A stretch of DNA of 64,000 nt from Ktedonobacteraceae bacterium (lineage in GTDB: Bacteria > Chloroflexota > Ktedonobacteria > Ktedonobacterales > Ktedonobacteraceae), in NCBI GenBank assembly GCA_035653615.1, contig DASRBN010000040.1, positions 1 to 64,000 on the forward strand, written 5' to 3'. The notes beneath the pieces are model-generated. The model saw only the letters and a list, made by a program, of their open reading frames with translations, was not told the origin of the DNA and ran no database searches. Below are positions 1 through 64,000 of the stretch, piece after piece; the stretch's first letter is position 1; each line of letters starts with the position of its first letter. A program made the position numbers and the translations under genes.

Positions 1-2
1 TG

Positions 3-224
3 GAGGGGACCGGCTACGTCAAGTTCGGCCAGGCCATGCTCAAGTTAGCCGACGGAGATCTGGAGTCGGCGGCTAGCCTGGCCGAAGAAGCGCTGACCTG
101 TATGCGTCAACTCCGCATCCAACGCCAGATCACGGATATACAAAGATTCATCTACGAGATACAAGACAGGCATCTGGATCAGTTTACAGAAAAAAGCAGG
201 GCTGCCTGGCACCTTATATCATGA
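3..224 (+). CDS. C-terminal end of a TPR-like helical protein (partial)
   Basis: The reading frame is open from the first bases of the window to a TGA at 222-224, so only the last 73 codons are present. The visible residues (KLADGDLESAASLAEEAL, then a charged helical tail) have the spacing of a tetratricopeptide helix pair. Such repeats commonly end large bacterial regulators that carry an ATPase or HTH domain at the other end. The N terminus lies outside the window, so the function of the whole protein cannot be stated. Nothing downstream for more than a kilobase is co-oriented with it. Confidence 0.5.
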   Translation, partial: EGTGYVKFGQAMLKLADGDLESAASLAEEALTCMRQLRIQRQITDIQRFIYEIQDRHLDQFTEKSRAAWHLIS

Positions 225-1488
225 ATTGCCGGTGTACTCTCTAGCTCTATTATCTCGGCCCCTCTTTCGTAATCTGATTCGCTGGGCTATAAACTTTCTA
301 GAAGCTATTATGTAAGTTTTCATTAACGTCATTGAGCCATTACCAACTTGGCTCCTGCAACATCGAGAATAAATTGGAACAGTTGTACCCTCACCAAACG
401 GCCCTACATCCTTTGCTTGTCCTCCGTTGAACTTTGTGGAACCACTATCAAGTCAAGCGGAGAATACATCTGGGGCTTCAGCAAATTATAACCTAGCGGT
501 GTGCAGAGAAGGCCAGACCATAAAGAATTGTAAAGCCTGGAGACTGAGAAGGATCGTGCATCCTCGCAAAGCAGCAGTCCAGCGCTATAGTAACAAAATG
601 GTTTTACTGGTGTTGGTAATATCTAACTGCTTGCAGTCCCCTAAAAGTGCGATCTCATTCTAACCCGGCTTCTCGATGTCCATGCCACTCTTGCTGAAGG
701 GCTTGCAAACCTCCTAAGTCGGGGGCATTACTTTTATAACTCCTCGTTTTAGCGACAGAGCTATACTAGCAATACCTCTTGCAGTCCCCTAAACCGGGGT
801 AGCCCATTGTAAGCACGTCTTGCTCAATCGAATCCATTGAACTATGCGGGCTTGCAGTCCCCCGCATCGGGGTGGGCTTATGATAATTTCTAGTTCCCTA
901 TGACTTGCTCGACTAACAACATTCTTGCAATCCCTTACCAGGGGCAACTTTCATGCTACATTGTAGCATATATGACAAGACTTCTCTTCCGCAATTCAGC
1001 TTCTGTAGATTATGAGCGGCAATTTGCGAAACCAGCAGCCAAAATCCAACACCATTTAGCTATCACGAATAGAGAGTAGTTATAGCCCCGGCTCTCGGCC
1101 GATATTTATTATGCTCAACATAAGCGATGATTTTGATTGCCTCTCATGGTTGCCAGAGAAACTCATCCACGCGCCCGCAAGTTTTATGAATGTAGATATC
1201 ATTGCTTGTAATTTCTGAACCACGAGCGACTTAAAGAGGCTCTAAAAACACGGAGGGAAATTACAAATTGTATGCAAACTGTAATTTTACGTGGGGAACT
1301 TTGGCTCAGCGCAAGCCTTTCGAGAGGATTTTCCAGGACTCCTTAGATTCTTTGGCCTGACATTTGGTTATCACTCCACTAACTGCCCATTGGACCCTTC
1401 TGGTGAAAAGGCGGCAAATACCCGAGATCAATAGGGCTACAAGCTCCTGACTTATTCGCTTTCCCCTTTCACTACCAGAGCCTTGATC
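225..1488. other. Long gene-poor stretch
   Basis: No protein with convincing composition or ribosome binding site is visible on either strand over about 1.26 kb. The only structure I see is the series of five related repeats at 629-965 and a short perfect palindrome at 953-969 (8-base arms around one base). The rest is AT-rich, unremarkable sequence. Confidence 0.5.
629..965 (+). CRISPR. Decayed CRISPR-like array (five degenerate repeats)
   Basis: Five copies of a motif beginning CTTGCAGTCCCC-like start with TTGCA at 631, 703, 779, 852 and 925, so the spacing is 72, 76, 73 and 73 bases. Four of them continue with a short C-run/G-run hairpin (for example CCCCTAAACCGGGG at 785). The 3' halves resemble CATTNTAA(G/C). 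The period fits a repeat of about 36-37 bases with spacers of about 36, the size typical of type I and III CRISPR arrays. The repeats differ from one another at many positions, which is not normal for a living array, and no cas gene lies in the window. A relic array is my preferred reading; a non-CRISPR palindromic repeat family is possible. Confidence 0.42.
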
Positions 1489-1860
1489 TCAATTCTCGAA
1501 ATAATCTACATAAGCAAACCGATCGTCGAACAGGCGCCAGAGGCCAACACAAGCTCCATATTCGTCAGCGTTCAAGTATTCCCACTTACCGGACTGCTCA
1601 TCAATTTCCCGGTACACGCCATAATTCGCGTTACCGACAATTCGTCCACGCAAGAACAGATAGATTTCCACGGATCCGCAGCCGTTGGGAAGATGGGTCA
1701 TAATCTCTACCAATTCCTCCTCGGTTTTAACTTCACCCAGCAGATCATAGCTGATCTCTCCATTTGGATGACGGACATACATCAGCACGCGGATGTGAGC
1801 CAGCGGCTTGTCGTCGGCAATCCGCTGTATATGCGTGCCTGCAAAAAAACGTTCTGACAT
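1489..1860 (-). CDS. Hypothetical protein, 123 aa
   Basis: I do not recognise the family. The start ATG at 1860 follows an AGAGGTG ribosome binding site, which favours this strand over the similar-length frame on the other strand. The protein is compact, acidic and probably cytoplasmic. It has an alternating strand/helix pattern, many aromatic residues in the second half, and no membrane segment or cysteine motif. It lies 137 bases downstream of the M20 peptidase gene on the same strand and may be the last gene of that leftward group. Confidence 0.6.
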   Translation of the reverse strand: MSERFFAGTHIQRIADDKPLAHIRVLMYVRHPNGEISYDLLGEVKTEEELVEIMTHLPNGCGSVEIYLFLRGRIVGNANYGVYREIDEQSGKWEYLNADEYGACVGLWRLFDDRFAYVDYFEN

Positions 1861-1997
1861 TCGACACCTCTTTGTGCCCTATCAAACATAAATGAGAACT
1901 TCATGGGAGCGCTTCATCTCTACTCCCAATAACTCAATCGCCTCTCTCCTATTTGCAGCAGCCGAACGAGAGACGTATTCTGCCAAAGTGGGTGTTT

Positions 1998-3221
1998 CTA
2001 CCCGAGATACGTCAAGATCGTCTGTGCGTAGACCTGGGTAACCGCACGCAAGCTCTCGAGATCTATCCACTCATCGGCCCCATGTACGCCTCCGCAGGCC
2101 ACACCATATCCACATACCGCCGGGATCCCCCTCGTGATAAACATCCAGCCATCGCATGCCGGACCGGCCCCCTCTAAACGTGGCTTCCTGCCCGTCACCG
2201 TTTGTGCTGCTCGAGCCAAGGCCTGCACAATCTCAGAGGAAGGAGCTATCTTCACGGCAGGGACGGCAGCGAGATCATCGAGACGGTACGAGGTGATCGC
2301 AAGCTCCCGGAGGTGCTTTCGAATGTGTCGCTTCACTTCATCGACTGTGAGGCCAGGCAGCAGACGGACATCACCGCATGCCTCGCACCGGTCGGGGACC
2401 ATATTTACGTTCCGCCCGCCTTGAATGAGCGTGGGGAAGGTTAAGATGGATTTGCGACCGGGAAAGATCGACGAAGGAACTTGCGGCAGGGAACAGGAGG
2501 AAAGAGCCAGGGCGATGCGTGCCATTTCTAGGATGGCATTGTGGCCTCGCGTGCCTTGTTCCCAGGCCTTCAGCCCGACATGGGTGGCCTCGCCCAGTGT
2601 CTCCAAGCGGAAACGGTAGAGCCCGCGATGCCCGATCGCGATTTTGTCGTCGCCAGGTTCGCCAACGATCACTGCATCAGCGGGGAGGAGTCCTTGCTTC
2701 AGGAGGTAGCGCGTCCCATAAGGAGAACATGCTCCTGTTTCCTCATCAACGACAAAGGCCAGGATCAAGTTTCCGGAGAGCCGAAGCCCAACTTTCAGTA
2801 CAGCGTCAATAGCGTAGATGAAAGCTGCAATCTGCGCTTTCGCATCGGCAGCGCCGAGCCCATAGAGTCTTCCACCCTTAAGTTGTGCTCCCCATGGATT
2901 GCGCGTATAGTTCTGACTGGGTTCCACTGTATCCATGTGAGTCGTGAGCACGAGCGTCTTCCCGTTCTGTTCTGAACCGGGAAAGGAGCAGAGTACGTTT
3001 GGACGCTGAGAGGAAATTCCCTGAAGATCGGCACGATACCCGAGGGAGTCCAATTCTTGACAAATTACCTCAACGACTTCCTTCTCGACTGGAACGTCGG
3101 GTGGAGCAGTCTCAGGAGTGAAAGGATTATTGCTCTTCGCGTGCACGAGCTGCTGCAGAAATTCAACCTGTTGGTCGAATTGCGCTGAAATAGCTGCTGT
3201 GATCATCTCAAGCTGTTCCAT
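1998..3221 (-). CDS. M20 family metallopeptidase (ArgE/DapE/CPG2-like)
   Basis: A di-zinc amidohydrolase/peptidase of 407 aa that would hydrolyse an N-acyl or peptide bond of a small substrate in the cytoplasm. The family metal-site pattern is visible: HMD (His95, Asp97), Asp126 in GAADAK, and the Glu160-Glu161 pair in VDEETG, followed by a dimerisation domain and a C-terminal catalytic half. The ATG at 3221 follows GGGAGGAG and is preferred over an upstream in-frame ATG at 3299 that would overlap the preceding gene. The exact substrate (acetylornithine, succinyl-diaminopimelate, a dipeptide) cannot be told from sequence. Its neighbours are a small HTH regulator and an unknown protein, so it is not in an arginine or lysine pathway cluster. 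Confidence 0.85.
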   Translation of the reverse strand: MEQLEMITAAISAQFDQQVEFLQQLVHAKSNNPFTPETAPPDVPVEKEVVEVICQELDSLGYRADLQGISSQRPNVLCSFPGSEQNGKTLVLTTHMDTVEPSQNYTRNPWGAQLKGGRLYGLGAADAKAQIAAFIYAIDAVLKVGLRLSGNLILAFVVDEETGACSPYGTRYLLKQGLLPADAVIVGEPGDDKIAIGHRGLYRFRLETLGEATHVGLKAWEQGTRGHNAILEMARIALALSSCSLPQVPSSIFPGRKSILTFPTLIQGGRNVNMVPDRCEACGDVRLLPGLTVDEVKRHIRKHLRELAITSYRLDDLAAVPAVKIAPSSEIVQALARAAQTVTGRKPRLEGAGPACDGWMFITRGIPAVCGYGVACGGVHGADEWIDLESLRAVTQVYAQTILTYLG

Positions 3222-3273
3222 ATGATCGATCTCCTCCCTGTTCTGGGTCGCCGTTCCTACGTGATGTTTTTTC

Positions 3274-3981
3274 TTAGAGCTCAATCTTATAGCGATCAAG
3301 ATGCTTGACCAAATACTGCATCATATCATGGGGCAATTGCTTTGGTTTTCCGTCTGCTTGTGCCAGTACACGTCGATAGAGGTTTTCACTTTCTCTCACT
3401 GTCCCGCCTCTCCTGCTCGCGTTAACGATTGCTGCCAGATTCCTCAAGGCATTCACTGGATGGCGATAAGCGGCAATAAAGGTACATGGCCCACCGATGG
3501 TCATCCAGATTTGCCATAGATTCGTCTCAGGATGCTTGACGATTCCACCATACACTATGCCGAGCCCTCGTGGTGTATCGCCGGTCGAAGGGGTAAGCGG
3601 CAGGAAAAATTGAGCGTAGTCTCCCTTTGCATGTGAAGCTTCCTGTAGCTCCCTCATGGTCTCTTCCAGTGTGTAGGGATAGGCAGAGCTTGGGGTGTAG
3701 TATCCGGTTTCCCAGAGCGATAAGACGGTATTGGCAATTACCATCGCACTCTCCACCGAGAAACGAGGGTCGCTGGTGACAAGTGTCTGCGTCTGCTGGG
3801 CGAGGAGGAACTGTGCCGCTGCTGGGCCGAGTTGTCTTTCCTTGATGATCGGTAACACATCCTTCTCAGCGCGGCGAACATACGCAGCAAGATCTCCTGG
3901 TTCCAATTCGATCGTTCGCGGTTGAGGTGATTGACGAGGGGTCCAGGATTTAAAACGATGCTCTTTCTTCCGTTTCTTCAT
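3274..3981 (-). CDS. Hypothetical protein, 235 aa
   Basis: No family recognised. The start at 3981 (MKKRKKEH) follows AGGGAG with normal spacing. A longer frame to 4059 would run into the upstream regulator gene. The N terminus is very basic (KKRKKEHRFKSW), then a helical region is followed by a mixed region with IVYGGIVKHPETNLWQIW. No membrane helix or catalytic motif is evident. It sits 34 bases downstream of the HTH gene and 52 bases upstream of the M20 peptidase, suggesting one leftward transcript. A house-keeping role is unlikely given the accessory setting. Confidence 0.6.
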   Translation of the reverse strand: MKKRKKEHRFKSWTPRQSPQPRTIELEPGDLAAYVRRAEKDVLPIIKERQLGPAAAQFLLAQQTQTLVTSDPRFSVESAMVIANTVLSLWETGYYTPSSAYPYTLEETMRELQEASHAKGDYAQFFLPLTPSTGDTPRGLGIVYGGIVKHPETNLWQIWMTIGGPCTFIAAYRHPVNALRNLAAIVNASRRGGTVRESENLYRRVLAQADGKPKQLPHDMMQYLVKHLDRYKIEL

Positions 3982-4015
3982 AAATAGCTCCCTGATCGTG
4001 CTTAAAAACGCGCCA

Positions 4016-4246
4016 CTATTGGACAGGCCGTTGACTCCCTGAGTCAGAAACCTCTTCAATCAAGTCTCCAGGCGAGACCCCCAGCGCTCGGGCCAACTTT
4101 CCCAGGGTCTCCGTTGTCGTGATATAGTATGGATCTTTAAACATGCGTTTGACCGTGTTGTAAGCCACATCCGCATCTCGCTGGAGTTTGCCCATACTGA
4201 AGCCTTTCTCTTTGGCGACTTCTTTTACACGTAGACGTACTACCAT
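4016..4246 (-). CDS. Small XRE/Cro-type HTH regulator (copy 1)
   Basis: A 76-residue protein that is almost entirely one Cro/C1-type helix-turn-helix (VKEVAKEKGFSMGKLQRDAD, then a recognition helix around YNTVKRMF). Proteins of this size usually act as dimeric repressors or as antitoxin-like DNA binders. By my count, 48 of its first 66 residues match the divergently transcribed gene at 4507, so the two are paralogues facing away from a shared 260-base control region. It is first in a leftward series with an unknown protein and an M20 peptidase. Confidence 0.85.
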   Translation of the reverse strand: MVVRLRVKEVAKEKGFSMGKLQRDADVAYNTVKRMFKDPYYITTTETLGKLARALGVSPGDLIEEVSDSGSQRPVQ

Positions 4247-4394
4247 ACACTGCTGTCCTCAACCGTAATACACCGAATTGTATCAATCTTTGCCTGCTGG
4301 CAACACTAGCCAGCTAGCATCTCACCTATGAGTGGGGCCATATGTGGCCCCCAAACCTCCTGCACGTTCCTACATTTTTGAGAAAGGGACATAT

Positions 4395-4487
4395 ATGACT
4401 ACTCCTATAGTTAGGACTCTTATTATTATATCTACTATGTGGGGAGTTCTATTGGTCGGTCTCTCTTGCTACAATCTCGTCAAATAA
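4395..4487 (+). CDS. Possible 30-residue single-helix membrane peptide
   Basis: ATG at 4395 is preceded by GAGAAAGGGA with normal spacing. The frame encodes 30 residues: a short polar start (MTTPIVRT), a continuous hydrophobic run of about 17 residues (LIIISTMWGVLLVGLS) and a short tail ending in Lys. This fits a single transmembrane helix. It lies between the two divergent HTH paralogues, 19 bases before the second. Short hydrophobic peptides in such places can be toxins or small membrane regulators, but there is no direct evidence for either. A chance open frame cannot be excluded. Confidence 0.4.
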   Translation: MTTPIVRTLIIISTMWGVLLVGLSCYNLVK

Positions 4488-4506
4488 CAGGTGAGAGCAA
4501 GAGAGC

Positions 4507-4740
4507 ATGGCAGTACGTTTACGAGTAAAAGAGGTAGCCAGAGAGAAAGGTATCAGTATGGGGAAGCTTCATAGACAAGCTGATGTGTCGTATAAGACAA
4601 TTAAACGTATCTATGCTGACCCTTTTTACGCCACAACTACTGTCACCCTTGGAAAGCTAGCAAAAGTTCTTGGCGTTCCGCCGGGCGAGCTCATTGAGGA
4701 AGTACCGGATAATGTCGAAGCGAGTGATATAAGACCCTAA
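4507..4740 (+). CDS. Small XRE/Cro-type HTH regulator (copy 2)
   Basis: A 77-residue Cro/C1-type HTH protein, paralogous to the product of 4016-4246 and pointing the opposite way. The conserved part covers residues 1-66; the tail (DNVEASDIRP) differs. It lies 143 bases upstream of the type I restriction operon on the same strand and could act as its controller, in the way small C proteins time restriction genes, although those are best known from type II systems. The role is inferred from position only. Confidence 0.85.
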   Translation: MAVRLRVKEVAREKGISMGKLHRQADVSYKTIKRIYADPFYATTTVTLGKLAKVLGVPPGELIEEVPDNVEASDIRP

Positions 4741-4883
4741 ATCTCATGTCTCTATTTTACTCTTTCCCGACCATATTCTTCGGTCTCCTTACATTATGCG
4801 CCTGGCCATTTCCGTATATGAAAGTTTCCCAGTCCTTATAAAGGATAGTAATGGTCCAATCCGGGGATTAGAAAGTTCCTAGC

Positions 4884-7661
4884 ATGCTTGAAAAGGATAC
4901 ACGCCAGATACTAATTGATCAGCAGTTAGCCTTAGTAGGCTGGGATGTTCACAATCCTTTAAGTGTAGCCGAGGAATACCTTCTTCATGTCGAACGGCCA
5001 AGTCATATACAAGAAAGCAAGGCGGTAGCCGGTTTTTGTGACTACACACTTCTCGACCGCTCAGGTACTCCCATCGCTATTGTCGAGGCAAAAAGAACCG
5101 CGCGCTACGCACTAGCGGGAAAAGAGCAAGCCTCCGAGTATGCCGAAGCGATACGGCAAAAGTTTGGTCGCGAGCCTTTTATCTTTATGGCCAATGGAGC
5201 GGAAACCTGGTTCTGGGATCGGACCTGGTCTGCTCCACGACGTGTTCATGGCTTTATGTCACTCGATGACCTGGAAACGCTTCGCTTTCAGAACGAAAAC
5301 CGACTTCCCCTGCCTGGTATCAAGATTGACGCCTCTATAGTAGACCGCCCCTACCAGATCGAGGCGATACGCCGTGTGTATGAGCGATTTGAACAGAAAC
5401 GCCGCAAAGCGCTCCTTGTCCTTGCCACAGGTACCGGGAAAACACGCCTTGCTATGGCTCTCATCGATGGCCTCATGCGCGGCAACTGGATCAAGCGGGT
5501 CCTCTTCCTCGTTGATCGCCTGGCACTCGCGGATCAGGCGATGGATGATTTCAAAGAATATCTTCCTGCGATCTCAAGGGGTCGCGTCGAAGGCGGAAAT
5601 ATCGATATCGGGGCGCGGGCTTTTGTTGCAACTTACCCATCAATGATGCAAGCAATGGAGAAGCTCTCTCCAGGATTCTTCAATCTTGTAATCTGCGATG
5701 AGTCTCATCGCTCTATCTACAATCGTTACAGGCAGCTTCTCTATTATTTCGATGCATACCAGATTGGCCTCACTGCTACGCCGGTTGATTTCATCGATCG
5801 CAACACCTTTCATCTCTTTGATTGCGAAGACCGACTGCCTACCTTCATATTCCCATTCGAGGATGCAATCAACCACGTGCCTCCTTACCTCTGCAAGTAT
5901 AAGGTATATACAGCACAAACTCGCTTCCAGATTAAAGGAATTAAAGCGGGGGACCTCCCGCTTGAGGTGAAGCGCCTGATCGAGGAGCAAGGTCTTTCGC
6001 TGGAAGAAATTGACTTTGAGGGAACCGATCTAGAACGTCGTGTCACGAATACTGGCACCGATGAAGCCCTCGTGAAAGAATTTATGGATATCTGTCTGAA
6101 GGACCCCACTGGCACACTCCCGGGTAAAAGTATCATCTTTGCCGTTTCTCATCGTCACGCCATGAATCTCTACAGCGCTTTTGAGCGGCTTTACCCAGAA
6201 TATAAGGGGCGGCTGGTCGAGGTGATCGACTCACAAATGGAGGGGGCCAGGCGTGTACTCAGGCGTTTTAAAACCGAGAATTATCCCCGGGTGGCAATAT
6301 CCGTAGATATGCTTGATACCGGGGTCGATATACGAGAAGTCGTTAACCTCGTTTTCGCAAAGCCCGTCTATAGTCGCGTGAAATTCTGGCAGATGATCGG
6401 CCGCGGAACCCGTTTGCTCGATGCTGACAGGATTAAACGCAGAACATGGTGCCAGGAAAAAGAGTATTTTTTAATCATCGACCACTGGAACAACTTCGGA
6501 TATTTCGATCTTCATCCTGATGGATACGTGCCAGAACCAGGTGAAGCGCTTCCTGTACGCTGCTTTCGCACCCAGGTAGATATCCTGGAATACCTCTACA
6601 AGATAGATGATGAGCTACACGCCGAGGAGTTGAGTGTCGAGATTCGTGATGCCATCAGAGCGCTTCCGCAAGGCTTCATGGAGATACAAGCAGCCCATGC
6701 CGATCTTGAGTATACACTGGATACTCCTTTCTGGGCTGCGCCAACCGCCGTTGAATTCGCTTTCTTGCGAAGCAAGATCGCCGGTCTGTTTCGCTTTGCC
6801 ATCCATGTTGACGAGCCCGGCGCTTCCTTTGCTCTCAAGATGGAAAAACTTGCTCTCGCGTATTTCGAGAAGGATGGCAGCGAGATCGAAAAATTACGCG
6901 AGAGCATCCGCGCAGATCTACGGCTTCTGCCAACGAGTCTACGAGAAGTGAAGGCTCATGAAGCAGAACTGCTCGAGGCAATCGGCAACCGCTTCTGGTC
7001 AACCCTCGACTATGATAAAATCATGGCACTGCGGAATACCTTTATGCCGCTCATGCGCTATCGCCGAGCCCAGAGAAGATCCATTGTCGAACTGGATATT
7101 GCGGATTCCGTCCTTGACCGTCGTTGGATTGCCTTTGGACCCGGTGGTGAGGGAACCTATATAGATACTTATCGAGCAGAAGTCGAAGCGCGTATTAAGG
7201 AGTTAGCTGAAACCCATCCGGTTGTCCGGAAAATAAAAGACGGTGAAACGGTATCTGAAGACGATCTTCAAAGCCTTATCCGCACACTTAATCAGGCCGA
7301 TCTTTTCATCACCGAGCAAAACTTGAGGGTCGTCTTTGGTGTCGAGGATACGCCATTGGTCGATCTTATCCGCCTCGCTATTGGGCTCATTCATTTGAAG
7401 TCCCGTGCAGAGTCAATAGGAAAGGCGTTTGATCGCTTTATTGCCTCACACCAGGAGTACAGCGCAGATCAAATTTTATTCATACGCACGATTCGCACGG
7501 TACTGGTGCAGGAGGCAGAACGTGCCCGGAAAATCGATCTCACATACGACAATCTCTTTGAACCACCTTTCACAAGTCTTGGTCGGAACGCAGCTGAACG
7601 GCTTTTCACCAAACAGCAGATTGACGAGTTGCTTGATTTCATCGAGCAGCTAGCCGCGTAA
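4884..7661 (+). CDS. hsdR: Type I restriction enzyme, R subunit
   Basis: The motor and nuclease subunit of a type I restriction-modification complex, which translocates DNA with ATP and cuts unmodified DNA at a distance. The N-terminal nuclease domain shows the PD-(D/E)XK pattern Asp53...Glu68-x-Lys70 (CDYTLL, IVEAK). A superfamily 2 helicase follows with Walker A TGTGKT near 182-187, DESH near 272, LTATP, and a second RecA domain with QMIGRGTR. The rest resembles the C-terminal region of EcoEI-type R subunits. The length of 925 aa is normal. No strong ribosome binding site precedes the ATG at 4884. It is first of five co-oriented genes. Confidence 0.95.
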   Translation: MLEKDTRQILIDQQLALVGWDVHNPLSVAEEYLLHVERPSHIQESKAVAGFCDYTLLDRSGTPIAIVEAKRTARYALAGKEQASEYAEAIRQKFGREPFIFMANGAETWFWDRTWSAPRRVHGFMSLDDLETLRFQNENRLPLPGIKIDASIVDRPYQIEAIRRVYERFEQKRRKALLVLATGTGKTRLAMALIDGLMRGNWIKRVLFLVDRLALADQAMDDFKEYLPAISRGRVEGGNIDIGARAFVATYPSMMQAMEKLSPGFFNLVICDESHRSIYNRYRQLLYYFDAYQIGLTATPVDFIDRNTFHLFDCEDRLPTFIFPFEDAINHVPPYLCKYKVYTAQTRFQIKGIKAGDLPLEVKRLIEEQGLSLEEIDFEGTDLERRVTNTGTDEALVKEFMDICLKDPTGTLPGKSIIFAVSHRHAMNLYSAFERLYPEYKGRLVEVIDSQMEGARRVLRRFKTENYPRVAISVDMLDTGVDIREVVNLVFAKPVYSRVKFWQMIGRGTRLLDADRIKRRTWCQEKEYFLIIDHWNNFGYFDLHPDGYVPEPGEALPVRCFRTQVDILEYLYKIDDELHAEELSVEIRDAIRALPQGFMEIQAAHADLEYTLDTPFWAAPTAVEFAFLRSKIAGLFRFAIHVDEPGASFALKMEKLALAYFEKDGSEIEKLRESIRADLRLLPTSLREVKAHEAELLEAIGNRFWSTLDYDKIMALRNTFMPLMRYRRAQRRSIVELDIADSVLDRRWIAFGPGGEGTYIDTYRAEVEARIKELAETHPVVRKIKDGETVSEDDLQSLIRTLNQADLFITEQNLRVVFGVEDTPLVDLIRLAIGLIHLKSRAESIGKAFDRFIASHQEYSADQILFIRTIRTVLVQEAERARKIDLTYDNLFEPPFTSLGRNAAERLFTKQQIDELLDFIEQLAA

Positions 7662-7676
7662 GTAAAGGAACACAGT

Positions 7677-9233
7677 ATGCTCACATCTGAAACAGAACTG
7701 AAGCAGAAGATAGATGATTTATGGGACCGCTTCTGGTCGGGCGGGATTGCTAATCCCCTCTCGGCTATCGAGCAGATATCGTATCTCATATTTCTAAAGC
7801 GTCTCGAGGATCTAGATACGTATGAAGCATCCCTTGCCAAGCGCCAACAACGAACTTTTACTTCGTACTTCGAGGGACACGATGATTGCCGCTGGTCATT
7901 TATCAAGGAGCAACATCCAGATCGAATGCTCGAACTCGTTCGGGACAAGGCCTTTCCTTTTCTCAAAGAACTCAGAACTAATGGGAACACATTCTCTGAG
8001 GCAATGAAGGATGCGGTCTTTATTATTCCGAAAACATCGCTGCTGGCGAGTGCTGTTGCTATTATCGATACACTCCCCATCAGCGATCAAAACTTTGATA
8101 TGCAGGGAGACCTCTACGAGTATTTGCTCTCGGAGCTAAATCTTGCAGGGAAGAATGGTCAGTTCCGCACTCCACGGCACATCATACGCATCATGGTCGA
8201 GTTAGCCAATCCACGACTGGGTGAGTGGATCTTCGATCCTGCCGCCGGGACAGGAGGCTTCCTCGTCGCCGCCTATCAGTGGATCCTCAAGGCGAACACG
8301 CCACCAGAAACTGTGCGGATCGACACAGATGGCTCATGGCATAATTTGACGGGCGAGTTGATAGGACGCGATAGGCAGAAATGGGAATTGCTCGATGGAG
8401 AACGTCTTGTCGGTCGTGATTTTGATACGACGATGGTCCGTCTTGGATTAATGAACATGATGCTCCATGGGATTCGGCACCCCGAGTTTCGCTATAAAGA
8501 TACCCTTTCAAAAGGGTTTGAAGCAGGACAAAAGTTTGATGTCATCCTCGCTAATCCGCCATTTACTGGGAATATAGATAAGAGCGATATCAATAACGAA
8601 CTGCTCAAGCTTCCTACCACCAAAACAGAATTACTTTTTGTTGAGCTCTGTCTCGAACTCCTTGAAACTGGAGGCCGCTGTGCTATTATCGTCCCAGAAG
8701 GCGTGCTCTTTGGTTCAACCAAAGCTCATAAAGAGTTACGTCAGAGGCTTGTCACAGAAAACCAGATAGAGGCGATTATTTCGCTGCCGGGAGGCTGCTT
8801 TAAGCCTTATACAGGTGTGAAGACTGCAATCCTATTCTTTACTAAAGGAGGCACTACAGAGCGCGTTTGGTTCTATGAAGTTACTGGTGATGGTTATACC
8901 CTTGACGACAAACGCGCATCTGATCATACGCATAATAATTTGCGTTTTGTTTCCCAAGCATACCGTATTTTAGCAAGAAGCGACCGAGAAGCCTGGGAAA
9001 GTGACGAGGTACAGAAGGTTGCTCTAGAGCAATCTTGGATTGCCTCTCGTGAAGAAATTATAAGCCACAATTATAACTTAGCAGCTGGCATCTATCGACC
9101 TCGTTCTCTGGAGGAAATTGAACACGAAGATCCTCGTAAGATCATGTTTCGTGTGCGTAATCTAGAACAACAACTCCATCAGAAACTAGGCACCATTGAA
9201 AAAATGTTGGGCGAGGTAATAATCGATGCCTAA
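7677..9233 (+). CDS. hsdM: Type I DNA methyltransferase, M subunit
   Basis: The N6-adenine methyltransferase subunit, which protects host DNA and forms the core of the type I complex with HsdS. The SAM-binding motif I DPAAGTGGF is near residue 188 and the catalytic motif IV NPPF is near 293. The N-terminal helical region is typical of HsdM, and 518 aa is a normal length. The gene starts 15 bases after hsdR behind TAAGGA and overlaps hsdS by 8 bases, so M and S are translationally coupled. No motif is missing, so the methylase should be active. Confidence 0.96.
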   Translation: MLTSETELKQKIDDLWDRFWSGGIANPLSAIEQISYLIFLKRLEDLDTYEASLAKRQQRTFTSYFEGHDDCRWSFIKEQHPDRMLELVRDKAFPFLKELRTNGNTFSEAMKDAVFIIPKTSLLASAVAIIDTLPISDQNFDMQGDLYEYLLSELNLAGKNGQFRTPRHIIRIMVELANPRLGEWIFDPAAGTGGFLVAAYQWILKANTPPETVRIDTDGSWHNLTGELIGRDRQKWELLDGERLVGRDFDTTMVRLGLMNMMLHGIRHPEFRYKDTLSKGFEAGQKFDVILANPPFTGNIDKSDINNELLKLPTTKTELLFVELCLELLETGGRCAIIVPEGVLFGSTKAHKELRQRLVTENQIEAIISLPGGCFKPYTGVKTAILFFTKGGTTERVWFYEVTGDGYTLDDKRASDHTHNNLRFVSQAYRILARSDREAWESDEVQKVALEQSWIASREEIISHNYNLAAGIYRPRSLEEIEHEDPRKIMFRVRNLEQQLHQKLGTIEKMLGEVIIDA

Positions 9234-10737
9234 GATATCTACAGAATGGAAACAGCAGACTTTAGGGGAAATTGCTGAGATAGTCGGGGGCGGCACTCCT
9301 ACCCGCTCACGTCCAGAATTCTTTAGTGGCGATATACCTTGGGCCACCCCAACGGATGTTACTGCTCTTGATGGATACCTACTTTATGATACTAAGGAAT
9401 ATATCACGCAGGAAGCAGTCGACAACAGCTCTACACGTCTACTTCCGGTTGGCACTGTACTACTCACATCTCGGGCTACCATTGGTTCAGTTGCTATTGC
9501 CATGCGACCTATGTGTACTAACCAAGGCTTTGCAAACTTTATTTGTGCGCCAGAAGTTCATAACCGCTATCTCGCTTGGTTTCTACGTAGTAGTGCAAGC
9601 TATCTAAAAGGATTAGGTGGAACTACAACATTTCCAGAGATTTCAAAATCCACTCTACGCAACATAACTATTAGATATCCTGTCGATCCTTTAAAACAAG
9701 AGCAGATCGCTGATTTATTGGACGATGTTGATTCAGCTTGCCGCGTTTGTGATCAGATCAATAGGGAGATGGAGAAACTGATTACAGTGCTTTTTGTAAA
9801 GATATTTGGTGATCCTCTAAGCAATCCAAAGAAGTGGAATGTGGTAGAACTTGGTCAGTATGCAGAGATCGCAGGTGGTCTCCAAATAACACCGAAAAGA
9901 AACTCCAGTAGAGGTATTCCATATCTAAGAGTTGCTAACGTCTATCGAGACCGACTTGTGTTAAGCGAGATCAAAACGATGGATGTTTCCCCGGCAGAGT
10001 TAAAATCTAAAGCTTTGCAAAGGGGAGATATACTCGTCGTAGAAGGTCACGGAAATCCGGAAGAACTGGGAAGAGCTGCGGTATGGACAGGAGCTATAGA
10101 TCCCTGTGTTCATCAAAATCACCTTATTCGAATTCGTACAAACGGAAATATTCTTCGACCAGAATATTTATCTCGCCTTATCAACTCATCCTATGGCAGA
10201 AACTACTTCCTAAAAGTTGGTAAAACGACGAGCGGTTTAAACACGATCTCGACAACAGTTGTTAAAAGTTTTCCTACCCTTCTTGCTCCTCCAGAGCTAC
10301 AAGAGTATTTTACCAATCTCATACACGAATATGAGGAATACCGTGATGTTCAGGTTGAGATTGCTAAGGAACTGAAGTACTTATTTTCATCGTTGCTATC
10401 GCACATTTTTACAGGGATTTCGATCGACATTTCCTTGGATGAGGCTACAAATAAGCCCTCTCCCAGTCATATTTCTACGAAGCGCACAATTTGGTCCAAG
10501 CTTTCCATTACCCAACGCACTTTATGGGAAGCTTCACAGATCTTCACAGAACCATTTAAGGTAGAAGATCTTGGTGAGAGGGTCCATTCAGTGTATGGAA
10601 CTTCTCCCAACCGCGAGTACCTCTGGAGTTCATTAGACCTCCTTGACGCTCTCGGTGTCACCCTCAAAGAGGGGAATAATAACCTGGACAGATGGCGCCG
10701 ACCTGATCCAGAAAATGACCCGGAGATCAATATATGA
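9226..10737 (+). CDS. hsdS: Type I specificity subunit with C-terminal extension
   Basis: The DNA recognition subunit. Two target recognition domains are visible, about residues 1-190 (WKQQTLGEIAEIVGGGTP...) and 200-385 (WNVVELGQYAEIAGG...). Each is followed by a conserved coiled-coil spacer (LKQEQIADLLDDVDSA; LIHEYEEYRD). At 503 aa it is about 100 residues longer than a minimal two-domain HsdS. The extra tail, from about 400, looks like a small helical, winged-helix-like domain (SITQRTLWEASQIF...VEDLGERV...LDLLDALG). It overlaps hsdM by 8 bases and the ATPase gene by 4 (ATGA). The extension may be the contact point for the two accessory proteins; that is inference. Confidence 0.93.
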   Translation: MPKISTEWKQQTLGEIAEIVGGGTPTRSRPEFFSGDIPWATPTDVTALDGYLLYDTKEYITQEAVDNSSTRLLPVGTVLLTSRATIGSVAIAMRPMCTNQGFANFICAPEVHNRYLAWFLRSSASYLKGLGGTTTFPEISKSTLRNITIRYPVDPLKQEQIADLLDDVDSACRVCDQINREMEKLITVLFVKIFGDPLSNPKKWNVVELGQYAEIAGGLQITPKRNSSRGIPYLRVANVYRDRLVLSEIKTMDVSPAELKSKALQRGDILVVEGHGNPEELGRAAVWTGAIDPCVHQNHLIRIRTNGNILRPEYLSRLINSSYGRNYFLKVGKTTSGLNTISTTVVKSFPTLLAPPELQEYFTNLIHEYEEYRDVQVEIAKELKYLFSSLLSHIFTGISIDISLDEATNKPSPSHISTKRTIWSKLSITQRTLWEASQIFTEPFKVEDLGERVHSVYGTSPNREYLWSSLDLLDALGVTLKEGNNNLDRWRRPDPENDPEINI

Positions 10738-12329
10738 GGCTTCGACGGCTCTGGCTTGGCAATTATTATAACCTAAAAGAGGTTACCATAGAATTTGATC
10801 CATCTCCACCAATCTATGGTTCGACAAGCATACGCTTTTTTGTGGGGCTCAATGGTTCAGGAAAATCCAGCGCATTAGAGGCTATCGGCTTAATCTTCAG
10901 TCACCTGACGGCAGGAGCCAAACCCAGTATCGAATTTGATATAGAATATGAGTTGCGTAATCAAGTGATACGAATCACGAACCGACTTGAGAACGATTTC
11001 CCATTAGAACCGGTCTCTCCAATAGGAGCGGCAGTTCTTATACGCTCACCTTCAGAAGATGAGTGGAGGCAGGACCACCTGCGAAGGGAGTGGTCCTCTT
11101 CTGGCGATGCAATACTACCAAGCCGTGTTATCGGCTACTCGACAGGTCCTACAAGTGGCCTTCAATGGGCATTGTCTCGATCTATTGAACGTTTTGTATA
11201 TAACCGACTTGGAGATTTCGAGGATGAACGGCGCCCGGAAGGGCTGAGTGAAGAAGAATGGCAGGAGAATCGCCAACAAATGCGTGCCCTCCTTGAAGCT
11301 GAGCGTGACGATTACCTGGACAATCCCGACACTCTCTTTCTTGGTTCTGAGGATGCACTTTGTGCAGTCCTTCCTCTCCTTACTCATCAACCAGACGCGC
11401 CTGAATCCTCTGATTACTTGGAGAGACGTGCGTCCATACTGAACCGAATCGGTCTAGATCCAAGGGAGCCGCTTGCTGCCTTCACCTTTCACGTAACAGG
11501 AGATTGGGAAGTACGTCTCACCCCTAATCGCGCTAGGACCCTACGGAGTTTACTGCAGAAGGCTACTGTCAGAAGAACTATTGCATCAATTCCAACCCCT
11601 AACATCTCAAATGATGAGCCACCACCGTCAGACTTTTACGCCGCCTTTGACTTTGACGAAGCTTTCCGTACCCAAGAATTGCAAAAACTCATCCCCACGC
11701 CTCTGGCGTTCTTTGAGGAACTGCTTGCCTGGAAAAGGCAGGGGGGAGTACGGAGAATTCGGCTTGTGCTTAAAAAGCAAGGGATCGAAGATCTATTTAC
11801 AGAATCTGCACTGTCTGATGGAGAATTCCTCTATATCGGGCGCTATGCGGTATTATTGATGCTCAGGGAGGTACCAGAAATTCTTGTCCTTCTGGATGAG
11901 CCAGAGACCCACTTCAACGACCGCTGGAAGGTCGATCTTGTTAAAGACATTCATACCTTGATAAATTCTCAAAGTGGCGAACAGTCAGATCGTATTCGTA
12001 ACGAGGTATTAATCGCCACCCATTCAGGCCTGACATTAACAGATGCCGATCCACGGCAAGTTTACAAATTCGTAGAAAGGGAGGGGAAGATCTTCGTGGA
12101 ACCGCCACCCATTTCGCCTTTCGCCGCTAACCTCGGCGACATATCACGCACCTTCTCCGAAACAGAAAGAGCTATTGGGAATTATGCGAATGAGCGCATA
12201 GAAGAGGCTTTGCGAGCCGGATCTAGGGAAGAGATAGTACAGCTTGTAGATGAAGTTGTAGGACCGGGTTTCTATCGCTTCCGACTGCTGAATAAGCTAG
12301 AGCAACTCGAAGAGGAGAAAGGGGAGTAG
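10734..12329 (+). CDS. AAA/ABC-type ATPase coupled to the type I RM operon
   Basis: A 531-residue SMC/OLD-like ATPase. Walker A GLNGSGKS is at 38-45, an ABC-signature-like LSDGE is near 361, and Walker B LLDEPETH is near 386, followed by a switch histidine in IATHSG. The fold order (N-terminal strand, long insertion, C-terminal half-site) matches PtuA/RloA-like and restriction-associated ATPases. Its start overlaps the stop of hsdS (ATGA), so it is made with the specificity subunit. The next gene is an HNH nuclease, the ATPase-plus-HNH pairing of Septu systems. Its likely role is sensing and triggering the nuclease during infection. No TOPRIM domain is present, which argues against OLD and Gabija nucleases. 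Confidence 0.85.
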   Translation: MRLRRLWLGNYYNLKEVTIEFDPSPPIYGSTSIRFFVGLNGSGKSSALEAIGLIFSHLTAGAKPSIEFDIEYELRNQVIRITNRLENDFPLEPVSPIGAAVLIRSPSEDEWRQDHLRREWSSSGDAILPSRVIGYSTGPTSGLQWALSRSIERFVYNRLGDFEDERRPEGLSEEEWQENRQQMRALLEAERDDYLDNPDTLFLGSEDALCAVLPLLTHQPDAPESSDYLERRASILNRIGLDPREPLAAFTFHVTGDWEVRLTPNRARTLRSLLQKATVRRTIASIPTPNISNDEPPPSDFYAAFDFDEAFRTQELQKLIPTPLAFFEELLAWKRQGGVRRIRLVLKKQGIEDLFTESALSDGEFLYIGRYAVLLMLREVPEILVLLDEPETHFNDRWKVDLVKDIHTLINSQSGEQSDRIRNEVLIATHSGLTLTDADPRQVYKFVEREGKIFVEPPPISPFAANLGDISRTFSETERAIGNYANERIEEALRAGSREEIVQLVDEVVGPGFYRFRLLNKLEQLEEEKGE

Positions 12330-12338
12330 GGGGTAACA

Positions 12339-13460
12339 GTGCTTCTTCCAGTTAAAGAACCAACATGTGCTCAGGATCTACAAAAGATAATAGAGATGAT
12401 CGGATGGCTCTTGGATTACGTTGCTGATTGGGCAGGTGACTCATTCGATAGACAAGACTTCCGGGCCCGCCTTAAGGACACCGATTACGCGTCCTTGATA
12501 AATGTACGTTCAACATTTGGTCTCCCTACACTTCTGCAACTTTCACAGGATGAACGTAAGCAAATTCGCGATGCTTTTTATAACGATATTCAATTCTGTG
12601 ATCACCTTGAAAGTCCTGACTTCGAGTTTCTTTTCTCAAGCTTGCGTGAAACTGTGGAACAGTCTGGAGAGAATAAAGGACCAAAAGATGTTGGTAAAGC
12701 TTTCTTACTGCTTTTTTACGAACGGCTTGCTAGCTCGGGATTTCATGACCAAACTGGAGGTACTATATTTTGCTTAACTCGAACTCTCGTTGAGGAAGGC
12801 TATCGTAGGGCAAATGAAAAGATGGCTCGTTTATGTCCTGCTTGTTTGGGGTTACTGGAAGAAAGGACTTCGAAAACATCCCTTGTTGACTGTGAGCACT
12901 TCTTTCCTAGAAAATTATATCCACCGCTTATTATTCATCCTAATAACCTCATCTTTGTCTGCAAAGCTTGTAATCAACAACACAACGACGATAATCCGAT
13001 TGATCCCATTAGAGGCTCTGAAGTTGGTGGATTACGGAGAATATTCGTGCCCTATAGACGTTCGGCACTGAAGGCTAGAGATCTGCAAACACAAGAACTA
13101 GATGAACTTAGTCTTAAGTTTAACATGGAGGATTCTGAAAAACCTCTCGTAAAGCTTGTTGGTGGACCAGATGAGTACACTTCTGCTCGTGTCGAGAACC
13201 TTGATCGTCTCTACGGCCTTTCTGAACGTTGGAGCAAACTCCTCCCTGGGATATACGAAACAATACGAGAGTCAGCCCGAATTGACTTGGAGGATCAACC
13301 ATTAACACAACAAAACATCAAACGATATCTCAATAAGGAATTTAGAAAGCATAATATGTTGAGTCAAAGCCGCGAGGGAGAATATTTGACCGGTCAATAT
13401 TTACGCTGGATACAGCAGGAAAGATCGAATTTACTGATGAAAGAACTTACAATGCACTAG
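12339..13460 (+). CDS. HNH endonuclease, partner of the ATPase
   Basis: A 373-residue protein with a zinc-supported HNH site: Cys166-xx-Cys169, Asp184-Cys-Glu-His187, His200-Pro-Asn, and Cys208-xx-Cys211 with His215. The N-terminal 160 residues are helical and unrecognised. The long C-terminal part contains two conserved-looking segments (LDRLYGLSERW; RYLNKEFRKHN). The start is GTG at 12339 behind GGAGTAGGGGG, 9 bases after the ATPase stop. With the ATPase it forms a Septu-like effector pair; PtuB proteins are usually shorter, so this is a larger variant. The nucleic acid target is unknown. Confidence 0.85.
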   Translation: MLLPVKEPTCAQDLQKIIEMIGWLLDYVADWAGDSFDRQDFRARLKDTDYASLINVRSTFGLPTLLQLSQDERKQIRDAFYNDIQFCDHLESPDFEFLFSSLRETVEQSGENKGPKDVGKAFLLLFYERLASSGFHDQTGGTIFCLTRTLVEEGYRRANEKMARLCPACLGLLEERTSKTSLVDCEHFFPRKLYPPLIIHPNNLIFVCKACNQQHNDDNPIDPIRGSEVGGLRRIFVPYRRSALKARDLQTQELDELSLKFNMEDSEKPLVKLVGGPDEYTSARVENLDRLYGLSERWSKLLPGIYETIRESARIDLEDQPLTQQNIKRYLNKEFRKHNMLSQSREGEYLTGQYLRWIQQERSNLLMKELTMH

Positions 13461-13466
13461 GAGGAA

Positions 13467-13680
13467 CTGCCCTACCAGGGGAAAGCCTTACGCGTGCGCA
13501 CAGAGGTGCGCCGCTTTGTCTGCACTATTCGACACTGTCCCCGTACCACCTTTGCAAAAGGCTTCCCAGAACTGACGTGCGTCTATGCCCGGCGAACGCA
13601 GCGACGAGCCGAGGCCCTCACTGAGATCGCCTTTGCCGTCGGAGGCTAAGCTGGCTCCCACCTGGCGAGCCTTGTTTCAC
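13467..13680 (+). pseudogene. Remnant of an ISL3-family transposase
   Basis: Immediately after the HNH stop codon a frame encodes LPYQGKALRVRTEVRRF-C, then CPRTTFAKGFPE and YARRTQRRAEAL. This is the zinc-binding N-terminal segment of ISL3 transposases. The frame meets TAA at 13647, after which AGSHLASLV continues the similarity for about ten codons before it fades. The first zinc-finger half, the catalytic DDE domain and the terminal repeats are all absent. It is a dead fragment marking an old insertion at the 3' end of the defence operon. Confidence 0.7.
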
Positions 13681-14300
13681 TTTTGATACGCCTTTCCTCA
13701 AATTGACTGAAACCCTGATCTCCTTCCCCATCAATGTCTCAAAGGCGGACATTTTGTCCGGGTTTGAAAAATCATCGTAAGGCTCATCTCCTGTTCATAT
13801 GGTTTGGGACGAAGTGAGAGGTAGAACTGAGCAGCGCTATGAGAAAGATGCTTTAGCAACCAAGGGAATGAGTTGCTTACCCTGCTTTACATGCCACCTT
13901 AATTCATTGCTGTATGTTTTCAAGACTCAATGTGCTGACCCTGTGCTATGTAAATGCCATCATCCGACAATGGCCTGAAGATTTCTGCTTCCCATCCGCC
14001 TCTCGAGGTTCTCGACGCGCGGCTTACGGCATCGTTTATACTTCCGCCTACTCCCACATGGGTATGGATCATTGCTCTGAACAAGTCCTTTCTGAAGACC
14101 CAGCAAGATGGGAGAGCTCTTGAACCGCTTTACCGGCTTCGGTGGGCACTCAGTCGCCTGTGGGATGGCTGTCGCCCCATCCTTGGTTCGATTCTCCTTG
14201 TCAATCTGGAAACCCTTCTAGCTCTCGCGCTTGTTCGAGGCTAGAAGGGTTCCTCAAAAATGAGGGATTACTCATATATACCGACAATTTCCATTAACAC
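13681..14300. other. Gene-free spacer between defence operon and mobile element
   Basis: About 620 bases with no credible gene. Short open frames around 13914-14244 have no family resemblance and no good ribosome binding site. The one clear structure is the stem-loop at 14211-14251, just past the end of the leftward helicase gene. One end of the mobile element could lie here, but I cannot identify a terminal sequence. Confidence 0.45.
14211..14251. terminator. Strong stem-loop downstream of the element helicase
   Basis: AACCCTTCTAGC at 14211-14222 pairs perfectly with GCTAGAAGGGTT at 14240-14251. An inner CTCG/CGAG pair extends the stem after a one-base bulge. The structure lies about 50 bases beyond the stop of the leftward helicase gene at 14301. 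There is no clean T-run on either side, so it may end transcription inefficiently or be the end of an old insertion. Confidence 0.45.
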
Positions 14301-15707
14301 TTACTTCCTGCGCTTCGCGATCTCCTCTTCTGTCGTACTGCTCGTCACCAACTCATACAATAATGCCTGTCCAGTTTTTGGACGCAATACACGACCCAAA
14401 CGCTGAATGTATTCACGCTTGGTGCTATTGCCGCTGACTATTATAGCGATGCGGCAATCGGGTACATCCACACCTTCATTGAGTACGCGACCAGAGACCA
14501 GTTTGGTATACTGACCAGAGCGGAAGCGTTCGAGTATGGCGCGACGTTCCTCATTTGGAGTCTTGTAGGTAATGCTTGGCAGGCAGAAACGGCGGCTGAT
14601 CTCATCGACGACCTGATTGTACTCTGAGAAGAGAATGACCTGGTCAACAGCATGAAGCTGCAGCAAGCGCTCGATCTCGATATATTTAACGGGGGCGTTC
14701 ATGGCGATATTGCGCATCTCGCGCCAGGCGAGCATGGCTTTACGCGCCTCGGGATCTCGCGCGCTGAGAAAAATAACTTTCTGCTGAAACTCTTCTGGAG
14801 AACGTATCACGATGTGTCGGCGCTGTAAGAAAGCCCTATAGATGCGTCTTTGTTCGGCGTAGCGCGCTTCGTCCTCGTTCGACAGGGCGATATCGATGCG
14901 TATCTCTTGGTATTGCGCCAGGTAACGTCCCTCGGTCAATTCTGCGGGCGAACGCCGATAGACCTCCGGCCCGATTAGATGCTGCAAATCAAGATGTGCC
15001 ATGTCACTACGTTCAGGAGTTGCGCTCAGTCCCAGGCGCAGGGGCGTAAAGGCGCTCTCTGCTATCAAGCGGTAGGTCGGCGCGGGCAAATGGTGACACT
15101 CATCGAAGGCCAATAGGCCGTAACGTCTGAGTTCGCGTGGGTAGAGTGCAGCGGAATCATAAGTGATTATTGTGATAGGTTTCATCTCTTTCTCTCCACC
15201 ACCAAAGAGACCAATTTCATCAGGGCTCAAGGATAGTGCGGAGACCAGAGCGGTGCGCCATTGTTCTAGGAGGTCGAGTGTGGGTACAACGACCAACGTC
15301 CATAGAGCCGTTTCGTGAATAGCCATTGCCGCCACGAGTGTCTTTCCTGAGCCGGTGGGCAGGATAATCACACCCGCACTACCCTGTGCCACCCAGTTGG
15401 CCAGAGCCTCATTTTGATAAGGGCGTGGCTCGATCTGTAGCGCAGTCGCAAAGGGAAGAGCAGGCCGTTCCTCAAATGCAACATTAAATGCTGTACGTTG
15501 TGCCTGTAAAGCTTGTTTCACTGCCTGAAAATGAATCGGCTGCGTGCGCAAGAAAGCATGTCGCTTATCACGTCCCATAGCCGTACGCACATCCGCAGGC
15601 AAGTACGTTCCAAACAGCGTTTGTAGCAGTTCCGGCGTTGAAAGGCGCTGCATCCCTTCGCTGGGGATTATAATGAGGTCGCGACCTCGATGATCGATGG
15701 TAGTCAT
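14301..15707 (-). CDS. XPB/SSL2-like superfamily 2 helicase (complete copy on the element)
   Basis: A 468-residue DNA helicase of the XPB (ERCC3/Rad25) type, which opens DNA with ATP and in archaea works with the nuclease Bax1. Visible parts are an N-terminal damage-recognition-like region, Walker A LPTGSGKT at 116-123, DECHH at 202-206, SATPERSD (motif III), and the C-terminal RecA domain with LNEGVDVPDC and QRLGRVLRP (motif VI). From DECHH to the end it is about 84% identical, by my count, to the truncated gene at 24229. Its base composition is closer to the accessory DNA. All motifs are intact, so it is probably active. It may replace the chromosomal helicase broken by the element. Confidence 0.9.
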   Translation of the reverse strand: MTTIDHRGRDLIIIPSEGMQRLSTPELLQTLFGTYLPADVRTAMGRDKRHAFLRTQPIHFQAVKQALQAQRTAFNVAFEERPALPFATALQIEPRPYQNEALANWVAQGSAGVIILPTGSGKTLVAAMAIHETALWTLVVVPTLDLLEQWRTALVSALSLSPDEIGLFGGGEKEMKPITIITYDSAALYPRELRRYGLLAFDECHHLPAPTYRLIAESAFTPLRLGLSATPERSDMAHLDLQHLIGPEVYRRSPAELTEGRYLAQYQEIRIDIALSNEDEARYAEQRRIYRAFLQRRHIVIRSPEEFQQKVIFLSARDPEARKAMLAWREMRNIAMNAPVKYIEIERLLQLHAVDQVILFSEYNQVVDEISRRFCLPSITYKTPNEERRAILERFRSGQYTKLVSGRVLNEGVDVPDCRIAIIVSGNSTKREYIQRLGRVLRPKTGQALLYELVTSSTTEEEIAKRRK

Positions 15708-15897
15708 TGAGCAACTTCGCTTTTTATTTGAGATAGCAAACGACCAAAGTCAGTCTGATCGGGTAATGCTAGATTCCTCTTCTTCTACAATGAAAAACCC
15801 TTCTTACAAAAATGTCTCGGCCAGATTTTCAGAATGATATCACATTAGAATAAGCCTATTGTAGCGGAGGATGCTATCTAATGCAACGTATTGTATA

Positions 15898-16208
15898 TTA
15901 CTCGGAGTTGTCCTCATTGGCAAAGAAATGCTGCCGCCATGTCAGCATATACCCGTTTATTACCCACGCTTGAAGCATTCGGTCGTGGAGATAGGTATTC
16001 TTTGCAGCTAGCTCAGCGTAGCAGTCTACAGCGAAGTCAATCATGGACAGGTACTCCATCTCCTCAGGATTGCTCATCGCACGAGCAAGGGATTGTCGAA
16101 AAAGTGCCTCCCCTTGCTCCCTCGCCAGTCGAGTTCGAAACGCTTGCTTATTTGTGCCATCTCAACCGCACGGGCAAGAAAAGGTTCAAGATGATCGTTC
16201 CTCACCAT
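15898..16208 (-). pseudogene. Small helical protein gene with a frameshift
   Basis: An ATG at 16208 overlaps the stop of the upstream nuclease-like gene (ATGGTGA), a typical coupled start. The frame gives MVRNDHLEPFLARAVEMAQ then ISKRF. After that, a shift to the neighbouring frame continues with RTRLAREQGEALFRQSLARA and a soluble, Trp/Tyr-rich tail (LTWRQHFFANEDNSE) to TAA at 15898-15900. The span is 311 bases, one short of a multiple of three. Either the gene is broken, the read has an error, or a programmed shift occurs near 16136. I do not recognise the family; the joined product would be about 103 aa. Confidence 0.45.
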
Positions 16209-17119
16209 GGCATCGATTCAACCTCACAACAGAGGCGGAACTCTTGACGAAGAGCAGCCACGTTGCGACAAGCGCCTCCGGTAAGTTCGTAAAAAAACTC
16301 TTCAAGAGACCAACTTAGAAACTCTCCTTGCCGTGCCATATAGATGCCAACGGAGTGGATATGATATTCGTCCTCAAAGTCGAACAGAACGGATCCAGCG
16401 AGTTGACGCAGCCAGGCGGCAGGGATCTTCGGCTCACAGTTTGTCTTGATCTCAATCAGGCATCTATCGACAATGAGGTCAGCACTTTCTTTACCCAGGT
16501 CATTATGACCTAAAAAGGTAGGGTTGATAATAGAAGGGGAGTACAACAAGGTGGAATATTTATCATAGAAATATGCAAACATTCTAGTAAGATCGTCGAT
16601 CCATCCCTGGAGCGGAATGGCTAAAAGGTCGTCCATGTCCTTTTCGTAAATCGGTTTGAGCAGCGGGCAGTTTCTGTAGCTTTTAGTACGGAATATTTCT
16701 TCGATGAGACCCAAAACGAAGCAGTAACGGGCCAACATTTGTTCAGATTCCACATCTAGATGTCGACCTGCCGGCTGCAGTAAGGCAAGAGCTGACTCTA
16801 ATTGCTGAAAGAACCCCTCAAAAATGCGAGAGAAGTCTTTAAAGTATATATCTTCCATCCTCCAGGCCACGTGTGACGCGATGTGCCACGCGTGTAAATC
16901 CTGAGTTGTTGTATCAGCGAATCCGTACCCAATTCGATAGTAAATGGCCTTCTCGAGTGTCCTGTATGGGCTACCCACTGCGAAAGGAAGCAACGTGTCC
17001 GCTGATCGCAGTTGTTGTTTGATCCGCCTTGTGAGAGAAGTTACGTGCAACAAATCCTTTCGAAGGAAGTCTCCCACATCGCTTTCTTTATGGTGGCGGA
17101 GATGCCAGGTGAGCGACAT
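16202..17119 (-). CDS. PD-(D/E)XK-type nuclease-like protein of the element
   Basis: A 305-residue protein, otherwise unrecognised. Near the C terminus it has SADLIVDRCLIEIKTNC, which matches the PD-(D/E)XK nuclease core (Asp, then Glu-x-Lys at the end of a strand). A helix with LRQLAGSVL and a strand with VGIYMAR follow, as in restriction-like folds. The N-terminal 200 residues are helical. The start at 17119 (MSLTWHLRHH) is chosen because the longer start at 17170 would run into the upstream gene. It lies between the TnpC-like gene and the helicase, as cargo of the element. A nuclease working with the helicase is plausible but unproven. Confidence 0.55.
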   Translation of the reverse strand: MSLTWHLRHHKESDVGDFLRKDLLHVTSLTRRIKQQLRSADTLLPFAVGSPYRTLEKAIYYRIGYGFADTTTQDLHAWHIASHVAWRMEDIYFKDFSRIFEGFFQQLESALALLQPAGRHLDVESEQMLARYCFVLGLIEEIFRTKSYRNCPLLKPIYEKDMDDLLAIPLQGWIDDLTRMFAYFYDKYSTLLYSPSIINPTFLGHNDLGKESADLIVDRCLIEIKTNCEPKIPAAWLRQLAGSVLFDFEDEYHIHSVGIYMARQGEFLSWSLEEFFYELTGGACRNVAALRQEFRLCCEVESMPW

Positions 17120-17147
17120 TGTGACTACGGCCCTTTCTCCTAATAGG

Positions 17148-17618
17148 TTATATGGGGTTAGTATCAGCATTGTTTACGATAGTGAGGTGAGGTCGTGCTG
17201 ATCCATGGGATGGTTGAACGATAACCTGTCCCCCTTCTTCTAAACGCTTCTGTAGTAGCCCTATCTGCTGACGAAGCTGAATGTTCTCTTTCTCGTATTG
17301 TTCTATTAAACGAATTGCCTCATCCAGATCCTCAATGGCAGAAGTGCGTACCTGAAGCAGAGCTTTTTTAAGTTGTTGACGAAGGTCAGCAACCTCGCGG
17401 CGCAGCTGGAAAAGCTCTTCGTCTCGAGAGAGACGTGGTCCAGGTAGTTGAGAACGTAACTCTTGAAACTCTGGGCGAACAAGCTTATAGAACCGGACAG
17501 TCGAGATCCCAGCTGCTTCAGCTATTTTTGCAGGGGTGAAGTCTCGTTGGCTCTGTGCCTTCTGATGCAGTTCGTTCATAATCTCAAGAAGTTGTGTGCG
17601 TCTATCTGTCGCTTTCAT
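17148..17618 (-). CDS. TnpC-like HTH/coiled-coil accessory protein
   Basis: A 156-residue protein. Residues 5-58 form an HTH-like module (FTPAKIAEAAGISTVRFYKL), residues 65-135 a long coiled coil (LRREVADLRQQLKKALLQ...LRQQIGLLQKRLEE), and the tail is short and disordered. Size, architecture and position match TnpC of Tn554-type transposons, which affects the efficiency and orientation of integration. Its ATG overlaps the stop of the upstream recombinase by 4 bases. The N-terminal module resembles the B repeats of the giant recombinase at 19525. Confidence 0.75.
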   Translation of the reverse strand: MKATDRRTQLLEIMNELHQKAQSQRDFTPAKIAEAAGISTVRFYKLVRPEFQELRSQLPGPRLSRDEELFQLRREVADLRQQLKKALLQVRTSAIEDLDEAIRLIEQYEKENIQLRQQIGLLQKRLEEGGQVIVQPSHGSARPHLTIVNNADTNPI

Positions 17619-19528
17619 GTGTCCGGTCCTTTCTCCTGGATTTCTTGCAGGCGCGTTTTGAGACGCTCCTTTAAATCTTGACTACTCTCTGGGAGGGCTT
17701 CCAAATCACAACGTGAAAGAGCCTCTATCTCTAGAGCCTCTGCGCGACGAGAGAGTATTCCGTGCTGCTCCGCCTGCACCTCGTGTCCAGATCTAATACT
17801 CTCCTGTTCCTGTTGTTGGTGCGCACGCACCGTTTTTGTGATCTGGATTAACATCTCCGCATTTTGGGGATCAGTGGCAAACCATCTACAACCGCCATCC
17901 TCCGCAGTTGTGCAATTCAGATAATCATCACATGCTGCAGGGCCCTGAGGGAGCCAACAGTAGCCACATGAAACGCGATTGGGTTGCATAAACTGTGGGT
18001 TGTTCTGTATAAGGTTGCGCCAACGGGGAGGGATCGGCTTAGGCTGCCCAGATCGGAATCGCGGCTTCCGTTCGGAGTCCTGATAGTCTGTACCGAAAAG
18101 TGTGGAGAACCAGTCCGTCGCGGGGCCCACAAGCTCGCCATTCTTAGCTTTTTCAAGGAGGATCATATTCTGCTCGCGTGCATTATGCTGATAATGAGAT
18201 TGCATATTACGGTCAGTGTGGTTGAGATCACGTTGCCGTGATAGAATAGGCACTTTAGGATCGCTAGCAATGGCAGATTGGCGTGTGTGCCGTGCTTGGT
18301 GGGTTCGTAAGCGATAGATTTCACCGTCGGCGGATCCATCCGCAGTGATGTTCCACCGCTCTAGTATTCCCAGCTCGCCATGAGTACCATGCAGCCAGTG
18401 CTGAAAGGCATCGTAAGAAAGTACCCTTGCATCCTTTTGTATCTGTGATTCCGGGGGGCCGCCCTTGTATTTACGTGAAGACCGGAACTCATCAATATTC
18501 TCTCGTGGAAAAGCCCGAATAGCGCTGGGGCCACATGTGAGATTCCAGTGAGAAATCAATATTAAAAATTCCCGTTCCTCTACAGGGGCAGCGTCGCGAA
18601 CTTCGTCGCCATAACGTATAAGCTCTGTAACGCAATATGTCACGATATCTTCCCACTTACCACTCACATACACGCGGTTTTGAGGCCCGTGTTTATTTGG
18701 GGAGAACTGGAACCAAAGTGCTCCTTTAGGTCCACTTCCCCTGGCGGGGTAGTACACTAGTGGACCTTGCGGACCTGTTCCTCGTGGAGCTGTCAGTACC
18801 TCACCGATCCTTCGGCCTAGGGCGAAGTTGAGAATGAGAACGCAGAGGCGGAGATGATGGAAGCGGTTGAGCTTTTCACGTGCTTCACGATGAAGCGCAA
18901 GTTTATTGAAGAATTGGCTAATAACAGGCATGGGAATCACCTGGTGGGTATCCAGGGCGGATTCACCCGGCCTTTTCTTCTCATGAGGTGCTACTGGAAA
19001 GATAACCCGTGGGAATCCAAAGTGCATCCTCAAGTGTTTCCAGAAGGAGCGAGAATGTGTTTGCACCCGTACTCTGTCTCTAAAAGCGGCGGCGTCATTG
19101 TTTTTCAGGGGAAGGAGTTGTGCATTCCAGAGTGCCCTGAAGTCGCTCTCAAGGGCGATATCATCGCAAGACTCGCAATGATGATCGATAAGGTAGGTAT
19201 CAGCGCGTTTAAGCACGTTAGGTATCGCTATAGTGTAGGCTGAGAGCACGTCGTTGCATGCGAGAAGGCGCTGATAGCAGTGCCACTTGACATAGGGCTT
19301 CAAAAAAGAGTGGAGGTTTGCAAAATGAAAGCGATAGTAGCCCGGTTGTGAGGGAGCGCCGTGGGCGGCATACTGCCACGCATCCCATACATCTGAGGCA
19401 AGATAGAAGAGATTTTTGGGATCGCGTTCATCGCCTGTTATGAAGCGACTAAGTTCATTCCAATGACTTGTAGGATAACGGTGGTTTCTAGAAGAGTCGG
19501 ATAGAATCTGCTTGCTATCTACGCTCAT
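17615..19528 (-). CDS. Tyrosine recombinase 3 with Cys-rich tail (TnpB-like)
   Basis: A 637-residue site-specific recombinase. The catalytic domain is visible as LGRRIGEVL (first Arg), THQARHTRQ (box II His-x-x-Arg) and LNHTDRN-MQSHY (His and nucleophile Tyr). A Cys-rich segment follows (CGYCWLPQGPAACDDYLNC, then a further Cys), probably a zinc finger, and a charged coiled tail. This layout and length fit TnpB of Tn554 (about 630 aa). It overlaps both neighbours by 4 bases (19525-19528 and 17615-17618), showing tight co-expression of the recombination genes. Confidence 0.85.
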   Translation of the reverse strand: MSVDSKQILSDSSRNHRYPTSHWNELSRFITGDERDPKNLFYLASDVWDAWQYAAHGAPSQPGYYRFHFANLHSFLKPYVKWHCYQRLLACNDVLSAYTIAIPNVLKRADTYLIDHHCESCDDIALESDFRALWNAQLLPLKNNDAAAFRDRVRVQTHSRSFWKHLRMHFGFPRVIFPVAPHEKKRPGESALDTHQVIPMPVISQFFNKLALHREAREKLNRFHHLRLCVLILNFALGRRIGEVLTAPRGTGPQGPLVYYPARGSGPKGALWFQFSPNKHGPQNRVYVSGKWEDIVTYCVTELIRYGDEVRDAAPVEEREFLILISHWNLTCGPSAIRAFPRENIDEFRSSRKYKGGPPESQIQKDARVLSYDAFQHWLHGTHGELGILERWNITADGSADGEIYRLRTHQARHTRQSAIASDPKVPILSRQRDLNHTDRNMQSHYQHNAREQNMILLEKAKNGELVGPATDWFSTLFGTDYQDSERKPRFRSGQPKPIPPRWRNLIQNNPQFMQPNRVSCGYCWLPQGPAACDDYLNCTTAEDGGCRWFATDPQNAEMLIQITKTVRAHQQQEQESIRSGHEVQAEQHGILSRRAEALEIEALSRCDLEALPESSQDLKERLKTRLQEIQEKGPDT

Positions 19529-22455
19529 GCATGGAACCTCTCTTGGACGAATACAAAGTTCGCCTCAAAACGCTCAAACTGATATTTCTTCTGAGCAAGC
19601 AACATTTCTGATCCTGGTACTTCGGCCAAATTCTCTAGTTCCTGTTTGCGATGGCGATGTTCCATTTTCCATGCATCAAAAAACTCCGGCCCCGTCACGA
19701 GGTGCTCGCATAATGAGCAAGGAGGAGGGCTTCCTTGAATAGCCTTGACACAACGCTTATGACGGCAGCGACCAACATCCTGCATCTGCTTCACTCCTGT
19801 ACTTAGCAGTGAGACGCGTTCCTCGGGATCAAGCTCATCTAGAATCAAGGGAGCCTGCCAAAGAGTCAAAGCTGTTCGTCCGTATTCATCAAGAGGTGTG
19901 CCTACCTCGGCTGGATGCTCGAACCGATCAAACTTAGCGTAACGAAGCGTACTGCTGAAATGAAGATGCCCGAGTTGCGCACGCACTGCCGCGAGATTTC
20001 TACCTTCGTATAATGCGCGTGTGGTATAGGTTCGCCGGAGTACTGTGGGGTTTAGCGGAAGGAGAACACCTTCTCGTTCGAGACGATGGCGTTTTGCAAA
20101 TTCCAGTAAACGATGGGGCAATCCGGAACAAGGTTGTACTTCCCAATGCCCTCGAGTGTTGCTGCTGAGAAACACAAATTCTGTTGCAAGCGCTGCACGA
20201 ACCTGAGCTGTATGTTCAACATACAGCTGCAGCTGTTGGGCAAGGAGGGCAGGAAGCACTGCACCATTCTCCTCTACCTTCTTGTTATGCTTCCACGCTA
20301 GAATATACAAGCCTGGGTGGACTTCTGCCCAATCGTCCGTTTTGAGGCGGAGAATGCTTTCGCGTCGCAAACCAGTGAACAGCATAAGAAGAATCATGAG
20401 TGCGGTTGCCCACTGGATGACAACCGCAGCGTTCTCTTTTGAGAGCGGGTGCAGGCTTACCGTAAGCAGATCGGGGTTCGTGTTTATATAGGCAATACCT
20501 GCGATGATGTCAGTAAGACATCCCTGAATGACGGCATTCCATTCATTCTCGGAGAGGAACTCTTCACCAACTTCTGTACGCCCGACTTTGACGTCGTCCC
20601 GCAGCCAAACTGAAATACGAAGCATCTCCATTTCGTCAATAGCATCATCATGCTGAGCCAAGCGCATCAACTCTTCAAAGATGAGCGCAAGGCATGGTCG
20701 TGCTAGCTGACGCAGCGCCTGGGTTCCATTGAAAGTCATCCAAGCTCGTTGCACGCCTTCTAATCTAGCTCGACGGATATCGGGTACCTCCTCTCCGAGG
20801 AGAGCAATCCCCTTGAGGAATCCCTGGTAGTGACGATCTACAGTACCAAGAGCAATGTCTGGCGAACGTAGCTCTTCCCGCAGAAAGGTCCACCCGATAT
20901 CAGCAAAATCCTTACGAAGCCGTCCTCTTTGGAGGAGATTCTTTCCTGCAGGCCTTAAATCCCAGCTGTTACTATCAAGATCGATCCAACCTCCGGGAAT
21001 TTCTCGTACATTCATGCCAGCAGGGGGGGCTTTAGGCTGTTCACGTGTATGAAGTGCAAGTTGACGACGTGCAGCGAGATATGGCTCCTTGAACCACGGC
21101 CATGTTCCCGCTCCGTTGACGTCAGCCAGTTCTATAACGCGCTGTCTGGTCAACTCGCTGACAGGTATATGGGCATCTACTAGACTCTGAAGAGCAGCCA
21201 AAACCTTCTCTTCAGTCGTTGGAAGCGTTGCTCTACGAGCTTGCCATTCTTCTCCTATATAATGAGATGCCAGGTTAGAGGGAATATTTACCAGTGCAGC
21301 GATTTTTGGCATCGTAAAGTCTTCTTGCGTTTTGGCTTCTGCGTAGACCCTCTCCATTGCCTGCCGCATTTGCTGCAAAGTGGCAGTGTATTGAGGTGGG
21401 AGTATCTCCCGGCGCGAACGCCATTCGTCTGCAGGAAAGTGATCCCGCGCTGTAGCGACAGGTATGCCCGCACGCTTTGCTATGTTTACCACGCTGAAAT
21501 CGGCCTGATACCTTGCTTCGGCATAGACAGCATCCATCGCTTCTTTCAGGCGCATCTCGATCCATTGGTTCCGTAACATCTCCCACTGTCGCTTAGAAAG
21601 CCGCTTGAATACATGTTTGCTTGGGACTCCCAAGGATTTGGCAAAGCACTTCATTGTCACGTCTTCATAACGCTGAGTTCGTGCAAGATAAGCCTCGGCC
21701 TGGAGCAGATACGAGGCAGCTTCGGCCTCCTCTCGAGTTTTGGGAAGTGCTGCTCGGCGGGTTCGCCACTCGTCCTCCGAAAGGAAGCGACGAACCGTCG
21801 CGAGAGGTATCCCGGCATGCCTGGCAATGTTCTTTATAGTAAAGTCGTCCTGGGTGGTGGCTTCTGCGTAAGCGGCCTCCATAGCCTGTCTTAAGCGGTT
21901 CTCGATCCATTTACCTCGTAGTTCCTCCCATTGATATTTGGGAAGTCGCCTAGTTACTATACGTTCTGGCTCTCCCAGAAATTCTGCAAATTGCTTGAGC
22001 GACAGCGACTCGTACTGCTCTGTCGACGCACAATACCTCTCTGCGTGAAGATAGTATTGTGCAGTTATGTTAGACAGCTTTTGAAGTACTGTCCTGCCTC
22101 TAGATGGGGGAAGCATGGTTCGACTGGCTTGCCATTCGTCACTGGAGAGAAAGCTTTTCACGATGACGAAGGGCATCCTGGCATGTCTGGCGATGTTCTC
22201 TACAGTCAACTCTGCCAGGGTTTTACCTTCTGTGCGGAGGTCTTCTATAATCTTTCTTAGTCGGCTTTGAATGCATGTACGCCGTAATTGCTCCCATTGG
22301 GGTATTGGAAGCCGTCGGTATATTATGTCGACTCTAATGCCTAAGAAATCGGCAAGTCCCTGCTGCGTCATCGCTTCGTACGTTTCAGCTTGTGCGAGGT
22401 ACTGCTCTGCTGCCTGGAGTAGGTACTGCCTGGTCATTCTGGAATCTTTAGTCAT
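19525..22455 (-). CDS. Giant tyrosine recombinase with N-terminal HTH-like repeats
   Basis: A 976-residue recombinase. Residues 10-413 are built of alternating A modules (YLLQAE...RLPKYQWEELR; about 10-62, 133-183, 248-299) and B modules (AMEAAYAEA...DFTIKNIARHAGIP...DEWR; about 63-117, 184-238, 300-353, 360-413), each HTH-like. A SAM-like domain and a catalytic domain follow: FTGLRRESILRL, NPTVLRRTYTT, and LGHLHFSSTLRYAKF with the likely nucleophile Tyr. The usual box II His before the second Arg is not at its expected place. A CxxxxC...CxxC tail follows. The start at 22455 follows GGAGAG and overlaps the upstream stop by 8 bases; a start at 22506 is less likely. Confidence 0.85.
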   Translation of the reverse strand: MTKDSRMTRQYLLQAAEQYLAQAETYEAMTQQGLADFLGIRVDIIYRRLPIPQWEQLRRTCIQSRLRKIIEDLRTEGKTLAELTVENIARHARMPFVIVKSFLSSDEWQASRTMLPPSRGRTVLQKLSNITAQYYLHAERYCASTEQYESLSLKQFAEFLGEPERIVTRRLPKYQWEELRGKWIENRLRQAMEAAYAEATTQDDFTIKNIARHAGIPLATVRRFLSEDEWRTRRAALPKTREEAEAASYLLQAEAYLARTQRYEDVTMKCFAKSLGVPSKHVFKRLSKRQWEMLRNQWIEMRLKEAMDAVYAEARYQADFSVVNIAKRAGIPVATARDHFPADEWRSRREILPPQYTATLQQMRQAMERVYAEAKTQEDFTMPKIAALVNIPSNLASHYIGEEWQARRATLPTTEEKVLAALQSLVDAHIPVSELTRQRVIELADVNGAGTWPWFKEPYLAARRQLALHTREQPKAPPAGMNVREIPGGWIDLDSNSWDLRPAGKNLLQRGRLRKDFADIGWTFLREELRSPDIALGTVDRHYQGFLKGIALLGEEVPDIRRARLEGVQRAWMTFNGTQALRQLARPCLALIFEELMRLAQHDDAIDEMEMLRISVWLRDDVKVGRTEVGEEFLSENEWNAVIQGCLTDIIAGIAYINTNPDLLTVSLHPLSKENAAVVIQWATALMILLMLFTGLRRESILRLKTDDWAEVHPGLYILAWKHNKKVEENGAVLPALLAQQLQLYVEHTAQVRAALATEFVFLSSNTRGHWEVQPCSGLPHRLLEFAKRHRLEREGVLLPLNPTVLRRTYTTRALYEGRNLAAVRAQLGHLHFSSTLRYAKFDRFEHPAEVGTPLDEYGRTALTLWQAPLILDELDPEERVSLLSTGVKQMQDVGRCRHKRCVKAIQGSPPPCSLCEHLVTGPEFFDAWKMEHRHRKQELENLAEVPGSEMLLAQKKYQFERFEANFVFVQERFHA

Positions 22456-23695
22456 GGAATCTCTCCAAAAGACCTGCTCGTTTGAGTAGATGTGCGAACT
22501 TCTCATTTTCTGGCGCTACAATCTGGTCGGCGAATGCCTCACTGCTTGCTATATAAGGGTCAATGGAGCGAATCGAAGCGTGTCTCATATTCGAGACGAT
22601 ACCGCCGGGGCCTACCAGCTTTTGAAGGTCGTACCCGAATGAGTGCCGAAGTTTGTGAGGGGTAAGGAGCTTATTCCAGGGAGAGGTAAGAGCGGGGCGA
22701 AGTGTATTGAGCATGGCACGTACGCTCTCGCCACCGAGTTTCTCTCCATAGTTTCGCACACTGTGGCTGAGAAAAACATATTGTTGGTGTTCTGGAGCAG
22801 TATCTGACGGGATGGGTCGGTAATGGGTAGCATAGTGCCAAATTATTTTTTCTACCCAGGGAACCATAAGAACAGGTAAGCGCCCTCCTCCTTCCGCTCT
22901 GTGTCCCTTTGTGGTCAGATAGATGAGAGAGTTCTTGCGGTCAATATCTTCGAATCGAAGTTCCACAACTTCGGAGCGACGACTGCCAGCGCAGCGAAGC
23001 ACCATGAGGATGGCGAGATTACGGTAAAAGAGCGCCCCTCGCTGCATTTCAGGCTCTTCTGCACAGGCAATATCACCATCGGCAATTTCTTGCCCCCATC
23101 GGTCATTGGCTGCACGAAGCAAATGAACAAACTGATCGTCAGGTATGCCGACGGCCCTACGAGTAGCCCACTTGAAGCGATGTGAACGAGGAAAGTGCCA
23201 GGAACGGGAACGAGAAGGATTCGCAAAATTGCGTACAGTACTGACTAAGTGGTTTGGTATTCCTTTATATCGCCGCCAGTCAAAAGAAACTCCATACCGA
23301 TCTGTGATGTCTGCGGTAAGAGAGTAGAGGAGCGTAATCATGAGATCGGCAGTGCGTTTTCCCCGTTTCCCAGGCAATTGAACTTGCGTACCTTGAGCAT
23401 TTGGAAACGGCTGACCAATTAAAGCATCCACGAACCACTTAAATTCTTCATTCGTAATACCAATGAGAGATTGATGACGGTGGGCGCAGAACTCAGCATA
23501 AAGGCGAGCCGCCCGTAAATAGGTATCGATTGATACCCGTGTTGCGCCTTCGTGTAGCTGGCGATCTTGCAGTGCAAGGTTGATCGGTGTAAGGGGTACC
23601 CCTCCAGCCATGAGTTTCGGTTCGCCGTCAACAAACCTAACTCGGACGGGTAATGTGAGAGGAAGAGTAAGTGTAATGCCTGGTGTTAAGGCCAT
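22448..23695 (-). CDS. Tyrosine recombinase 1 (TnpA-like)
   Basis: A 415-residue recombinase, the first gene of the leftward recombination operon. An N-terminal core-binding domain (RLYAEFCAHRHQSL...) precedes the catalytic domain with RCAGSRRSEVVELR (first Arg), HKLRHSF (His-x-x-Arg), MRHAS and IDPYIA (His and Tyr). All catalytic residues appear present. The start MALTPG at 23695 follows AAGGAG with 7-base spacing and is preferred over a longer frame beginning at 23854. It overlaps the next gene by 8 bases. In Tn554 the corresponding TnpA carries out strand exchange together with TnpB. Confidence 0.88.
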   Translation of the reverse strand: MALTPGITLTLPLTLPVRVRFVDGEPKLMAGGVPLTPINLALQDRQLHEGATRVSIDTYLRAARLYAEFCAHRHQSLIGITNEEFKWFVDALIGQPFPNAQGTQVQLPGKRGKRTADLMITLLYSLTADITDRYGVSFDWRRYKGIPNHLVSTVRNFANPSRSRSWHFPRSHRFKWATRRAVGIPDDQFVHLLRAANDRWGQEIADGDIACAEEPEMQRGALFYRNLAILMVLRCAGSRRSEVVELRFEDIDRKNSLIYLTTKGHRAEGGGRLPVLMVPWVEKIIWHYATHYRPIPSDTAPEHQQYVFLSHSVRNYGEKLGGESVRAMLNTLRPALTSPWNKLLTPHKLRHSFGYDLQKLVGPGGIVSNMRHASIRSIDPYIASSEAFADQIVAPENEKFAHLLKRAGLLERFHD

Positions 23696-23944
23696 CCTAT
23701 TCTCCTTGATATCATTTGTGTCAAAGCAAGGGATCAATCTCATCTGTTCTGTCTTGGATGCCAAAGTTTGGCTTGGACTACTAACAACGTGCTCTTGAAC
23801 AACAAACTTCGGAAAAAGAGTCCGTTGGCTTGAGAGGACCTTGCCTGGGTCCAAACCAAAGAAATAAAACCTTCCTTTGGTTTGATACTAACCTATGCGA
23901 AACAATTATTCAATGCATCATTACTTTATTCCTATTTGACTATT

Positions 23945-23973
23945 GCTAGATTGTATATTTTGTACAATCTAGC
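23945..23973. promoter_or_regulatory. Inverted repeat near the element end
   Basis: GCTAGATTGTA at 23945-23955 and TACAATCTAGC at 23963-23973 are perfect complements around 7 AT-rich bases. There is no following T-run, so a terminator is unlikely. The position, 250 bases upstream of the recombinase start and 256 bases from the junction, suits an operator or a recombinase-binding site. Confidence 0.45.
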
Positions 23974-24000
23974 CGTCAAAAGGGATGCGGATTATGGGGT

Positions 24001-24111
24001 ATGGAGCTGTGGTGTGTAGTATGTCAAGGTAATCTTCTTCCTGGTGAACCCTGTTATCGTAGCAGACCAATTCACCAGGTTCCGCATTGTTTAGGGCGGG
24101 TCGCTCTGTAA
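24001..24111 (+). CDS. Possible 36-residue Cys-rich (zinc-knuckle) protein
   Basis: ATG at 24001 opens a 36-codon frame beginning MELWCVVCQGNLLPGEPCY and continuing to HQVPHC near the end. It thus has CxxC, then Cys, then His-x4-Cys, a plausible single zinc site. It is upstream of and divergent from the recombinase operon, near the element end. The ribosome binding site is poor (AAAAGGGATGCGG is about 10-20 bases upstream), so expression is uncertain. Confidence 0.35.
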   Translation: MELWCVVCQGNLLPGEPCYRSRPIHQVPHCLGRVAL

Positions 24112-24228
24112 CTCATGAAGAGAAATCATGCACCCGCGGTGAAAAATCCCGCATAGTTTGCTTAGAGCGTTGAGAAGCAGTAAAATGTGCGTATGAACCA
24201 GTTAATTAACAGCATCGATTACACAGAA

Positions 24229-25032
24229 GATGAATGTCATCATTTGCCCGCGCCGACCTATCGTTTGATCGCCGAAAGCGCCTTCACTCCCTTGCGTTTA
24301 GGTGTGAGCGCCACACCCGAACGCAGCGATATGGCCCATGTTGACCTGGATGGGCTGATTGGACCGGAAGTTTACCGGCGCTCGCCGTCGGAACTGACCG
24401 AGGGGCGCTACCTGGCGCAATACCAGGAAGTGCGCATCGATATCGCCCTTTCGAGCGAGGATGAGGCTCGTTATAGCGCCTTGCGTGCGATCTATAGCTC
24501 GTTCTTGCGACGGCGGCGTATCAGTATCAACTCGCCGGAGGATTTTCAGAAGAAGCTGATTTTTCTCAGCGCCCGCGACCCGGAGGCGCGCGAGGCGATG
24601 CTGGCATGGCGCGAGGCTCGCAGTATCGCTATGAACGCCCCGGCCAAATACGCCGAAATTGAACGGCTCCTGCGCCTGCACACCAACGACCAGGTCATCC
24701 TGTTCTCCGAGTACAATCCGGTTGTTGAAGAGATCAGCCGGCGCTTTTGCCTGCCGAGCATCACCTACAAGACGCCTGCCGAAGAACGCCGCATCATCCT
24801 GGAGCGGTTCCGCTCGGGCCAGTACAGCAAGCTTGCGACCGGCCGTGTGCTGAACGAGGGCGTCGACGTACCCGATTGCCGCATCGCCATCATTGTTAGC
24901 GGCAACAGCACCAGGCGCGAGTATATTCAACGCCTGGGGCGTGTCCTGCGCCCCAAGCTTGAACAGGCGGTGCTCTATGAACTCGTCACCGCCGGGACTA
25001 CTGAGGAAGACATTGCTAAACGCAGGCGCTAG
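24229..25032 (+). pseudogene. Chromosomal XPB-like helicase, 5' half lost at the element junction
   Basis: Similarity to the intact helicase at 14301-15707 begins exactly at GATGAATGTCATCATTTGCC, which encodes DECHHL, and runs to the C terminus (RLGRVLRP, then IAKRRR). It lacks Walker A and the whole N-terminal half, so it cannot be a working helicase. A frame from GTG at 24187 adds 14 unrelated residues from the element side. The coding sequence is GC-rich like the chromosome to its right, marking it as the resident copy. Its 3' end overlaps the convergent kinase gene by 17 bases. The Bax1-like nuclease at 27975 would be its original partner. Confidence 0.85.
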
Positions 25033-27493
25033 TTGTGCTGTTGCACTTCGTCACTGTTAGAATTGCCAGGCGCTGAATGCTGCCATAAATCCAGGTTACA
25101 CCGCCCGTGTAGGTACCCGTAACCGGATCGATATGCCCGGAATATGCGTAGCGAAGCTGTGTTACCAGGTCGCCTAGTGTGTTGAGCGATGAGGCCTGTA
25201 CCAGTTGATCGTTGGGCGTATTAAGCAATTGTATTGTGTCCATGCGCGCATTCTGCAACCAGACCTGCACCTGGTTCAGCGCCTTGTCAATTTGCGAGGC
25301 CATGATTTGCGTCGTCTTTGTCGCGCCGGGCGCGCCGGTTACCCCTTGCAGGTGCGCTCCGATGTGCCGCACAAAACCGATAGGATGTGTCAGAGTGCAT
25401 GCATCGAGCAGAGGTACACGCGCAATCTTGAAAATTGTGCCATTTTCGGGGCCAATCGGCGTCCCTGCCGGCACGTGTTGCAGGTCCGGCACAATACAGG
25501 TGTCTCCATCCAGGTAGTACAGCACATTGAGGAGCTGTTGCCGTACTCCCACCGCATCCTTGCTACCCCAGTGATCATTCGCGTTCACTCCCCATTTGAA
25601 AACCTCTTCTGTATCTCGCTCCAGCCAGATGCCTAACCCACCATACAGGCCATACGTTTCGGTCAGTTGTTCGCCGGAGAGCAGGTGGCGCAGGTGATCC
25701 AGCATGCTGAAATGGAATCTGGTATCGGCGGGGTTGGGTGCGTGCGGAATAGTAGCAGCAAAGCGCCAGGCGCTGTAATCTAATGTGGGTGTGCTCGGCG
25801 TGTTAGTCGCGTCTTCCTGCGTAATCAGAAACCGGCTGTAGGTCGCGAGCAGATTCGAATGCTGCGCATCGCCTGGAAACACATAATGTACCAGGCCATT
25901 TTGCACCGCTAACGGCCCATTTCCTAACAGCAGTGGTGTCACCGCGTCATTGCCCGCGTCTCCCAGCAACCAGGCGTAGTAAGCCTTGCCTGCCGGTGGA
26001 GCGGGCACATTGTGCAGGTCAACCTGCAATTCGTCGTTAAGACCTTGATTATTGTTGACGTATAAGCGCCCGCTGCTCAGAAATTGCACCTGCCCAACGA
26101 TGTTGCTTGTTACGGGCGGTGTTGGCGCGGCCTTACGCGGGAATAGCAGAAAAGCGCTGGCGATGGAGCCTGCCAGGAGCAGCAGGAGCAGCACGATCAA
26201 CGCGATCAGTAAGCCTGTACGCCGTCGCTTTTTTGGCTCGGATGGCGGTGGAAAATCATTATTGGTGAGCAGCGGCGTGACCGGGGCAGGTATGGCTGTC
26301 CTGAGTTGCGGCGAGTTCGGAGTAGCGGAAACTCCCCCGGAATTATTGACAGGTGTTGTGCCGGGCGAACTGGACGGACCGGACGAGCTGGGCACACCTG
26401 GCAGGCTGGATGCCGAGATGGGGCTGAGCGGACTACCCGTGTTCGTCGCCGGTAGCAAAGGTGTGGCGTAAGCAACCTGTTGAACGGGCGAGAGAGAACC
26501 GATGCCCGGCTGCGATGAAGGGGATGGCGTCATACCCCTGGACTGATTCGCCGGGGTCAGGTATGTTGGAGCATTCGTATCTGTTATCATGTAACCTGGC
26601 CTGCTGATCTCCGATGGAGCGGACAGGTTAAAGGCGTCGGCTATTGCATCAGCCAGGGCGCCAGCGCTGCTGTAGCGGGCAGAGGGGTCTTTGGCCAGGC
26701 TGCGCATGATCACCATGGAAAGCGCGGGAGGGATGTTCGGGTTGATTGCCGCAGGCGGAGCGGGCGTGGCACTGATGTGCTGGATAATGATGGCGGGTAC
26801 AGTGTCGCCGCGAAACGGCTGCGTGCCTGTGCAGATTTCGTAGAGGATGATACCCAACGAGTAGATGTCACTGCGCTCATTGCCGGGTCGCCCCTGTGCC
26901 TGCTCCGGCGCGATGTAGAGCGGAGTGCCCATCCACGAGCCACTTTGCGTGCCCGTGCTGGTTCCCAGCAGCTTGACGATGCCGAAATCCGTCAGGATCG
27001 GCTCCCCCATAGTCGTTTGTGAGGTATTGCGCGCATCCAGCAAAATGTTGGCCGGCTTGATATCGCGATGGATCATGCCGCGATGGTGCGCGTAATCGAT
27101 GGCCCTGCCAAGGGCGGTAAAGAGGTACACAATTTCGTTGGAGGGCGGAAATTTGCCAACGCGCGAGGTGACGCGGAGATAATCGGCCAGCGTCGATCCC
27201 TCGATGTAATCCATGACCATATAAGCGATAGTGTTGCTGGTCTCCGGGGGACGCGAGATCTGGAAGTCGTGGATCTGGACGATATTGGGATGATGCAGGG
27301 AGGCGATGACCTGGGCCTCGCGCTCGAAGCGGGTAATGAAATTAGGATCATTCTGCAGGTCGGCGTGCAGAATTTTCAGCGCCACGTAACGCTGCAACTG
27401 CGTATCCATGGCTTTCCATACTTCTGCCATGCCGCCGCGACCGAGACGCTCGCGCAGCTCATATTTGCCAAGCCGCTGTGCAGCTGTACTCAT
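25016..27493 (-). CDS. Ser/Thr protein kinase with extracellular RskA-like domain
   Basis: An 825-residue Hanks-type receptor kinase. The N-terminal kinase domain shows GRGGMAEV, VALKIL (catalytic Lys), HRDIKPANIL and DFGIVK. A Pro/Ser/Thr-rich linker follows, then basic KKRRR and one hydrophobic helix near 425-450. The outer part contains an anti-sigma-K (RskA)-like segment (AYYAWLLGDAGND...) followed by a helical domain. The start at 27493 (MSTAAQRLGKYEL) follows AAGGAG; a longer frame to 27670 has no such site. It presumably senses an envelope signal and phosphorylates cytoplasmic proteins. It lies between the two halves of the XPB/Bax1 locus but points the other way. Confidence 0.92.
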   Translation of the reverse strand: MSTAAQRLGKYELRERLGRGGMAEVWKAMDTQLQRYVALKILHADLQNDPNFITRFEREAQVIASLHHPNIVQIHDFQISRPPETSNTIAYMVMDYIEGSTLADYLRVTSRVGKFPPSNEIVYLFTALGRAIDYAHHRGMIHRDIKPANILLDARNTSQTTMGEPILTDFGIVKLLGTSTGTQSGSWMGTPLYIAPEQAQGRPGNERSDIYSLGIILYEICTGTQPFRGDTVPAIIIQHISATPAPPAAINPNIPPALSMVIMRSLAKDPSARYSSAGALADAIADAFNLSAPSEISRPGYMITDTNAPTYLTPANQSRGMTPSPSSQPGIGSLSPVQQVAYATPLLPATNTGSPLSPISASSLPGVPSSSGPSSSPGTTPVNNSGGVSATPNSPQLRTAIPAPVTPLLTNNDFPPPSEPKKRRRTGLLIALIVLLLLLLAGSIASAFLLFPRKAAPTPPVTSNIVGQVQFLSSGRLYVNNNQGLNDELQVDLHNVPAPPAGKAYYAWLLGDAGNDAVTPLLLGNGPLAVQNGLVHYVFPGDAQHSNLLATYSRFLITQEDATNTPSTPTLDYSAWRFAATIPHAPNPADTRFHFSMLDHLRHLLSGEQLTETYGLYGGLGIWLERDTEEVFKWGVNANDHWGSKDAVGVRQQLLNVLYYLDGDTCIVPDLQHVPAGTPIGPENGTIFKIARVPLLDACTLTHPIGFVRHIGAHLQGVTGAPGATKTTQIMASQIDKALNQVQVWLQNARMDTIQLLNTPNDQLVQASSLNTLGDLVTQLRYAYSGHIDPVTGTYTGGVTWIYGSIQRLAILTVTKCNSTTSACV

Positions 27494-27974
27494 GATATGT
27501 CTCCTTCGATGCTGTGAATGCCCGAATGAAGGACTCCTACCAGCCTGTATCCTCGACCTTCTCCACTCCTCCATCTCCAGGAAAGCAATAATAGATGATG
27601 AAAACGGCCCGCAACACAAAAGAACTTGTGCTTTCAGACTCATTATCAAGCAGGTTGGGATGAATGTCAATGTACTATCTCACAGTAAATCTGCGCAATT
27701 TGTACAAAAAATACAGCAAGCGAGTATTCATCCGCCTGTTCTGGCTAAAGGAAATACGCACGCTCCGACCGTTTTTACAGGACGAAGTTTGCATTTCTAT
27801 ACGCCAGAGCAGTTTTTCCTGTATAATTAACGCGCATGAAAAAGAATAGCAATACAGGGATGATATGGAGGGCAGGAGCCAGATTATAGAGTTTGACGAA
27901 TTCATCTGATAATGGACGTGGAGCCGATGAATCGGCCTTCGGGATTACCAGGATAAGCAGTGAAGGAGCAATGT
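27494..27974. other. Divergent spacer between kinase and Bax1-like genes
   Basis: About 480 bases with no gene that I can support. It must hold the promoters for the leftward kinase and the rightward nuclease gene. A half-copy of the dispersed palindromic repeat (GCCGATGAATCGGC) lies at 27922-27935. Confidence 0.5.
27920..27938. repeat. Dispersed palindromic repeat, half unit
   Basis: GAGCCGATGAATCGGCC is the palindromic core of the repeat family that is longer at 28888, 31422, 40421 and 59771. Confidence 0.5.
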
Positions 27975-30308
27975 GTGCGTTTTAGCCTGCAAGATGTGAA
28001 GAAACAGGTACAGCGGCGGGGCGGTGATTTGTATGTCTCGCTCCACTTTTTGCGACCCGGCGAGCTGCATGCTGAGATAGCGCGCCTCATCGCTTTTCAT
28101 GAGCAGCATATCGGCCTGCGACAGCGGCAATTTTCAGTCGATGAAGCCCGCGCGCTGATCGCCGATTACCGGCTGGCGAACTGCTTGCTGGCAACGCTTG
28201 GCGCCTGGTATGCCTGGCAGCAGCCCGACTGGAAGGAAACACTCCTGCGCCTGGGAAATGACGCCCTGACCCGCCTCGAGGAAGCCGGTATCACCTCTCC
28301 TATTTACCTGCGGCTCGCGCTTTACAATTATATCAATGAGCGCTATGGCGGCTTTCTGGATGGGCAGCAACGAGACGAGATTCTGCAAACCTTCGCAGCA
28401 TCTCACAGCCTGACCCTTGCCGATCTCGAATACCTGCTGGCCCTCGACAGCGACTCCGAAACAGTGCTCGTGCGAGAAACAGCCCGGCCACCATCTGTCC
28501 AGGAGGTCGCCAGGCTGTATAACCGCTGGACTTTCGAAGCCGCGCTGTTCAATGCCTCTGACGTACATTTCGCCATCGATTGCCAGGCTTTCATAGAGGC
28601 GCAAAACATCGAAAGTTCCTCTCGTGTACCTGCCACCGGCATCGGCTCGGTCATTAAACGCCTGTGCTACCTGGCGCGTAAACTCGGCGTCTATTACGAC
28701 CTGACCTATGAGACCGGCCAGCCATCCGCTATCCTGCATCTCACCCTCTATGGGCCACAGGAAATGACCGGCGCCCCACAGCAATATGGCTTGAGGCTTG
28801 CCAGGCTCTGCCGCATACTCCTCGACTATGGCTCATCGCGCCCCTCACCCTCTGCCCCATCCCATTCCTCATCTGCCGCCCCATCCCGTAGGGGCCGATT
28901 GATCGCGCCCACCGCCGATTTATCGGCCCGCCAGCTCATGCCCACCACCTCAGCCCAGCGCTCCGAAGCGCATATCAATCCTTCGGCCTCTCGTAGCCGC
29001 CCAAATTTGATCGGCGCTGTCCGCGAGGCCGAAGCAACCGTGCATTTCTTGCAGCGCTCCTACCGCTTCGTTATGAGCGCCGACCTGCTCAAACTCCTGC
29101 CCTCAGATACCATATCCTCCGAAGTCGCATCTCATCCCAGCAATGGAGGAAACAATTCCTCCATTGAGGAGGAGTACAGCGACCCTGATGGCCAGATTGA
29201 TCGGGCCCCCAGTAGCGTTTCTCCCGCATCATCTCAAAAGGTCGAGAATCCTCCATCTATCTTCGATAGCAGTATCGAGCAATCGTTCGCGGAAGCGTTT
29301 GGGGCGCTGGCCAATAGCCGGGCCACCGATGGCTGGCAACTGGAACGCGAGCCAGAACCGTTATTGTTGCCCTCACCGTCCGGCGAAATGGCCTCGCAAA
29401 GCATCTTTATCCCCGATTTCGCGCTCACTCGTGGCTCGCGCCGCATCTATGTAGAAATTCTCGGTTTCTGGACACCCTCCTACCGCGAGCGTAAAATTGC
29501 CAGGCTGCAACAACTCAAAACGCGCAATGATCTCGTCCTGGCCATTCCTACCGAGGCCCGCGCCGCCTTCGCTGTAATCGCCTCTGATTTTCCTATAGTC
29601 GAGTACGATGGACAGCTTTCGGCAACGGAACTCTTGCAGGTGTTGCGCAGCCGCTACGATGATGTGGAAGAGCGGCTGGCGCGTATCGATGTGGAGATGG
29701 TACGCGAGCGCGTAATGAAAGAGGGTCTGGTGCCTGAACGCGCCTGCTATGAACTCTTGCATTGTTACCGGCGTTCGGAATTGCAGCGCGCAGCACAGTT
29801 TGTTGTCACAGAAACGATTGCGTTTACTATGGGAGTAGGACTCTATACAGCGGGCTGGTTGGAACATATGCAGGCTTCGTTCGTACAATGGGTAGAGAGC
29901 TCCGCGCAGGAGCGGCCTACATCTGAAATATCCTTGCACGAGGCTGTACAGTATTGCCGATCACAATCGCCTATCCTGGTGCAGTGCGAGGATGCTATTA
30001 TTGAAGCGCTTATCGGTCTGTGGCCGCAGGTACAGGTGACCCGCAACTCGATATTCGATGCAGCCATACGCCTGGCGAATAGTACAGAGATCGCTGTACC
30101 GGCTGACCAACCGTATGAGAGCGAAAGCGTAGGGATGGTCGCCCATACAACTGGTGAAGCATTGCCCAGGAAACAGGTACGAGAACAACGGGCGGCCTAC
30201 CGTAAGGGTGATCCTGGTAATCGCCCGCTCGCAAATAAGGGACGCTCACCCGCGAACAAAAGCCGCTCGTCCTCCAATGAAACTGTGCAGGGAGATTTAT
30301 GGGGTTAA
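27975..30308 (+). CDS. Bax1/DUF790-family nuclease, partner of XPB helicase
   Basis: In archaea this family (Bax1) binds XPB and cuts DNA at bubble and fork structures, forming a helicase-nuclease repair machine. The C-terminal half carries the family signature IPDFAL...IYVEILGFWTPSY-RERK, the PD-(D/E)XK-like nuclease core. The N-terminal helical part starts RFSLQDVKKQVQRRGGDLY. GTG at 27975 follows AAGGAG with 6-base spacing; another in-frame GTG at 27960 has none. Between about residues 290 and 430 is a low-complexity Ser/Pro linker, partly made of a dispersed palindromic repeat (28888-28930). At about 777 aa it is longer than archaeal Bax1 because of this linker. A truncated XPB gene lies about 3 kb upstream. 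Confidence 0.82.
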   Translation: MRFSLQDVKKQVQRRGGDLYVSLHFLRPGELHAEIARLIAFHEQHIGLRQRQFSVDEARALIADYRLANCLLATLGAWYAWQQPDWKETLLRLGNDALTRLEEAGITSPIYLRLALYNYINERYGGFLDGQQRDEILQTFAASHSLTLADLEYLLALDSDSETVLVRETARPPSVQEVARLYNRWTFEAALFNASDVHFAIDCQAFIEAQNIESSSRVPATGIGSVIKRLCYLARKLGVYYDLTYETGQPSAILHLTLYGPQEMTGAPQQYGLRLARLCRILLDYGSSRPSPSAPSHSSSAAPSRRGRLIAPTADLSARQLMPTTSAQRSEAHINPSASRSRPNLIGAVREAEATVHFLQRSYRFVMSADLLKLLPSDTISSEVASHPSNGGNNSSIEEEYSDPDGQIDRAPSSVSPASSQKVENPPSIFDSSIEQSFAEAFGALANSRATDGWQLEREPEPLLLPSPSGEMASQSIFIPDFALTRGSRRIYVEILGFWTPSYRERKIARLQQLKTRNDLVLAIPTEARAAFAVIASDFPIVEYDGQLSATELLQVLRSRYDDVEERLARIDVEMVRERVMKEGLVPERACYELLHCYRRSELQRAAQFVVTETIAFTMGVGLYTAGWLEHMQASFVQWVESSAQERPTSEISLHEAVQYCRSQSPILVQCEDAIIEALIGLWPQVQVTRNSIFDAAIRLANSTEIAVPADQPYESESVGMVAHTTGEALPRKQVREQRAAYRKGDPGNRPLANKGRSPANKSRSSSNETVQGDLWG
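28888..28930 (+). repeat. Dispersed palindromic repeat inside a coding sequence
   Basis: The unit starts GTAGGGGCCGATTGATCG and ends GCCGATTTATCGGCCCG. It is translated in frame as RRGRLIAPTADLSAR within the linker of the Bax1-like protein. The same 43-base unit occurs between genes at 59771 and, inverted, inside the kinase linker at 31422. Confidence 0.75.
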
Positions 30309-30332
30309 AGTATCCATTCTGATCGAAATAGG

Positions 30333-32411
30333 ATGATAAGAAATAAGATGGACGTAAAAGAACTTGTAGGCGTAAGTCTTGGCAACTGTACTATTGAACG
30401 TATCATCGGTCAAGGTGGCATGGGAGCCGTCTTCCTGGCTCAGCAATCACGACCGGCACGAACGGTTGCCGTAAAAGTGCTGCTTCCAGCTTCCGCTTAT
30501 GATACCGGTGAGCTGCGTATCGTGTTCGAGCGCTTTCGCCGCGAGGCCAATACGATTGCCAAACTGGAGCATAAAAATATTTTACCGGTCTATGAGTATG
30601 AGGAGGCAGAGGTGAATGGGCAGCGCCTGGCCTACCTGGTAATGCCCTATATCCGCGGCGGGACGTTGCGCGAACGCATTGACCAGATGAGGCGCGAGGG
30701 ACGCCAGTTCGATCTGGATACCGTAGGCAACTATATCAACCAGGTTGCGGATGCGCTGAGCTACGCGCATGGTTTGGGGATAGTGCATCGCGATATCAAG
30801 CCCGGCAATCTGCTCTTTCACACCGATGGCCGCCTGCTGCTGAGTGATTTTGGCATTGTGCATTTGCGCGCGATGCCGTCGCTGACAATGGCGGGAAGTT
30901 TTCTGGGTACGGCGGAATACGCCTCGCCGGAGCAGATCAGTGGGGGCGCGGTGGATGCGCGCTCGGATATCTATTCGCTAGGTATTGTGCTTTTTGAACT
31001 CTTGACGGGCAAGGTACCCTTTAGCGGCCCGACGCCTTTTGTGGTGATGCCGAAGCACATACACGAACCGGTTCCCTCGGTGAGAGCCATGCGTCCTGAT
31101 CTCTCGCCCGCCGTCGAATTTGTGGTCAAAAAGGCGCTGGCGAAGCTGCCGAAAGATCGCTATGCGAGCGCAGGCGAGATGGCCGCCGATTTCCAGGCCG
31201 CCATCTCTTCCGCCCTTTCCGCTGCCGCAGGTCTATGGCTTCCAGGTGATGCCAATCCTGGCGATCTCACCGTCGTCGGTACTGCCTGGCAGGCGCCACT
31301 ATCCGCGGCAGGCACAGTACCGCCCGTCCAGTCGCCGGGTACATACCCCGCGGGGCAAACGCCATTAGCGGCAGGCCGATCACAGGGAATCGCCCCTACG
31401 GTGGCTGCGCCTGCTCCCGCCGGGGCCGGTCAATCGGCGGTAGGCGCGATCAATCGGCCCAGGCATAGTGATGAACAGTATGCGCCGGGGTTGCAACAGC
31501 CGCTGCAATTGCCACCATTGCCGGGAGAGAATGGAGCAAATGCGCCCGCTGCCTCGATACCGGTATATCGCCAGGGACGACGACTGTACTACTACGGCGT
31601 CATCGTGGCCGGCGTTTTGCTGCAATTGATCGTCCTTGCCCTCTTCTTCACGCCCCTCAAGGCGAGTGGCATGTCTCCTGCCCTTCTGGGCCTGCTGCTG
31701 GGCTTTGGCATCAATCTGCTTGCTCTGACCGCGCTGCTTTTTACCGGCGTGACGCGCAGCCGGTCCATCCGCAAATACTTCTATCGCGGCTTAATTGCCA
31801 CGCTGCTGGCTCCTATCGTCAGCGGATTTTTCATCAGTTATGGTATGGTGGCGAGCGGCAAAAGTATTGACGTGCCGTTCATTGCCTACCTTGTACTCTT
31901 GCTGAGCAACATCTATACCGTTCGCCAGCTCGGCGCCGTCGATGCCTCCAGAGAACAGATCGAGGTTGCGCCCGTCCTCTGGCGGCCCGCGATGATAGGC
32001 GCGCTAACAGGTCTGCTTCCTTTGACGATGATCCTGATCTTCACGCTGATAGCTCCAATGGAGTTTCCGGCCAATAGCTCATTTTTCACGCGTATCTTTG
32101 GCGTGCTCTTTCTGGCGCTGATCGGCGCGCCTACGCCGGGTGCAATGATGGCGATCTGGCTCTCGCGGAACATGGTCTTCCCTACCCTGCTGCGCAGCAG
32201 CGCTATTGCCGGGTGTTTGATGTTTGTAGGGGCGTTCCTGCTGGTGGCGCTATGGGGTTCGGCGCCCGCGAATCACACGCTGTTGTATTATCACTTCAGC
32301 CAGCCTGGACTCGCGGCTATCATCATCGCCACGGTGCTGGCATTGATTGGTATGCTGCGCGGCATGCTCGATGCGAAAGTATACTTCTGGCTGAAAGGGA
32401 GAAGGCCGTAG
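30333..32411 (+). CDS. Ser/Thr protein kinase with polytopic membrane domain
   Basis: A 692-residue kinase. The N-terminal catalytic domain shows GQGGMGAVFLA, VAVKVL, HRDIKPGNLL and DFGIVH. A Pro/Gly/Ala-rich linker follows (about 285-415), containing an inverted copy of the dispersed repeat. The C-terminal part has six or more hydrophobic helices, beginning YYGVIVAGVLLQLIVLALFF and ending near the C terminus. No large outer domain is present, so sensing would occur within the membrane. The start is uncertain: ATG at 30333 or at 30348 (MDVKELVG), neither with a strong ribosome binding site. It follows the Bax1-like gene by 24 bases and may share its transcript. Confidence 0.92.
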   Translation: MIRNKMDVKELVGVSLGNCTIERIIGQGGMGAVFLAQQSRPARTVAVKVLLPASAYDTGELRIVFERFRREANTIAKLEHKNILPVYEYEEAEVNGQRLAYLVMPYIRGGTLRERIDQMRREGRQFDLDTVGNYINQVADALSYAHGLGIVHRDIKPGNLLFHTDGRLLLSDFGIVHLRAMPSLTMAGSFLGTAEYASPEQISGGAVDARSDIYSLGIVLFELLTGKVPFSGPTPFVVMPKHIHEPVPSVRAMRPDLSPAVEFVVKKALAKLPKDRYASAGEMAADFQAAISSALSAAAGLWLPGDANPGDLTVVGTAWQAPLSAAGTVPPVQSPGTYPAGQTPLAAGRSQGIAPTVAAPAPAGAGQSAVGAINRPRHSDEQYAPGLQQPLQLPPLPGENGANAPAASIPVYRQGRRLYYYGVIVAGVLLQLIVLALFFTPLKASGMSPALLGLLLGFGINLLALTALLFTGVTRSRSIRKYFYRGLIATLLAPIVSGFFISYGMVASGKSIDVPFIAYLVLLLSNIYTVRQLGAVDASREQIEVAPVLWRPAMIGALTGLLPLTMILIFTLIAPMEFPANSSFFTRIFGVLFLALIGAPTPGAMMAIWLSRNMVFPTLLRSSAIAGCLMFVGAFLLVALWGSAPANHTLLYYHFSQPGLAAIIIATVLALIGMLRGMLDAKVYFWLKGRRP
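31422..31460 (-). repeat. Dispersed palindromic repeat inside the kinase linker
   Basis: Read on the minus strand it begins GGGCCGATTGATCGCGCC and ends GCCGATTGACCGGCCCC, nearly identical to the copy at 28888. On the plus strand it is translated as GAGQSAVGAINRP within a flexible linker, so the insertion kept the frame. Confidence 0.7.
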
Positions 32412-32435
32412 GGACAGCACCTGGCGCCTGTCCTT

Positions 32436-34481
32436 TTAGTGGTGAAGCACCGGCAGCGTGAAATAGAATGTCGATCCCTGGCCCTTGCTGCTCTCCACCC
32501 ACATCCTGCCTCCATGGCGCGCAATGATCTCGCGGGAGATGTACAGGCCGATGCCCAGTCCGGTGTAATTGCTTGATTCCACATCGGTGACCTGGTAGAA
32601 GCGTTCGAAAATCTTGTTGTGGTGGGTCTCTGCGATGCCGATGCCGAAATCCTGCACGCTGACCGTTGCCTCTTGTTTGTTCGCGGATAGCCGCACGAGT
32701 ACCTTGTTCGCGTCCGGCGAATACTTTATGGCGTTGTTCAGCAGGTTGATCAGCACCTGCCCGATGCGGTCGCGGTCGCCGCTAACCTCTACAGGGCCTG
32801 TGGTTTCGACAAGCAGCGTGTGTGTGGTTGTAGCGGCCTGCACATTCTCGACCGTTTCCCGGATCAGGGCATCCAGGTCGAAGGGTTCTTCAGCGTAGCT
32901 CAGCTTGCCAGCCTGCATCCGGGTGATATCGAGCAAATCGCCGACCAGCTTTGCCAGTTTGTTGATCTGTGCGTTCATGCGTTCAAGGTAATGCAGCGCC
33001 TGAGTGTCACCTTGAGCAGTAATACGTCTCTGGAAAAGATTGATAAAGCCCTTGAGGCTGGTGATAGGCGTCCTGAGTTCGTGGCTGGCCATGCCGATGA
33101 ATTCATCCTTGCGCCTCTCCAGTTCCACCTGCTGCGTGATATCGTGGGAGGTGCTGACAATCAATGCTGGCCTGCCCTGTTCATCATAAATCGCGGCCCC
33201 TGTGCCCGCCAGGGCGACCCAATGTCCATCTTTGTGCCGGACGCGGAGATAGGGAACATTCGCAATCATGCCCTCAAAAATCTTCGCGAATTCCGCTAAT
33301 ATGCCAGGCAGATCCTCAGGATGGTGGAAGCTGAAAGCATTTTGCCCGATCATCTCACCAGGCTCGTATCCAATTAAGTGTTTGCTGGAGGGAGAGATAT
33401 AGATGATGGTTCCCTGCGCATCCAGCAGTGTAATCAAATCGGTGGTATGTTCAACCACTAAGCGGTAGAGTTCCTCGCTGGAGCGTAACTGAGCCTCTGC
33501 CTGCCTGCGTTCGGCGATCTCCTCTTGCGCTTCCCGGTACAATCGCGCGTTATCGAGTACCAGCGCAATGCGTCGGGCTAATTCCTCGGCAAAGGCCAGG
33601 TCATCGGCATTATAGCGCCGGAATGCTTGAACGGAGGAGAAAGTAATCGCGCCGGTGATCTTGTTGCGGGCGATGAGCGGCACTCCCATATAGGATTTCA
33701 GTCCGAGTGCTTCGATGATAGCAAGCAGCACGGGGTTATCGTGTACTGTTTCCAGCACTTCCCCTACGACATCGGCTATCAGTTCGGATTTGCCCGTTTC
33801 TAGCAAACGTAGCAGGCCGTAAGTAGCTGCCGGTACATCCTTATACTGCTCGTAAAGTGCCCTCACCAGCGTCACCTTTTCAGGGTCGAAATGGTGGACA
33901 CTGATGTCTCGAATCTGCCCATCCTCATCGATCAGGGCAATGCGGCAGTAGTCGGCAAGCGCAGGCACGATCAGTTCGGCCACTTCTTTGAGCGTGACCT
34001 GCTGATCAAGAGAAGAAACCAGGATTGTGCTGGCTTGATTGAGAATCTGTTGTCTTTGCTCTGCCTGCTTGCGTTCTGTAATATCATGAATAGTGATGAA
34101 GACGGATTGGATATACGGCTCGGCAAGCAGGTTTTTCCATATGCCCTCGACCCAGCGCCAGGAGCCGTTCTTATGGCGAACGCGATACTGTGTCGTGACC
34201 GTAATATCTGGTTTTGCCAGGAGCTGTGCAAAGAGGTCTGCCGTTGCCTGCCGGTCAGCCGGGTGAATGACTTCAGATGCATGTAGCAGCTTTAGCTCAT
34301 CGGGGGTATAGCCAAGGATACGTTCGATAGAAGGGCTTACGTATGTTACCTGCCCTTCAGCGTTGGTCAGCACAACAGCGTCCAGGCTATTTTCAATCAA
34401 CGTGCGAAACAGGATTTCGTTTTGTTGAGAAAGGTCTATCTCCTGGTTCTGACCGGCAATCTTCTTCATATCCGCCGCCAT
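32436..34481 (-). CDS. PAS-GAF-PAS hybrid-sensor histidine kinase
   Basis: A 681-residue soluble sensor kinase. PAS 1 is at about 25-135 (IENSLDAVVLTNAEGQ...), GAF at about 165-325 (MGVPLIARNKITGAITF), PAS 2 at about 340-455 (LITLLDAQGTIIYISPSS), HisKA at about 460-525 with phospho-acceptor His near 466 in SHELRTP, and an HATPase domain with NLLNNAIKYS (N box), DFGIGI and GLGIGLYISR. No membrane helix and no receiver domain are present. No response regulator gene is nearby, so its partner is elsewhere. The signal is unknown; PAS and GAF domains bind small ligands, redox cofactors or light-absorbing groups. The gene lies tail-to-tail with the kinase at 30333. Confidence 0.93.
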   Translation of the reverse strand: MAADMKKIAGQNQEIDLSQQNEILFRTLIENSLDAVVLTNAEGQVTYVSPSIERILGYTPDELKLLHASEVIHPADRQATADLFAQLLAKPDITVTTQYRVRHKNGSWRWVEGIWKNLLAEPYIQSVFITIHDITERKQAEQRQQILNQASTILVSSLDQQVTLKEVAELIVPALADYCRIALIDEDGQIRDISVHHFDPEKVTLVRALYEQYKDVPAATYGLLRLLETGKSELIADVVGEVLETVHDNPVLLAIIEALGLKSYMGVPLIARNKITGAITFSSVQAFRRYNADDLAFAEELARRIALVLDNARLYREAQEEIAERRQAEAQLRSSEELYRLVVEHTTDLITLLDAQGTIIYISPSSKHLIGYEPGEMIGQNAFSFHHPEDLPGILAEFAKIFEGMIANVPYLRVRHKDGHWVALAGTGAAIYDEQGRPALIVSTSHDITQQVELERRKDEFIGMASHELRTPITSLKGFINLFQRRITAQGDTQALHYLERMNAQINKLAKLVGDLLDITRMQAGKLSYAEEPFDLDALIRETVENVQAATTTHTLLVETTGPVEVSGDRDRIGQVLINLLNNAIKYSPDANKVLVRLSANKQEATVSVQDFGIGIAETHHNKIFERFYQVTDVESSNYTGLGIGLYISREIIARHGGRMWVESSKGQGSTFYFTLPVLHH

Positions 34482-34742
34482 AAGCCTGCATCACCCCCTA
34501 CAAGTTGGCACGCCAGATATCCAGCGCTGATTGATTATACACTACTATAACATTTTTGCCCGGCAAAAACAATGTGTAGGCAGAGCGCCAGGTGCCTGTT
34601 CCCTGAATACCTGTAACCTCTTGCGTATCTTTATATGGAGTTGTAATGCGCTTCCGGTTATGCCGGCACCGGAAACATGTACTTCAATCGTAAAACTATT
34701 TCAGGTCCCGGGTTTTAACCTTAAAAGGAGGCACATACACTT

Positions 34743-35840
34743 ATGCCCAAAAAAACAGGGCTTTTTAGCCTGCTGGTAGCTATCGCTACGCTCGCGCTGT
34801 TCCTGTTGCCGGGAACAGCCCTTGCTCGTCCCACTTCCGGTGGAGGAGTGTACCAGAGGACAAACCTGGTTTCAAATCTCCCCGGCAAGGCCCCCATTAC
34901 CGACTCGAACCTGGTCAATCCCTGGGGCATCTCGTACAGCCCTATGGGACCGTTCTGGATCTCCGATAACGGCACCGGACTCTCCACCCTCTATGATGGC
35001 AAGGGAAATATCCAGCCGCTGGTCGTCACCATTCCCCCACCTATGGGTGGAACAACTTCCGCGCCGACCGGTACCGTTTACAACAGCAACAGCAAGGCTT
35101 TTGTGGTGACGGAGAACAAGAAGTCCGGCGCAAGCCTCTTCCTGTTCTCTACCGAAGATGGCACGATCTCGGGCTGGAATCCTAACGTTGACCCGACAAA
35201 TGCTATTCTGGGGGTTGATAATTCAAAATCTGGCGCGGTCTATAAGGGCCTGGCAATCGCGACAAATCAGTCCGGCACCTTCCTCTACGCTACCAATTTC
35301 CGTGCCGGGACAGTCGATGTTTTCGACAAGAATTTCGTCCTCACCAAACTCTCCGGCTCGTTTACCGACCCGAATCTGCCCAAAGGATACGCGCCTTTCG
35401 GCATCCAGGCCTTCGGCAGCAACATCGTGGTGACCTACGCGAAGCAGGACAAGGCGAAGCATGATGATGTTCCAGGCCTGGGCCATGGATTTGTCGATGT
35501 TTTCGATACCAATGGCAATCTCGTCAAGCGCTTGATCAGCCAGGGCCAGCTTGACTCGCCCTGGGGACTTGCCATGGCGCCCGCCAACTTCGGGATATTC
35601 AGCGGCGATTTGCTGGTGGGCAACTTCGGCAATGGGCATATCAACGCCTACGATCCCAATAGTGGCATGTTGCTCGGTACGCTGATGAACAGTAAAGGCA
35701 AGATCATCAAAATTGATGGGCTATGGGGCTTAATGTTTGGCAATGGCGGCCAGGCCGGCCAGACCAATCAACTCTTCTTCACCTCGGGCTTACATGATGA
35801 AGCAGATGGTCTCTTCGGCATGATTACACAGATTGCTTAG
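34743..35840 (+). CDS. Secreted TIGR03118-family protein
   Basis: A 365-residue protein with a Sec signal peptide (MPKKTGLFSLLVAIATLALF, then ALA near 28) and the family opening YQRTNLVSNLPG...DSNLVNPWGIS, SDNGTG and STLYDG. The rest has the repeating strands of a beta-propeller (PWGLAMAPANFG, GNFGNGHINAYDP). The ATG at 34743 follows AAAAGGAGG. Function is not established for the family; a cell-surface or extracellular location is expected. It stands alone between a histidine kinase and the epimerase gene. Confidence 0.88.
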   Translation: MPKKTGLFSLLVAIATLALFLLPGTALARPTSGGGVYQRTNLVSNLPGKAPITDSNLVNPWGISYSPMGPFWISDNGTGLSTLYDGKGNIQPLVVTIPPPMGGTTSAPTGTVYNSNSKAFVVTENKKSGASLFLFSTEDGTISGWNPNVDPTNAILGVDNSKSGAVYKGLAIATNQSGTFLYATNFRAGTVDVFDKNFVLTKLSGSFTDPNLPKGYAPFGIQAFGSNIVVTYAKQDKAKHDDVPGLGHGFVDVFDTNGNLVKRLISQGQLDSPWGLAMAPANFGIFSGDLLVGNFGNGHINAYDPNSGMLLGTLMNSKGKIIKIDGLWGLMFGNGGQAGQTNQLFFTSGLHDEADGLFGMITQIA

Positions 35841-35913
35841 ATTTGAACTTCAGCAGAAGAGCAAGGTTATCCGGCGGCTCCGGGAGTCGCTGGATAACCT
35901 TGCTGAAGTCCAT

Positions 35914-36987
35914 CTATTTCGGCTCTACACCCAGCCCGTCTTTTATGCCGGATACATCATATATTCCCCCGCGCTGCTCGTAGCCGCCCGTAAACGGGTC
36001 CTCGGCCAGCAGCATCGGTGTATCCAGGTCGATGTAGCGGAAGCCGCCCAGGCCGGCGACGAAATGGGCAGCGGCGCTGGCGGCGAGCCGTGACTCCATC
36101 ATGGCGCCGATCATCAACTGTGTGTGGGTGGCGCGGCAAACGGCGGCGATGTCCAGCGCCTCTACGATGCCGCATTTCATCAATTTGATGTTGATGACAT
36201 TAACCGCTCCCATAGCGATCAAATGAGCAACGTTGGCGGCGCTATAAGCGCTTTCATCGGCGGCCACGGGCACGGTGGTGTGCCGCGTGACGTAGCGCAG
36301 TCCCTCGTAGTCTTCTTTGGGGACGGGTTGTTCCATCAGCAAGGGCCGGATATCGCGGTCGTCCAGCGCCTCCAGGCACAGCAAAGCCTCGTTCGCCGTA
36401 TAGCCCTGGTTCGCGTCGAGCGTCAGACCCAGCCCAGGAGCTGCCTCGCGCACTGCTTCCACTCGTTCGACATCTTCGCGCAGCTCGCTGCCAACTTTGA
36501 TCTTAATACTGTGGATACCGCGTGCAGCAATATCCTTTGCCAGTTCGTAGGCATGTTCCGCGGTGACCAGGGGAATGCTCATATCCGTCTCGACCATCGT
36601 ACCTGCTCCGCCGAAGAAGACATAAAGGGGAATGCCGTAGGAACGGGTCAGCGCGTCGAGCAGCGCCATCTCCATGGCGGCACGAGCAGTAGCCTGGCTG
36701 AAATAGACGCTGTGCATCAGTTTCGAGAGGATACGCCACTGAGCCGCGTCTTTTCGCTCGATTAGAGCAGCGCAGCCTCGCGCGGCAGCAAGCGCCGTTT
36801 CCTGCGACTCACCTGTGCTGGGCGGAAAAGGCGCGCCCTCCCCATATCCGGTGCTGCCATCCTCGAGTGTGAGCGTGACGAGTATGTTGCGCGCCTCGGA
36901 AACGCTGCCCGTAGCAATGGTAAATGGCTCGAGCAGCGGAATATTGAGCGGCTCAACGGTAATAGAACGAATGGTTGTGCCTGACAT
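35914..36987 (-). CDS. Enolase-superfamily dipeptide epimerase
   Basis: A 357-residue protein of the muconate lactonising/mandelate racemase group, most like L-Ala-D/L-Glu epimerases that recycle murein peptides. Key parts are the capping domain, SIKIKVG (catalytic Lys of the KxK motif), LDANQGY (metal Asp), MEQP (metal Glu), ADES (metal Asp) and NIKLMKCG (second catalytic Lys). The start at 36987 follows GAGGAAAAG, 7 bases after the stop of ddl. The position directly behind D-Ala-D-Ala ligase and MurF supports a cell-wall peptide role. The exact dipeptide specificity is not readable. Confidence 0.85.
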   Translation of the reverse strand: MSGTTIRSITVEPLNIPLLEPFTIATGSVSEARNILVTLTLEDGSTGYGEGAPFPPSTGESQETALAAARGCAALIERKDAAQWRILSKLMHSVYFSQATARAAMEMALLDALTRSYGIPLYVFFGGAGTMVETDMSIPLVTAEHAYELAKDIAARGIHSIKIKVGSELREDVERVEAVREAAPGLGLTLDANQGYTANEALLCLEALDDRDIRPLLMEQPVPKEDYEGLRYVTRHTTVPVAADESAYSAANVAHLIAMGAVNVINIKLMKCGIVEALDIAAVCRATHTQLMIGAMMESRLAASAAAHFVAGLGGFRYIDLDTPMLLAEDPFTGGYEQRGGIYDVSGIKDGLGVEPK

Positions 36988-36994
36988 CTTTTCC

Positions 36995-38116
36995 TCACAA
37001 ACTCGTGCGATTGCGCTGCCTGTCGGCATGACGTTCGATAGCCAGTTCGATCAAGCGGTCCAATAGTTCGGCGTAAGGCATACCGCTGGCCTCCCATAGC
37101 TTAGGATACATGCTGATCTCGGTGAAACCAGGCATCGTGTTCACTTCGTTGATATAGACCTTGTTCGTGCCTTTCTCAATGAAGAAATCCACACGCGCCA
37201 GGCCGCTGAGGTCGAGCGCGAGAAAGGCCCGTACAGCCTGGCGGCGCACCTCTTCCGCGATTTCCTGGGGAATATCGGCAGGGATCAGAATCTGGGATTT
37301 GCCGTCGATGTACTTGGCACGGTAGTCGTAGAACTCGTTGCTGGAGATGACCTCGCCTACAACGGAAACGATTGGCTCGTCGTTGCCCAGTACGGCGCAT
37401 TCAACCTCGCGGCAGTCGATGCCGCGCTCAATGATAATCTTGCGGTCGTATTCTGCCGCCATGTTAATAGCGTGTTCCAACTCATGCCGTTCGTGAGCTT
37501 TGCTCACCCCGACGCTAGATCCCAGGTTGACCGGTTTGACGAAGCAGGGATAGCCAAGCGTTTCTTCCACTGTGTTCAGAATGACTTCGGGCGAGCGTTC
37601 CCACTCATGACGGCGAAATACGAGATAGTCGGGTGTGGGCAGACCAACGGAATGGAAGATCATCTTCATCTTCTCCTTGTCCATCCCCAGCGCCGAACCA
37701 AGCACGCCGCAACCAACATAGGGCACATTTGCCATTTCGAGCAAGCCCTGCAAGGCGCCATCTTCGCCATACGTGCCGTGCAACACGGGAAAGATCACAT
37801 CCAGCGCGCCTCGATTACCGGGTACTTCGCCGCCTTCCAGAGGGATGAGCCGCCGTAAGTGTGGGTCGCCGGTAAGGGTGACCGCCGTCGTCTGCTCATC
37901 TGCGGTGTCCTCGCCAACGCTTTGTTCCGCCGCTATGAGCTGGCGTGGCTCGGTACCCAGCAGCCACGAACCCTCCTTCGTAATGCCAATCGGCACAACC
38001 TCGTATTTATCTTTATCCAGGTTGGCCATGACAGAATTGGCGGAGGCCAGCGAAACCTCGTGTTCGCCTGAACGCCCGCCAAAGATCAGGCCAATACGTA
38101 TCTTCTTTTCCGCCAT
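36995..38116 (-). CDS. ddl: D-alanine--D-alanine ligase
   Basis: An ATP-grasp ligase joining two D-Ala for peptidoglycan precursors. The N terminus is [20 protein letters not shown], with an ATP-binding region [24 protein letters not shown], and the metal site near [18 protein letters not shown]. The 373-residue length is typical of the longer Ddl group. It lies between murF (51 bases upstream) and the dipeptide epimerase, forming a leftward cell-wall cluster. All key motifs are present. Confidence 0.96.
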
Positions 38117-38132
38117 GTGTAATCCTCCTTAT

Positions 38133-38158
38133 GTCATTCTGAGCGCAGCGAAGAATCT
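38133..38158 (+). repeat. Dispersed repeat, family 2
   Basis: The unit begins GTCATTCTGAGCGCAGCG and continues AAGAATC. It recurs at 63939-63964 and inverted at 63982-64000, with a diverged copy starting at 63854. Here it sits in the 51-base gap between murF and ddl. Confidence 0.7.
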
Positions 38159-38167
38159 CTAATGAAG

Positions 38168-39595
38168 TCAATCGAACATCGTCATCATCGTCTCCATACG
38201 CATGCCCCGCGATCCTTTCAGTAGCACCAGGTCCGTCGCCTGCACCTGCTGTCGTAGCACCTCAGCGGCGGCATGTTTAGCCTCTGCCAGCTCAGCTTCA
38301 TCCTCAACATCAGCCGGAAAGTAATAGATATGATCAGATGGCATACCGGATAGAATCGCTCCTTCCAGGTAGTACCGTGCCATGTCTCCCACCGCGATCA
38401 GGTAATCTACGTTACCGGCCAGCGCCTCGCCACTCATGCGATGCTCCGCACGCGCGTAGCGACCCAGTTCGAAGATATCGCCCAGCACGGCCCAGCGTTT
38501 GCCCCCTGGTGGCAGTTCCGCGGTCTGTATAGCCTGGACGATGGCGACGATTGATTGACGATTGGCATTGTAGGTATCGTCAATCAGTATGCTGCCGTTT
38601 GGCCCGGCCTTGATTTCGCCTCGCCCCCGGGCAGGAGTAAGACTTTCGAGCGCGGCACCGATATCCTCAAGCTGCATCTCGGCGGCACAGCCAGCGGCGG
38701 CGGCGGCCAGCGCCACAATCACACCGTGCGCGCCCGGTATATGGAGTTGTACGCGCACCTGCTGTTCATGATAATGCAGCGTGAAGCTCTGCCCTCGCAG
38801 CGTATCACCCGCGATATCGCTCCCGCGCACTTCCGCCTCCTCACTAAGGCCATAGTAAAGCACGCGCGCATCCGTCTTTGCAGCCATACCGCGCACATTG
38901 GGATCATCGTAGTTCAGGATCGCGATGCCCTCTGGCGCCAGCACCTGCACCAGTTCGCTTTTAGCAAGAATCACCCGCTCCTGCGATCCAAAGTATTCCA
39001 GGTGAGCCGCTCCCACATTCGTAATAATTGACCAGTTGGGTCGCGCGATGGTCGTTGAGAGCCAGGCCAGCTCTCCTACCCATTGCGCTCCCATCTCCAG
39101 CACCGCATAACGATGCTCTGGCTCCAGCCGCAGCAGCGTCAGTGGATAGCCAACCTCGTTATTATAAGATGCGAAGGTCTTGAGTGTTGGACCCTGCTGG
39201 CTTAGCACCGCCGCCGTTGCTTCCTTGGTACTTGTTTTGCCATTGCTCCCTGTAATGCCGATGAAGGTTGTATTCTTCTGCCGTGCGGCGCGCACGCGAG
39301 CAGTAGCATGCAAAGCCGCGATCGTATCCGGCACCACAATTTGCAGAAAATCCGCCGGAACATCACCGGATGGTTCCGTACAGAGCACCGCCGCCGCCCC
39401 CGCCCTTGCCACCGCCGGAATGAATTGATGCCCATCCACGCGCACCCCTTTTATCGCCACAAAAAGATTACCCCGTTCGATCATGCGGCTATCGTGCTGT
39501 GCCGCGGAAAAGATCATCTCGGGGTCGCTTGCTACTGAACGTTGCAGGTGTACGTTATCCTGATTGCCTTGCAATATGTCCTGGAGGGTAAACAT
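38168..39595 (-). CDS. murF: UDP-MurNAc-tripeptide--D-Ala-D-Ala ligase
   Basis: A Mur ligase (475 aa) that adds D-Ala-D-Ala, the product of the neighbouring Ddl, to the UDP-MurNAc tripeptide. It has an N-terminal substrate domain (DSRMIERGNLFVAIKG), the ATP loop GITGSNGKTSTKE, a central NVGAAHLEYFGS, and a C-terminal domain with DDTYNANRQS and LLKGSRGMRME. It is the first gene of the leftward murF-ddl-epimerase cluster. All motifs are intact. Confidence 0.96.
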   Translation of the reverse strand: MFTLQDILQGNQDNVHLQRSVASDPEMIFSAAQHDSRMIERGNLFVAIKGVRVDGHQFIPAVARAGAAAVLCTEPSGDVPADFLQIVVPDTIAALHATARVRAARQKNTTFIGITGSNGKTSTKEATAAVLSQQGPTLKTFASYNNEVGYPLTLLRLEPEHRYAVLEMGAQWVGELAWLSTTIARPNWSIITNVGAAHLEYFGSQERVILAKSELVQVLAPEGIAILNYDDPNVRGMAAKTDARVLYYGLSEEAEVRGSDIAGDTLRGQSFTLHYHEQQVRVQLHIPGAHGVIVALAAAAAGCAAEMQLEDIGAALESLTPARGRGEIKAGPNGSILIDDTYNANRQSIVAIVQAIQTAELPPGGKRWAVLGDIFELGRYARAEHRMSGEALAGNVDYLIAVGDMARYYLEGAILSGMPSDHIYYFPADVEDEAELAEAKHAAAEVLRQQVQATDLVLLKGSRGMRMETMMTMFD

Positions 39596-39689
39596 GCCGC
39601 TATATCCTCAACTGCTTAGAGCGATAATAAAAAAGATTATACCATAAGGATGAAATGGCTAAACAGCATACTAAGAAATAATTAGCTAC

Positions 39690-39719
39690 TTGACAAAGAT
39701 AAGTATAATGTGGTATAGT
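39690..39719 (+). promoter_or_regulatory. Promoter for the YceI gene
   Basis: TTGACA at 39690-39695 and TATAGT at 39714-39719 are separated by 18 bases, a good sigma-70-type match, 60 bases before the ATG at 39779. Confidence 0.55.
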
Positions 39720-39778
39720 TGCTATAGCTAATGAAGCTACTAACAATCTGATAGAGACAAATAAGGAGAACACCTGCT

Positions 39779-40342
39779 ATGGCATGGGAAATTGATCCAT
39801 CACATTCAGAAGCGTCTTTTGTTGTAAAGCACATGATGTTCGCGACCGTTCGCGGGCACTTCAATGTTTTGAGCGGTCACCTGCATATTGATGAGCAGCA
39901 CCCGGAAAATTCCTGGGTTGACGCGCAGGTCGATGCAGCGAGCGTAGATACCCGTGATGAGCGCCGCGATGGCCATCTGAAATCGCCAGATTTCTTCGAT
40001 GTGCAGAACTATCCAATCATTACTTTCAAGAGCACCAAAATTGAGCGTGTCAACGGCAATGAGTACAAGGTGACCGGCGACCTGGCGATGCGCGGCGTCA
40101 CCAGGCCTGTAACATTCAAAGCTGAATATTATGGCACGGGCAAGAATCCCTGGGGTATGACGGTTGCGGGCCTGAGCGCAAAAACGAAGATCAATCGCAA
40201 AGACTGGAACCTCAACTGGAATCAGGCGCTGGAGGCCGGCGGCTGGCTCGTCAGCGACGAAGTTACTATCGAGATCGACCTTGAGGCTGTTCAGAAGCCC
40301 GAGCAAGTCGCGGAACAGGCTGCTGCTGAGGCGAGAGCGTAA
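39779..40342 (+). CDS. YceI family protein
   Basis: A 187-residue YceI-type lipocalin-like protein: WEIDPSHSEASFVVKHMMFATVRGHF at the start, VDARDER-like VDTRDERRDGHLKSPDFFDV in the middle, and VTGDLAMRGVTRPVTF. The family binds isoprenoid-type lipids in an eight-stranded barrel. No signal peptide is present, so this copy would be cytoplasmic. The C-terminal 15 residues (EQVAEQAAAEARA) are an extra charged tail. AAGGAG lies 12 bases before the ATG. Confidence 0.92.
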   Translation: MAWEIDPSHSEASFVVKHMMFATVRGHFNVLSGHLHIDEQHPENSWVDAQVDAASVDTRDERRDGHLKSPDFFDVQNYPIITFKSTKIERVNGNEYKVTGDLAMRGVTRPVTFKAEYYGTGKNPWGMTVAGLSAKTKINRKDWNLNWNQALEAGGWLVSDEVTIEIDLEAVQKPEQVAEQAAAEARA

Positions 40343-40420
40343 GACAATAGGTTTGAACAAAATACTATGGTAAGCGATGCCGGCCGGTGATGAGTTTTCA
40401 CAACATAGTCCGGCAATGAG

Positions 40421-40470
40421 CGCGGGCCGATGAATCGGCGACCTGGATGCGCCGATTCATCGGCCCCTAT
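40421..40470 (-). repeat. Dispersed palindromic repeat between convergent genes
   Basis: Two palindromic cores (GGGCCGATGAATCGGC and GCCGATTCATCGGCCCC) face each other around 9-10 bases, making a strong stem-loop. It lies between the convergent YceI and WD40 genes and may end transcription from both sides. It is the longest copy of this repeat family in the window. Confidence 0.7.
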
Positions 40471-40492
40471 GAATTATTATCGTTGATCTATC

Positions 40493-41974
40493 TTATGCCA
40501 CCCACACCTTCACTGTGCCACCGCCCGTTTCAGAATCTTCAGCCGAGGTGATGTATTTACCGTCAGGGGACCACGCCAGGGTGCGCACTTCACTCGCATG
40601 ACCATGGTAGGTATAGAGCGTTTTGGCGTTCGAGGCCTTCCAGATCTGTACTGTTGTATCCGCGCCGCCGGAGGCAATGCGCGTGCCATCAGGCGACCAT
40701 GCTAGAGTATCAACACTGCCGCTATGGCCTCTATAGGTCAATACCGTTTGACCCGTCATAGGATTCCATATCTGAACAGTACCGTCATAGCTCGCTGATG
40801 CGACCAGTTGCCCGTTGGGCGACCATGCTACCCCATTGACATAGCTCGAGTGACCCCTGTAGGTCGTGATCGTTTGCCCTGTCAGGGCATTCCATACCTG
40901 TACCGTGTCATCAAGGCTGGACGAGGCGATATATTTGCCATCAGGCGACCATGCCACTTGAGTGACATAGTTGCTATGCCCTTGATACGTAGTGATGATC
41001 TTACCTGTCGAAGTATTCCATACATCCACGATATTGCCATAGCCGCCGTCCAGCGCTGATGCCATGTATTTGCCATCGGGCGACCAGGCCGTTGAGTAGA
41101 CCATGCTGCCGCCACTAAACAAAGTCGCGTTTACACGAGAAGAGAAATACGGGCTACTCGTGGATTGCTGTATGGCGAAAGGCTGTTGTGAAGATGGGAA
41201 GGTGATGTATAGCTTCCCCGTTTTGGCGTTCCATATCTGCACGTTTGCGCTGCTATCTGCAATACGCTGTCCATTCGGAGACCATGCTACAGAAAGTATG
41301 CTGGGACCACCATTAGGGTTGGGGTTGTATATGAAGACATGTTTACCAGTCGTCGCATCAAACTCGCGTACATCAATATCTGTACCTATAGCGATGCGCT
41401 GGCTGTTGGGCGACCATGCGACCGAGTAGATATTGTAGTTGCTGTGATAGCTATACAGTGTCTTCCCCTGAGCTTGAGGCGAACTGGCCGCGGTAACAGT
41501 GGGAGATGCTTTTTGAACCGGCGCGCCCGTATGCGAGGAATTGCCTACCTGCATGTTCCCATGATGAGCAAAGCTCAAAACAACAATCATGCTGCCAACT
41601 AGAAGGGTGAGAAATAGCACTGCTGCGAAAATGCCTGAGCGATGTTGCAATCTTTCCCACCTGGATACGCTACGGGTAGTGGTAATCATATGTGGCGACC
41701 TTTCCTGTCGATATTTCAGTAGATCAACGGCGTTGTGCCCTAAAATGTTGCGAGGACGAGAGGGCGTCCTCTCGCTCCACTCCTTCTTATGATCGGCAAG
41801 ACGTTCCCACACGCGTTCCAGTGAATGAGCATCTTTCGCGGCATATGGCCGGTACGTAGTATGAAGATCGCGCACCAGGCGGGCAGCAGGTGAGTAGTCA
41901 GAAGCCTCTACAAAGAGCCGCTCGATCTGGTCATCGACATCTTCAGGAGTGGGAAAGTCAGCGTGTTTGTCCAT
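40493..41974 (-). CDS. Membrane-anchored WD40 protein paired with an ECF sigma factor
   Basis: A 493-residue protein. Residues 1-110 are cytoplasmic and helical, a hydrophobic helix is near 115-135 (FAAVLFLTLLVGSMIVVLSF), then a Ser/Thr-rich stretch and about seven WD40 repeats with the recurring VAWSPDGKYIAS pattern. The WD40 propeller would be outside the membrane. The gene begins 15 bases after the stop of the ECF sigma factor on the same strand, where an anti-sigma factor normally sits. The N-terminal part may bind the sigma factor and the propeller may sense a signal; this is inference, and no classical zinc anti-sigma motif is seen. Confidence 0.88.
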   Translation of the reverse strand: MDKHADFPTPEDVDDQIERLFVEASDYSPAARLVRDLHTTYRPYAAKDAHSLERVWERLADHKKEWSERTPSRPRNILGHNAVDLLKYRQERSPHMITTTRSVSRWERLQHRSGIFAAVLFLTLLVGSMIVVLSFAHHGNMQVGNSSHTGAPVQKASPTVTAASSPQAQGKTLYSYHSNYNIYSVAWSPNSQRIAIGTDIDVREFDATTGKHVFIYNPNPNGGPSILSVAWSPNGQRIADSSANVQIWNAKTGKLYITFPSSQQPFAIQQSTSSPYFSSRVNATLFSGGSMVYSTAWSPDGKYMASALDGGYGNIVDVWNTSTGKIITTYQGHSNYVTQVAWSPDGKYIASSSLDDTVQVWNALTGQTITTYRGHSSYVNGVAWSPNGQLVASASYDGTVQIWNPMTGQTVLTYRGHSGSVDTLAWSPDGTRIASGGADTTVQIWKASNAKTLYTYHGHASEVRTLAWSPDGKYITSAEDSETGGGTVKVWVA

Positions 41975-41989
41975 ACCGATTCGTCCTCG

Positions 41990-42520
41990 TCAGTGTTGCT
42001 CGTAGATGGTTCGCAAGAGTTTCAGCGTGCGAGAGAGCAGCATCCGAACCGATCCCTCGCTTTTCTCAAGAATGGCAGCAATTTCGGAGCAACGCATGCT
42101 GTTGCCGAAACGTAATCGCAATACTTCCTGTTGGAGCGCCGGCAGCTCCTTCAACTTTACATGCAGGTGCGCATATTCCTCATTGCGCAGGGCCACCTGG
42201 TCGGGAGCGAGTTCCTCGTTCTCGAACACCGTGTCTGCCGCCTGCATCAAGTTTATGCTGGCATGCCGTGTTGAGCGCCGGTAGTGATCTACTACCTTGT
42301 TGCGCGCGACCGCCCAGAGCCAGGATTGCTGCTCATTTTCGACCAGCTCCGCGAATTTGCTGTGTTCCATCGCCGCCAGAAACACTTCCAGCAGCAGGTC
42401 TTCAGCATCCTCGCGATATGCGGTATGCCGGCAGAGATAGGCAAAAATGACCGGCGCGTACTGCCGGTACATGACAGCGATGGGTGAATCATCACGTGCC
42501 GTGTATTGGTGCTGCTGCAT
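41990..42520 (-). CDS. ECF-type RNA polymerase sigma factor
   Basis: A 176-residue sigma-70 family factor. Region 2 is visible as IFAYLCRHTAYREDAEDLLLEVFLAA with WLWAVARNKVVDHYRR, and region 4 as LPALQQEVLRLRFGNSMRCSEIAAILEKSEGSVRMLLSRTL. Regions 1 and 3 are absent as usual for ECF factors. It is the upstream gene of a two-gene unit with the membrane WD40 protein, its likely regulator. Confidence 0.93.
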   Translation of the reverse strand: MQQHQYTARDDSPIAVMYRQYAPVIFAYLCRHTAYREDAEDLLLEVFLAAMEHSKFAELVENEQQSWLWAVARNKVVDHYRRSTRHASINLMQAADTVFENEELAPDQVALRNEEYAHLHVKLKELPALQQEVLRLRFGNSMRCSEIAAILEKSEGSVRMLLSRTLKLLRTIYEQH

Positions 42521-42745
42521 GCGTCCTCTTCTAGTTGAGATCTCACCCTTTATATCGCTGCTGGCATAAAAATGTCACAGGCAGGGACCAGGGCCTCCAG
42601 GATTTGACCTGGGATGGCTCAACTTTTAAATGACCTGCCACCGTGGATATTTATTGCTATATGCTCCTGCATACTCTATAATAAGGTAGCCGTAAGAGAA
42701 CGGTCTTAAAAGGTGCAGGAGGTACCTTAAGAGGAGGGTGTGGCC

Positions 42746-43430
42746 GTGTTCAACCCTATAGGCCGTGAGGATCAGCTGCAGGGCAATAATCGCCTTATCC
42801 AGATTGTGAGCCGGGGCAATCCCGCCGCTATCGATTCGCCAGCGCATGTCTATCTCCCCGTGCCACTCACTCCGCTCATTGGACGCCAACAGGACGTGGA
42901 GGCTGTGACAAACCTGTTGCGGCGCGCCGATGTTCGTCTTGTCACCCTTACCGGCACAGGCGGTATTGGCAGAACACTTACGGCAGACGATCAATTTCCC
43001 TATTCCTCCGGTAGAGAAGACCAGGTATGATCGCCTGGTCGCGGCCATACGCGCCACCCTGGACCCGGCTATCTTCGCGATTGCCTGGGCTAAGGGCCGC
43101 GCGTCAACTGTTGAGCAGCTTATCAGCGCGCGCGAGCAAGATGTGCTACTAGATAGAGGGGCGCAGGGCAACGAGCCCGAGGTAGAGCATATCTACTCGT
43201 CTCCTTCTCTGCTGCCCACTGCTTCGTTGGCCTATCCCGCCGGGCTGACTCAGCGAGAAGTGGAGGTACTGCGCCTGGCCGCACGCGGGCTGACCAACAA
43301 TGAGATAGCCAGAGAATTGGGACTGAGCGAAAAAACCATCGCTCATCATCTCACTCATATCTTCAACAAAACATCCAGTGACAATCGCGCCGCTGCTGTT
43401 GCTTTTGCCATCCATCATAGCCTCGCTTGA
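42746..43430 (+). pseudogene. LuxR-type ATPase regulator with large internal deletion
   Basis: The 5' part encodes [19 protein letters not shown] and [12 protein letters not shown], the start of a STAND/NB-ARC ATPase regulator. After about 42,975 the frame changes and the sequence continues with AWAKGRASTVEQLI and a complete LuxR HTH (LTQREVEVLRLAARGLTNNEIA). Normal members have 700 or more residues between these parts, so most of the ATPase and sensor domain has been deleted. The GTG at 42746 follows AGAGGAGG. A short HTH-only product from the second frame might still be made, but there is no clear start for it. Confidence 0.75.
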
Positions 43431-43645
43431 TGACTCCATAGGTATTTCTTCCCATATTATCTGTTTCTCCAGTGTCAGAATTGCTCCAAAATTTAGAAAT
43501 TATTCCGATGTTAAAGCGAATTGTAGAACGTATACTTCGATCATCGGATACTGTAGGGTAGAATTGAGCGGGGTCTGCTCTGATTCGTTCACCTCTTTAT
43601 GCTTATGTTCTGCCTATTAATTCAATGAGATGAAGGTACACGACG

Positions 43646-44257
43646 ATGCATACACCTGTTTCGCTACGCACTATTTGCCATGTTATGCTTTCACTCTGGC
43701 CCTGTCTGCTCTGCCTGTTCCTGCCTGGCTTAATCGAAGTTGTCTCGAATCGCCCGGCTACAGATGGGTCTGAATTTCAGGCGTTCTACCAGGAGAACCT
43801 GCGTCCCATTTATCGTTATATCTATAGCAAAGTGAGAAACCGTGAAGAGGCCGAGGACCTCACCTCTCAAGTTTTCCTCAAGGCCATCCGCCATCTTGAT
43901 TTCAATCACAGTTCACAAGGCAGGCGCAAATGGCTCTATCAAGTTGCCCGGACGACTATCACTGACTTCTGGCGCGCTCACTATAGCATGTCCTCAATCT
44001 CCCTGGAAACGTTGCTCGAATCTGATTGGGATGGACCTCTCGATGACTCCTCCATTGAAGAGAACGGCAACGCTACAGAACGCGTTCATCGCATTCTGGA
44101 GGCGCTGCCGGAACAATATCGAGCAGTCCTGACTTGCCGTTTCCTGCTCGGCCTCTCCATCAAAGAAACCGCTGTGAAATTGAACCTGACCGAAGTCAAC
44201 GTCAAAACATTACAGTTTCGTGGCCTCAAACGCGCTGTCGATCTCGATGACCAGTAG
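43646..44257 (+). CDS. ECF-like sigma factor with hydrophobic N terminus
   Basis: A 203-residue protein. Residues 45-200 are a normal ECF sigma factor: region 2 with YIYSKVRNREEAEDLTSQVF and WLYQVARTTITDFWR, region 4 with LPEQYRAVLTCRFLLGLSIKETA. Residues 13-34 (VMLSLWPCLLCLFLPGLIEVV) are a membrane-helix-like stretch that sigma factors do not have. ATG at 43646 follows GAAGG with normal spacing, and no ATG or GTG lies between it and the sigma domain. Either the factor is membrane-tethered, or translation starts at an unusual codon. No anti-sigma gene follows. Confidence 0.82.
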   Translation: MHTPVSLRTICHVMLSLWPCLLCLFLPGLIEVVSNRPATDGSEFQAFYQENLRPIYRYIYSKVRNREEAEDLTSQVFLKAIRHLDFNHSSQGRRKWLYQVARTTITDFWRAHYSMSSISLETLLESDWDGPLDDSSIEENGNATERVHRILEALPEQYRAVLTCRFLLGLSIKETAVKLNLTEVNVKTLQFRGLKRAVDLDDQ

Positions 44258-44316
44258 GGTGGGGATGATCCTCCGGCATTTGCTATAATCAGGGGGGATA
44301 CTGAAAGGAGTTGCTC

Positions 44317-44832
44317 ATGTTTCGGCGCGCGCTTGCTGGCACTCGATACCTGATCGTCATCGCCGTAATAGGTACGTTTCTGGCATCGATCGCTGTACTC
44401 GTTTACGGCGCTTTGACAGTGGTGACCACTATCATCGATATATTTACGCACGGCGGATTTACTACAGATGGCGCGAAGCATCTTGCGGTCGATGATATTG
44501 AACTGATAGACCTGTTCCTGCTGGGCACGGTTCTCTATATCATTGCCCTGGGACTGTACAACCTGTTCATCGATGATAAGCTGCCTATGCCGCGCTGGCT
44601 CGAAATCGTTAACCTCGACGATTTAAAGGAGACATTGCTGCGCGTAATCATTGTATTGCTGGCCGTTACGTTTCTTGGCTATGTGGTCAACTGGGATGGC
44701 AATGCGAACATTCTGGATCTCGGCATTGCTGTCGGGTTGGTATTGTTCGCCCTTGGCTTGCTCTTAAATAGAGGCTTAAGTGCCGGGCCTCGTAAATCTC
44801 CAGCTAAAGATGAATCTCCACACGAACCGTAG
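44317..44832 (+). CDS. UPF0114 (YqhA) family membrane protein
   Basis: A 171-residue inner-membrane protein with four hydrophobic helices (YLIVIAVIGTFLASIAVLVY; FLLGTVLYIIALGLYNLF; LLRVIIVLLAVTFLGYVV; GLVLFALGLLL) and the family pattern ELIDLFLLGTVLYIIALGLY. The ATG at 44317 follows AAGGAG. The function of UPF0114 is not firmly known. It stands 59 bases after the sigma factor and could be co-transcribed. Confidence 0.85.
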   Translation: MFRRALAGTRYLIVIAVIGTFLASIAVLVYGALTVVTTIIDIFTHGGFTTDGAKHLAVDDIELIDLFLLGTVLYIIALGLYNLFIDDKLPMPRWLEIVNLDDLKETLLRVIIVLLAVTFLGYVVNWDGNANILDLGIAVGLVLFALGLLLNRGLSAGPRKSPAKDESPHEP

Positions 44833-44853
44833 GGGCCGATTGATCGGCCCGCG
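44829..44853 (+). repeat. Dispersed palindromic repeat, short form
   Basis: GTAGGGGCCGATTGATCGGC followed by CCGCG, immediately behind the stop of the UPF0114 gene. It is a single-core copy of the family and can fold into a short hairpin. Confidence 0.7.
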
Positions 44854-44913
44854 TTCCTGATGCGGAGCCGTTTTGAAAACTCATGATTGGGCATAGTACT
44901 AGACAATTTGTTC

Positions 44914-44942
44914 TTGTGGCTATACTCGAAATATGATATAAT
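44914..44942 (+). promoter_or_regulatory. Promoter for gyrA
   Basis: TTGTGG at 44914-44919 and TATAAT at 44937-44942 with 17-base spacing, about 100 bases before the gyrA ATG. The -10 is perfect; the -35 is moderate. Confidence 0.5.
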
Positions 44943-45042
44943 GTATTCCGTAGGCTCGAATATTATACGACCCTCGCCCAGCATACACTTCAATACATGA
45001 GCGCCAAAAGGCTATTTATGGCTTCTTTTATGAGGAAATTTT

Positions 45043-48000
45043 ATGGAACCTGGCAATATTAAAACCGTAAGCATCGTAGAGGAAATGACGGGCGCCTATC
45101 TCGACTACTCTATGAGCGTGATTGTCAGTCGCGCCCTGCCCGATGTGCGCGACGGACTCAAGCCCGTTCACCGGCGTGTTCTCTACGCCATGGATCAAAT
45201 GGGCTTGCAATCCACCAAAGCCTTCCGCAAATGTGCGGGTACGGTCGGCGAAGTCCTGAAAAGCTATCACCCCCATGGCGATGTGGCCGTTTACGACTCC
45301 CTCGTGCGTATGGCGCAGCCCTGGTCGATGCGCTACCCCCTCGTTCTTGGACAGGGTAACTTTGGCTCCCAGGATGATGATCCCCCAGCTGCCATGCGCT
45401 ATTGCGTAACGGGAGATACCCTCGTCGTCACTGACAAAGGGCTGGTGCCGATCAGTCAGATTTCGCAGCCAGGCATCGAAGATGTCTCTGTACATATCCT
45501 GTCAAAAGATGGGAAAACCAATACGGCCAGTAAGTGGTGGGATTGCGGCCCGTTCCCGACATGGCGCGTGCGAACGCAGCGAGGATACGAAGTCACAGGT
45601 ACGGCCAACCACCCCTTGTTGGTGGCAGTACCTCACGATACTGATGGGCGCGTCACGCTTACCTGGAAGACCATTGACCAGTTAGTAGTTGGCGACTATG
45701 CTGTCCTGGATCGAAGCGACATCTTGTGGCCAGAGCAGCCTGTTGATCTTCGTCCATTCCATTCCTCAGTTCTCCAGAAGCCCCGTATGAAGCAGCACAA
45801 GCTTCCAGAGACGCTGGACGAGGATATGGGCTTCATTCTGGGAGCGTTGCTGGCAGAAGGGACGTTCCGCGATCAGGTAATCGAGTTTACGAATACCCCT
45901 GGCGACTTTGCAGACCAATTCATTCAGTCGTGGCAGCACGTCTTCCCAACGTGCCGCTTGCATATCTTTGAGAGGGAACCGGTTAGCTACGGCAAGAAGC
46001 CATTCCTTCAAATACAGGTAGTAAGCCAGCATGTCAAGTCGTTCATCCAGGCTTTGGGGTTGTCAGGGCGTTCCGTACAACGGCAGATACCTGAAGTAAT
46101 CTTGCGCTCACCTCGCACCGTGCTCGCTGCTTTCTTGCGTGGTCTGTTTGAAGGTGATGGAGCGGTTGAAAAATCTGGTCGCAGCCTGCTGCGGATTAAT
46201 CTGTCGGCCCGTAACCGCCTTATGCTCCGGCAGGTTCAAACGCTGTTGCTGCGTTTCGGTATTGTGGCGTCGTTGAATAACGATAGAACCCGGCAAATGC
46301 ATCGCCTGCTGATTACCGGCTGCGAGAACCTTACCCTGTTCTCTAAAGAGATCGGTTTCACCTCGGCAGTGAAGAGCAAAGCGCTTGCTACAACCCTTGA
46401 CCTGCATACCGGCAGAGTTTTGTCAAAGACTGATTTTATACCCTACCTGGCCGGGTATGTCAGAACACATGCCACTCGCGGCCAGCGTGAGTGGCTATCA
46501 AAGCATAACTTCGACCATTCGGATCGCCTGACCGCAACGTTACCACGCATTGCTCAGGTGCTGCCCGCGGTGGCCGTTGCCGAGATCGAGAATCTGCCCC
46601 GCCAGCATTATCTCTTTGAGCGCATCGAAAGTATCGAAGACGCCGGTATGCAGCCGGTCTATTCCTTACGCGTGGATAGTGAATGCCACTCGTTTGTGGC
46701 GAACGGTTTTGTGAATCATAACACCGAGGCCAAAATGGCCGCCATCGCCGATGAGTTGCTGCGCGATATCGACAAAGACACCGTCGATTTCGTCCCCAAT
46801 TATGATAATCAGACCAGAGAGCCTACCGTCCTGCCTGCGCGCCTGCCAAATCTGCTTCTGAACGGCTCTACAGGCATCGCCGTCGGCATGGCTACCAACA
46901 TACCGCCGCACAACCTGGTCGAAGTCTGCAACGGTATCGCCCACCTGATTGATAATCCCGAGGCCACCACCGAGGAACTTTCGCGCATCATCCGCGGGCC
47001 TGATTTTCCGACCGGTGGCATCATCCAGGGGCGCGAGGGCATCCGCAACACCTACGCCAACGGGCGCGGGCGCATTGTTGTACGCGCGCGCACCCGCCTG
47101 GAAGAGGGCGAACGCGGGCGCATCAGCATTATCGTCACCGAATTACCGTACCAGGTCAATAAGGCGGAACTGGTCAAAAAGATCGCCGAATTGACGCGCG
47201 ACAAGAAGATCGACGGCATCTCCGAGGTGCGCGACGAGTCCGACCGCCAGGGCATGCGCATTTACATCGAACTCAAACGCGAGGCCAATCCGGAGCGCAT
47301 CCTCAACCTGCTCTATAAATATACCGCCATGCAGAGCGCGTTCAATGCCAACATGCTCGCGCTCGTCGATCAACAGCCGCGCACGCTGACGCTCAAGGCC
47401 TTTCTGCAACACTACATCAACCACCGCGAGAACGTCATCACGCGTCGCACGCGCTTCGAACTGGCGAAGGCCGAGGCACGCAAGCACCTCCTCGATGGGT
47501 TCATCATCGCCTACAATAACCTGGACGCGATCATCAAAACCATTCGCGAATCGCGGCAGGCGGAGGCCGCGCTGGTTACCGAGCTATCGCAGAAATTTGC
47601 CCTCTCCGAAATACAGAGCAAGGCCATCCTGGATATGCGCCTGGCAAGACTGGCCGCGTTGGAGCGCTTCAAGATCGAGGAGGAACTGCGCGAGGTGCTG
47701 AAAAATATCGAATACTACCAGATGCTGCTCTCCGATGTGCGCGAAATTCGCAAACTCATCAAAGAAGACCTGCGCGAACTGAAGGAGAAATATGGGGATG
47801 AGCGCCGCACAGACATCGTTGAAGCCGAGGCAGGTGAGTTCAAGGCCGAAGACCTGATTCCCAACGAAGAGGTCGTCGTTACCCTGACCGAGAAGGGATA
47901 CATCAAACGCCTGCCGTCAAGCACCTATCGCGCCCAGCGCAGGGGTGGCAGGGGCATCACCGGTATGGTTACTCGTGAAGACGATACTGTCCGTCACCTG

Positions 48001-48927
48001 CTGGTCGCGCATAGTCACGACAGCCTGCTCTTCTTCACCGACCGTGGCCGCGTCTTCCAGCTGAAGGTTTATGAATTGCCTGACGTGAGCCGCACGGCCA
48101 AGGGCGAGCATATTATCAACCTCATCTCGATTGAGCAGCGCGAGCGCGTGACGGCGCTTGTCTGCGTGCCAAAAGGTGTGAGCCGCGATTTCATGATCGT
48201 GGCCACGCGCAAGGGCGAGGTCAAGAAGACGGCCATGGACGAATTCGAGGTCGTGCGCCGTTCCGGGTTGATCGCCATGGACCTGGAAGAGGATGATGAG
48301 CTGATCGGAGCCAGGCTTGCTCGCGCCGATGACGATGTACTGCTGGTTACAGCAGGTGGGCAGGCCATTCGCTTCACGGTCGCCGAATTGCGCTCAGCCT
48401 CGCGTATGAGCGGTGGCGTGCGTGGCATTCGCCTGGCCCAGGGCGATAGAGTCGTTTCGCTCAACCTCGCGACTCCCGGCTGCGAGCTGCTGGTTGTGAC
48501 CGAGCATGGCTACGGCAAGCGTACACCCATCGAAGAGTATCCGACGCATAACCGCGGTGGTGGCGGCGTGATTACCGCCCGGATCACGGAGAAGACCGGT
48601 CACGTTGCCGCCTCGCGCATGATCAGCGAGAAGGACAACGACCTGATGATCATTTCCGCCGGGGGGGTGGTCATTCGCACCGATGTCACCACCATCGCAA
48701 GGGCCGGACGCGCCACCCAGGGCGTGCGCTTAATGCACCTGGCCGAAGGCGATGCCGTCGTAGCTGTTGCGACAACCAACGGCAAGAAGCTCGAATCCCA
48801 GAATGGCGACGAGAATGGCAATGCCGGCGAGGCAGAAGATGTCGAAGAAATCGAAGCCGAAGTGGACGAGCTAACCGAGATGGAAGTGGACGAGCCGCCA
48901 GAAGAGCAAATGGATGGGGCCGAGTGA
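45043..48927 (+). CDS. gyrA: DNA gyrase subunit A containing an intein
   Basis: The breakage-reunion subunit of gyrase, introducing negative supercoils with GyrB. The 1,294-residue precursor contains a 440-residue intein placed directly after catalytic Tyr120 (AAMRY); the spliced protein would be 854 aa, normal for GyrA. The extein shows the winged-helix region ([23 protein letters not shown]), the tower and coiled coil, and a C-terminal propeller with the GyrA box QRRGGRG, which separates it from ParC. The C terminus is a long acidic tail ([20 protein letters not shown]). gyrB is not in the window. Confidence 0.97.
45403..46722 (+). mobile_element. GyrA intein with LAGLIDADG homing endonuclease
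   Basis: The intein begins at Cys ([13 protein letters not shown], block A) after Tyr120 and ends with VNHN before Thr of the extein (TEAKMA), so splicing uses Cys1, terminal Asn and +1 Thr. Block B is visible as GTANHPLL. The central part has two LAGLIDADG-type motifs (LGALLAEG and LRGLFEGDG) of a homing endonuclease. It has the same insertion point as the mycobacterial GyrA inteins (for example M. xenopi). The splicing residues appear intact; the endonuclease has one Glu and one Asp in its motifs, so it may be active. Confidence 0.93.
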
Positions 48928-48971
48928 TTTTCGTCGCGGAAGACTATTTTATTTCTTCAAGGAGGATGAAC

Positions 48972-49298
48972 ATGATTAAACTCACTGTACTCTATGGCCA
49001 TCCGCAGGACCCTGCTGCATTTGATCGCTATTACCGGGAGACTCATACGCCCCTGGCGCTAAAGTTCCCCGGTCTTAAGGGTATGACAGTTGATAGGCCA
49101 ACATCTCTCAACCCGCAGGAGCAGTCACCTTACTATCTGATTGCCAACCTGTACTGGGCAGATATGCAGTCATTCCAGGAGGCCCTCAACTCGCCCGAAG
49201 GCCAGGCTGGGGCTGCCGATCTGGCTAACTTCGCGACCGGCGGTGCCACGCTGTTGGTGGGTGAGATAGAGGTTCCGATGCCTGTTTCATTGAGTTGA
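48972..49298 (+). CDS. EthD family protein
   Basis: A 108-residue ferredoxin-like (dimeric alpha-beta barrel) protein: MIKLTVLYGHPQDPAAFDRY-Y, HTPLALKFPGLKG and WADMQSFQEALNSPEGQ are the EthD pattern. The ATG at 48972 follows AAGGAGG; a frame from 48924 overlaps gyrA and lacks a site. EthD proteins are small, often oxygenase-associated enzymes of unknown reaction. There is no oxygenase neighbour here. Confidence 0.85.
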   Translation: MIKLTVLYGHPQDPAAFDRYYRETHTPLALKFPGLKGMTVDRPTSLNPQEQSPYYLIANLYWADMQSFQEALNSPEGQAGAADLANFATGGATLLVGEIEVPMPVSLS

Positions 49299-49357
49299 GG
49301 TCTGGAGGCCAGTTCCCAGAGAGCGGTGACAGTGATGTTGTAGAGCTTTGTTTCACT

Positions 49358-49385
49358 CAGGAGAGGGGTCTAGACCCCTCTCCTG
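49358..49385. terminator. Perfect 28-base palindrome between convergent genes
   Basis: CAGGAGAGGGGTCT and AGACCCCTCTCCTG meet without a loop. It lies between the rightward EthD gene and the leftward dehydrogenase-like gene, 5 bases before the stop of the latter, so it probably ends transcription from both sides. Confidence 0.55.
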
Positions 49386-49390
49386 GCTCG

Positions 49391-50026
49391 TTAATATCCC
49401 ACCGTAAAACGGCGGCGCACAAATTGTGGCTTTTCCAGCTCGTCGATCAGGGCGACGGCGTAATCCTCTGCGGAAATGCGGCTTTCTCCTTTTTCATTGG
49501 TGATGAGCTGGTCGGTGCCGAGACGGAAGTTGCCGGTGCGCTCGCCGGGAGCAATCATGTTGGCCGGACTGAAAAACGTCCAGTCGAGATCAGATTGGCG
49601 ATAGACATCCAGCGCGGCGCGTATATTCAACGCGCCGGGTCGCCAGGCGGGATTAAAGTCCGGCGAATCGACAAGTTGCAGGCCGGGAGCGACTTCCAGG
49701 CTGCCCGCGCCACCGACCACGATCAGGCGACGGACACCGGCGCGTGTCATCCCCGCTATCAGCGCCCTGGCCGCGTCCACAAAGGTCTGCCCTGGCTCAT
49801 TGGCGTTCTGGCGCGTCGCGTTAATAACGGCATCGGCACCGGCAACATCCCTGGCAACGCTCTCCGCGTCAAGCATGTTGCCCTGCTTGACGATCAAATT
49901 CGGGTCGCTCATGGTCAGCTTCTCTGGATTGCGCACGACGGCTGTGACGTGGAGGCCGCGATTGAGCGCCTCGCGTGTGATTCGCTGGCCGATCATCCCA
50001 CTTGCGCCGTAAATAACAATGTTCAA
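49391..50026 (-). CDS. NAD(P)-binding NmrA/SDR-like protein
   Basis: A 211-residue Rossmann-fold protein of the atypical SDR group: MNIVIYGASGMIGQRITREA (dinucleotide loop GASGMIG), TAVVRNPEKL, and GADAVINATRQ. There is no classical YxxxK catalytic pair, which suits NmrA-like or BlvrB-like sensors and reductases. It stands alone between an EthD gene and the HNH pair. The substrate is unknown. Confidence 0.85.
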   Translation of the reverse strand: MNIVIYGASGMIGQRITREALNRGLHVTAVVRNPEKLTMSDPNLIVKQGNMLDAESVARDVAGADAVINATRQNANEPGQTFVDAARALIAGMTRAGVRRLIVVGGAGSLEVAPGLQLVDSPDFNPAWRPGALNIRAALDVYRQSDLDWTFFSPANMIAPGERTGNFRLGTDQLITNEKGESRISAEDYAVALIDELEKPQFVRRRFTVGY

Positions 50027-50079
50027 TGGATGCTCCTTTCAAACAAGGGGACGATTAGCTTCGGCCCTTGTGTCTGACT

Positions 50080-50506
50080 TTATCGGACGGGATAGTGACC
50101 AATATCTATCAGCCCAAGGCGGTAGGCCACTCGCTCAGGATCATTGAGGTGAAGAAGAGTGACCGTAGCACGCCCGCTGGCGGTAGTGCCTGCCTTCGAT
50201 ACGGCCACCATTGAGGCGAAAATGACGATGCCATCGCTGCTCACGTGGATTGAAGAGCAAGACAACTTTATTTGTTACCGGGTCTAGCGAGGCCAGATCT
50301 GTACCCTTGAAACGATTACAATAAAAGCAGGCCCACGCGAGATTCTCGAGCGATATTGGTCCGCCATGTTTTTCAGCGATTACGTGGTCTGCTTCGTGTG
50401 GGTAATACATATCTGCTTCATGGATAAGACAATATTCGCAGCGCCCCTGTGCCCGCTCTTGCACCTGGCGCCTTAACCGTTCGGGGACGGGTGGTTTCCT
50501 GGCCAT
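50080..50506 (-). pseudogene. HNH endonuclease gene with a 1-base frameshift near the 3' end
   Basis: From ATG at 50506 the frame encodes an HNH protein: CEYCLIHE (zinc Cys pair), HEADHVIAEKHGG (catalytic His), NLAWACFYCNRFKGTD. After RIEG near 50,190 the frame runs into RHYRQRAC and ends early at 50141. The neighbouring frame instead continues with TASGRATVTLLHLNDPERVA and LGLIDIGHYPV to a stop at 50080, which is how this family normally ends. The span of 427 bases is one more than a multiple of three, so one extra base is present. The catalytic part is intact, so the early-stopped product could still fold. Confidence 0.75.
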
Positions 50507-50509
50507 GGT

Positions 50510-50761
50510 TTAGGATGCCTGCTGCCGCAATTGCCGCTGGGCTTCAAGCTTCACCAGTTCCATCAGATATTCGATCATCATATAACTCTCGAGTTCCTGG
50601 TGTTCCTCTTCAGTCAACATACCCTCACGCTCACGGTGAATAAGTTCATATGCCCGATCAGCTACCTCGGCAGAGGGATGGAAAGCAATAATTTGCTCAG
50701 GAGCTGGATGATGCGCAAGAAAACGTGCGACTTCGGTCGCGGCCTGTGTCTTGAGAAGCAT
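50510..50761 (-). CDS. Small partner of the HNH protein, 83 aa
   Basis: An 83-residue helical acidic protein (RYELIHREREGMLTEEEHQEL-type pattern: ADRAYELIHREREG, then EYLMELVKLEAQ). It ends 3 bases before the HNH start, so the two are co-expressed. Such pairs of a small helical protein followed by an HNH protein occur in many bacteria; the small member is thought to be antitoxin-like or a binding partner, which is inference here. Confidence 0.7.
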   Translation of the reverse strand: MLLKTQAATEVARFLAHHPAPEQIIAFHPSAEVADRAYELIHREREGMLTEEEHQELESYMMIEYLMELVKLEAQRQLRQQAS

Positions 50762-51315
50762 ACTGACCTCTTTCTTCCTCCAAAGGCCTTGCTACCTTCT
50801 CGGGCCTGTTACCAGGTTATCAAAATGACGTCCTTACAAGAGAATAATACCATACTCTATAGTTTCTCCGTCAAGAGAAACTCGTCTTTCGCAGCCCTTT
50901 TAGTTTTCTGCTCCCTGGCTACTCACCCTGAACCGCATCACGATTACCCGGCATCTCTTTCGATTTCCCACAGTGCGAGAAAAGCTAACATCCGCTTAAA
51001 ATCCGCTTAATATTGGAAGAGTATAATAACTTTACCGGCTATCATTATATATAGGAAAAGTGAGGCATCTCAATGAATGATGGATGCTTCTCGGTCAGAA
51101 AATGTTAGTATCTCTTCCTCAGAAAGGATTTTGAGCGATGTTTTGGCGTTCACTACTCAAAGCCGTTGTCGGGGCTATCATAAACGTGCTGCTAGATGCA
51201 GCTCTTGCGGTGCTCTTCGCAGCAATATGATGAGGTCGATTGAGTGCGAGGCCTTCTGGAGCCTGGATAAGTGTCAAGGCCGTGGTTCTGGTGATTGCCT
51301 ATCAGCCCGGTCACT
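50762..51315. other. Spacer with one possible tiny gene
   Basis: About 550 bases without a recognised gene. AT-rich around 50,830-51,060. The only supportable coding candidate is the 30-residue hydrophobic peptide at 51138-51230. Confidence 0.5.
51138..51230 (+). CDS. Possible 30-residue hydrophobic peptide
   Basis: ATG at 51138 is preceded by AAAGGA at 10-base spacing. The 30 residues (MFWRSLLKAVVGAIINVL and a tail LDAALAVLFAAI) form one long hydrophobic helix with two basic residues near the start, as in small membrane peptides. No homologue is recognised. Short length makes a chance frame possible. Confidence 0.38.
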   Translation: MFWRSLLKAVVGAIINVLLDAALAVLFAAI

Positions 51316-52062
51316 TCACCTGGGCAAAGGGCCGACCAACTCGCGCAGACGTAGAGCATCTTTAACAGCATGCCCATCTGGATCATTATTGAAATACACA
51401 TATATCTCGCGTCCATCCCTGGCCTCCGCGCCGATACGCTTTGCCCAGAACGCAAGCTCGTCACCGGTTAACCCGACCCCGTGCGCTCCATTGTGGAAAC
51501 GGATGTAGCTAAATGGGCCGGTAGAGGGTATAGTGAGTGGAGTTGGGAGAGAGCCGCCAACGGCGACGGCTAAGACACAACCGGCGTCTTCGAGTATTTT
51601 CCGCGTGATGGAGAGCGTTTCGGGTTCGAACCAGGTGGAATCGCGGAACTCGAAGGCGGCAAAGTACTCGCGTGGCAGCTGGGAGATGAATTCCGCGAGC
51701 CGCTGCGTATTGGCGTGCCAGTGTGGTGGCAGTTGATAAAGGAATGGGCCAGGTTGCTTGCCGAGTCCCTTGGCCGCGCTATAAAGGCGGTTGATGCCCT
51801 CTTCCGCATCTTTGAGCTTTTTCATATGTGTGAGGTAGCGGCTGGCTTTGACGGCGAAGAGAAAGCCGGGGTGGGACGCCGTTTGTTCGGCCCAGCTGTG
51901 AAACTGGTCATAGGTGGGCAGGCGGTAGAAACTGCGGTTGATCTCTACGGTTGGAAAGTGTTGGGCGTAGTAGGAAAGCCAGTTTTTTTCGGGCAGATCA
52001 GGTGGGTAGAAGCGTCCGACCCAATGCGGGTATACCCAGCCAGAGGTACCGATCCAGATCAC
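51316..52062 (-). CDS. DUF72 (YecE-like) protein
   Basis: A 248-residue TIM-barrel protein: MIWIGTSGWVYPHWVGRFYP, FPTVEINRSFYRLP, FLFAVKASRYLTH, FAAFEFRDSTWF and YIRFHNG are typical of DUF72. It is soluble; its function is not established. The ATG at 52062 follows GGAG. The 70-base hairpin at 52075 lies directly upstream in its leader. Confidence 0.9.
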   Translation of the reverse strand: MIWIGTSGWVYPHWVGRFYPPDLPEKNWLSYYAQHFPTVEINRSFYRLPTYDQFHSWAEQTASHPGFLFAVKASRYLTHMKKLKDAEEGINRLYSAAKGLGKQPGPFLYQLPPHWHANTQRLAEFISQLPREYFAAFEFRDSTWFEPETLSITRKILEDAGCVLAVAVGGSLPTPLTIPSTGPFSYIRFHNGAHGVGLTGDELAFWAKRIGAEARDGREIYVYFNNDPDGHAVKDALRLRELVGPLPR

Positions 52063-52074
52063 AATGTTCTCCTG

Positions 52075-52144
52075 TAGCGGACGGAGCTAGTAAAATACCA
52101 GCATACCCGTGGGCATACTGGTATTTTACTAGCTCCGTCCGCTA
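52075..52144. terminator. Very long perfect hairpin (27-base arms)
   Basis: Bases 52075-52101 and 52118-52144 are perfect complements around a 16-base loop; the arms start TAGCGGACGGAGCTAGTAAA. It begins 2 bases past the stop of the leftward zinc-protein gene and ends 13 bases before the DUF72 start, so it can end the first transcript and fold in the leader of the second. No T-run follows. Confidence 0.6.
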
Positions 52145-52146
52145 AA

Positions 52147-53604
52147 TCATTCTCCCTCTTCAGTAATCGAATAGGGTGGTTTTTCAATTGGCACGCGGTA
52201 GCCACGCGCCTGGTTGCTGCCAGGATTGGCCTGCTGAGTTTCCTGGGCGGGCGACATCAGGTCAGCGGTGATTGAGCGCACGAGGCGTTCGACGCGTTCC
52301 CAGCGCGCCGGATAGCGCTCAGCGTAGAACTTCTCTTTGCCCTCAATGTCGTAGATGTAGAAGGTGTAGTCCTGGTCCGCATAGCGATAATCCACCCTGG
52401 TGTAAGGGATGCGCACCAGTTCCAGCACCTGCAGGGTGGCACGTGATTGCGCCTGCGGGTTCGCGGCGGCATCGCCGGCAAGCTGGACGGCCACGCGCCA
52501 AACGTCTAAGGGAACGGCTTCCGGCGGCGCTTCGGGATACAGAGTGTCGTTCACCTCGGCATTGTAGACCAGGTCGCCGGTAGCTCTTTGCAGGTACTGT
52601 TCTGGTATGGCGCTGGAGCCGACCATCTGAGTTCGCACTCCCAGGTCGAAGCTGCGCAGGATGCTGCGCTGGCGCACAATCTTACCGGTTCCGCCACAAT
52701 TCGAGCAAAGCTCGGTCTTTGCACCCTCGCAGGCGGGGCAGACACGCTTGCCGGTGCCACAGGTGCATTCGACCTCACCGTTGACGCAATCAGGGCATGG
52801 TACAGTGCGACCTTTCGTGGCCGGGTCGGTATCGACCGGGTTGGGAATTGGCACTCCTGAGTCGCGAATCCCTTCAAACAGGCTGGAGACCTTTTCGGTG
52901 ACCGAACTGGTCAGATTGTCGGCCTGTTTCTGGAAGAATGGTTTCTTCTTTGCCTGGTACCAGTCGGCAACATAGCCACGACCATGACAGGTCGAGCAGC
53001 GTAACTTCGTGCGACCTTTGCAGTCGGGACAGACGATCCAGCCCCGCCCGGTGCAGGTTGCGCACAGCAGGCGCCCCGTGCTGTTACAGGCGGTACACGA
53101 TATGACCTCGTCCAATCCCTCTATGCGGGTGCGCGTCTCCGGCGCTTTGAGACCCGTTACAGGGGGCAGTTCGTAATCCCATACCGGCAGCAAGGGTTGG
53201 GCTTTGCCTATTGGTCGGCCGGTATACGGCTCCGATATCACTTCCATTTTGCGCATTTCCCAGCGCGTCTGTACTGTGACCTCCCAGACCTCATCGTTGC
53301 TCCAGGAAAGAATATCCATATAAGTACCGAGGTCACGAGCCAGTTGCCAGTTGCCCAGGCTCCACGAATTGGCCAGCTGGCGAATGCGCTCCTCTTCAGT
53401 GCTGGTAGCCTGCCGCGGCTGTGGGGGTGTATTGCTTTGCTGCCAGTAGGTGCCCGCTTTATCTACAACACGTTTAAGGCGCTGCTGTGCCTCACTCGTG
53501 CCTTGAATAACCATGCGTCGAATTTCTTCGAGTCGTTTTTCGAAATCATCAGTGCCGGCCCCGTTTGCTTCTGGCGGCGGGCCCTGTTCCCATTCATCAC
53601 CCAT
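52147..53604 (-). CDS. Protein with DnaJ-type CxxCxGxG zinc repeats
   Basis: A 485-residue protein. The central part carries a run of Cys-pair motifs: CTACNSTGRLLCATCTGRG, CPDCKG, CSTCHGRG, CPDCVNGEVEC, CPACEGAKTELCSNCGGTG, which resemble the DnaJ zinc-binding domain. There is no J domain and no membrane helix. The N-terminal third is helical and the C-terminal third has mixed strands (VDYRYADQDYTFYIYDIEG). It may bind unfolded proteins or act in zinc-dependent assembly; this is inference. It is a single gene upstream of DUF72. Confidence 0.8.
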   Translation of the reverse strand: MGDEWEQGPPPEANGAGTDDFEKRLEEIRRMVIQGTSEAQQRLKRVVDKAGTYWQQSNTPPQPRQATSTEEERIRQLANSWSLGNWQLARDLGTYMDILSWSNDEVWEVTVQTRWEMRKMEVISEPYTGRPIGKAQPLLPVWDYELPPVTGLKAPETRTRIEGLDEVISCTACNSTGRLLCATCTGRGWIVCPDCKGRTKLRCSTCHGRGYVADWYQAKKKPFFQKQADNLTSSVTEKVSSLFEGIRDSGVPIPNPVDTDPATKGRTVPCPDCVNGEVECTCGTGKRVCPACEGAKTELCSNCGGTGKIVRQRSILRSFDLGVRTQMVGSSAIPEQYLQRATGDLVYNAEVNDTLYPEAPPEAVPLDVWRVAVQLAGDAAANPQAQSRATLQVLELVRIPYTRVDYRYADQDYTFYIYDIEGKEKFYAERYPARWERVERLVRSITADLMSPAQETQQANPGSNQARGYRVPIEKPPYSITEEGE

Positions 53605-53743
53605 AATAAATGCCTCCCTAGATACCTGGTTAGTAGTGGACGCTGTGCAGCGCGCCCTTGCATATTGTGATCTTCAACAATATGTACGTTGAAAAAGGCC
53701 AGGGGTTGTAGAAGAAGGAAAATGGTTACGGTACTGCGACCCC

Positions 53744-53818
53744 GGGCCGGTGATGAAGCTTAACGGCCAAATTAGAGAATGCTTTCCGATTGTGATGGTA
53801 AAACTTCATCATCGGCCC
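53744..53818. terminator. Stem-loop behind the M24 peptidase gene
   Basis: GGGCCGGTGATGAAG (53744-53758) pairs with CTTCATCATCGGCCC (53804-53818), one G-T pair included, around a 45-base loop. It starts 5 bases beyond the stop of the leftward peptidase gene. It shares the GGGCCG-type edge of the dispersed repeat family. Confidence 0.45.
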
Positions 53819-53822
53819 CAGT

Positions 53823-55001
53823 TTATAACAGCGCAACGATTTCTTCCTGAACAGGTGTACCCGTCACCTCGGCATCGTGTTCGTGGACCAACAAATCAAC
53901 CTCGCTGCGAATGCCGAACTCTGGCAGGTAGATGCCGGGTTCGATGGAGCAACACGTAGATGGGAGCAAGTAACGCTCATCCCGCGTCTCAAAATTGTCG
54001 ATGTTGGCGCCGTTGCCGTGAACAGCCGTGTCGATGTTGTGGCCGGTGCGATGCACAAAGTAATCGCCATAGCCGGCCCCGGCAATGATGCCGCGCGCGA
54101 CATCATCGACCTGGCAGCCCTGCACGCGCCTGCCCTGCTCCAATTGCTCGCGCACGAAATGGATGGCCGCGTCACGCGCCCGGCGCACTATGTCAAAAAC
54201 CTCGAGCTGGCGTTGAGGGATTTCCTCGCGAGTGCCGGCAAAAGCCATCCAGGTGTAATCGGCATAGATAGCGCCCGGTTCCGGCAGGTGCGCCCAGAAA
54301 TCAAAAAGTACCAGGTCACCATGCTGGATGGGGCTATGTTGCTCAATAGTCGGCCCATAATGAGGATTGCTGATATTGGCATTGACGGCTACGTGTGCGT
54401 CGGCCCCGGCCAGTCCCAGGTCGGCGATCAATGCCAGGAAACGCTGTTGTATGCTGTACTCATTCATCTCCACCCCCGCGCGCAGGTTTTCGGTTATCTC
54501 CGAGAAAAGCGCGTCTTTAGCGGCAATCAGGCGTTGCCCGGCTACCCGGTGGCTCTCTACCTGCGCGGGAGTAAGCTGGGCAATGAAACGCTGCGCGATA
54601 TTGGCGGAACTGACCACCTCTACGCTGTAGGAACGCACCAGTTCCAGCGTCCCTCCATCCACGCGCGACATATAAGGAATGGCGTTCATGGGAGAGTACT
54701 GCATTGCCACGCGCATGCCGGGGGATAAGATGGATTTCAAGTGTGCGTGGATGTCCTGCCATGTAGCAAATATGCGCCGCTCTCCCGGCAGCGACCCTAA
54801 CACGTGTGATTCGACCGCGCTGATGATCGCGGTTGGCGTGCCATTGGCAGGAATAAAATAGAACCAGCGTCGCGAATAAAATGCGTCGGCGGGCAGCGAC
54901 AACACTGTGTAGGCGATGGGGTCTGATTTGCGAAAATCGTAAAAAAGCCAGCCATCCAGCCCCTCGTCTCGCAGGGCCTGCTGTATTTGTTCAAGGTTCA
55001 T
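53823..55001 (-). CDS. M24 family Xaa-Pro peptidase
   Basis: A 392-residue creatinase-fold metallopeptidase. An N-terminal domain (about 1-150) is followed by the pita-bread catalytic domain with metal ligands in LVLFDFWAH (Asp), YADYTW (Asp), YFVHRTGHNI (His), SIEPGIY (Glu) and the final Glu region SEVDLLVHE. The ATG at 55001 follows AAGGAAGGA; the longer frame from 55031 is less likely. It cleaves Xaa-Pro or related dipeptide bonds in the cytoplasm; the exact specificity is not readable. Confidence 0.9.
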   Translation of the reverse strand: MNLEQIQQALRDEGLDGWLFYDFRKSDPIAYTVLSLPADAFYSRRWFYFIPANGTPTAIISAVESHVLGSLPGERRIFATWQDIHAHLKSILSPGMRVAMQYSPMNAIPYMSRVDGGTLELVRSYSVEVVSSANIAQRFIAQLTPAQVESHRVAGQRLIAAKDALFSEITENLRAGVEMNEYSIQQRFLALIADLGLAGADAHVAVNANISNPHYGPTIEQHSPIQHGDLVLFDFWAHLPEPGAIYADYTWMAFAGTREEIPQRQLEVFDIVRRARDAAIHFVREQLEQGRRVQGCQVDDVARGIIAGAGYGDYFVHRTGHNIDTAVHGNGANIDNFETRDERYLLPSTCCSIEPGIYLPEFGIRSEVDLLVHEHDAEVTGTPVQEEIVALL

Positions 55002-55232
55002 CTGTGTGAATCCTTCCTTCCTTTCATTCATGAAGTATATGGCCTATTCTATCACGTCATTATGCGCGAGATTTGCTCAATGATAGGGTGTTGAGAACTT
55101 TCCCGGCGTGCTGTACGTTTGATATTGCGTAAGTGAAAATATATTCTACTTGAGATACCTGGTGAATTTTGACAACCGAATGGGGGAATAAATTTCATTA
55201 CCGTCACCTTAGCTATTTGAGGAACTTCAGCG

Positions 55233-56387
55233 ATGGATGAACCAACCCGGCCCTTAAGACCTGAGCAACGTATGCCAGGCAATGCAGGCTCACAGCCTCC
55301 GGCCAGAAAGGCGCGCAGGGGCTGTTCAAGGCGCTTGCGTATTCTGCTCTATACATTTCTGGTGCTGACCCTGTTGATGTGTGGTCTCTTCGTCTATGCG
55401 TATGCTTACTTTCAAAACAATATCAACCAGCCGATCCAACATTTCATCCATGCCGTCAGCCGTAGTAACGATGAGCCTCCGGTAAATGGAGTCGCCCTTA
55501 CTGACCGGCCCTGGAATATGCTGTTGCTGGGCAGCGATAATGATAGCAAATATAACTTCCCCGCTCTGCTGACCCAGGTGATGATGGTTGTGCATGTTGA
55601 TCCGGCCAGCAACAGCGTCTACATGGTTTCGATCCCGCGCGATTCATGGGTCTATGTGCCTGAGGTTGGCGGTATGCATAAAATCGACCAGGCTTTCTTC
55701 CTGGGAGCCGCGCCGCATAGTAGCTTTGACGATGGTGTGCGCCTGGCACGCCTGACGGTTGAGAAAGATTATGGCATTGCGATTGATCGCTATGCCTGGG
55801 TGGGGCTGGACGGTTTTGCCAGCGTCATCGATACGCTGGGCGGAGTAGATGTTGATGTAACGCATCCCATCCTCGATGATAACTATCCCGACGATACATC
55901 GGGCAAGGGTGACCCTTATGGGTTGAAACGCCTCTATATCGTGCCGGGTCCGCAGCACATGAACGGGCAGCAGGCGCTGGCATATGTGCGTTCTCGCCAT
56001 GCCGACCTGGTTGGTGATATCGGGCGCACCGAGCGCCAGCAGGAGGTGCTGACGGCGCTTAAGAAGAAGCTGGATGCATCGAATGTCCTCAGTCATCTCA
56101 CCCAGATTCTCGCGGACTTGAAAGGCAAGGTCTATACCGATCTGAGCGAGCAGGAAATGATCTCTGTCGCCAATTTTGGGCGTTCGCTTCCCAATTCCGC
56201 GATTAAGCGCATTACGCTGGGACCCGGCACCGGCAGCCAGGATTTCGGCGCATATGCCACGGTCTACGATCCATCGGCAGGAGGGAATCAGGATGTGATC
56301 ATTCCCCACTGCTCAACTATCCAGCCAGTAATCAATGCTATCTTCGATCTGGGGAATGCGCAGAGTTGCAATGTGAATGGATCGTGA
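55233..56387 (+). CDS. LytR-CpsA-Psr (LCP) family transferase
   Basis: A 384-residue membrane-anchored enzyme. A basic cytoplasmic start (ARKARRGCSRRLR) precedes one helix (ILLYTFLVLTLLMCGLFVYA, about 37-58) and the outer LCP domain: MLLLGSDND, VSIPRDSWVYVP, GMHKIDQAF, GVDVDV and ALAYVRSRHAD with the following RTERQQEVL. LCP enzymes attach glycopolymers to peptidoglycan or other surface acceptors. The arginines of the pyrophosphate site (SIPRD; VRSRH) are present. Confidence 0.93.
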   Translation: MDEPTRPLRPEQRMPGNAGSQPPARKARRGCSRRLRILLYTFLVLTLLMCGLFVYAYAYFQNNINQPIQHFIHAVSRSNDEPPVNGVALTDRPWNMLLLGSDNDSKYNFPALLTQVMMVVHVDPASNSVYMVSIPRDSWVYVPEVGGMHKIDQAFFLGAAPHSSFDDGVRLARLTVEKDYGIAIDRYAWVGLDGFASVIDTLGGVDVDVTHPILDDNYPDDTSGKGDPYGLKRLYIVPGPQHMNGQQALAYVRSRHADLVGDIGRTERQQEVLTALKKKLDASNVLSHLTQILADLKGKVYTDLSEQEMISVANFGRSLPNSAIKRITLGPGTGSQDFGAYATVYDPSAGGNQDVIIPHCSTIQPVINAIFDLGNAQSCNVNGS

Positions 56388-56401
56388 GTAGAAGAAGCCA
56401 G

Positions 56402-56430
56402 TTGACAGGCCCAGCAACATTGCCTACAAT
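56402..56430 (+). promoter_or_regulatory. Promoter for the kinase-TPR gene
   Basis: TTGACA at 56402-56407 and TACAAT at 56425-56430 with exactly 17 bases between, 60 bases before the ATG at 56491. It is the best sigma-70-type match I see in the window. Confidence 0.65.
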
Positions 56431-56490
56431 GGTTACATCTAACCCAATAGTATGAGAACAGCATCCCAACTGTAATGTAAGGGGTATAGG

Positions 56491-57948
56491 ATGGTAGACC
56501 ATGGAGAACGCGAGGGACAGCGGCTCGGTAACTATCGCCTGACGCGTCTGCTAGGGAGAGGGGGATTTGCTGAAGTTTACGCCGGTGAGCATATTCACCT
56601 TGGGACTCAGGCGGCTATTAAAGTATTGAAAGCCAGACTGACAAGCGAACAGATAGAGCCGTTTCGCAACGAGGCGCGCACTATTGCGCACTTGAGGCAT
56701 CGTCATATTATCCGGGTTCTGGACTTTGATGTCGATGACGGTGTTCCTTTCCTCGTTATGGACTATGCTACGAATGGTACACTCCGCCAGCGTTACCCAC
56801 CGGGAATATGTCTGACACCTGCTGATATCCTTCCGTTTGTCAAGCAAGCGGCTGTCGCACTGGATTATGCTCACTCGCGAAAACTAATCCATCGCGATGT
56901 CAAGCCTGAGAATCTGCTATTAGATGCCGACAATGAGCTTTTACTCAGTGATTTTGGCATCGCGGTGATTGCGCACACTTCGAGTTCTGGAGATATCCAG
57001 GATCAGGCCGGTACCATACCCTACATGGCACCCGAACAAATCCGAGGCAGACCACGCATAGCCAGCGATCAATACTCCCTTGGAGTAGTGGTCTACGAGT
57101 GGCTTACGGGTAGCAGGCCTTTCACAGGGACAGTTGCCGAGATCATTACGCAAATCCTTACCGTACCTCCTCAACCTCTGCGTAAGAAAAATCCGGCCAT
57201 CTCTGGCTCTCTGGAGCAAGTAGTAGAGCGGGCGCTGGCTAAAGATGCTCATCAGCGATTTACCAGCGTGCTGGAATTTGCGCAGGCTTTCGAAGCCACT
57301 ATAGAACCAGGACGAATCACTCAATCCACCTCTTTGCCTGCCAGCATGCGGCTGTCTCCTTCAACTGCAACAGGCACCAATACATCCGAGGCTACGCCTC
57401 CACAGCAGAACAAAAAAACAGATCAGCAGCGGGTCAAAGAGCAATTGCTGGCTGAGGGAAATGCTCATGCTATGAACGGCAACTATCAAGAAGCAATTCG
57501 GGCCTACGACCGCGCTATTGCCCTTGATCCCAATGATGCCGCAGCCTACAACGCTCGTGGTATCGCCCACTATGCCCTTAAGCAGTTCCAGGCAGCCATT
57601 GCCGACTTTGAGCAGGCCATCACCCTCGACTCTATGTACCAACTCGCCTATCAGAACTTCAACCTCGCATATTCCGCCCTCAAAGAGCAATATTTAGATG
57701 AGGGTAATGGCCTTTATAATGCAGGTGAATACCAGCAGGCCATTGCTGCTTATGACCGGGCTATCGCTCTTGATCCGCAAGATGCCAGAGCCTTCAATTT
57801 CCGTGGAAGTGCCTACTTTGCTCTCAGACAGTTCTCACAAGCGATCGCAGACTTTAAGCAGGCCATTGCACTTCAGTCTGACTACGCCATTGCCCATCAG
57901 AACTGCAATCTTGCTTACTCTGCTCTTAAGAGCAGTAAGGTTCGGTAG
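56491..57948 (+). CDS. Ser/Thr protein kinase with C-terminal TPR repeats
   Basis: A 485-residue soluble kinase. The kinase domain (about 1-270) shows GRGGFAEVYAG, AAIKVL, HRDVKPENLLL and DFGIAV. After a Ser/Thr/Gln linker, TPR repeats run from about 315: GNYQEAIRAYDRAIALDPND, FQAAIADFEQAITLD, GEYQQAIAAYDRAIALDPQD and FSQAIADFKQAIALQ. No membrane helix is present, so the TPR part likely docks partner proteins in the cytoplasm. It has its own promoter. Confidence 0.93.
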   Translation: MVDHGEREGQRLGNYRLTRLLGRGGFAEVYAGEHIHLGTQAAIKVLKARLTSEQIEPFRNEARTIAHLRHRHIIRVLDFDVDDGVPFLVMDYATNGTLRQRYPPGICLTPADILPFVKQAAVALDYAHSRKLIHRDVKPENLLLDADNELLLSDFGIAVIAHTSSSGDIQDQAGTIPYMAPEQIRGRPRIASDQYSLGVVVYEWLTGSRPFTGTVAEIITQILTVPPQPLRKKNPAISGSLEQVVERALAKDAHQRFTSVLEFAQAFEATIEPGRITQSTSLPASMRLSPSTATGTNTSEATPPQQNKKTDQQRVKEQLLAEGNAHAMNGNYQEAIRAYDRAIALDPNDAAAYNARGIAHYALKQFQAAIADFEQAITLDSMYQLAYQNFNLAYSALKEQYLDEGNGLYNAGEYQQAIAAYDRAIALDPQDARAFNFRGSAYFALRQFSQAIADFKQAIALQSDYAIAHQNCNLAYSALKSSKVR

Positions 57949-58033
57949 GATTATAACCCTGTCTGCCTACTATTCCCTCTACACTGTGTTACAATATGCT
58001 CAAAGGAGCAGTATTTATAGCAGGGGAGCAAAA

Positions 58034-58945
58034 TTGATCGCACAACAGCAGGGCCGGGTGCAATATGTGCAGTTCGGCCATTTTCTTCAGTTTCCGAACC
58101 TCGTTCATGGTATTTTCACACGCCTGGGAGGGTGTAGCGAAGCGCCTTTCTGGGGATTGAATGTTTCATTTACAACTGGCGATAATATTGAACATGTGAA
58201 GCGTAATCGTTTGCTGGCGCTCTCGGCCCTTCAATTAGACGCCTATCCCTGCGCCTCATTATGGCTGGTGCATGGAGCCGAGGTTGTGGTGGTCGATGAG
58301 CAGCCCTGGGAATGGCGCTTCGACCAGCCTTTTGTGACGCTGGCGGAAGAGCAAAAGGTTTTGCTGAGGACGGCGCATCCACGCTGGAAGGCCGATGCTT
58401 TTATTACGCGCAGGCGCGATATCTCGCTGGCAATAGCCTCAGCTGATTGCGTGCCTGTAATGCTTTATGATCCTGTGCAGGAGGCGATTGGCCTGGTACA
58501 CGCTGGCTGGCGGGGTACCGCGCGCGGTATTGCCGCCATTACCGTCGATGCGATGCGCGAGCAGTTCGGCAGCCGGCCAGAGCATATCTACGCGGGCATC
58601 GGCCCATCCATTGGGCCATGTTGCTACGAGATTTCTGAAGAGGTGCAGGGATACTTCCTGAGCAGGATCGAGTTCGATTTGCAGCCAACGGCGGTAGAGT
58701 ATCGCAACCTGGTACGAGAGTCAGCCGTATTTGCTATAAAGGAACATGCTCACCGGAGGAGTTTGATGCTGGATTTGTGGGAGACGAACCGTAACCAGTT
58801 GCTTATGGCGGGCCTGTTGCCTGAACACATCGAATTGCCGGGCATCTGCACCAGCTGCGAAAAAGACCGTTTTTACTCGCATCGCGCCGAACATGGCAAG
58901 GCCGGGCGCTTCCCATCAATCATCGCCTTGAGGGATGCAGCATGA
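58034..58945 (+). CDS. pgeF: Peptidoglycan editing factor PgeF (YfiH, multicopper-like)
   Basis: A 303-residue protein of the YfiH/DUF152 family, which removes wrongly built muropeptides and has Cu/Zn-type oxidase-like chemistry. Signatures are HGIFTRLGGCSEAPFWGLN, LVHGAEV, ADCVPVMLYDP, GLVHAGWRGTARG, GPSIGPCCYEI and the final GICTSCEKDRFYSHRAE. The His and Cys residues of the metal site are in place. TTG at 58034 follows GGGGAG with 6-base spacing; the frame continues upstream into the kinase gene but without a better start. The stop overlaps the YggS start by 4 bases. Confidence 0.9.
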   Translation: MIAQQQGRVQYVQFGHFLQFPNLVHGIFTRLGGCSEAPFWGLNVSFTTGDNIEHVKRNRLLALSALQLDAYPCASLWLVHGAEVVVVDEQPWEWRFDQPFVTLAEEQKVLLRTAHPRWKADAFITRRRDISLAIASADCVPVMLYDPVQEAIGLVHAGWRGTARGIAAITVDAMREQFGSRPEHIYAGIGPSIGPCCYEISEEVQGYFLSRIEFDLQPTAVEYRNLVRESAVFAIKEHAHRRSLMLDLWETNRNQLLMAGLLPEHIELPGICTSCEKDRFYSHRAEHGKAGRFPSIIALRDAA

Positions 58946-59661
58946 GTACGCAATCAACGATCACACTTGAACAGCTTACTTCAAATGTAGCGCAGGTGCA
59001 TTCCGCGATGGCCGAAGCTGCTCAGAGGGTAGGGCGCATGCCCGAAGAGGTCACGCTGGTAGCAGTTTCAAAAACCGTCCCGCTGGAACTTGTGCGCATG
59101 GCGTATAATTTGGGAGTAAGAAATTTTGGTGAGAATCGTGTGCAAGACGCGGTGCCGAAGATCGCCGAATTTCATCCACCGGATGCGCGCTGGCACATGA
59201 TCGGCCACCTGCAAACCAATAAGGCAGGCAAGGTAGTTGGGCAATTTTATTGCGTGCAGAGCGTGGATAGCCTGCACCTGGCGCAAACGTTGAACCGGCA
59301 CGCAGGAGAACATGGGGTACGTCTTCCCATCCTGCTCCAGGTCAATGTTTCGGGCGAGTCCAGCAAAGAGGGCATGTCACCAGCTGAAACACCGGAGATG
59401 GCCCGTCAAATTCTGATGCTGCCGAACCTGGAAGTGCAGGGCTTGATGACCATCGCGCCGCTGGTTCAGGACCCGGAAGAGGTGCGCCCGGTTTTTCGCG
59501 GGTTGCGCGTCCTGCGCGATCAACTGCGAAGCCTGCTTCCGCAGAGCGCGTGGCAGCATCTCTCGATGGGCATGACCGACGACTATCGTATTGCAATTGA
59601 AGAGGGCGCTACCATCGTCCGTATAGGCCGGGCAATCTTTGGCGAGCGTGTTTACAAATGA
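58942..59661 (+). CDS. yggS: YggS-family PLP homeostasis protein
   Basis: A 239-residue PLP-binding TIM barrel (PLPBP). PLP Lys is in LVAVSKTV, with GVRNFGENRVQDAVPK, WHMIGHLQTNKAGK, LLQVNVSGESSKEGM and LSMGMTDDYRIAIEEGATIVRIGRAIFG. It keeps the vitamin B6 pool balanced. It overlaps pgeF by 4 bases and is followed by DUF6391, YggT and a broken yggU, the common cell-division/wall neighbourhood. Confidence 0.95.
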   Translation: MSTQSTITLEQLTSNVAQVHSAMAEAAQRVGRMPEEVTLVAVSKTVPLELVRMAYNLGVRNFGENRVQDAVPKIAEFHPPDARWHMIGHLQTNKAGKVVGQFYCVQSVDSLHLAQTLNRHAGEHGVRLPILLQVNVSGESSKEGMSPAETPEMARQILMLPNLEVQGLMTIAPLVQDPEEVRPVFRGLRVLRDQLRSLLPQSAWQHLSMGMTDDYRIAIEEGATIVRIGRAIFGERVYK

Positions 59662-59777
59662 CCTTGATACTTGCATCGGGGCTTTGCCCATGCGCGAATG
59701 ACCTTGATATCTCTATCGCGATTTCGCCCGTGCGCGAATGCCTTTGATATCTCTATCGCGGCGAAGCCGCGTAGGGG
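59658..59777 (+). repeat. Three tandem copies of a 40-base unit
   Basis: Copies begin ATGACCTTGATA at 59658, ATGACCTTGATATCTC at 59698 and ATGCCTTTGATATCTC at 59738, each 40 bases apart, with the inner part TATCGCG-TTTCGCCCG. The first overlaps the stop of yggS. The third runs into a dispersed palindromic repeat. Confidence 0.65.
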
Positions 59778-59813
59778 CCGGTTTACCGTACACACCGCCG
59801 ATTTATCGGCCAG
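59771..59813 (+). repeat. Dispersed palindromic repeat
   Basis: The 43-base unit begins GTAGGGGCCGGTTTACCG and ends GCCGATTTATCGGCCAG, aligning base for base with the coding copy at 28888. It lies between yggS and the DUF6391 gene. Confidence 0.75.
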
Positions 59814-59848
59814 TGTAACAGCCCATAATAAAGAGAAAGCTTTAAACC

Positions 59849-60343
59849 ATGAAACCTGAAGATATCCTGTTTGGCCGTCGCATTCGCCAGAACCATGCTC
59901 TGGAACATGCCACCATAACCGTGTTGAGCCGCATGGTGCCGGACCTGCGCGTCAGCGCCCGTTCCAGTTCAACCGGCTTTATCATTTTCGGCGATGTCGA
60001 TCTTGGGCAACTGCGCCGCGCTGTGGATGAGGCGCTGGCTCGCCTGCAGGCCGGCGAAGCGGAGCTTGCCATCCATCCAAACTGCGGTACCAATCTTGTC
60101 GTTGGCATGTCGGTCGTCACCATTGGCACGCTGCTCGGCATGACCTCCAGCCGCGCTCGCACGCGCATCGCCTCCACTGCCGCCTCCTCTCTGGCCGGAT
60201 ATGCAGCGGCTCGACCGCTGGGCGAATACGTGCAGAGGCATTTCACCACGCTACCGGACCTTAAAGGAGTGCGCGTGACGGAGATCTTCCGCCGCAAAGT
60301 CCTCGGATTTACCATCGTCGAGGTACGTACCGTTCAGGAGTAA
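59849..60343 (+). CDS. DUF6391 family protein
   Basis: A 164-residue protein beginning with the family pattern RIRQNHALEHATITVLSR and ending with VRVTEIFRRKVLGFTIVEVR. The central part (LVVGMSVVTIGTLLGM) is hydrophobic and may contact the membrane. The function is not known. It lies between yggS and yggT in one direction. Confidence 0.75.
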   Translation: MKPEDILFGRRIRQNHALEHATITVLSRMVPDLRVSARSSSTGFIIFGDVDLGQLRRAVDEALARLQAGEAELAIHPNCGTNLVVGMSVVTIGTLLGMTSSRARTRIASTAASSLAGYAAARPLGEYVQRHFTTLPDLKGVRVTEIFRRKVLGFTIVEVRTVQE

Positions 60344-60349
60344 AAAGAT

Positions 60350-60634
60350 ATGTTAGGTGTGCCACCGGATCATGGCATTATATACGCAATCATCGAATAT
60401 GGCATCTATGTGCTCATTTTCGCACTGCTTGTACGCGTCGTTGCCTCGTGGTTTCGCATTGATGAACGCTATGCTATTATTCGTTTCCTGGCCAAACTGA
60501 CCGATCCATTTATCAGGCCTATTCGCCGTCTCGTGGGGTCGGTAGGTGTGATTGATTTCTCATTTCTGATCGCCTGGTTTTTGCTGCTTACGATACAAAT
60601 CCTACTGCTGCAGGCACTGCCCGCGGGCTGGTAG
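60350..60634 (+). CDS. yggT: YggT family membrane protein
   Basis: A 94-residue membrane protein with two hydrophobic helices (YGIYVLIFALLVRVVASWF; FLIAWFLLLTIQILLLQAL) and the family motif LTDPFIRPIRRL. YggT proteins are linked to cell division and osmotic stress. It starts 6 bases after DUF6391. Confidence 0.9.
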   Translation: MLGVPPDHGIIYAIIEYGIYVLIFALLVRVVASWFRIDERYAIIRFLAKLTDPFIRPIRRLVGSVGVIDFSFLIAWFLLLTIQILLLQALPAGW

Positions 60635-60649
60635 ACAGGCAGACAAGAT

Positions 60650-60808
60650 ATGCGCCTGAGCGTGCGCGTCATTCCGCGCAGCAAGAAGAATACACTGGAA
60701 TAGGATCGGGGGATACTGAAGGCAAGGTTAACGGCGGCCCCGGTGGATGGAGCCGCTAATGAAGCCTTGATCGCCCTCGTCCCTTTTATTCTCTTATCCC
60801 TGCACTAA
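60650..60808 (+). pseudogene. yggU: Broken yggU (DUF167) gene
   Basis: ATG at 60650 encodes MRLSVRVIPRSKKNTLE, meets TAG at 60701, and in the same frame continues GILKARLTAAPVDGAANEAL, the hallmark of YggU. The similarity stops soon after and the last 40 or so residues of a normal 95-residue YggU are missing, where the convergent kinase gene now ends. It is the natural third member after yggS and yggT. Confidence 0.75.
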
Positions 60809-63577
60809 AAAGGTTCCCGCTGCCACGGCGCTTTCCATGTGGATAAAGCCGCCTTGAGCCACGTACAGGATAAGGACGACCTTATTGATGGGATTACCAT
60901 CTGTCCCAAAAGCGATCTGCCCGCTTACCCCCTGGAAAGCATTCGGCCCATTGATTTGCGAAAGCGCCTGCTGCAAGCCTGCCGGCGTGATTTTCGAATT
61001 TGACCCTTTCTGCAGGATATTGGCGCTGGCATGCAGAATTGCCAGCATCGCGTCATAGGAGAGCATGACATCATTGTCTGCCCGCGTGTAGCCGTAGGGA
61101 CTGCCGGTAATCGTCCGACCTTTCGGATTGAAGTACAGCGGATATTCCTGGAAGAACACAGGTTTCTGCGCCGTCAATTTCAGCACATCCCATTCATCAG
61201 GATAGGCAAACGAGGTGAAGCGCAGGCGATCAAAGCCCGCGTGTGCTGTAGGCGGATAACCTCCCAATTCATAGAGCGCATCTCCCCCAAGTATCTGCAA
61301 GGTAGCGAATGGTCCCGAAGTGGGTAGATTTTGCAGCAGGACTGCCACATCGTTGGAATAGCCGGAAAAGTAGATCAGGTCGGGATTATGGCTCAGCGCA
61401 TTGTTTAAAAGTGAGGGTAAATTACCCGTCTGACCTACGGTATAGTCCTCGGTAACTACGATGTTGTTGCCATCAGCTGTGAACTGCTTGCTAAAATCCG
61501 CTGCTAGCGTGCTGCTATACGGGTCATCAGGATCGACAAAGAGAGCGACATTCTTCGCGTGCAACTTTGTCTCGGCATAGTGAGCGCCCACCACGCCTTC
61601 GACACTATTAGGAGGCGCGACGCGGAAGAAGTAGGGCGATACATTTGTAAGCGAATCGGCGGACGCGGTTTGCGATACCATCGGGATATGCGCCGCGCTC
61701 AGTATTTTGACCGCCTCACTTGTGCGAGAACTGAACGGCCAGCCCATGACCCCTACAATGGTAGGATCTGATTGAGCCGCTTTCACAATTTGCTGTGCGA
61801 CGAGAGTTGCATAGGCTGTCTGATTGCCTGAGTTCGCGATCAGCAGGCGCACCAGCGTACCACCGAGCTTCACCCCGTCATTGTATTCTTTTTGCGCTAC
61901 ATAGGCTCCCTGGAGATCATCGCGTCCCACACCGACATTATCTCCTGAAATCATGGTGCCAATGATGATGGTAATATGGGGGCTTCCTCCGCTGAGAACG
62001 CGTTGATCTTCAAGGTAGATCAAACTTTCAGCATCGCTTGTATCATTATTGACTTCCTGCTGCCACAGAGCCATGGCATCAGCAATATCACCGTTCCGGT
62101 AGTCGGCAGCCGCCTGCACTTTATATGAGCCAAAACCACTTGGCCTTTGGGTGTCGAAAGCGACGCTGCCGTCACTGATGCCAATGATTTCACCATCGGG
62201 CGCTTTGAACCCCCCAATGCCGTTGGCCGGGGGGGTGTTGCTAATCCCTGGCGTCGGGGTCGGTGTAGTACCCGAAGTTATGTTTGTTCCTCGACCGCGC
62301 ACAAAGTACAGCGCGGCATAGGCGGCCAGGGCAATCAGGAAGATGATCAGGACGAATATCAGAAAGTTGCGCCCGAAGTGGTTGCTGCGCTGCTGCCTCA
62401 ACTGGGGTGGTGGCGGATAGTTGCTGATCGGCGCAGGCGAATATGCTTGGGATTGATGCACTGGTGGTACCGGCGTTAAAGGCGCGGGTTGCGGGCGCTG
62501 TGGCGATCTGGCCTGCGCAGGCTGGTTTGCGACGCCGGCAGTTCCAACAGCCGCAATCGGCCCGGATGTTCCCAGCGTGTAGCTGCTAATATTTCCCGAA
62601 ACGCCGAAGCGCTTGTACAGAATATCATCAATATCGCGTTTCATGGCGGTCGCGCTCTGGTAGCGCTGCGTGATGTCGTTATTGAGGGCGCGCGAGAGGA
62701 CGCGCTCGGTTTCCGGCGATATCTGTGGGTTCAACGTGCGCGCCGGTGGGTAGGAAAAGGGCGCGTAATCACGTGGGTCGCGGTTGGTCAGGATGTGATG
62801 CAGTGTAGCGCCAAGCGCGTACAGATCGGAACGCGGGTCCGCGTTGCCTTGATATTGTTCGGGCGGCGCGTAGCCGGGCGTGCCGAGCGCTGAGGTCTGC
62901 TTGCGCCTGGCATTGCGCGCGGCATCGGCGCGCGCAATGCCAAAATCGACCAGGTGCGCTCTTTTATCTTTCGAACTGATGATGATATTGGCGGGCTTGA
63001 TGTCGCGGTGGACGACGGGCGGCGTTTGTTGAGCCAGGTATTCAAGGACATCCAGCACCTGGGAAGCATAACTGAGCGCCTCGCGCTCCGGTACCGGCTT
63101 CTTGAGACGCTCCAGGCGTTGTTCCAGGTTTTCCCCATCCACGTATTCCTGCACCATGAAGTAGTGCGAGCCTTCCTGGAAGCTGTCGGTGACATTAGGG
63201 ATCAAGGGATGATCGAGGTGAGCCAGCGTGGTCACTTCGCGTTTGAAATTGCGCTCATCTTCTTTAAATTTGGCCGGGTCGCTGTTATCGGAGATGAGTT
63301 CTTTGATGACAACCGGCTTATTGTCCAGGCGTTTATCGGTCGCGACCATGGCAGCGCCCATACCGCCTTCGCCCAGAATCTTCGTAATGACGTAGCGGCC
63401 ACCTTGTAGAGGGGTTCCAATAGTGAGCGCGCGAGAAGTGCCCTGCGCGCCGCTGGCGGTTCCACCGACGGTGACAGTACCGGCAGTGAGCGGGCCGGAC
63501 TGTTTCAAAGCCATGCCGCAATTGGCGCAGAAATCCGCGTCGGGGCGATTTTGATATCTACAATTGGGACATTCCAT
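60794..63577 (-). CDS. Ser/Thr protein kinase fused to an ABC-type ligand-binding domain
   Basis: A 927-residue receptor kinase. The N terminus has a zinc ribbon (MECPNCRYQNRPDADFCANC), then the kinase domain with GEGGMGAAMVA, VVIKEL, HRDIKPANIII and DFGIAR. A Pro/Gln-rich linker and one helix (FLIFVLIIFLIALAAYAALYF) follow. The outer part (about 540-927) is a type I periplasmic-binding fold of the amino-acid-binding (LivJ/Peripla_BP_6) type: ITIIIGTMISGDN, AYVAQKEYNDG, PTIVGVMGWPFSS and PMVSQTASAD. The start at 63577 follows GGAGAGGG. It may link the presence of a small nutrient to phosphorylation inside the cell. Confidence 0.93.
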   Translation of the reverse strand: MECPNCRYQNRPDADFCANCGMALKQSGPLTAGTVTVGGTASGAQGTSRALTIGTPLQGGRYVITKILGEGGMGAAMVATDKRLDNKPVVIKELISDNSDPAKFKEDERNFKREVTTLAHLDHPLIPNVTDSFQEGSHYFMVQEYVDGENLEQRLERLKKPVPEREALSYASQVLDVLEYLAQQTPPVVHRDIKPANIIISSKDKRAHLVDFGIARADAARNARRKQTSALGTPGYAPPEQYQGNADPRSDLYALGATLHHILTNRDPRDYAPFSYPPARTLNPQISPETERVLSRALNNDITQRYQSATAMKRDIDDILYKRFGVSGNISSYTLGTSGPIAAVGTAGVANQPAQARSPQRPQPAPLTPVPPVHQSQAYSPAPISNYPPPPQLRQQRSNHFGRNFLIFVLIIFLIALAAYAALYFVRGRGTNITSGTTPTPTPGISNTPPANGIGGFKAPDGEIIGISDGSVAFDTQRPSGFGSYKVQAAADYRNGDIADAMALWQQEVNNDTSDAESLIYLEDQRVLSGGSPHITIIIGTMISGDNVGVGRDDLQGAYVAQKEYNDGVKLGGTLVRLLIANSGNQTAYATLVAQQIVKAAQSDPTIVGVMGWPFSSRTSEAVKILSAAHIPMVSQTASADSLTNVSPYFFRVAPPNSVEGVVGAHYAETKLHAKNVALFVDPDDPYSSTLAADFSKQFTADGNNIVVTEDYTVGQTGNLPSLLNNALSHNPDLIYFSGYSNDVAVLLQNLPTSGPFATLQILGGDALYELGGYPPTAHAGFDRLRFTSFAYPDEWDVLKLTAQKPVFFQEYPLYFNPKGRTITGSPYGYTRADNDVMLSYDAMLAILHASANILQKGSNSKITPAGLQQALSQINGPNAFQGVSGQIAFGTDGNPINKVVLILYVAQGGFIHMESAVAAGTFLVQG

Positions 63578-64000
63578 TGCTTTGCCCTCTCCAATATCGG
63601 GATTGAGACACATTTGTGGGGCCATCAAAGTATGGGACGCACCTGCCCCCTTTGTCTCAGCAGATTACAGGATTATACCTTGTTTCTTCATAAGAGTCGA
63701 GCGTTTTGCATGCATTCAGAAGCGCGTTAAGGATAGACATACTGTTGCATCCGCTCCTTACACATGTAATATACGCAAAGCAAAGGCAAAAGTTCAGCGG
63801 AGACAGTAGATGGACGGAGAGGGTAGAGGGAACGTACTGAGTGATCCTGGTCGTGTCATTCTGAGGGAAATAAGCCGAAGCCCTGCGGAACGAAAGGGAA
63901 GAATCTCTCTCGCCACTGTGTCATTGCGAACCCCGTCGTGTCATTCTGAGCGCAGCGAAGAATCCCAGCGCGACAGGGCACGGATTCTTCGCTGCGCTCA
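63578..64000. repeat. Gene-free end of the window with dispersed repeat family 2
   Basis: No gene is visible. One full unit (GTCATTCTGAGCGCAGCGAA...) lies at 63939-63964, a diverged unit begins at 63854, and an inverted copy (GATTCTTCGCTGCGCTCA) occupies 63983-64000, so the last two could form a stem. The unit is the same as the one between murF and ddl. Confidence 0.65.

Follow-up and report, generated by a model that had tools for sequence, protein, structure and literature searches.

The Split XPB Gene

The window, a stretch of 64,000 nucleotides at the start of contig C40 of a Ktedonobacteraceae bacterium, has a complete gene for an XPB-type helicase on the minus strand (14301-15707) and the 3' half of a second, native one on the plus strand (24229-25032); the latter runs from the D-E codons of the DECHH motif to the stop codon, and its product has 84% identity with residues 201-468 of the complete protein. 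Regarding this remnant, XPB restarts at GATGAATGTCATCAT (position 24229) and the sequence upstream is unrelated, which bears out the start at the DECHHL codons proposed in the initial annotation. The 5' half that was also predicted does exist and ends as expected, but it lies on another contig (C43:34170-34856), where the junction reads CTGGTCTTC, then GACGTG, and then CTCTGGGTAATCGA. The native XPB is severed at the D-E codons of DECHH, and the C43 half and the window half join to the codon, regaining the F-D-E-C-H-H found in 29 relatives.

The uninterrupted gene that was to be expected in related genomes occurs in these 29 relatives, with the D-E codons being GAYGAR in all 29, while XPB is apparently absent from some others (G002 and G014). 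The neighborhood is conserved as well: an antisense kinase gene follows the 3' half, as in relatives G013 and G026, and in the relatives examined more widely the intact XPB is adjoined by meaB/rnc and/or the kinase, the same genes that flank the two halves here. Since dS values between genera have reached saturation, selection was compared by dN and by codon position; both halves show ordinary purifying selection and contain no stops, and the disruption is accordingly recent.

Ends and Extent of the Element

The two junctions carry matching terminal inverted repeats of ∼28 bp, the right one at 24200-24227 of the window (minus strand) and the left one starting just inside the left spacer of C43 (motif core at C43:34870-34891). 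They align with a score of 36, whereas 20,000 shuffles did not exceed 28; because the repeats match and their motif has just two copies in the entire 6.6-Mb genome and is missing from all 60 relatives searched, the junctions are best read as the two ends of one element. The right end is at position 24228 of the window and the other on C43; positions 1-24228 and C43:34863-55566 give a known length of 44.8 kb, and the extent first assigned to the element (14301-25032) was thus about four times too small and overran its right end. In the draft genome, which has 44 contigs, C43 and C40 are separate, with inner ends that have in common a 141-base sequence present nowhere else in the assembly, and the two are presumably continuous. 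The GC content of the element is 0.50 versus 0.53 and 0.55 in the flanks.

As for the spacers, the recombinase end adjoins the 6-bp core GATGAA (24229-24234, plus strand), which corresponds to the D-E codons of the target XPB. The 6-bp spacer at the far end, GACGTG, has three of six bases in common with GATGAA; it is not a D-E codon pair, and it differs by one base from GACGAG, used by many XPBs. Judging by this spacer, the previous site of the element may not have been XPB.

The Recombinase Operon

The right end of the element is occupied by a four-gene operon on the minus strand (17148-23854), whose start adjoins the XPB junction; it encodes a small HTH protein in addition to three tyrosine recombinases, and two adjacent gene pairs overlap by 4 bp. 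The recombinase triplet recognized at first is correct as far as it goes, but it is followed by the fourth, small TnpC/Srap-like gene and then by a putative nuclease gene.

Recombinase 1, in the GinA/IntA position (22448-23854, minus strand), matches Phage_integrase (E = 3.5e-11), has R, HxxRH, H, and Y by reading, and probably starts at an inner ATG. Recombinase 2 (19525-22506, minus strand; 993 aa) matches Phage_integrase with an E value of 5e-10, and its N-terminal HTH repeats are related to the 156-aa protein of the operon, which matches it in three places. Recombinase 3, in the IntB/TnpB position (17615-19528, minus strand; 637 aa), had zero Pfam matches; its class rests on motif reading, with R, HxxRH, H, and Y aligned with those of SE IntB, and on a weak match to the SE IntB profile, which picks it among five proteins compared (E = 6e-5). 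An AlphaFold model of this protein, built without relatives, had a pLDDT of 38 and was not used as evidence. Finally, the small HTH/coiled-coil protein in the GinD/Srap/TnpC position (17148-17618, minus strand) is picked by the Srap profile, again among five proteins (E = 1.6e-5). The IntB and Srap matches are of 10-13 bits and lose strength when the profiles also include relatives from the phylum, and BLASTP of the operon proteins against SE proteins returned nothing significant; homology of the recombinases to the known operons is weakly suggested by these sequences.

Carried XPB and Other Cargo

The complete XPB has the ResIII, Helicase_C, and ERCC3_RAD25_C domains; at the protein level its identity with the split copy is 84% over the common 3' part, as first estimated, and 78% overall. 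It is a copy of separate descent: in the tree it groups with the XPB of another genus (G004; 99/96) and does not form a sister pair with the split one. A second XPB of such identity did not turn up in any of the 60 relatives searched, and XPB searches of phages and plasmids returned distant helicases only (<60%).

The first cargo gene after the operon encodes a putative PD-(D/E)XK nuclease (16202-17170, minus strand; weak PADLOC match to RTasPDDEXK, E = 1e-8) and overlaps the fourth operon gene (17148-17170). The cargo is rich in defence genes: a type I restriction-modification system (R, M, and S), an AAA ATPase, and an HNH-type protein lie on the plus strand at 4884-13460, by PADLOC and NCBIfam matches, and the C43 part of the element opens with CBASS-like genes. 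Genes for recD2, an epimerase, a dehydrogenase, and an ArgE/DapE-type deacylase sit in both inner stretches. The recD2, xerC, and epimerase of the element have relatives elsewhere in the same genome, and the gene order of the inner stretches is not shared by any relative examined.

Comparison with Known Elements

The element was initially described as Tn554-like; the kinship in anatomy stands, but a GInt/SE-like assignment fits better, given the four-gene operon, the terminal inverted repeats, and the 6-bp spacer. Tn554 likewise combines an ordinary and a large tyrosine recombinase with a small TnpC, and it inserts site-specifically in a repair-related gene (radC) with a 6-bp footprint; however, its family has two recombinases, and the TnpA, TnpB, and TnpC set is exceeded by one here. 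Tn554 is not known to carry a copy of its target.

The likeness to GInts is one of operon layout and flanking repeats, by the description of these islands: they are site-specific, measure 2.5-70 kb, and have at one end an operon of four genes, of which three code for tyrosine recombinases and one for a small HLH protein, with the cargo beginning directly after the fourth gene, as it does here; their short imperfect att repeats fit 6-nt staggered cuts, restriction systems are common as cargo, and the cargo comes from related bacteria. However, the described GInts lie at gene ends or keep the expression of the target, with no target copy reported aboard, and GinC is without the first catalytic Arg, which all three recombinases here appear to retain. 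Gin families are reportedly 24-40% identical among themselves.

As for SEs, they have the operon intA-tfp-intB-srap, and their terminal inverted repeats are imperfect and 13-19 bp long. Their spacer rule, which also holds for Tn554-related elements, fits the present case: the 6 bp nearest the recombinases are those of the target, whereas the 6 bp at the distal end are supplied by the donor. However, SEs have a small median size of 15.7 kb, against ∼45 kb for this element, and are known from Gammaproteobacteria alone; the profile matches between the two are weak; and SE Tfp has no catalytic motif, in contrast to the Phage_integrase match of the 993-aa protein in the middle of the present operon. 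RIT elements, too, have a row of three tyrosine recombinase genes that overlap slightly, but at ∼3.5 kb they carry no cargo and lack a fourth gene like TnpC (PMC3414803). The Gamma-mobile-trio (GmtY, GmtX, and GmtZ) was rejected, with a match to GmtY only, which at 33.5 bits falls short of the cut-off (340).

The presence of a target copy aboard recalls RME of Vibrio cholerae S24, a 32.8-kb island of lower GC in recA, with 9-bp inverted repeats and a complete divergent recA (23%); its excision and re-insertion in recA were demonstrated by experiment (PMC4405046). Both features, the position within a DNA-repair gene and the intact but divergent target copy aboard, are present here. The differences are that the target is XPB and not recA; that the recA of RME sits at the end opposite the integrase, whereas the carried XPB adjoins the recombinase operon; that RME is described with a phage integrase and a XerS-type recombinase instead of a four-gene operon; and that its host is a gammaproteobacterium, unlike the present one. 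The initial annotation knew of no parallel for an XPB target with a carried copy; the literature yielded no earlier case of target replacement with XPB or with this recombinase set, but RME sets a precedent in recA (PMC4405046).

Proposed Mechanism and Alternative Explanations

We consider it likely that a site-specific island of ∼45 kb cut the native XPB and replaces it with the intact XPB that it carries. Its mobility would depend on the four-gene recombination operon that it encodes, just as GInt and SE islands depend on theirs. In a circular form, with a 6-bp spacer, it would recombine with the GATGAA core that encodes D-E in the DEAH box of XPB; the original 6 bp of the target would then adjoin the recombinases, and the previous spacer, GACGTG, would mark the opposite end. 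This insertion would kill the native XPB, and the carried one beside the operon would step in, removing the cost of insertion. The circular intermediate, the present activity of the element, and a carried XPB that is expressed and functional are what we infer from this arrangement. Judged from its sequence, the element would qualify as a target-gene-replacing island, with the target disrupted and an intact divergent copy in the same element.

The original proposal of XPB as a target supplied with a replacement is supported by the split gene and the carried copy, while regular targeting and function are extrapolated from one insertion. Because the target codons are conserved in every XPB examined, related hosts would all offer the site; however, since some relatives (G002 and G014) appear to be without XPB, the replacement may not be essential. 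It is possible, if doubtful, that the element belongs to a distinct lineage, within this phylum, of islands with four-gene recombinase operons that replace their target as a regular strategy, every insertion severing XPB at the DEAH-box codons and every island bringing an XPB along; if so, a host losing the element would lose its repair helicase, and XPB alleles would spread between genera with element movement.

It seems unlikely that the island inserted in XPB with its own XPB as ordinary cargo, for instance as a repair/defence pair with the PD-(D/E)XK gene, and that the match to the target is coincidental. The carried XPB lies behind a putative nuclease gene of the same orientation, recD2 and xerC of the element likewise have chromosomal relatives, and an unrelated SF2 helicase adjoins the operon in two SE-type plasmid elements; against this, a rough estimate puts such a coincidence at <1%, as a handful of cargo genes with a close chromosomal relative compares with several thousand genes, a second XPB of such identity is missing from the 60 relatives searched, and RME pairs target and cargo likewise (PMC4405046).

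A rearranged pair of elements, with the junctions produced by recombination between two copies and an intervening stretch that is partly ordinary chromosome, is still less probable: each terminus occurs once, the 141-base sequence common to the inner contig ends is unique in the assembly, and, although C43 and C40 are separate contigs with ordinary-looking genes (recD2, epimerase, dehydrogenase, and ArgE/DapE-type deacylase) in both inner stretches, recD2, xerC, and epimerase have counterparts at other places in the genome, and the gene order recurs in none of the relatives. The arrangement of the two XPB copies, inverted and 9 kb apart, might recall a chromosomal deletion or duplication without any mobile element, but this is ruled out by the 5' half persisting elsewhere beside its ancestral neighbors and by the matching inverted repeats and 6-bp spacer at both breaks, and the complete XPB is not sister to the split one; an assembly artefact, with two contigs of this 44-contig draft wrongly ended within XPB, is negligible too, since both junctions are well inside contigs, at the same codon, and have inverted repeats in common.

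Implications and Occurrence

If the island indeed replaces XPB, it would be, following the recA case in Vibrio, a second and independent island that supplies a full substitute for its destroyed target, in another phylum and with another repair gene. Such replacement could be a general strategy, with the codons of catalytic motifs as landing sites in every related host and a carried copy that offsets the insertion cost; it would also be a route for swapping housekeeping genes between genera, resulting in misleading gene trees. Islands with three recombinases and a helper protein are extended by a set without close relative in the collections searched.

Regarding its distribution, a single insertion is known, with no second example of this recombinase set found at XPB; copies at unrelated sites would have counted against the initial proposal, and no others were found of either the recombinases or the termini. 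The recombinase searches covered 400 genomes of the phylum, pattern scans of genome contigs and viral contigs, and plasmids, with one exception to their negative outcome: a decayed recombinase fragment of 104 residues (57%) in relative G019.

The interrupted XPB gene

The native gene for XPB, a DNA-repair helicase, is interrupted at the D-E codons of its F-D-E-C-H-H motif, because one fragment of it leaves, and another resumes, the XPB sequence there. In the window (contig C40:1-64000), the helicase frame at 24187-25032 (+) resembles XPB only from GATGAATGTCATCAT, position 24229, as the initial annotation had reported. When the whole genome that includes the window (44 contigs, 6.59 Mb) was searched with the complete XPB of the element, a single additional member of this close family turned up, a fragment at C43:34170-34862; it covers residues 1-203, reads ...CTGGTCTTC, departs from XPB at GACGTGCTCTGGGTAATCGA, and is the 5′ half, cut at D-E, that the annotation had expected to exist. 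Both halves have 0 stops and 0 frameshifts as far as the junctions.

XPB is unbroken in 29 relatives, with F-D-E-C-H-H at the insertion site, and the uninterrupted gene beside a kinase that had been anticipated occurs in G013 and G026. Regarding gene order (loci L045-L048), G026 has rnc, methyltransferase, meaB, XPB and an antisense Ser/Thr kinase; G008 has methyltransferase, meaB, recQ, dprA and XPB; G013 has XPB followed by the kinase; and in G004 the same genes surround XPB in a different arrangement. Here, C43 runs from rnc to dprA and then the 5′ half of XPB, and C40 has the 3′ half followed by the kinase.

The recQ-like and dprA-like genes upstream of XPB here and in G008 (L043 13085-16148; L046 13360-16497) had no match in G004, G013 and G026 over the stretches compared, and their GC is below that of the surroundings. 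The native 5′ half also has an insertion of ~28 residues (L007 1985-2070, on C43), missing in the other XPBs compared, whose DNA holds the palindrome-like GATGAATCG...CGATTCATC.

Ends and spacers of the element

Imperfect inverted repeats lie immediately within both junctions, TCTGGGTAATCGAGGAGTGTTAATTAACT on C43 and TCTGTGTAATCGATG-CTGTTAATTAACT on the reverse strand of C40; their alignment score was 36, against maxima of 28 in 20,000 shuffles and 24 in 20,000 random element pairs. In the genome, a degenerate form of the motif has exactly two matches, one at each junction and in opposite orientation, and 0 of 60 relatives contain it.

A 6-bp spacer separates each repeat from the host, GATGAA on the recombinase side and GACGTG on the opposite side. 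In SEs, the 6 bp next to the recombinases derive from the target, those at the distal end are a donor footprint, and Tn554-related elements leave a footprint of this kind as well (PMC10214605); the present element follows the SE rule, since GATGAA is exactly the XPB D-E codons. GACGTG differs by one base from GACGAG, the D-E codon pair in several relatives, and hints at, rather than proves, an earlier insertion site in XPB, with ~1.5% of all hexamers lying within one base of GAYGAR by our own count.

The recombinase operon

From the right end inward, the operon encodes proteins of 468 and 993 aa (the latter at 19525-22506), both with a Phage_integrase match; one of 637 aa with no Pfam match but with the tyrosine-recombinase pattern R, HxxR, H, Y; and an HTH/coiled-coil protein of 156 aa. 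Neighboring genes share 4 bp at 19525-19528 and again at 17615-17618. In anatomy, the nearest described counterparts are ginABCD of GInts (PMC5385486) and intA-tfp-intB-srap of SEs (PMC10214605). Among five proteins scored with profiles from ten SE-type operons, IntB picked the 637-aa protein (E 6e-5), Srap the 156-aa protein (1.6e-5), and IntA favored the 993-aa protein; these scores are weak (10-13 bits or less) and support a likeness of kind, not membership. By operon and spacers, the element first proposed as Tn554-like is nearer in kind to GInt and SE than to Tn554 proper.

Three stretches near the N-terminus of the 993-aa recombinase, the second of the operon, are matched by the 156-aa protein, so this recombinase bears an HTH array resembling its small partner. 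None of the collections searched held a close relative of the element's recombinases. Two further genomes of the phylum have operons with a comparable, GInt/SE-type layout of two or three recombinase genes: G175 (L106 1479-6701; 378, 590, 623 and 150 aa, small fourth gene included) and G298 (L107 2794-9091; 498, 912 and 690 aa, three genes recognized). The 912-aa middle protein of G298 may share the N-terminal HTH build of the 993-aa recombinase.

The carried XPB and its precedent

The complete, diverged XPB reported within the element (14301-15707, −) was confirmed, with 78% identity to the native XPB, for which the two halves were joined computationally; no second XPB of this identity was found in the 60 relatives searched. 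The carried gene groups with XPB of G004, from another genus (support 99/96), apart from the native XPB. G004 is also the nearest compared genome at meaB and rnc, so a close relative may have been the donor. The native halves match intact relatives in codon-position pattern and in dN, which argues that the native gene was constrained until recently.

Insertion site, ends, spacers, operon and an intact replacement copy are observed directly. As for the mechanism, a circular intermediate bearing a 6-bp spacer would recombine with the GATGAA of XPB; insertion would destroy the native gene, and the carried XPB would take over. In essence, the interpretation first proposed is supported. G002 and G014 apparently lack this XPB, so the gene may be dispensable.

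The combination of target and carried copy, initially described as not known for XPB, has a direct precedent in RME of Vibrio cholerae. This island of 32.8 kb lies inside recA, is bounded by inverted repeats and brings a 23% divergent recA; its excision and re-insertion in recA were demonstrated (PMC4405046). Both elements cut the target gene and carry a divergent copy of it, recA there and XPB here. The authors of the RME study argued that the carried gene avoids harm and that disruption of the native one avoids a conflict between two versions (PMC4405046), a reasoning that would apply to XPB as well.

Extent and cargo

The element, first delimited as 14301-25032, is about 45 kb: its known sequence is 44,791 bp (C43 34863-end and C40 1-24228), both stretches being element if the contigs adjoin. 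Its GC is 0.50, and that of the flanks 0.53 and 0.55. The final 141 bases of C43 (55426-55566) are the reverse complement of window 1-141 and are absent elsewhere in the assembly, which suggests, without proving, that C43 and C40 join through a short inverted repeat; this sequence is the end of a reading frame. Relatives matched the element in isolated single genes, and no shared gene order was seen in those compared.

Judged by its predicted genes, the element is an island rich in defense functions. A putative PD-(D/E)XK gene and then XPB follow the operon on its strand; deeper lie type I restriction-modification, AAA ATPase and HNH-type genes. Just inside the left end, on C43, two SMODS/CD-NTase genes and an S_4TM effector form a CBASS-like set (L043 17018-17938; L044 1-2587), followed by an AbiJ-like gene and relatives of recD2 and xerC; a third, partial frame in the set resembles SMODS/CD-NTase. 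The recD2 relative (L044 3683-5926) has 68% DNA identity to C37:408512-410687, and the xerC/D-type gene (L044 13183-14193) 71% to C32:106429-107338; the element therefore contains diverged duplicates of chromosomal genes besides XPB.

One sequence of G003 matches window 4083-4239 and 4514-4679 on opposite strands (80% and 69%), indicating a diverged inverted repeat ahead of the type I restriction genes. Beside the carried XPB, window 14115-14186 resembles ten sites of G017 (78%) and is probably a mobile-element remnant. Finally, two SE-type elements on Citrobacter plasmids encode a 462-aa SF2 helicase (L090 1337-2725; L093 7781-9169), the two being 76% identical to each other and ~24% to XPB; each adjoins the operon together with two small genes, on different sides in the two elements, and the group is perhaps a defense module.
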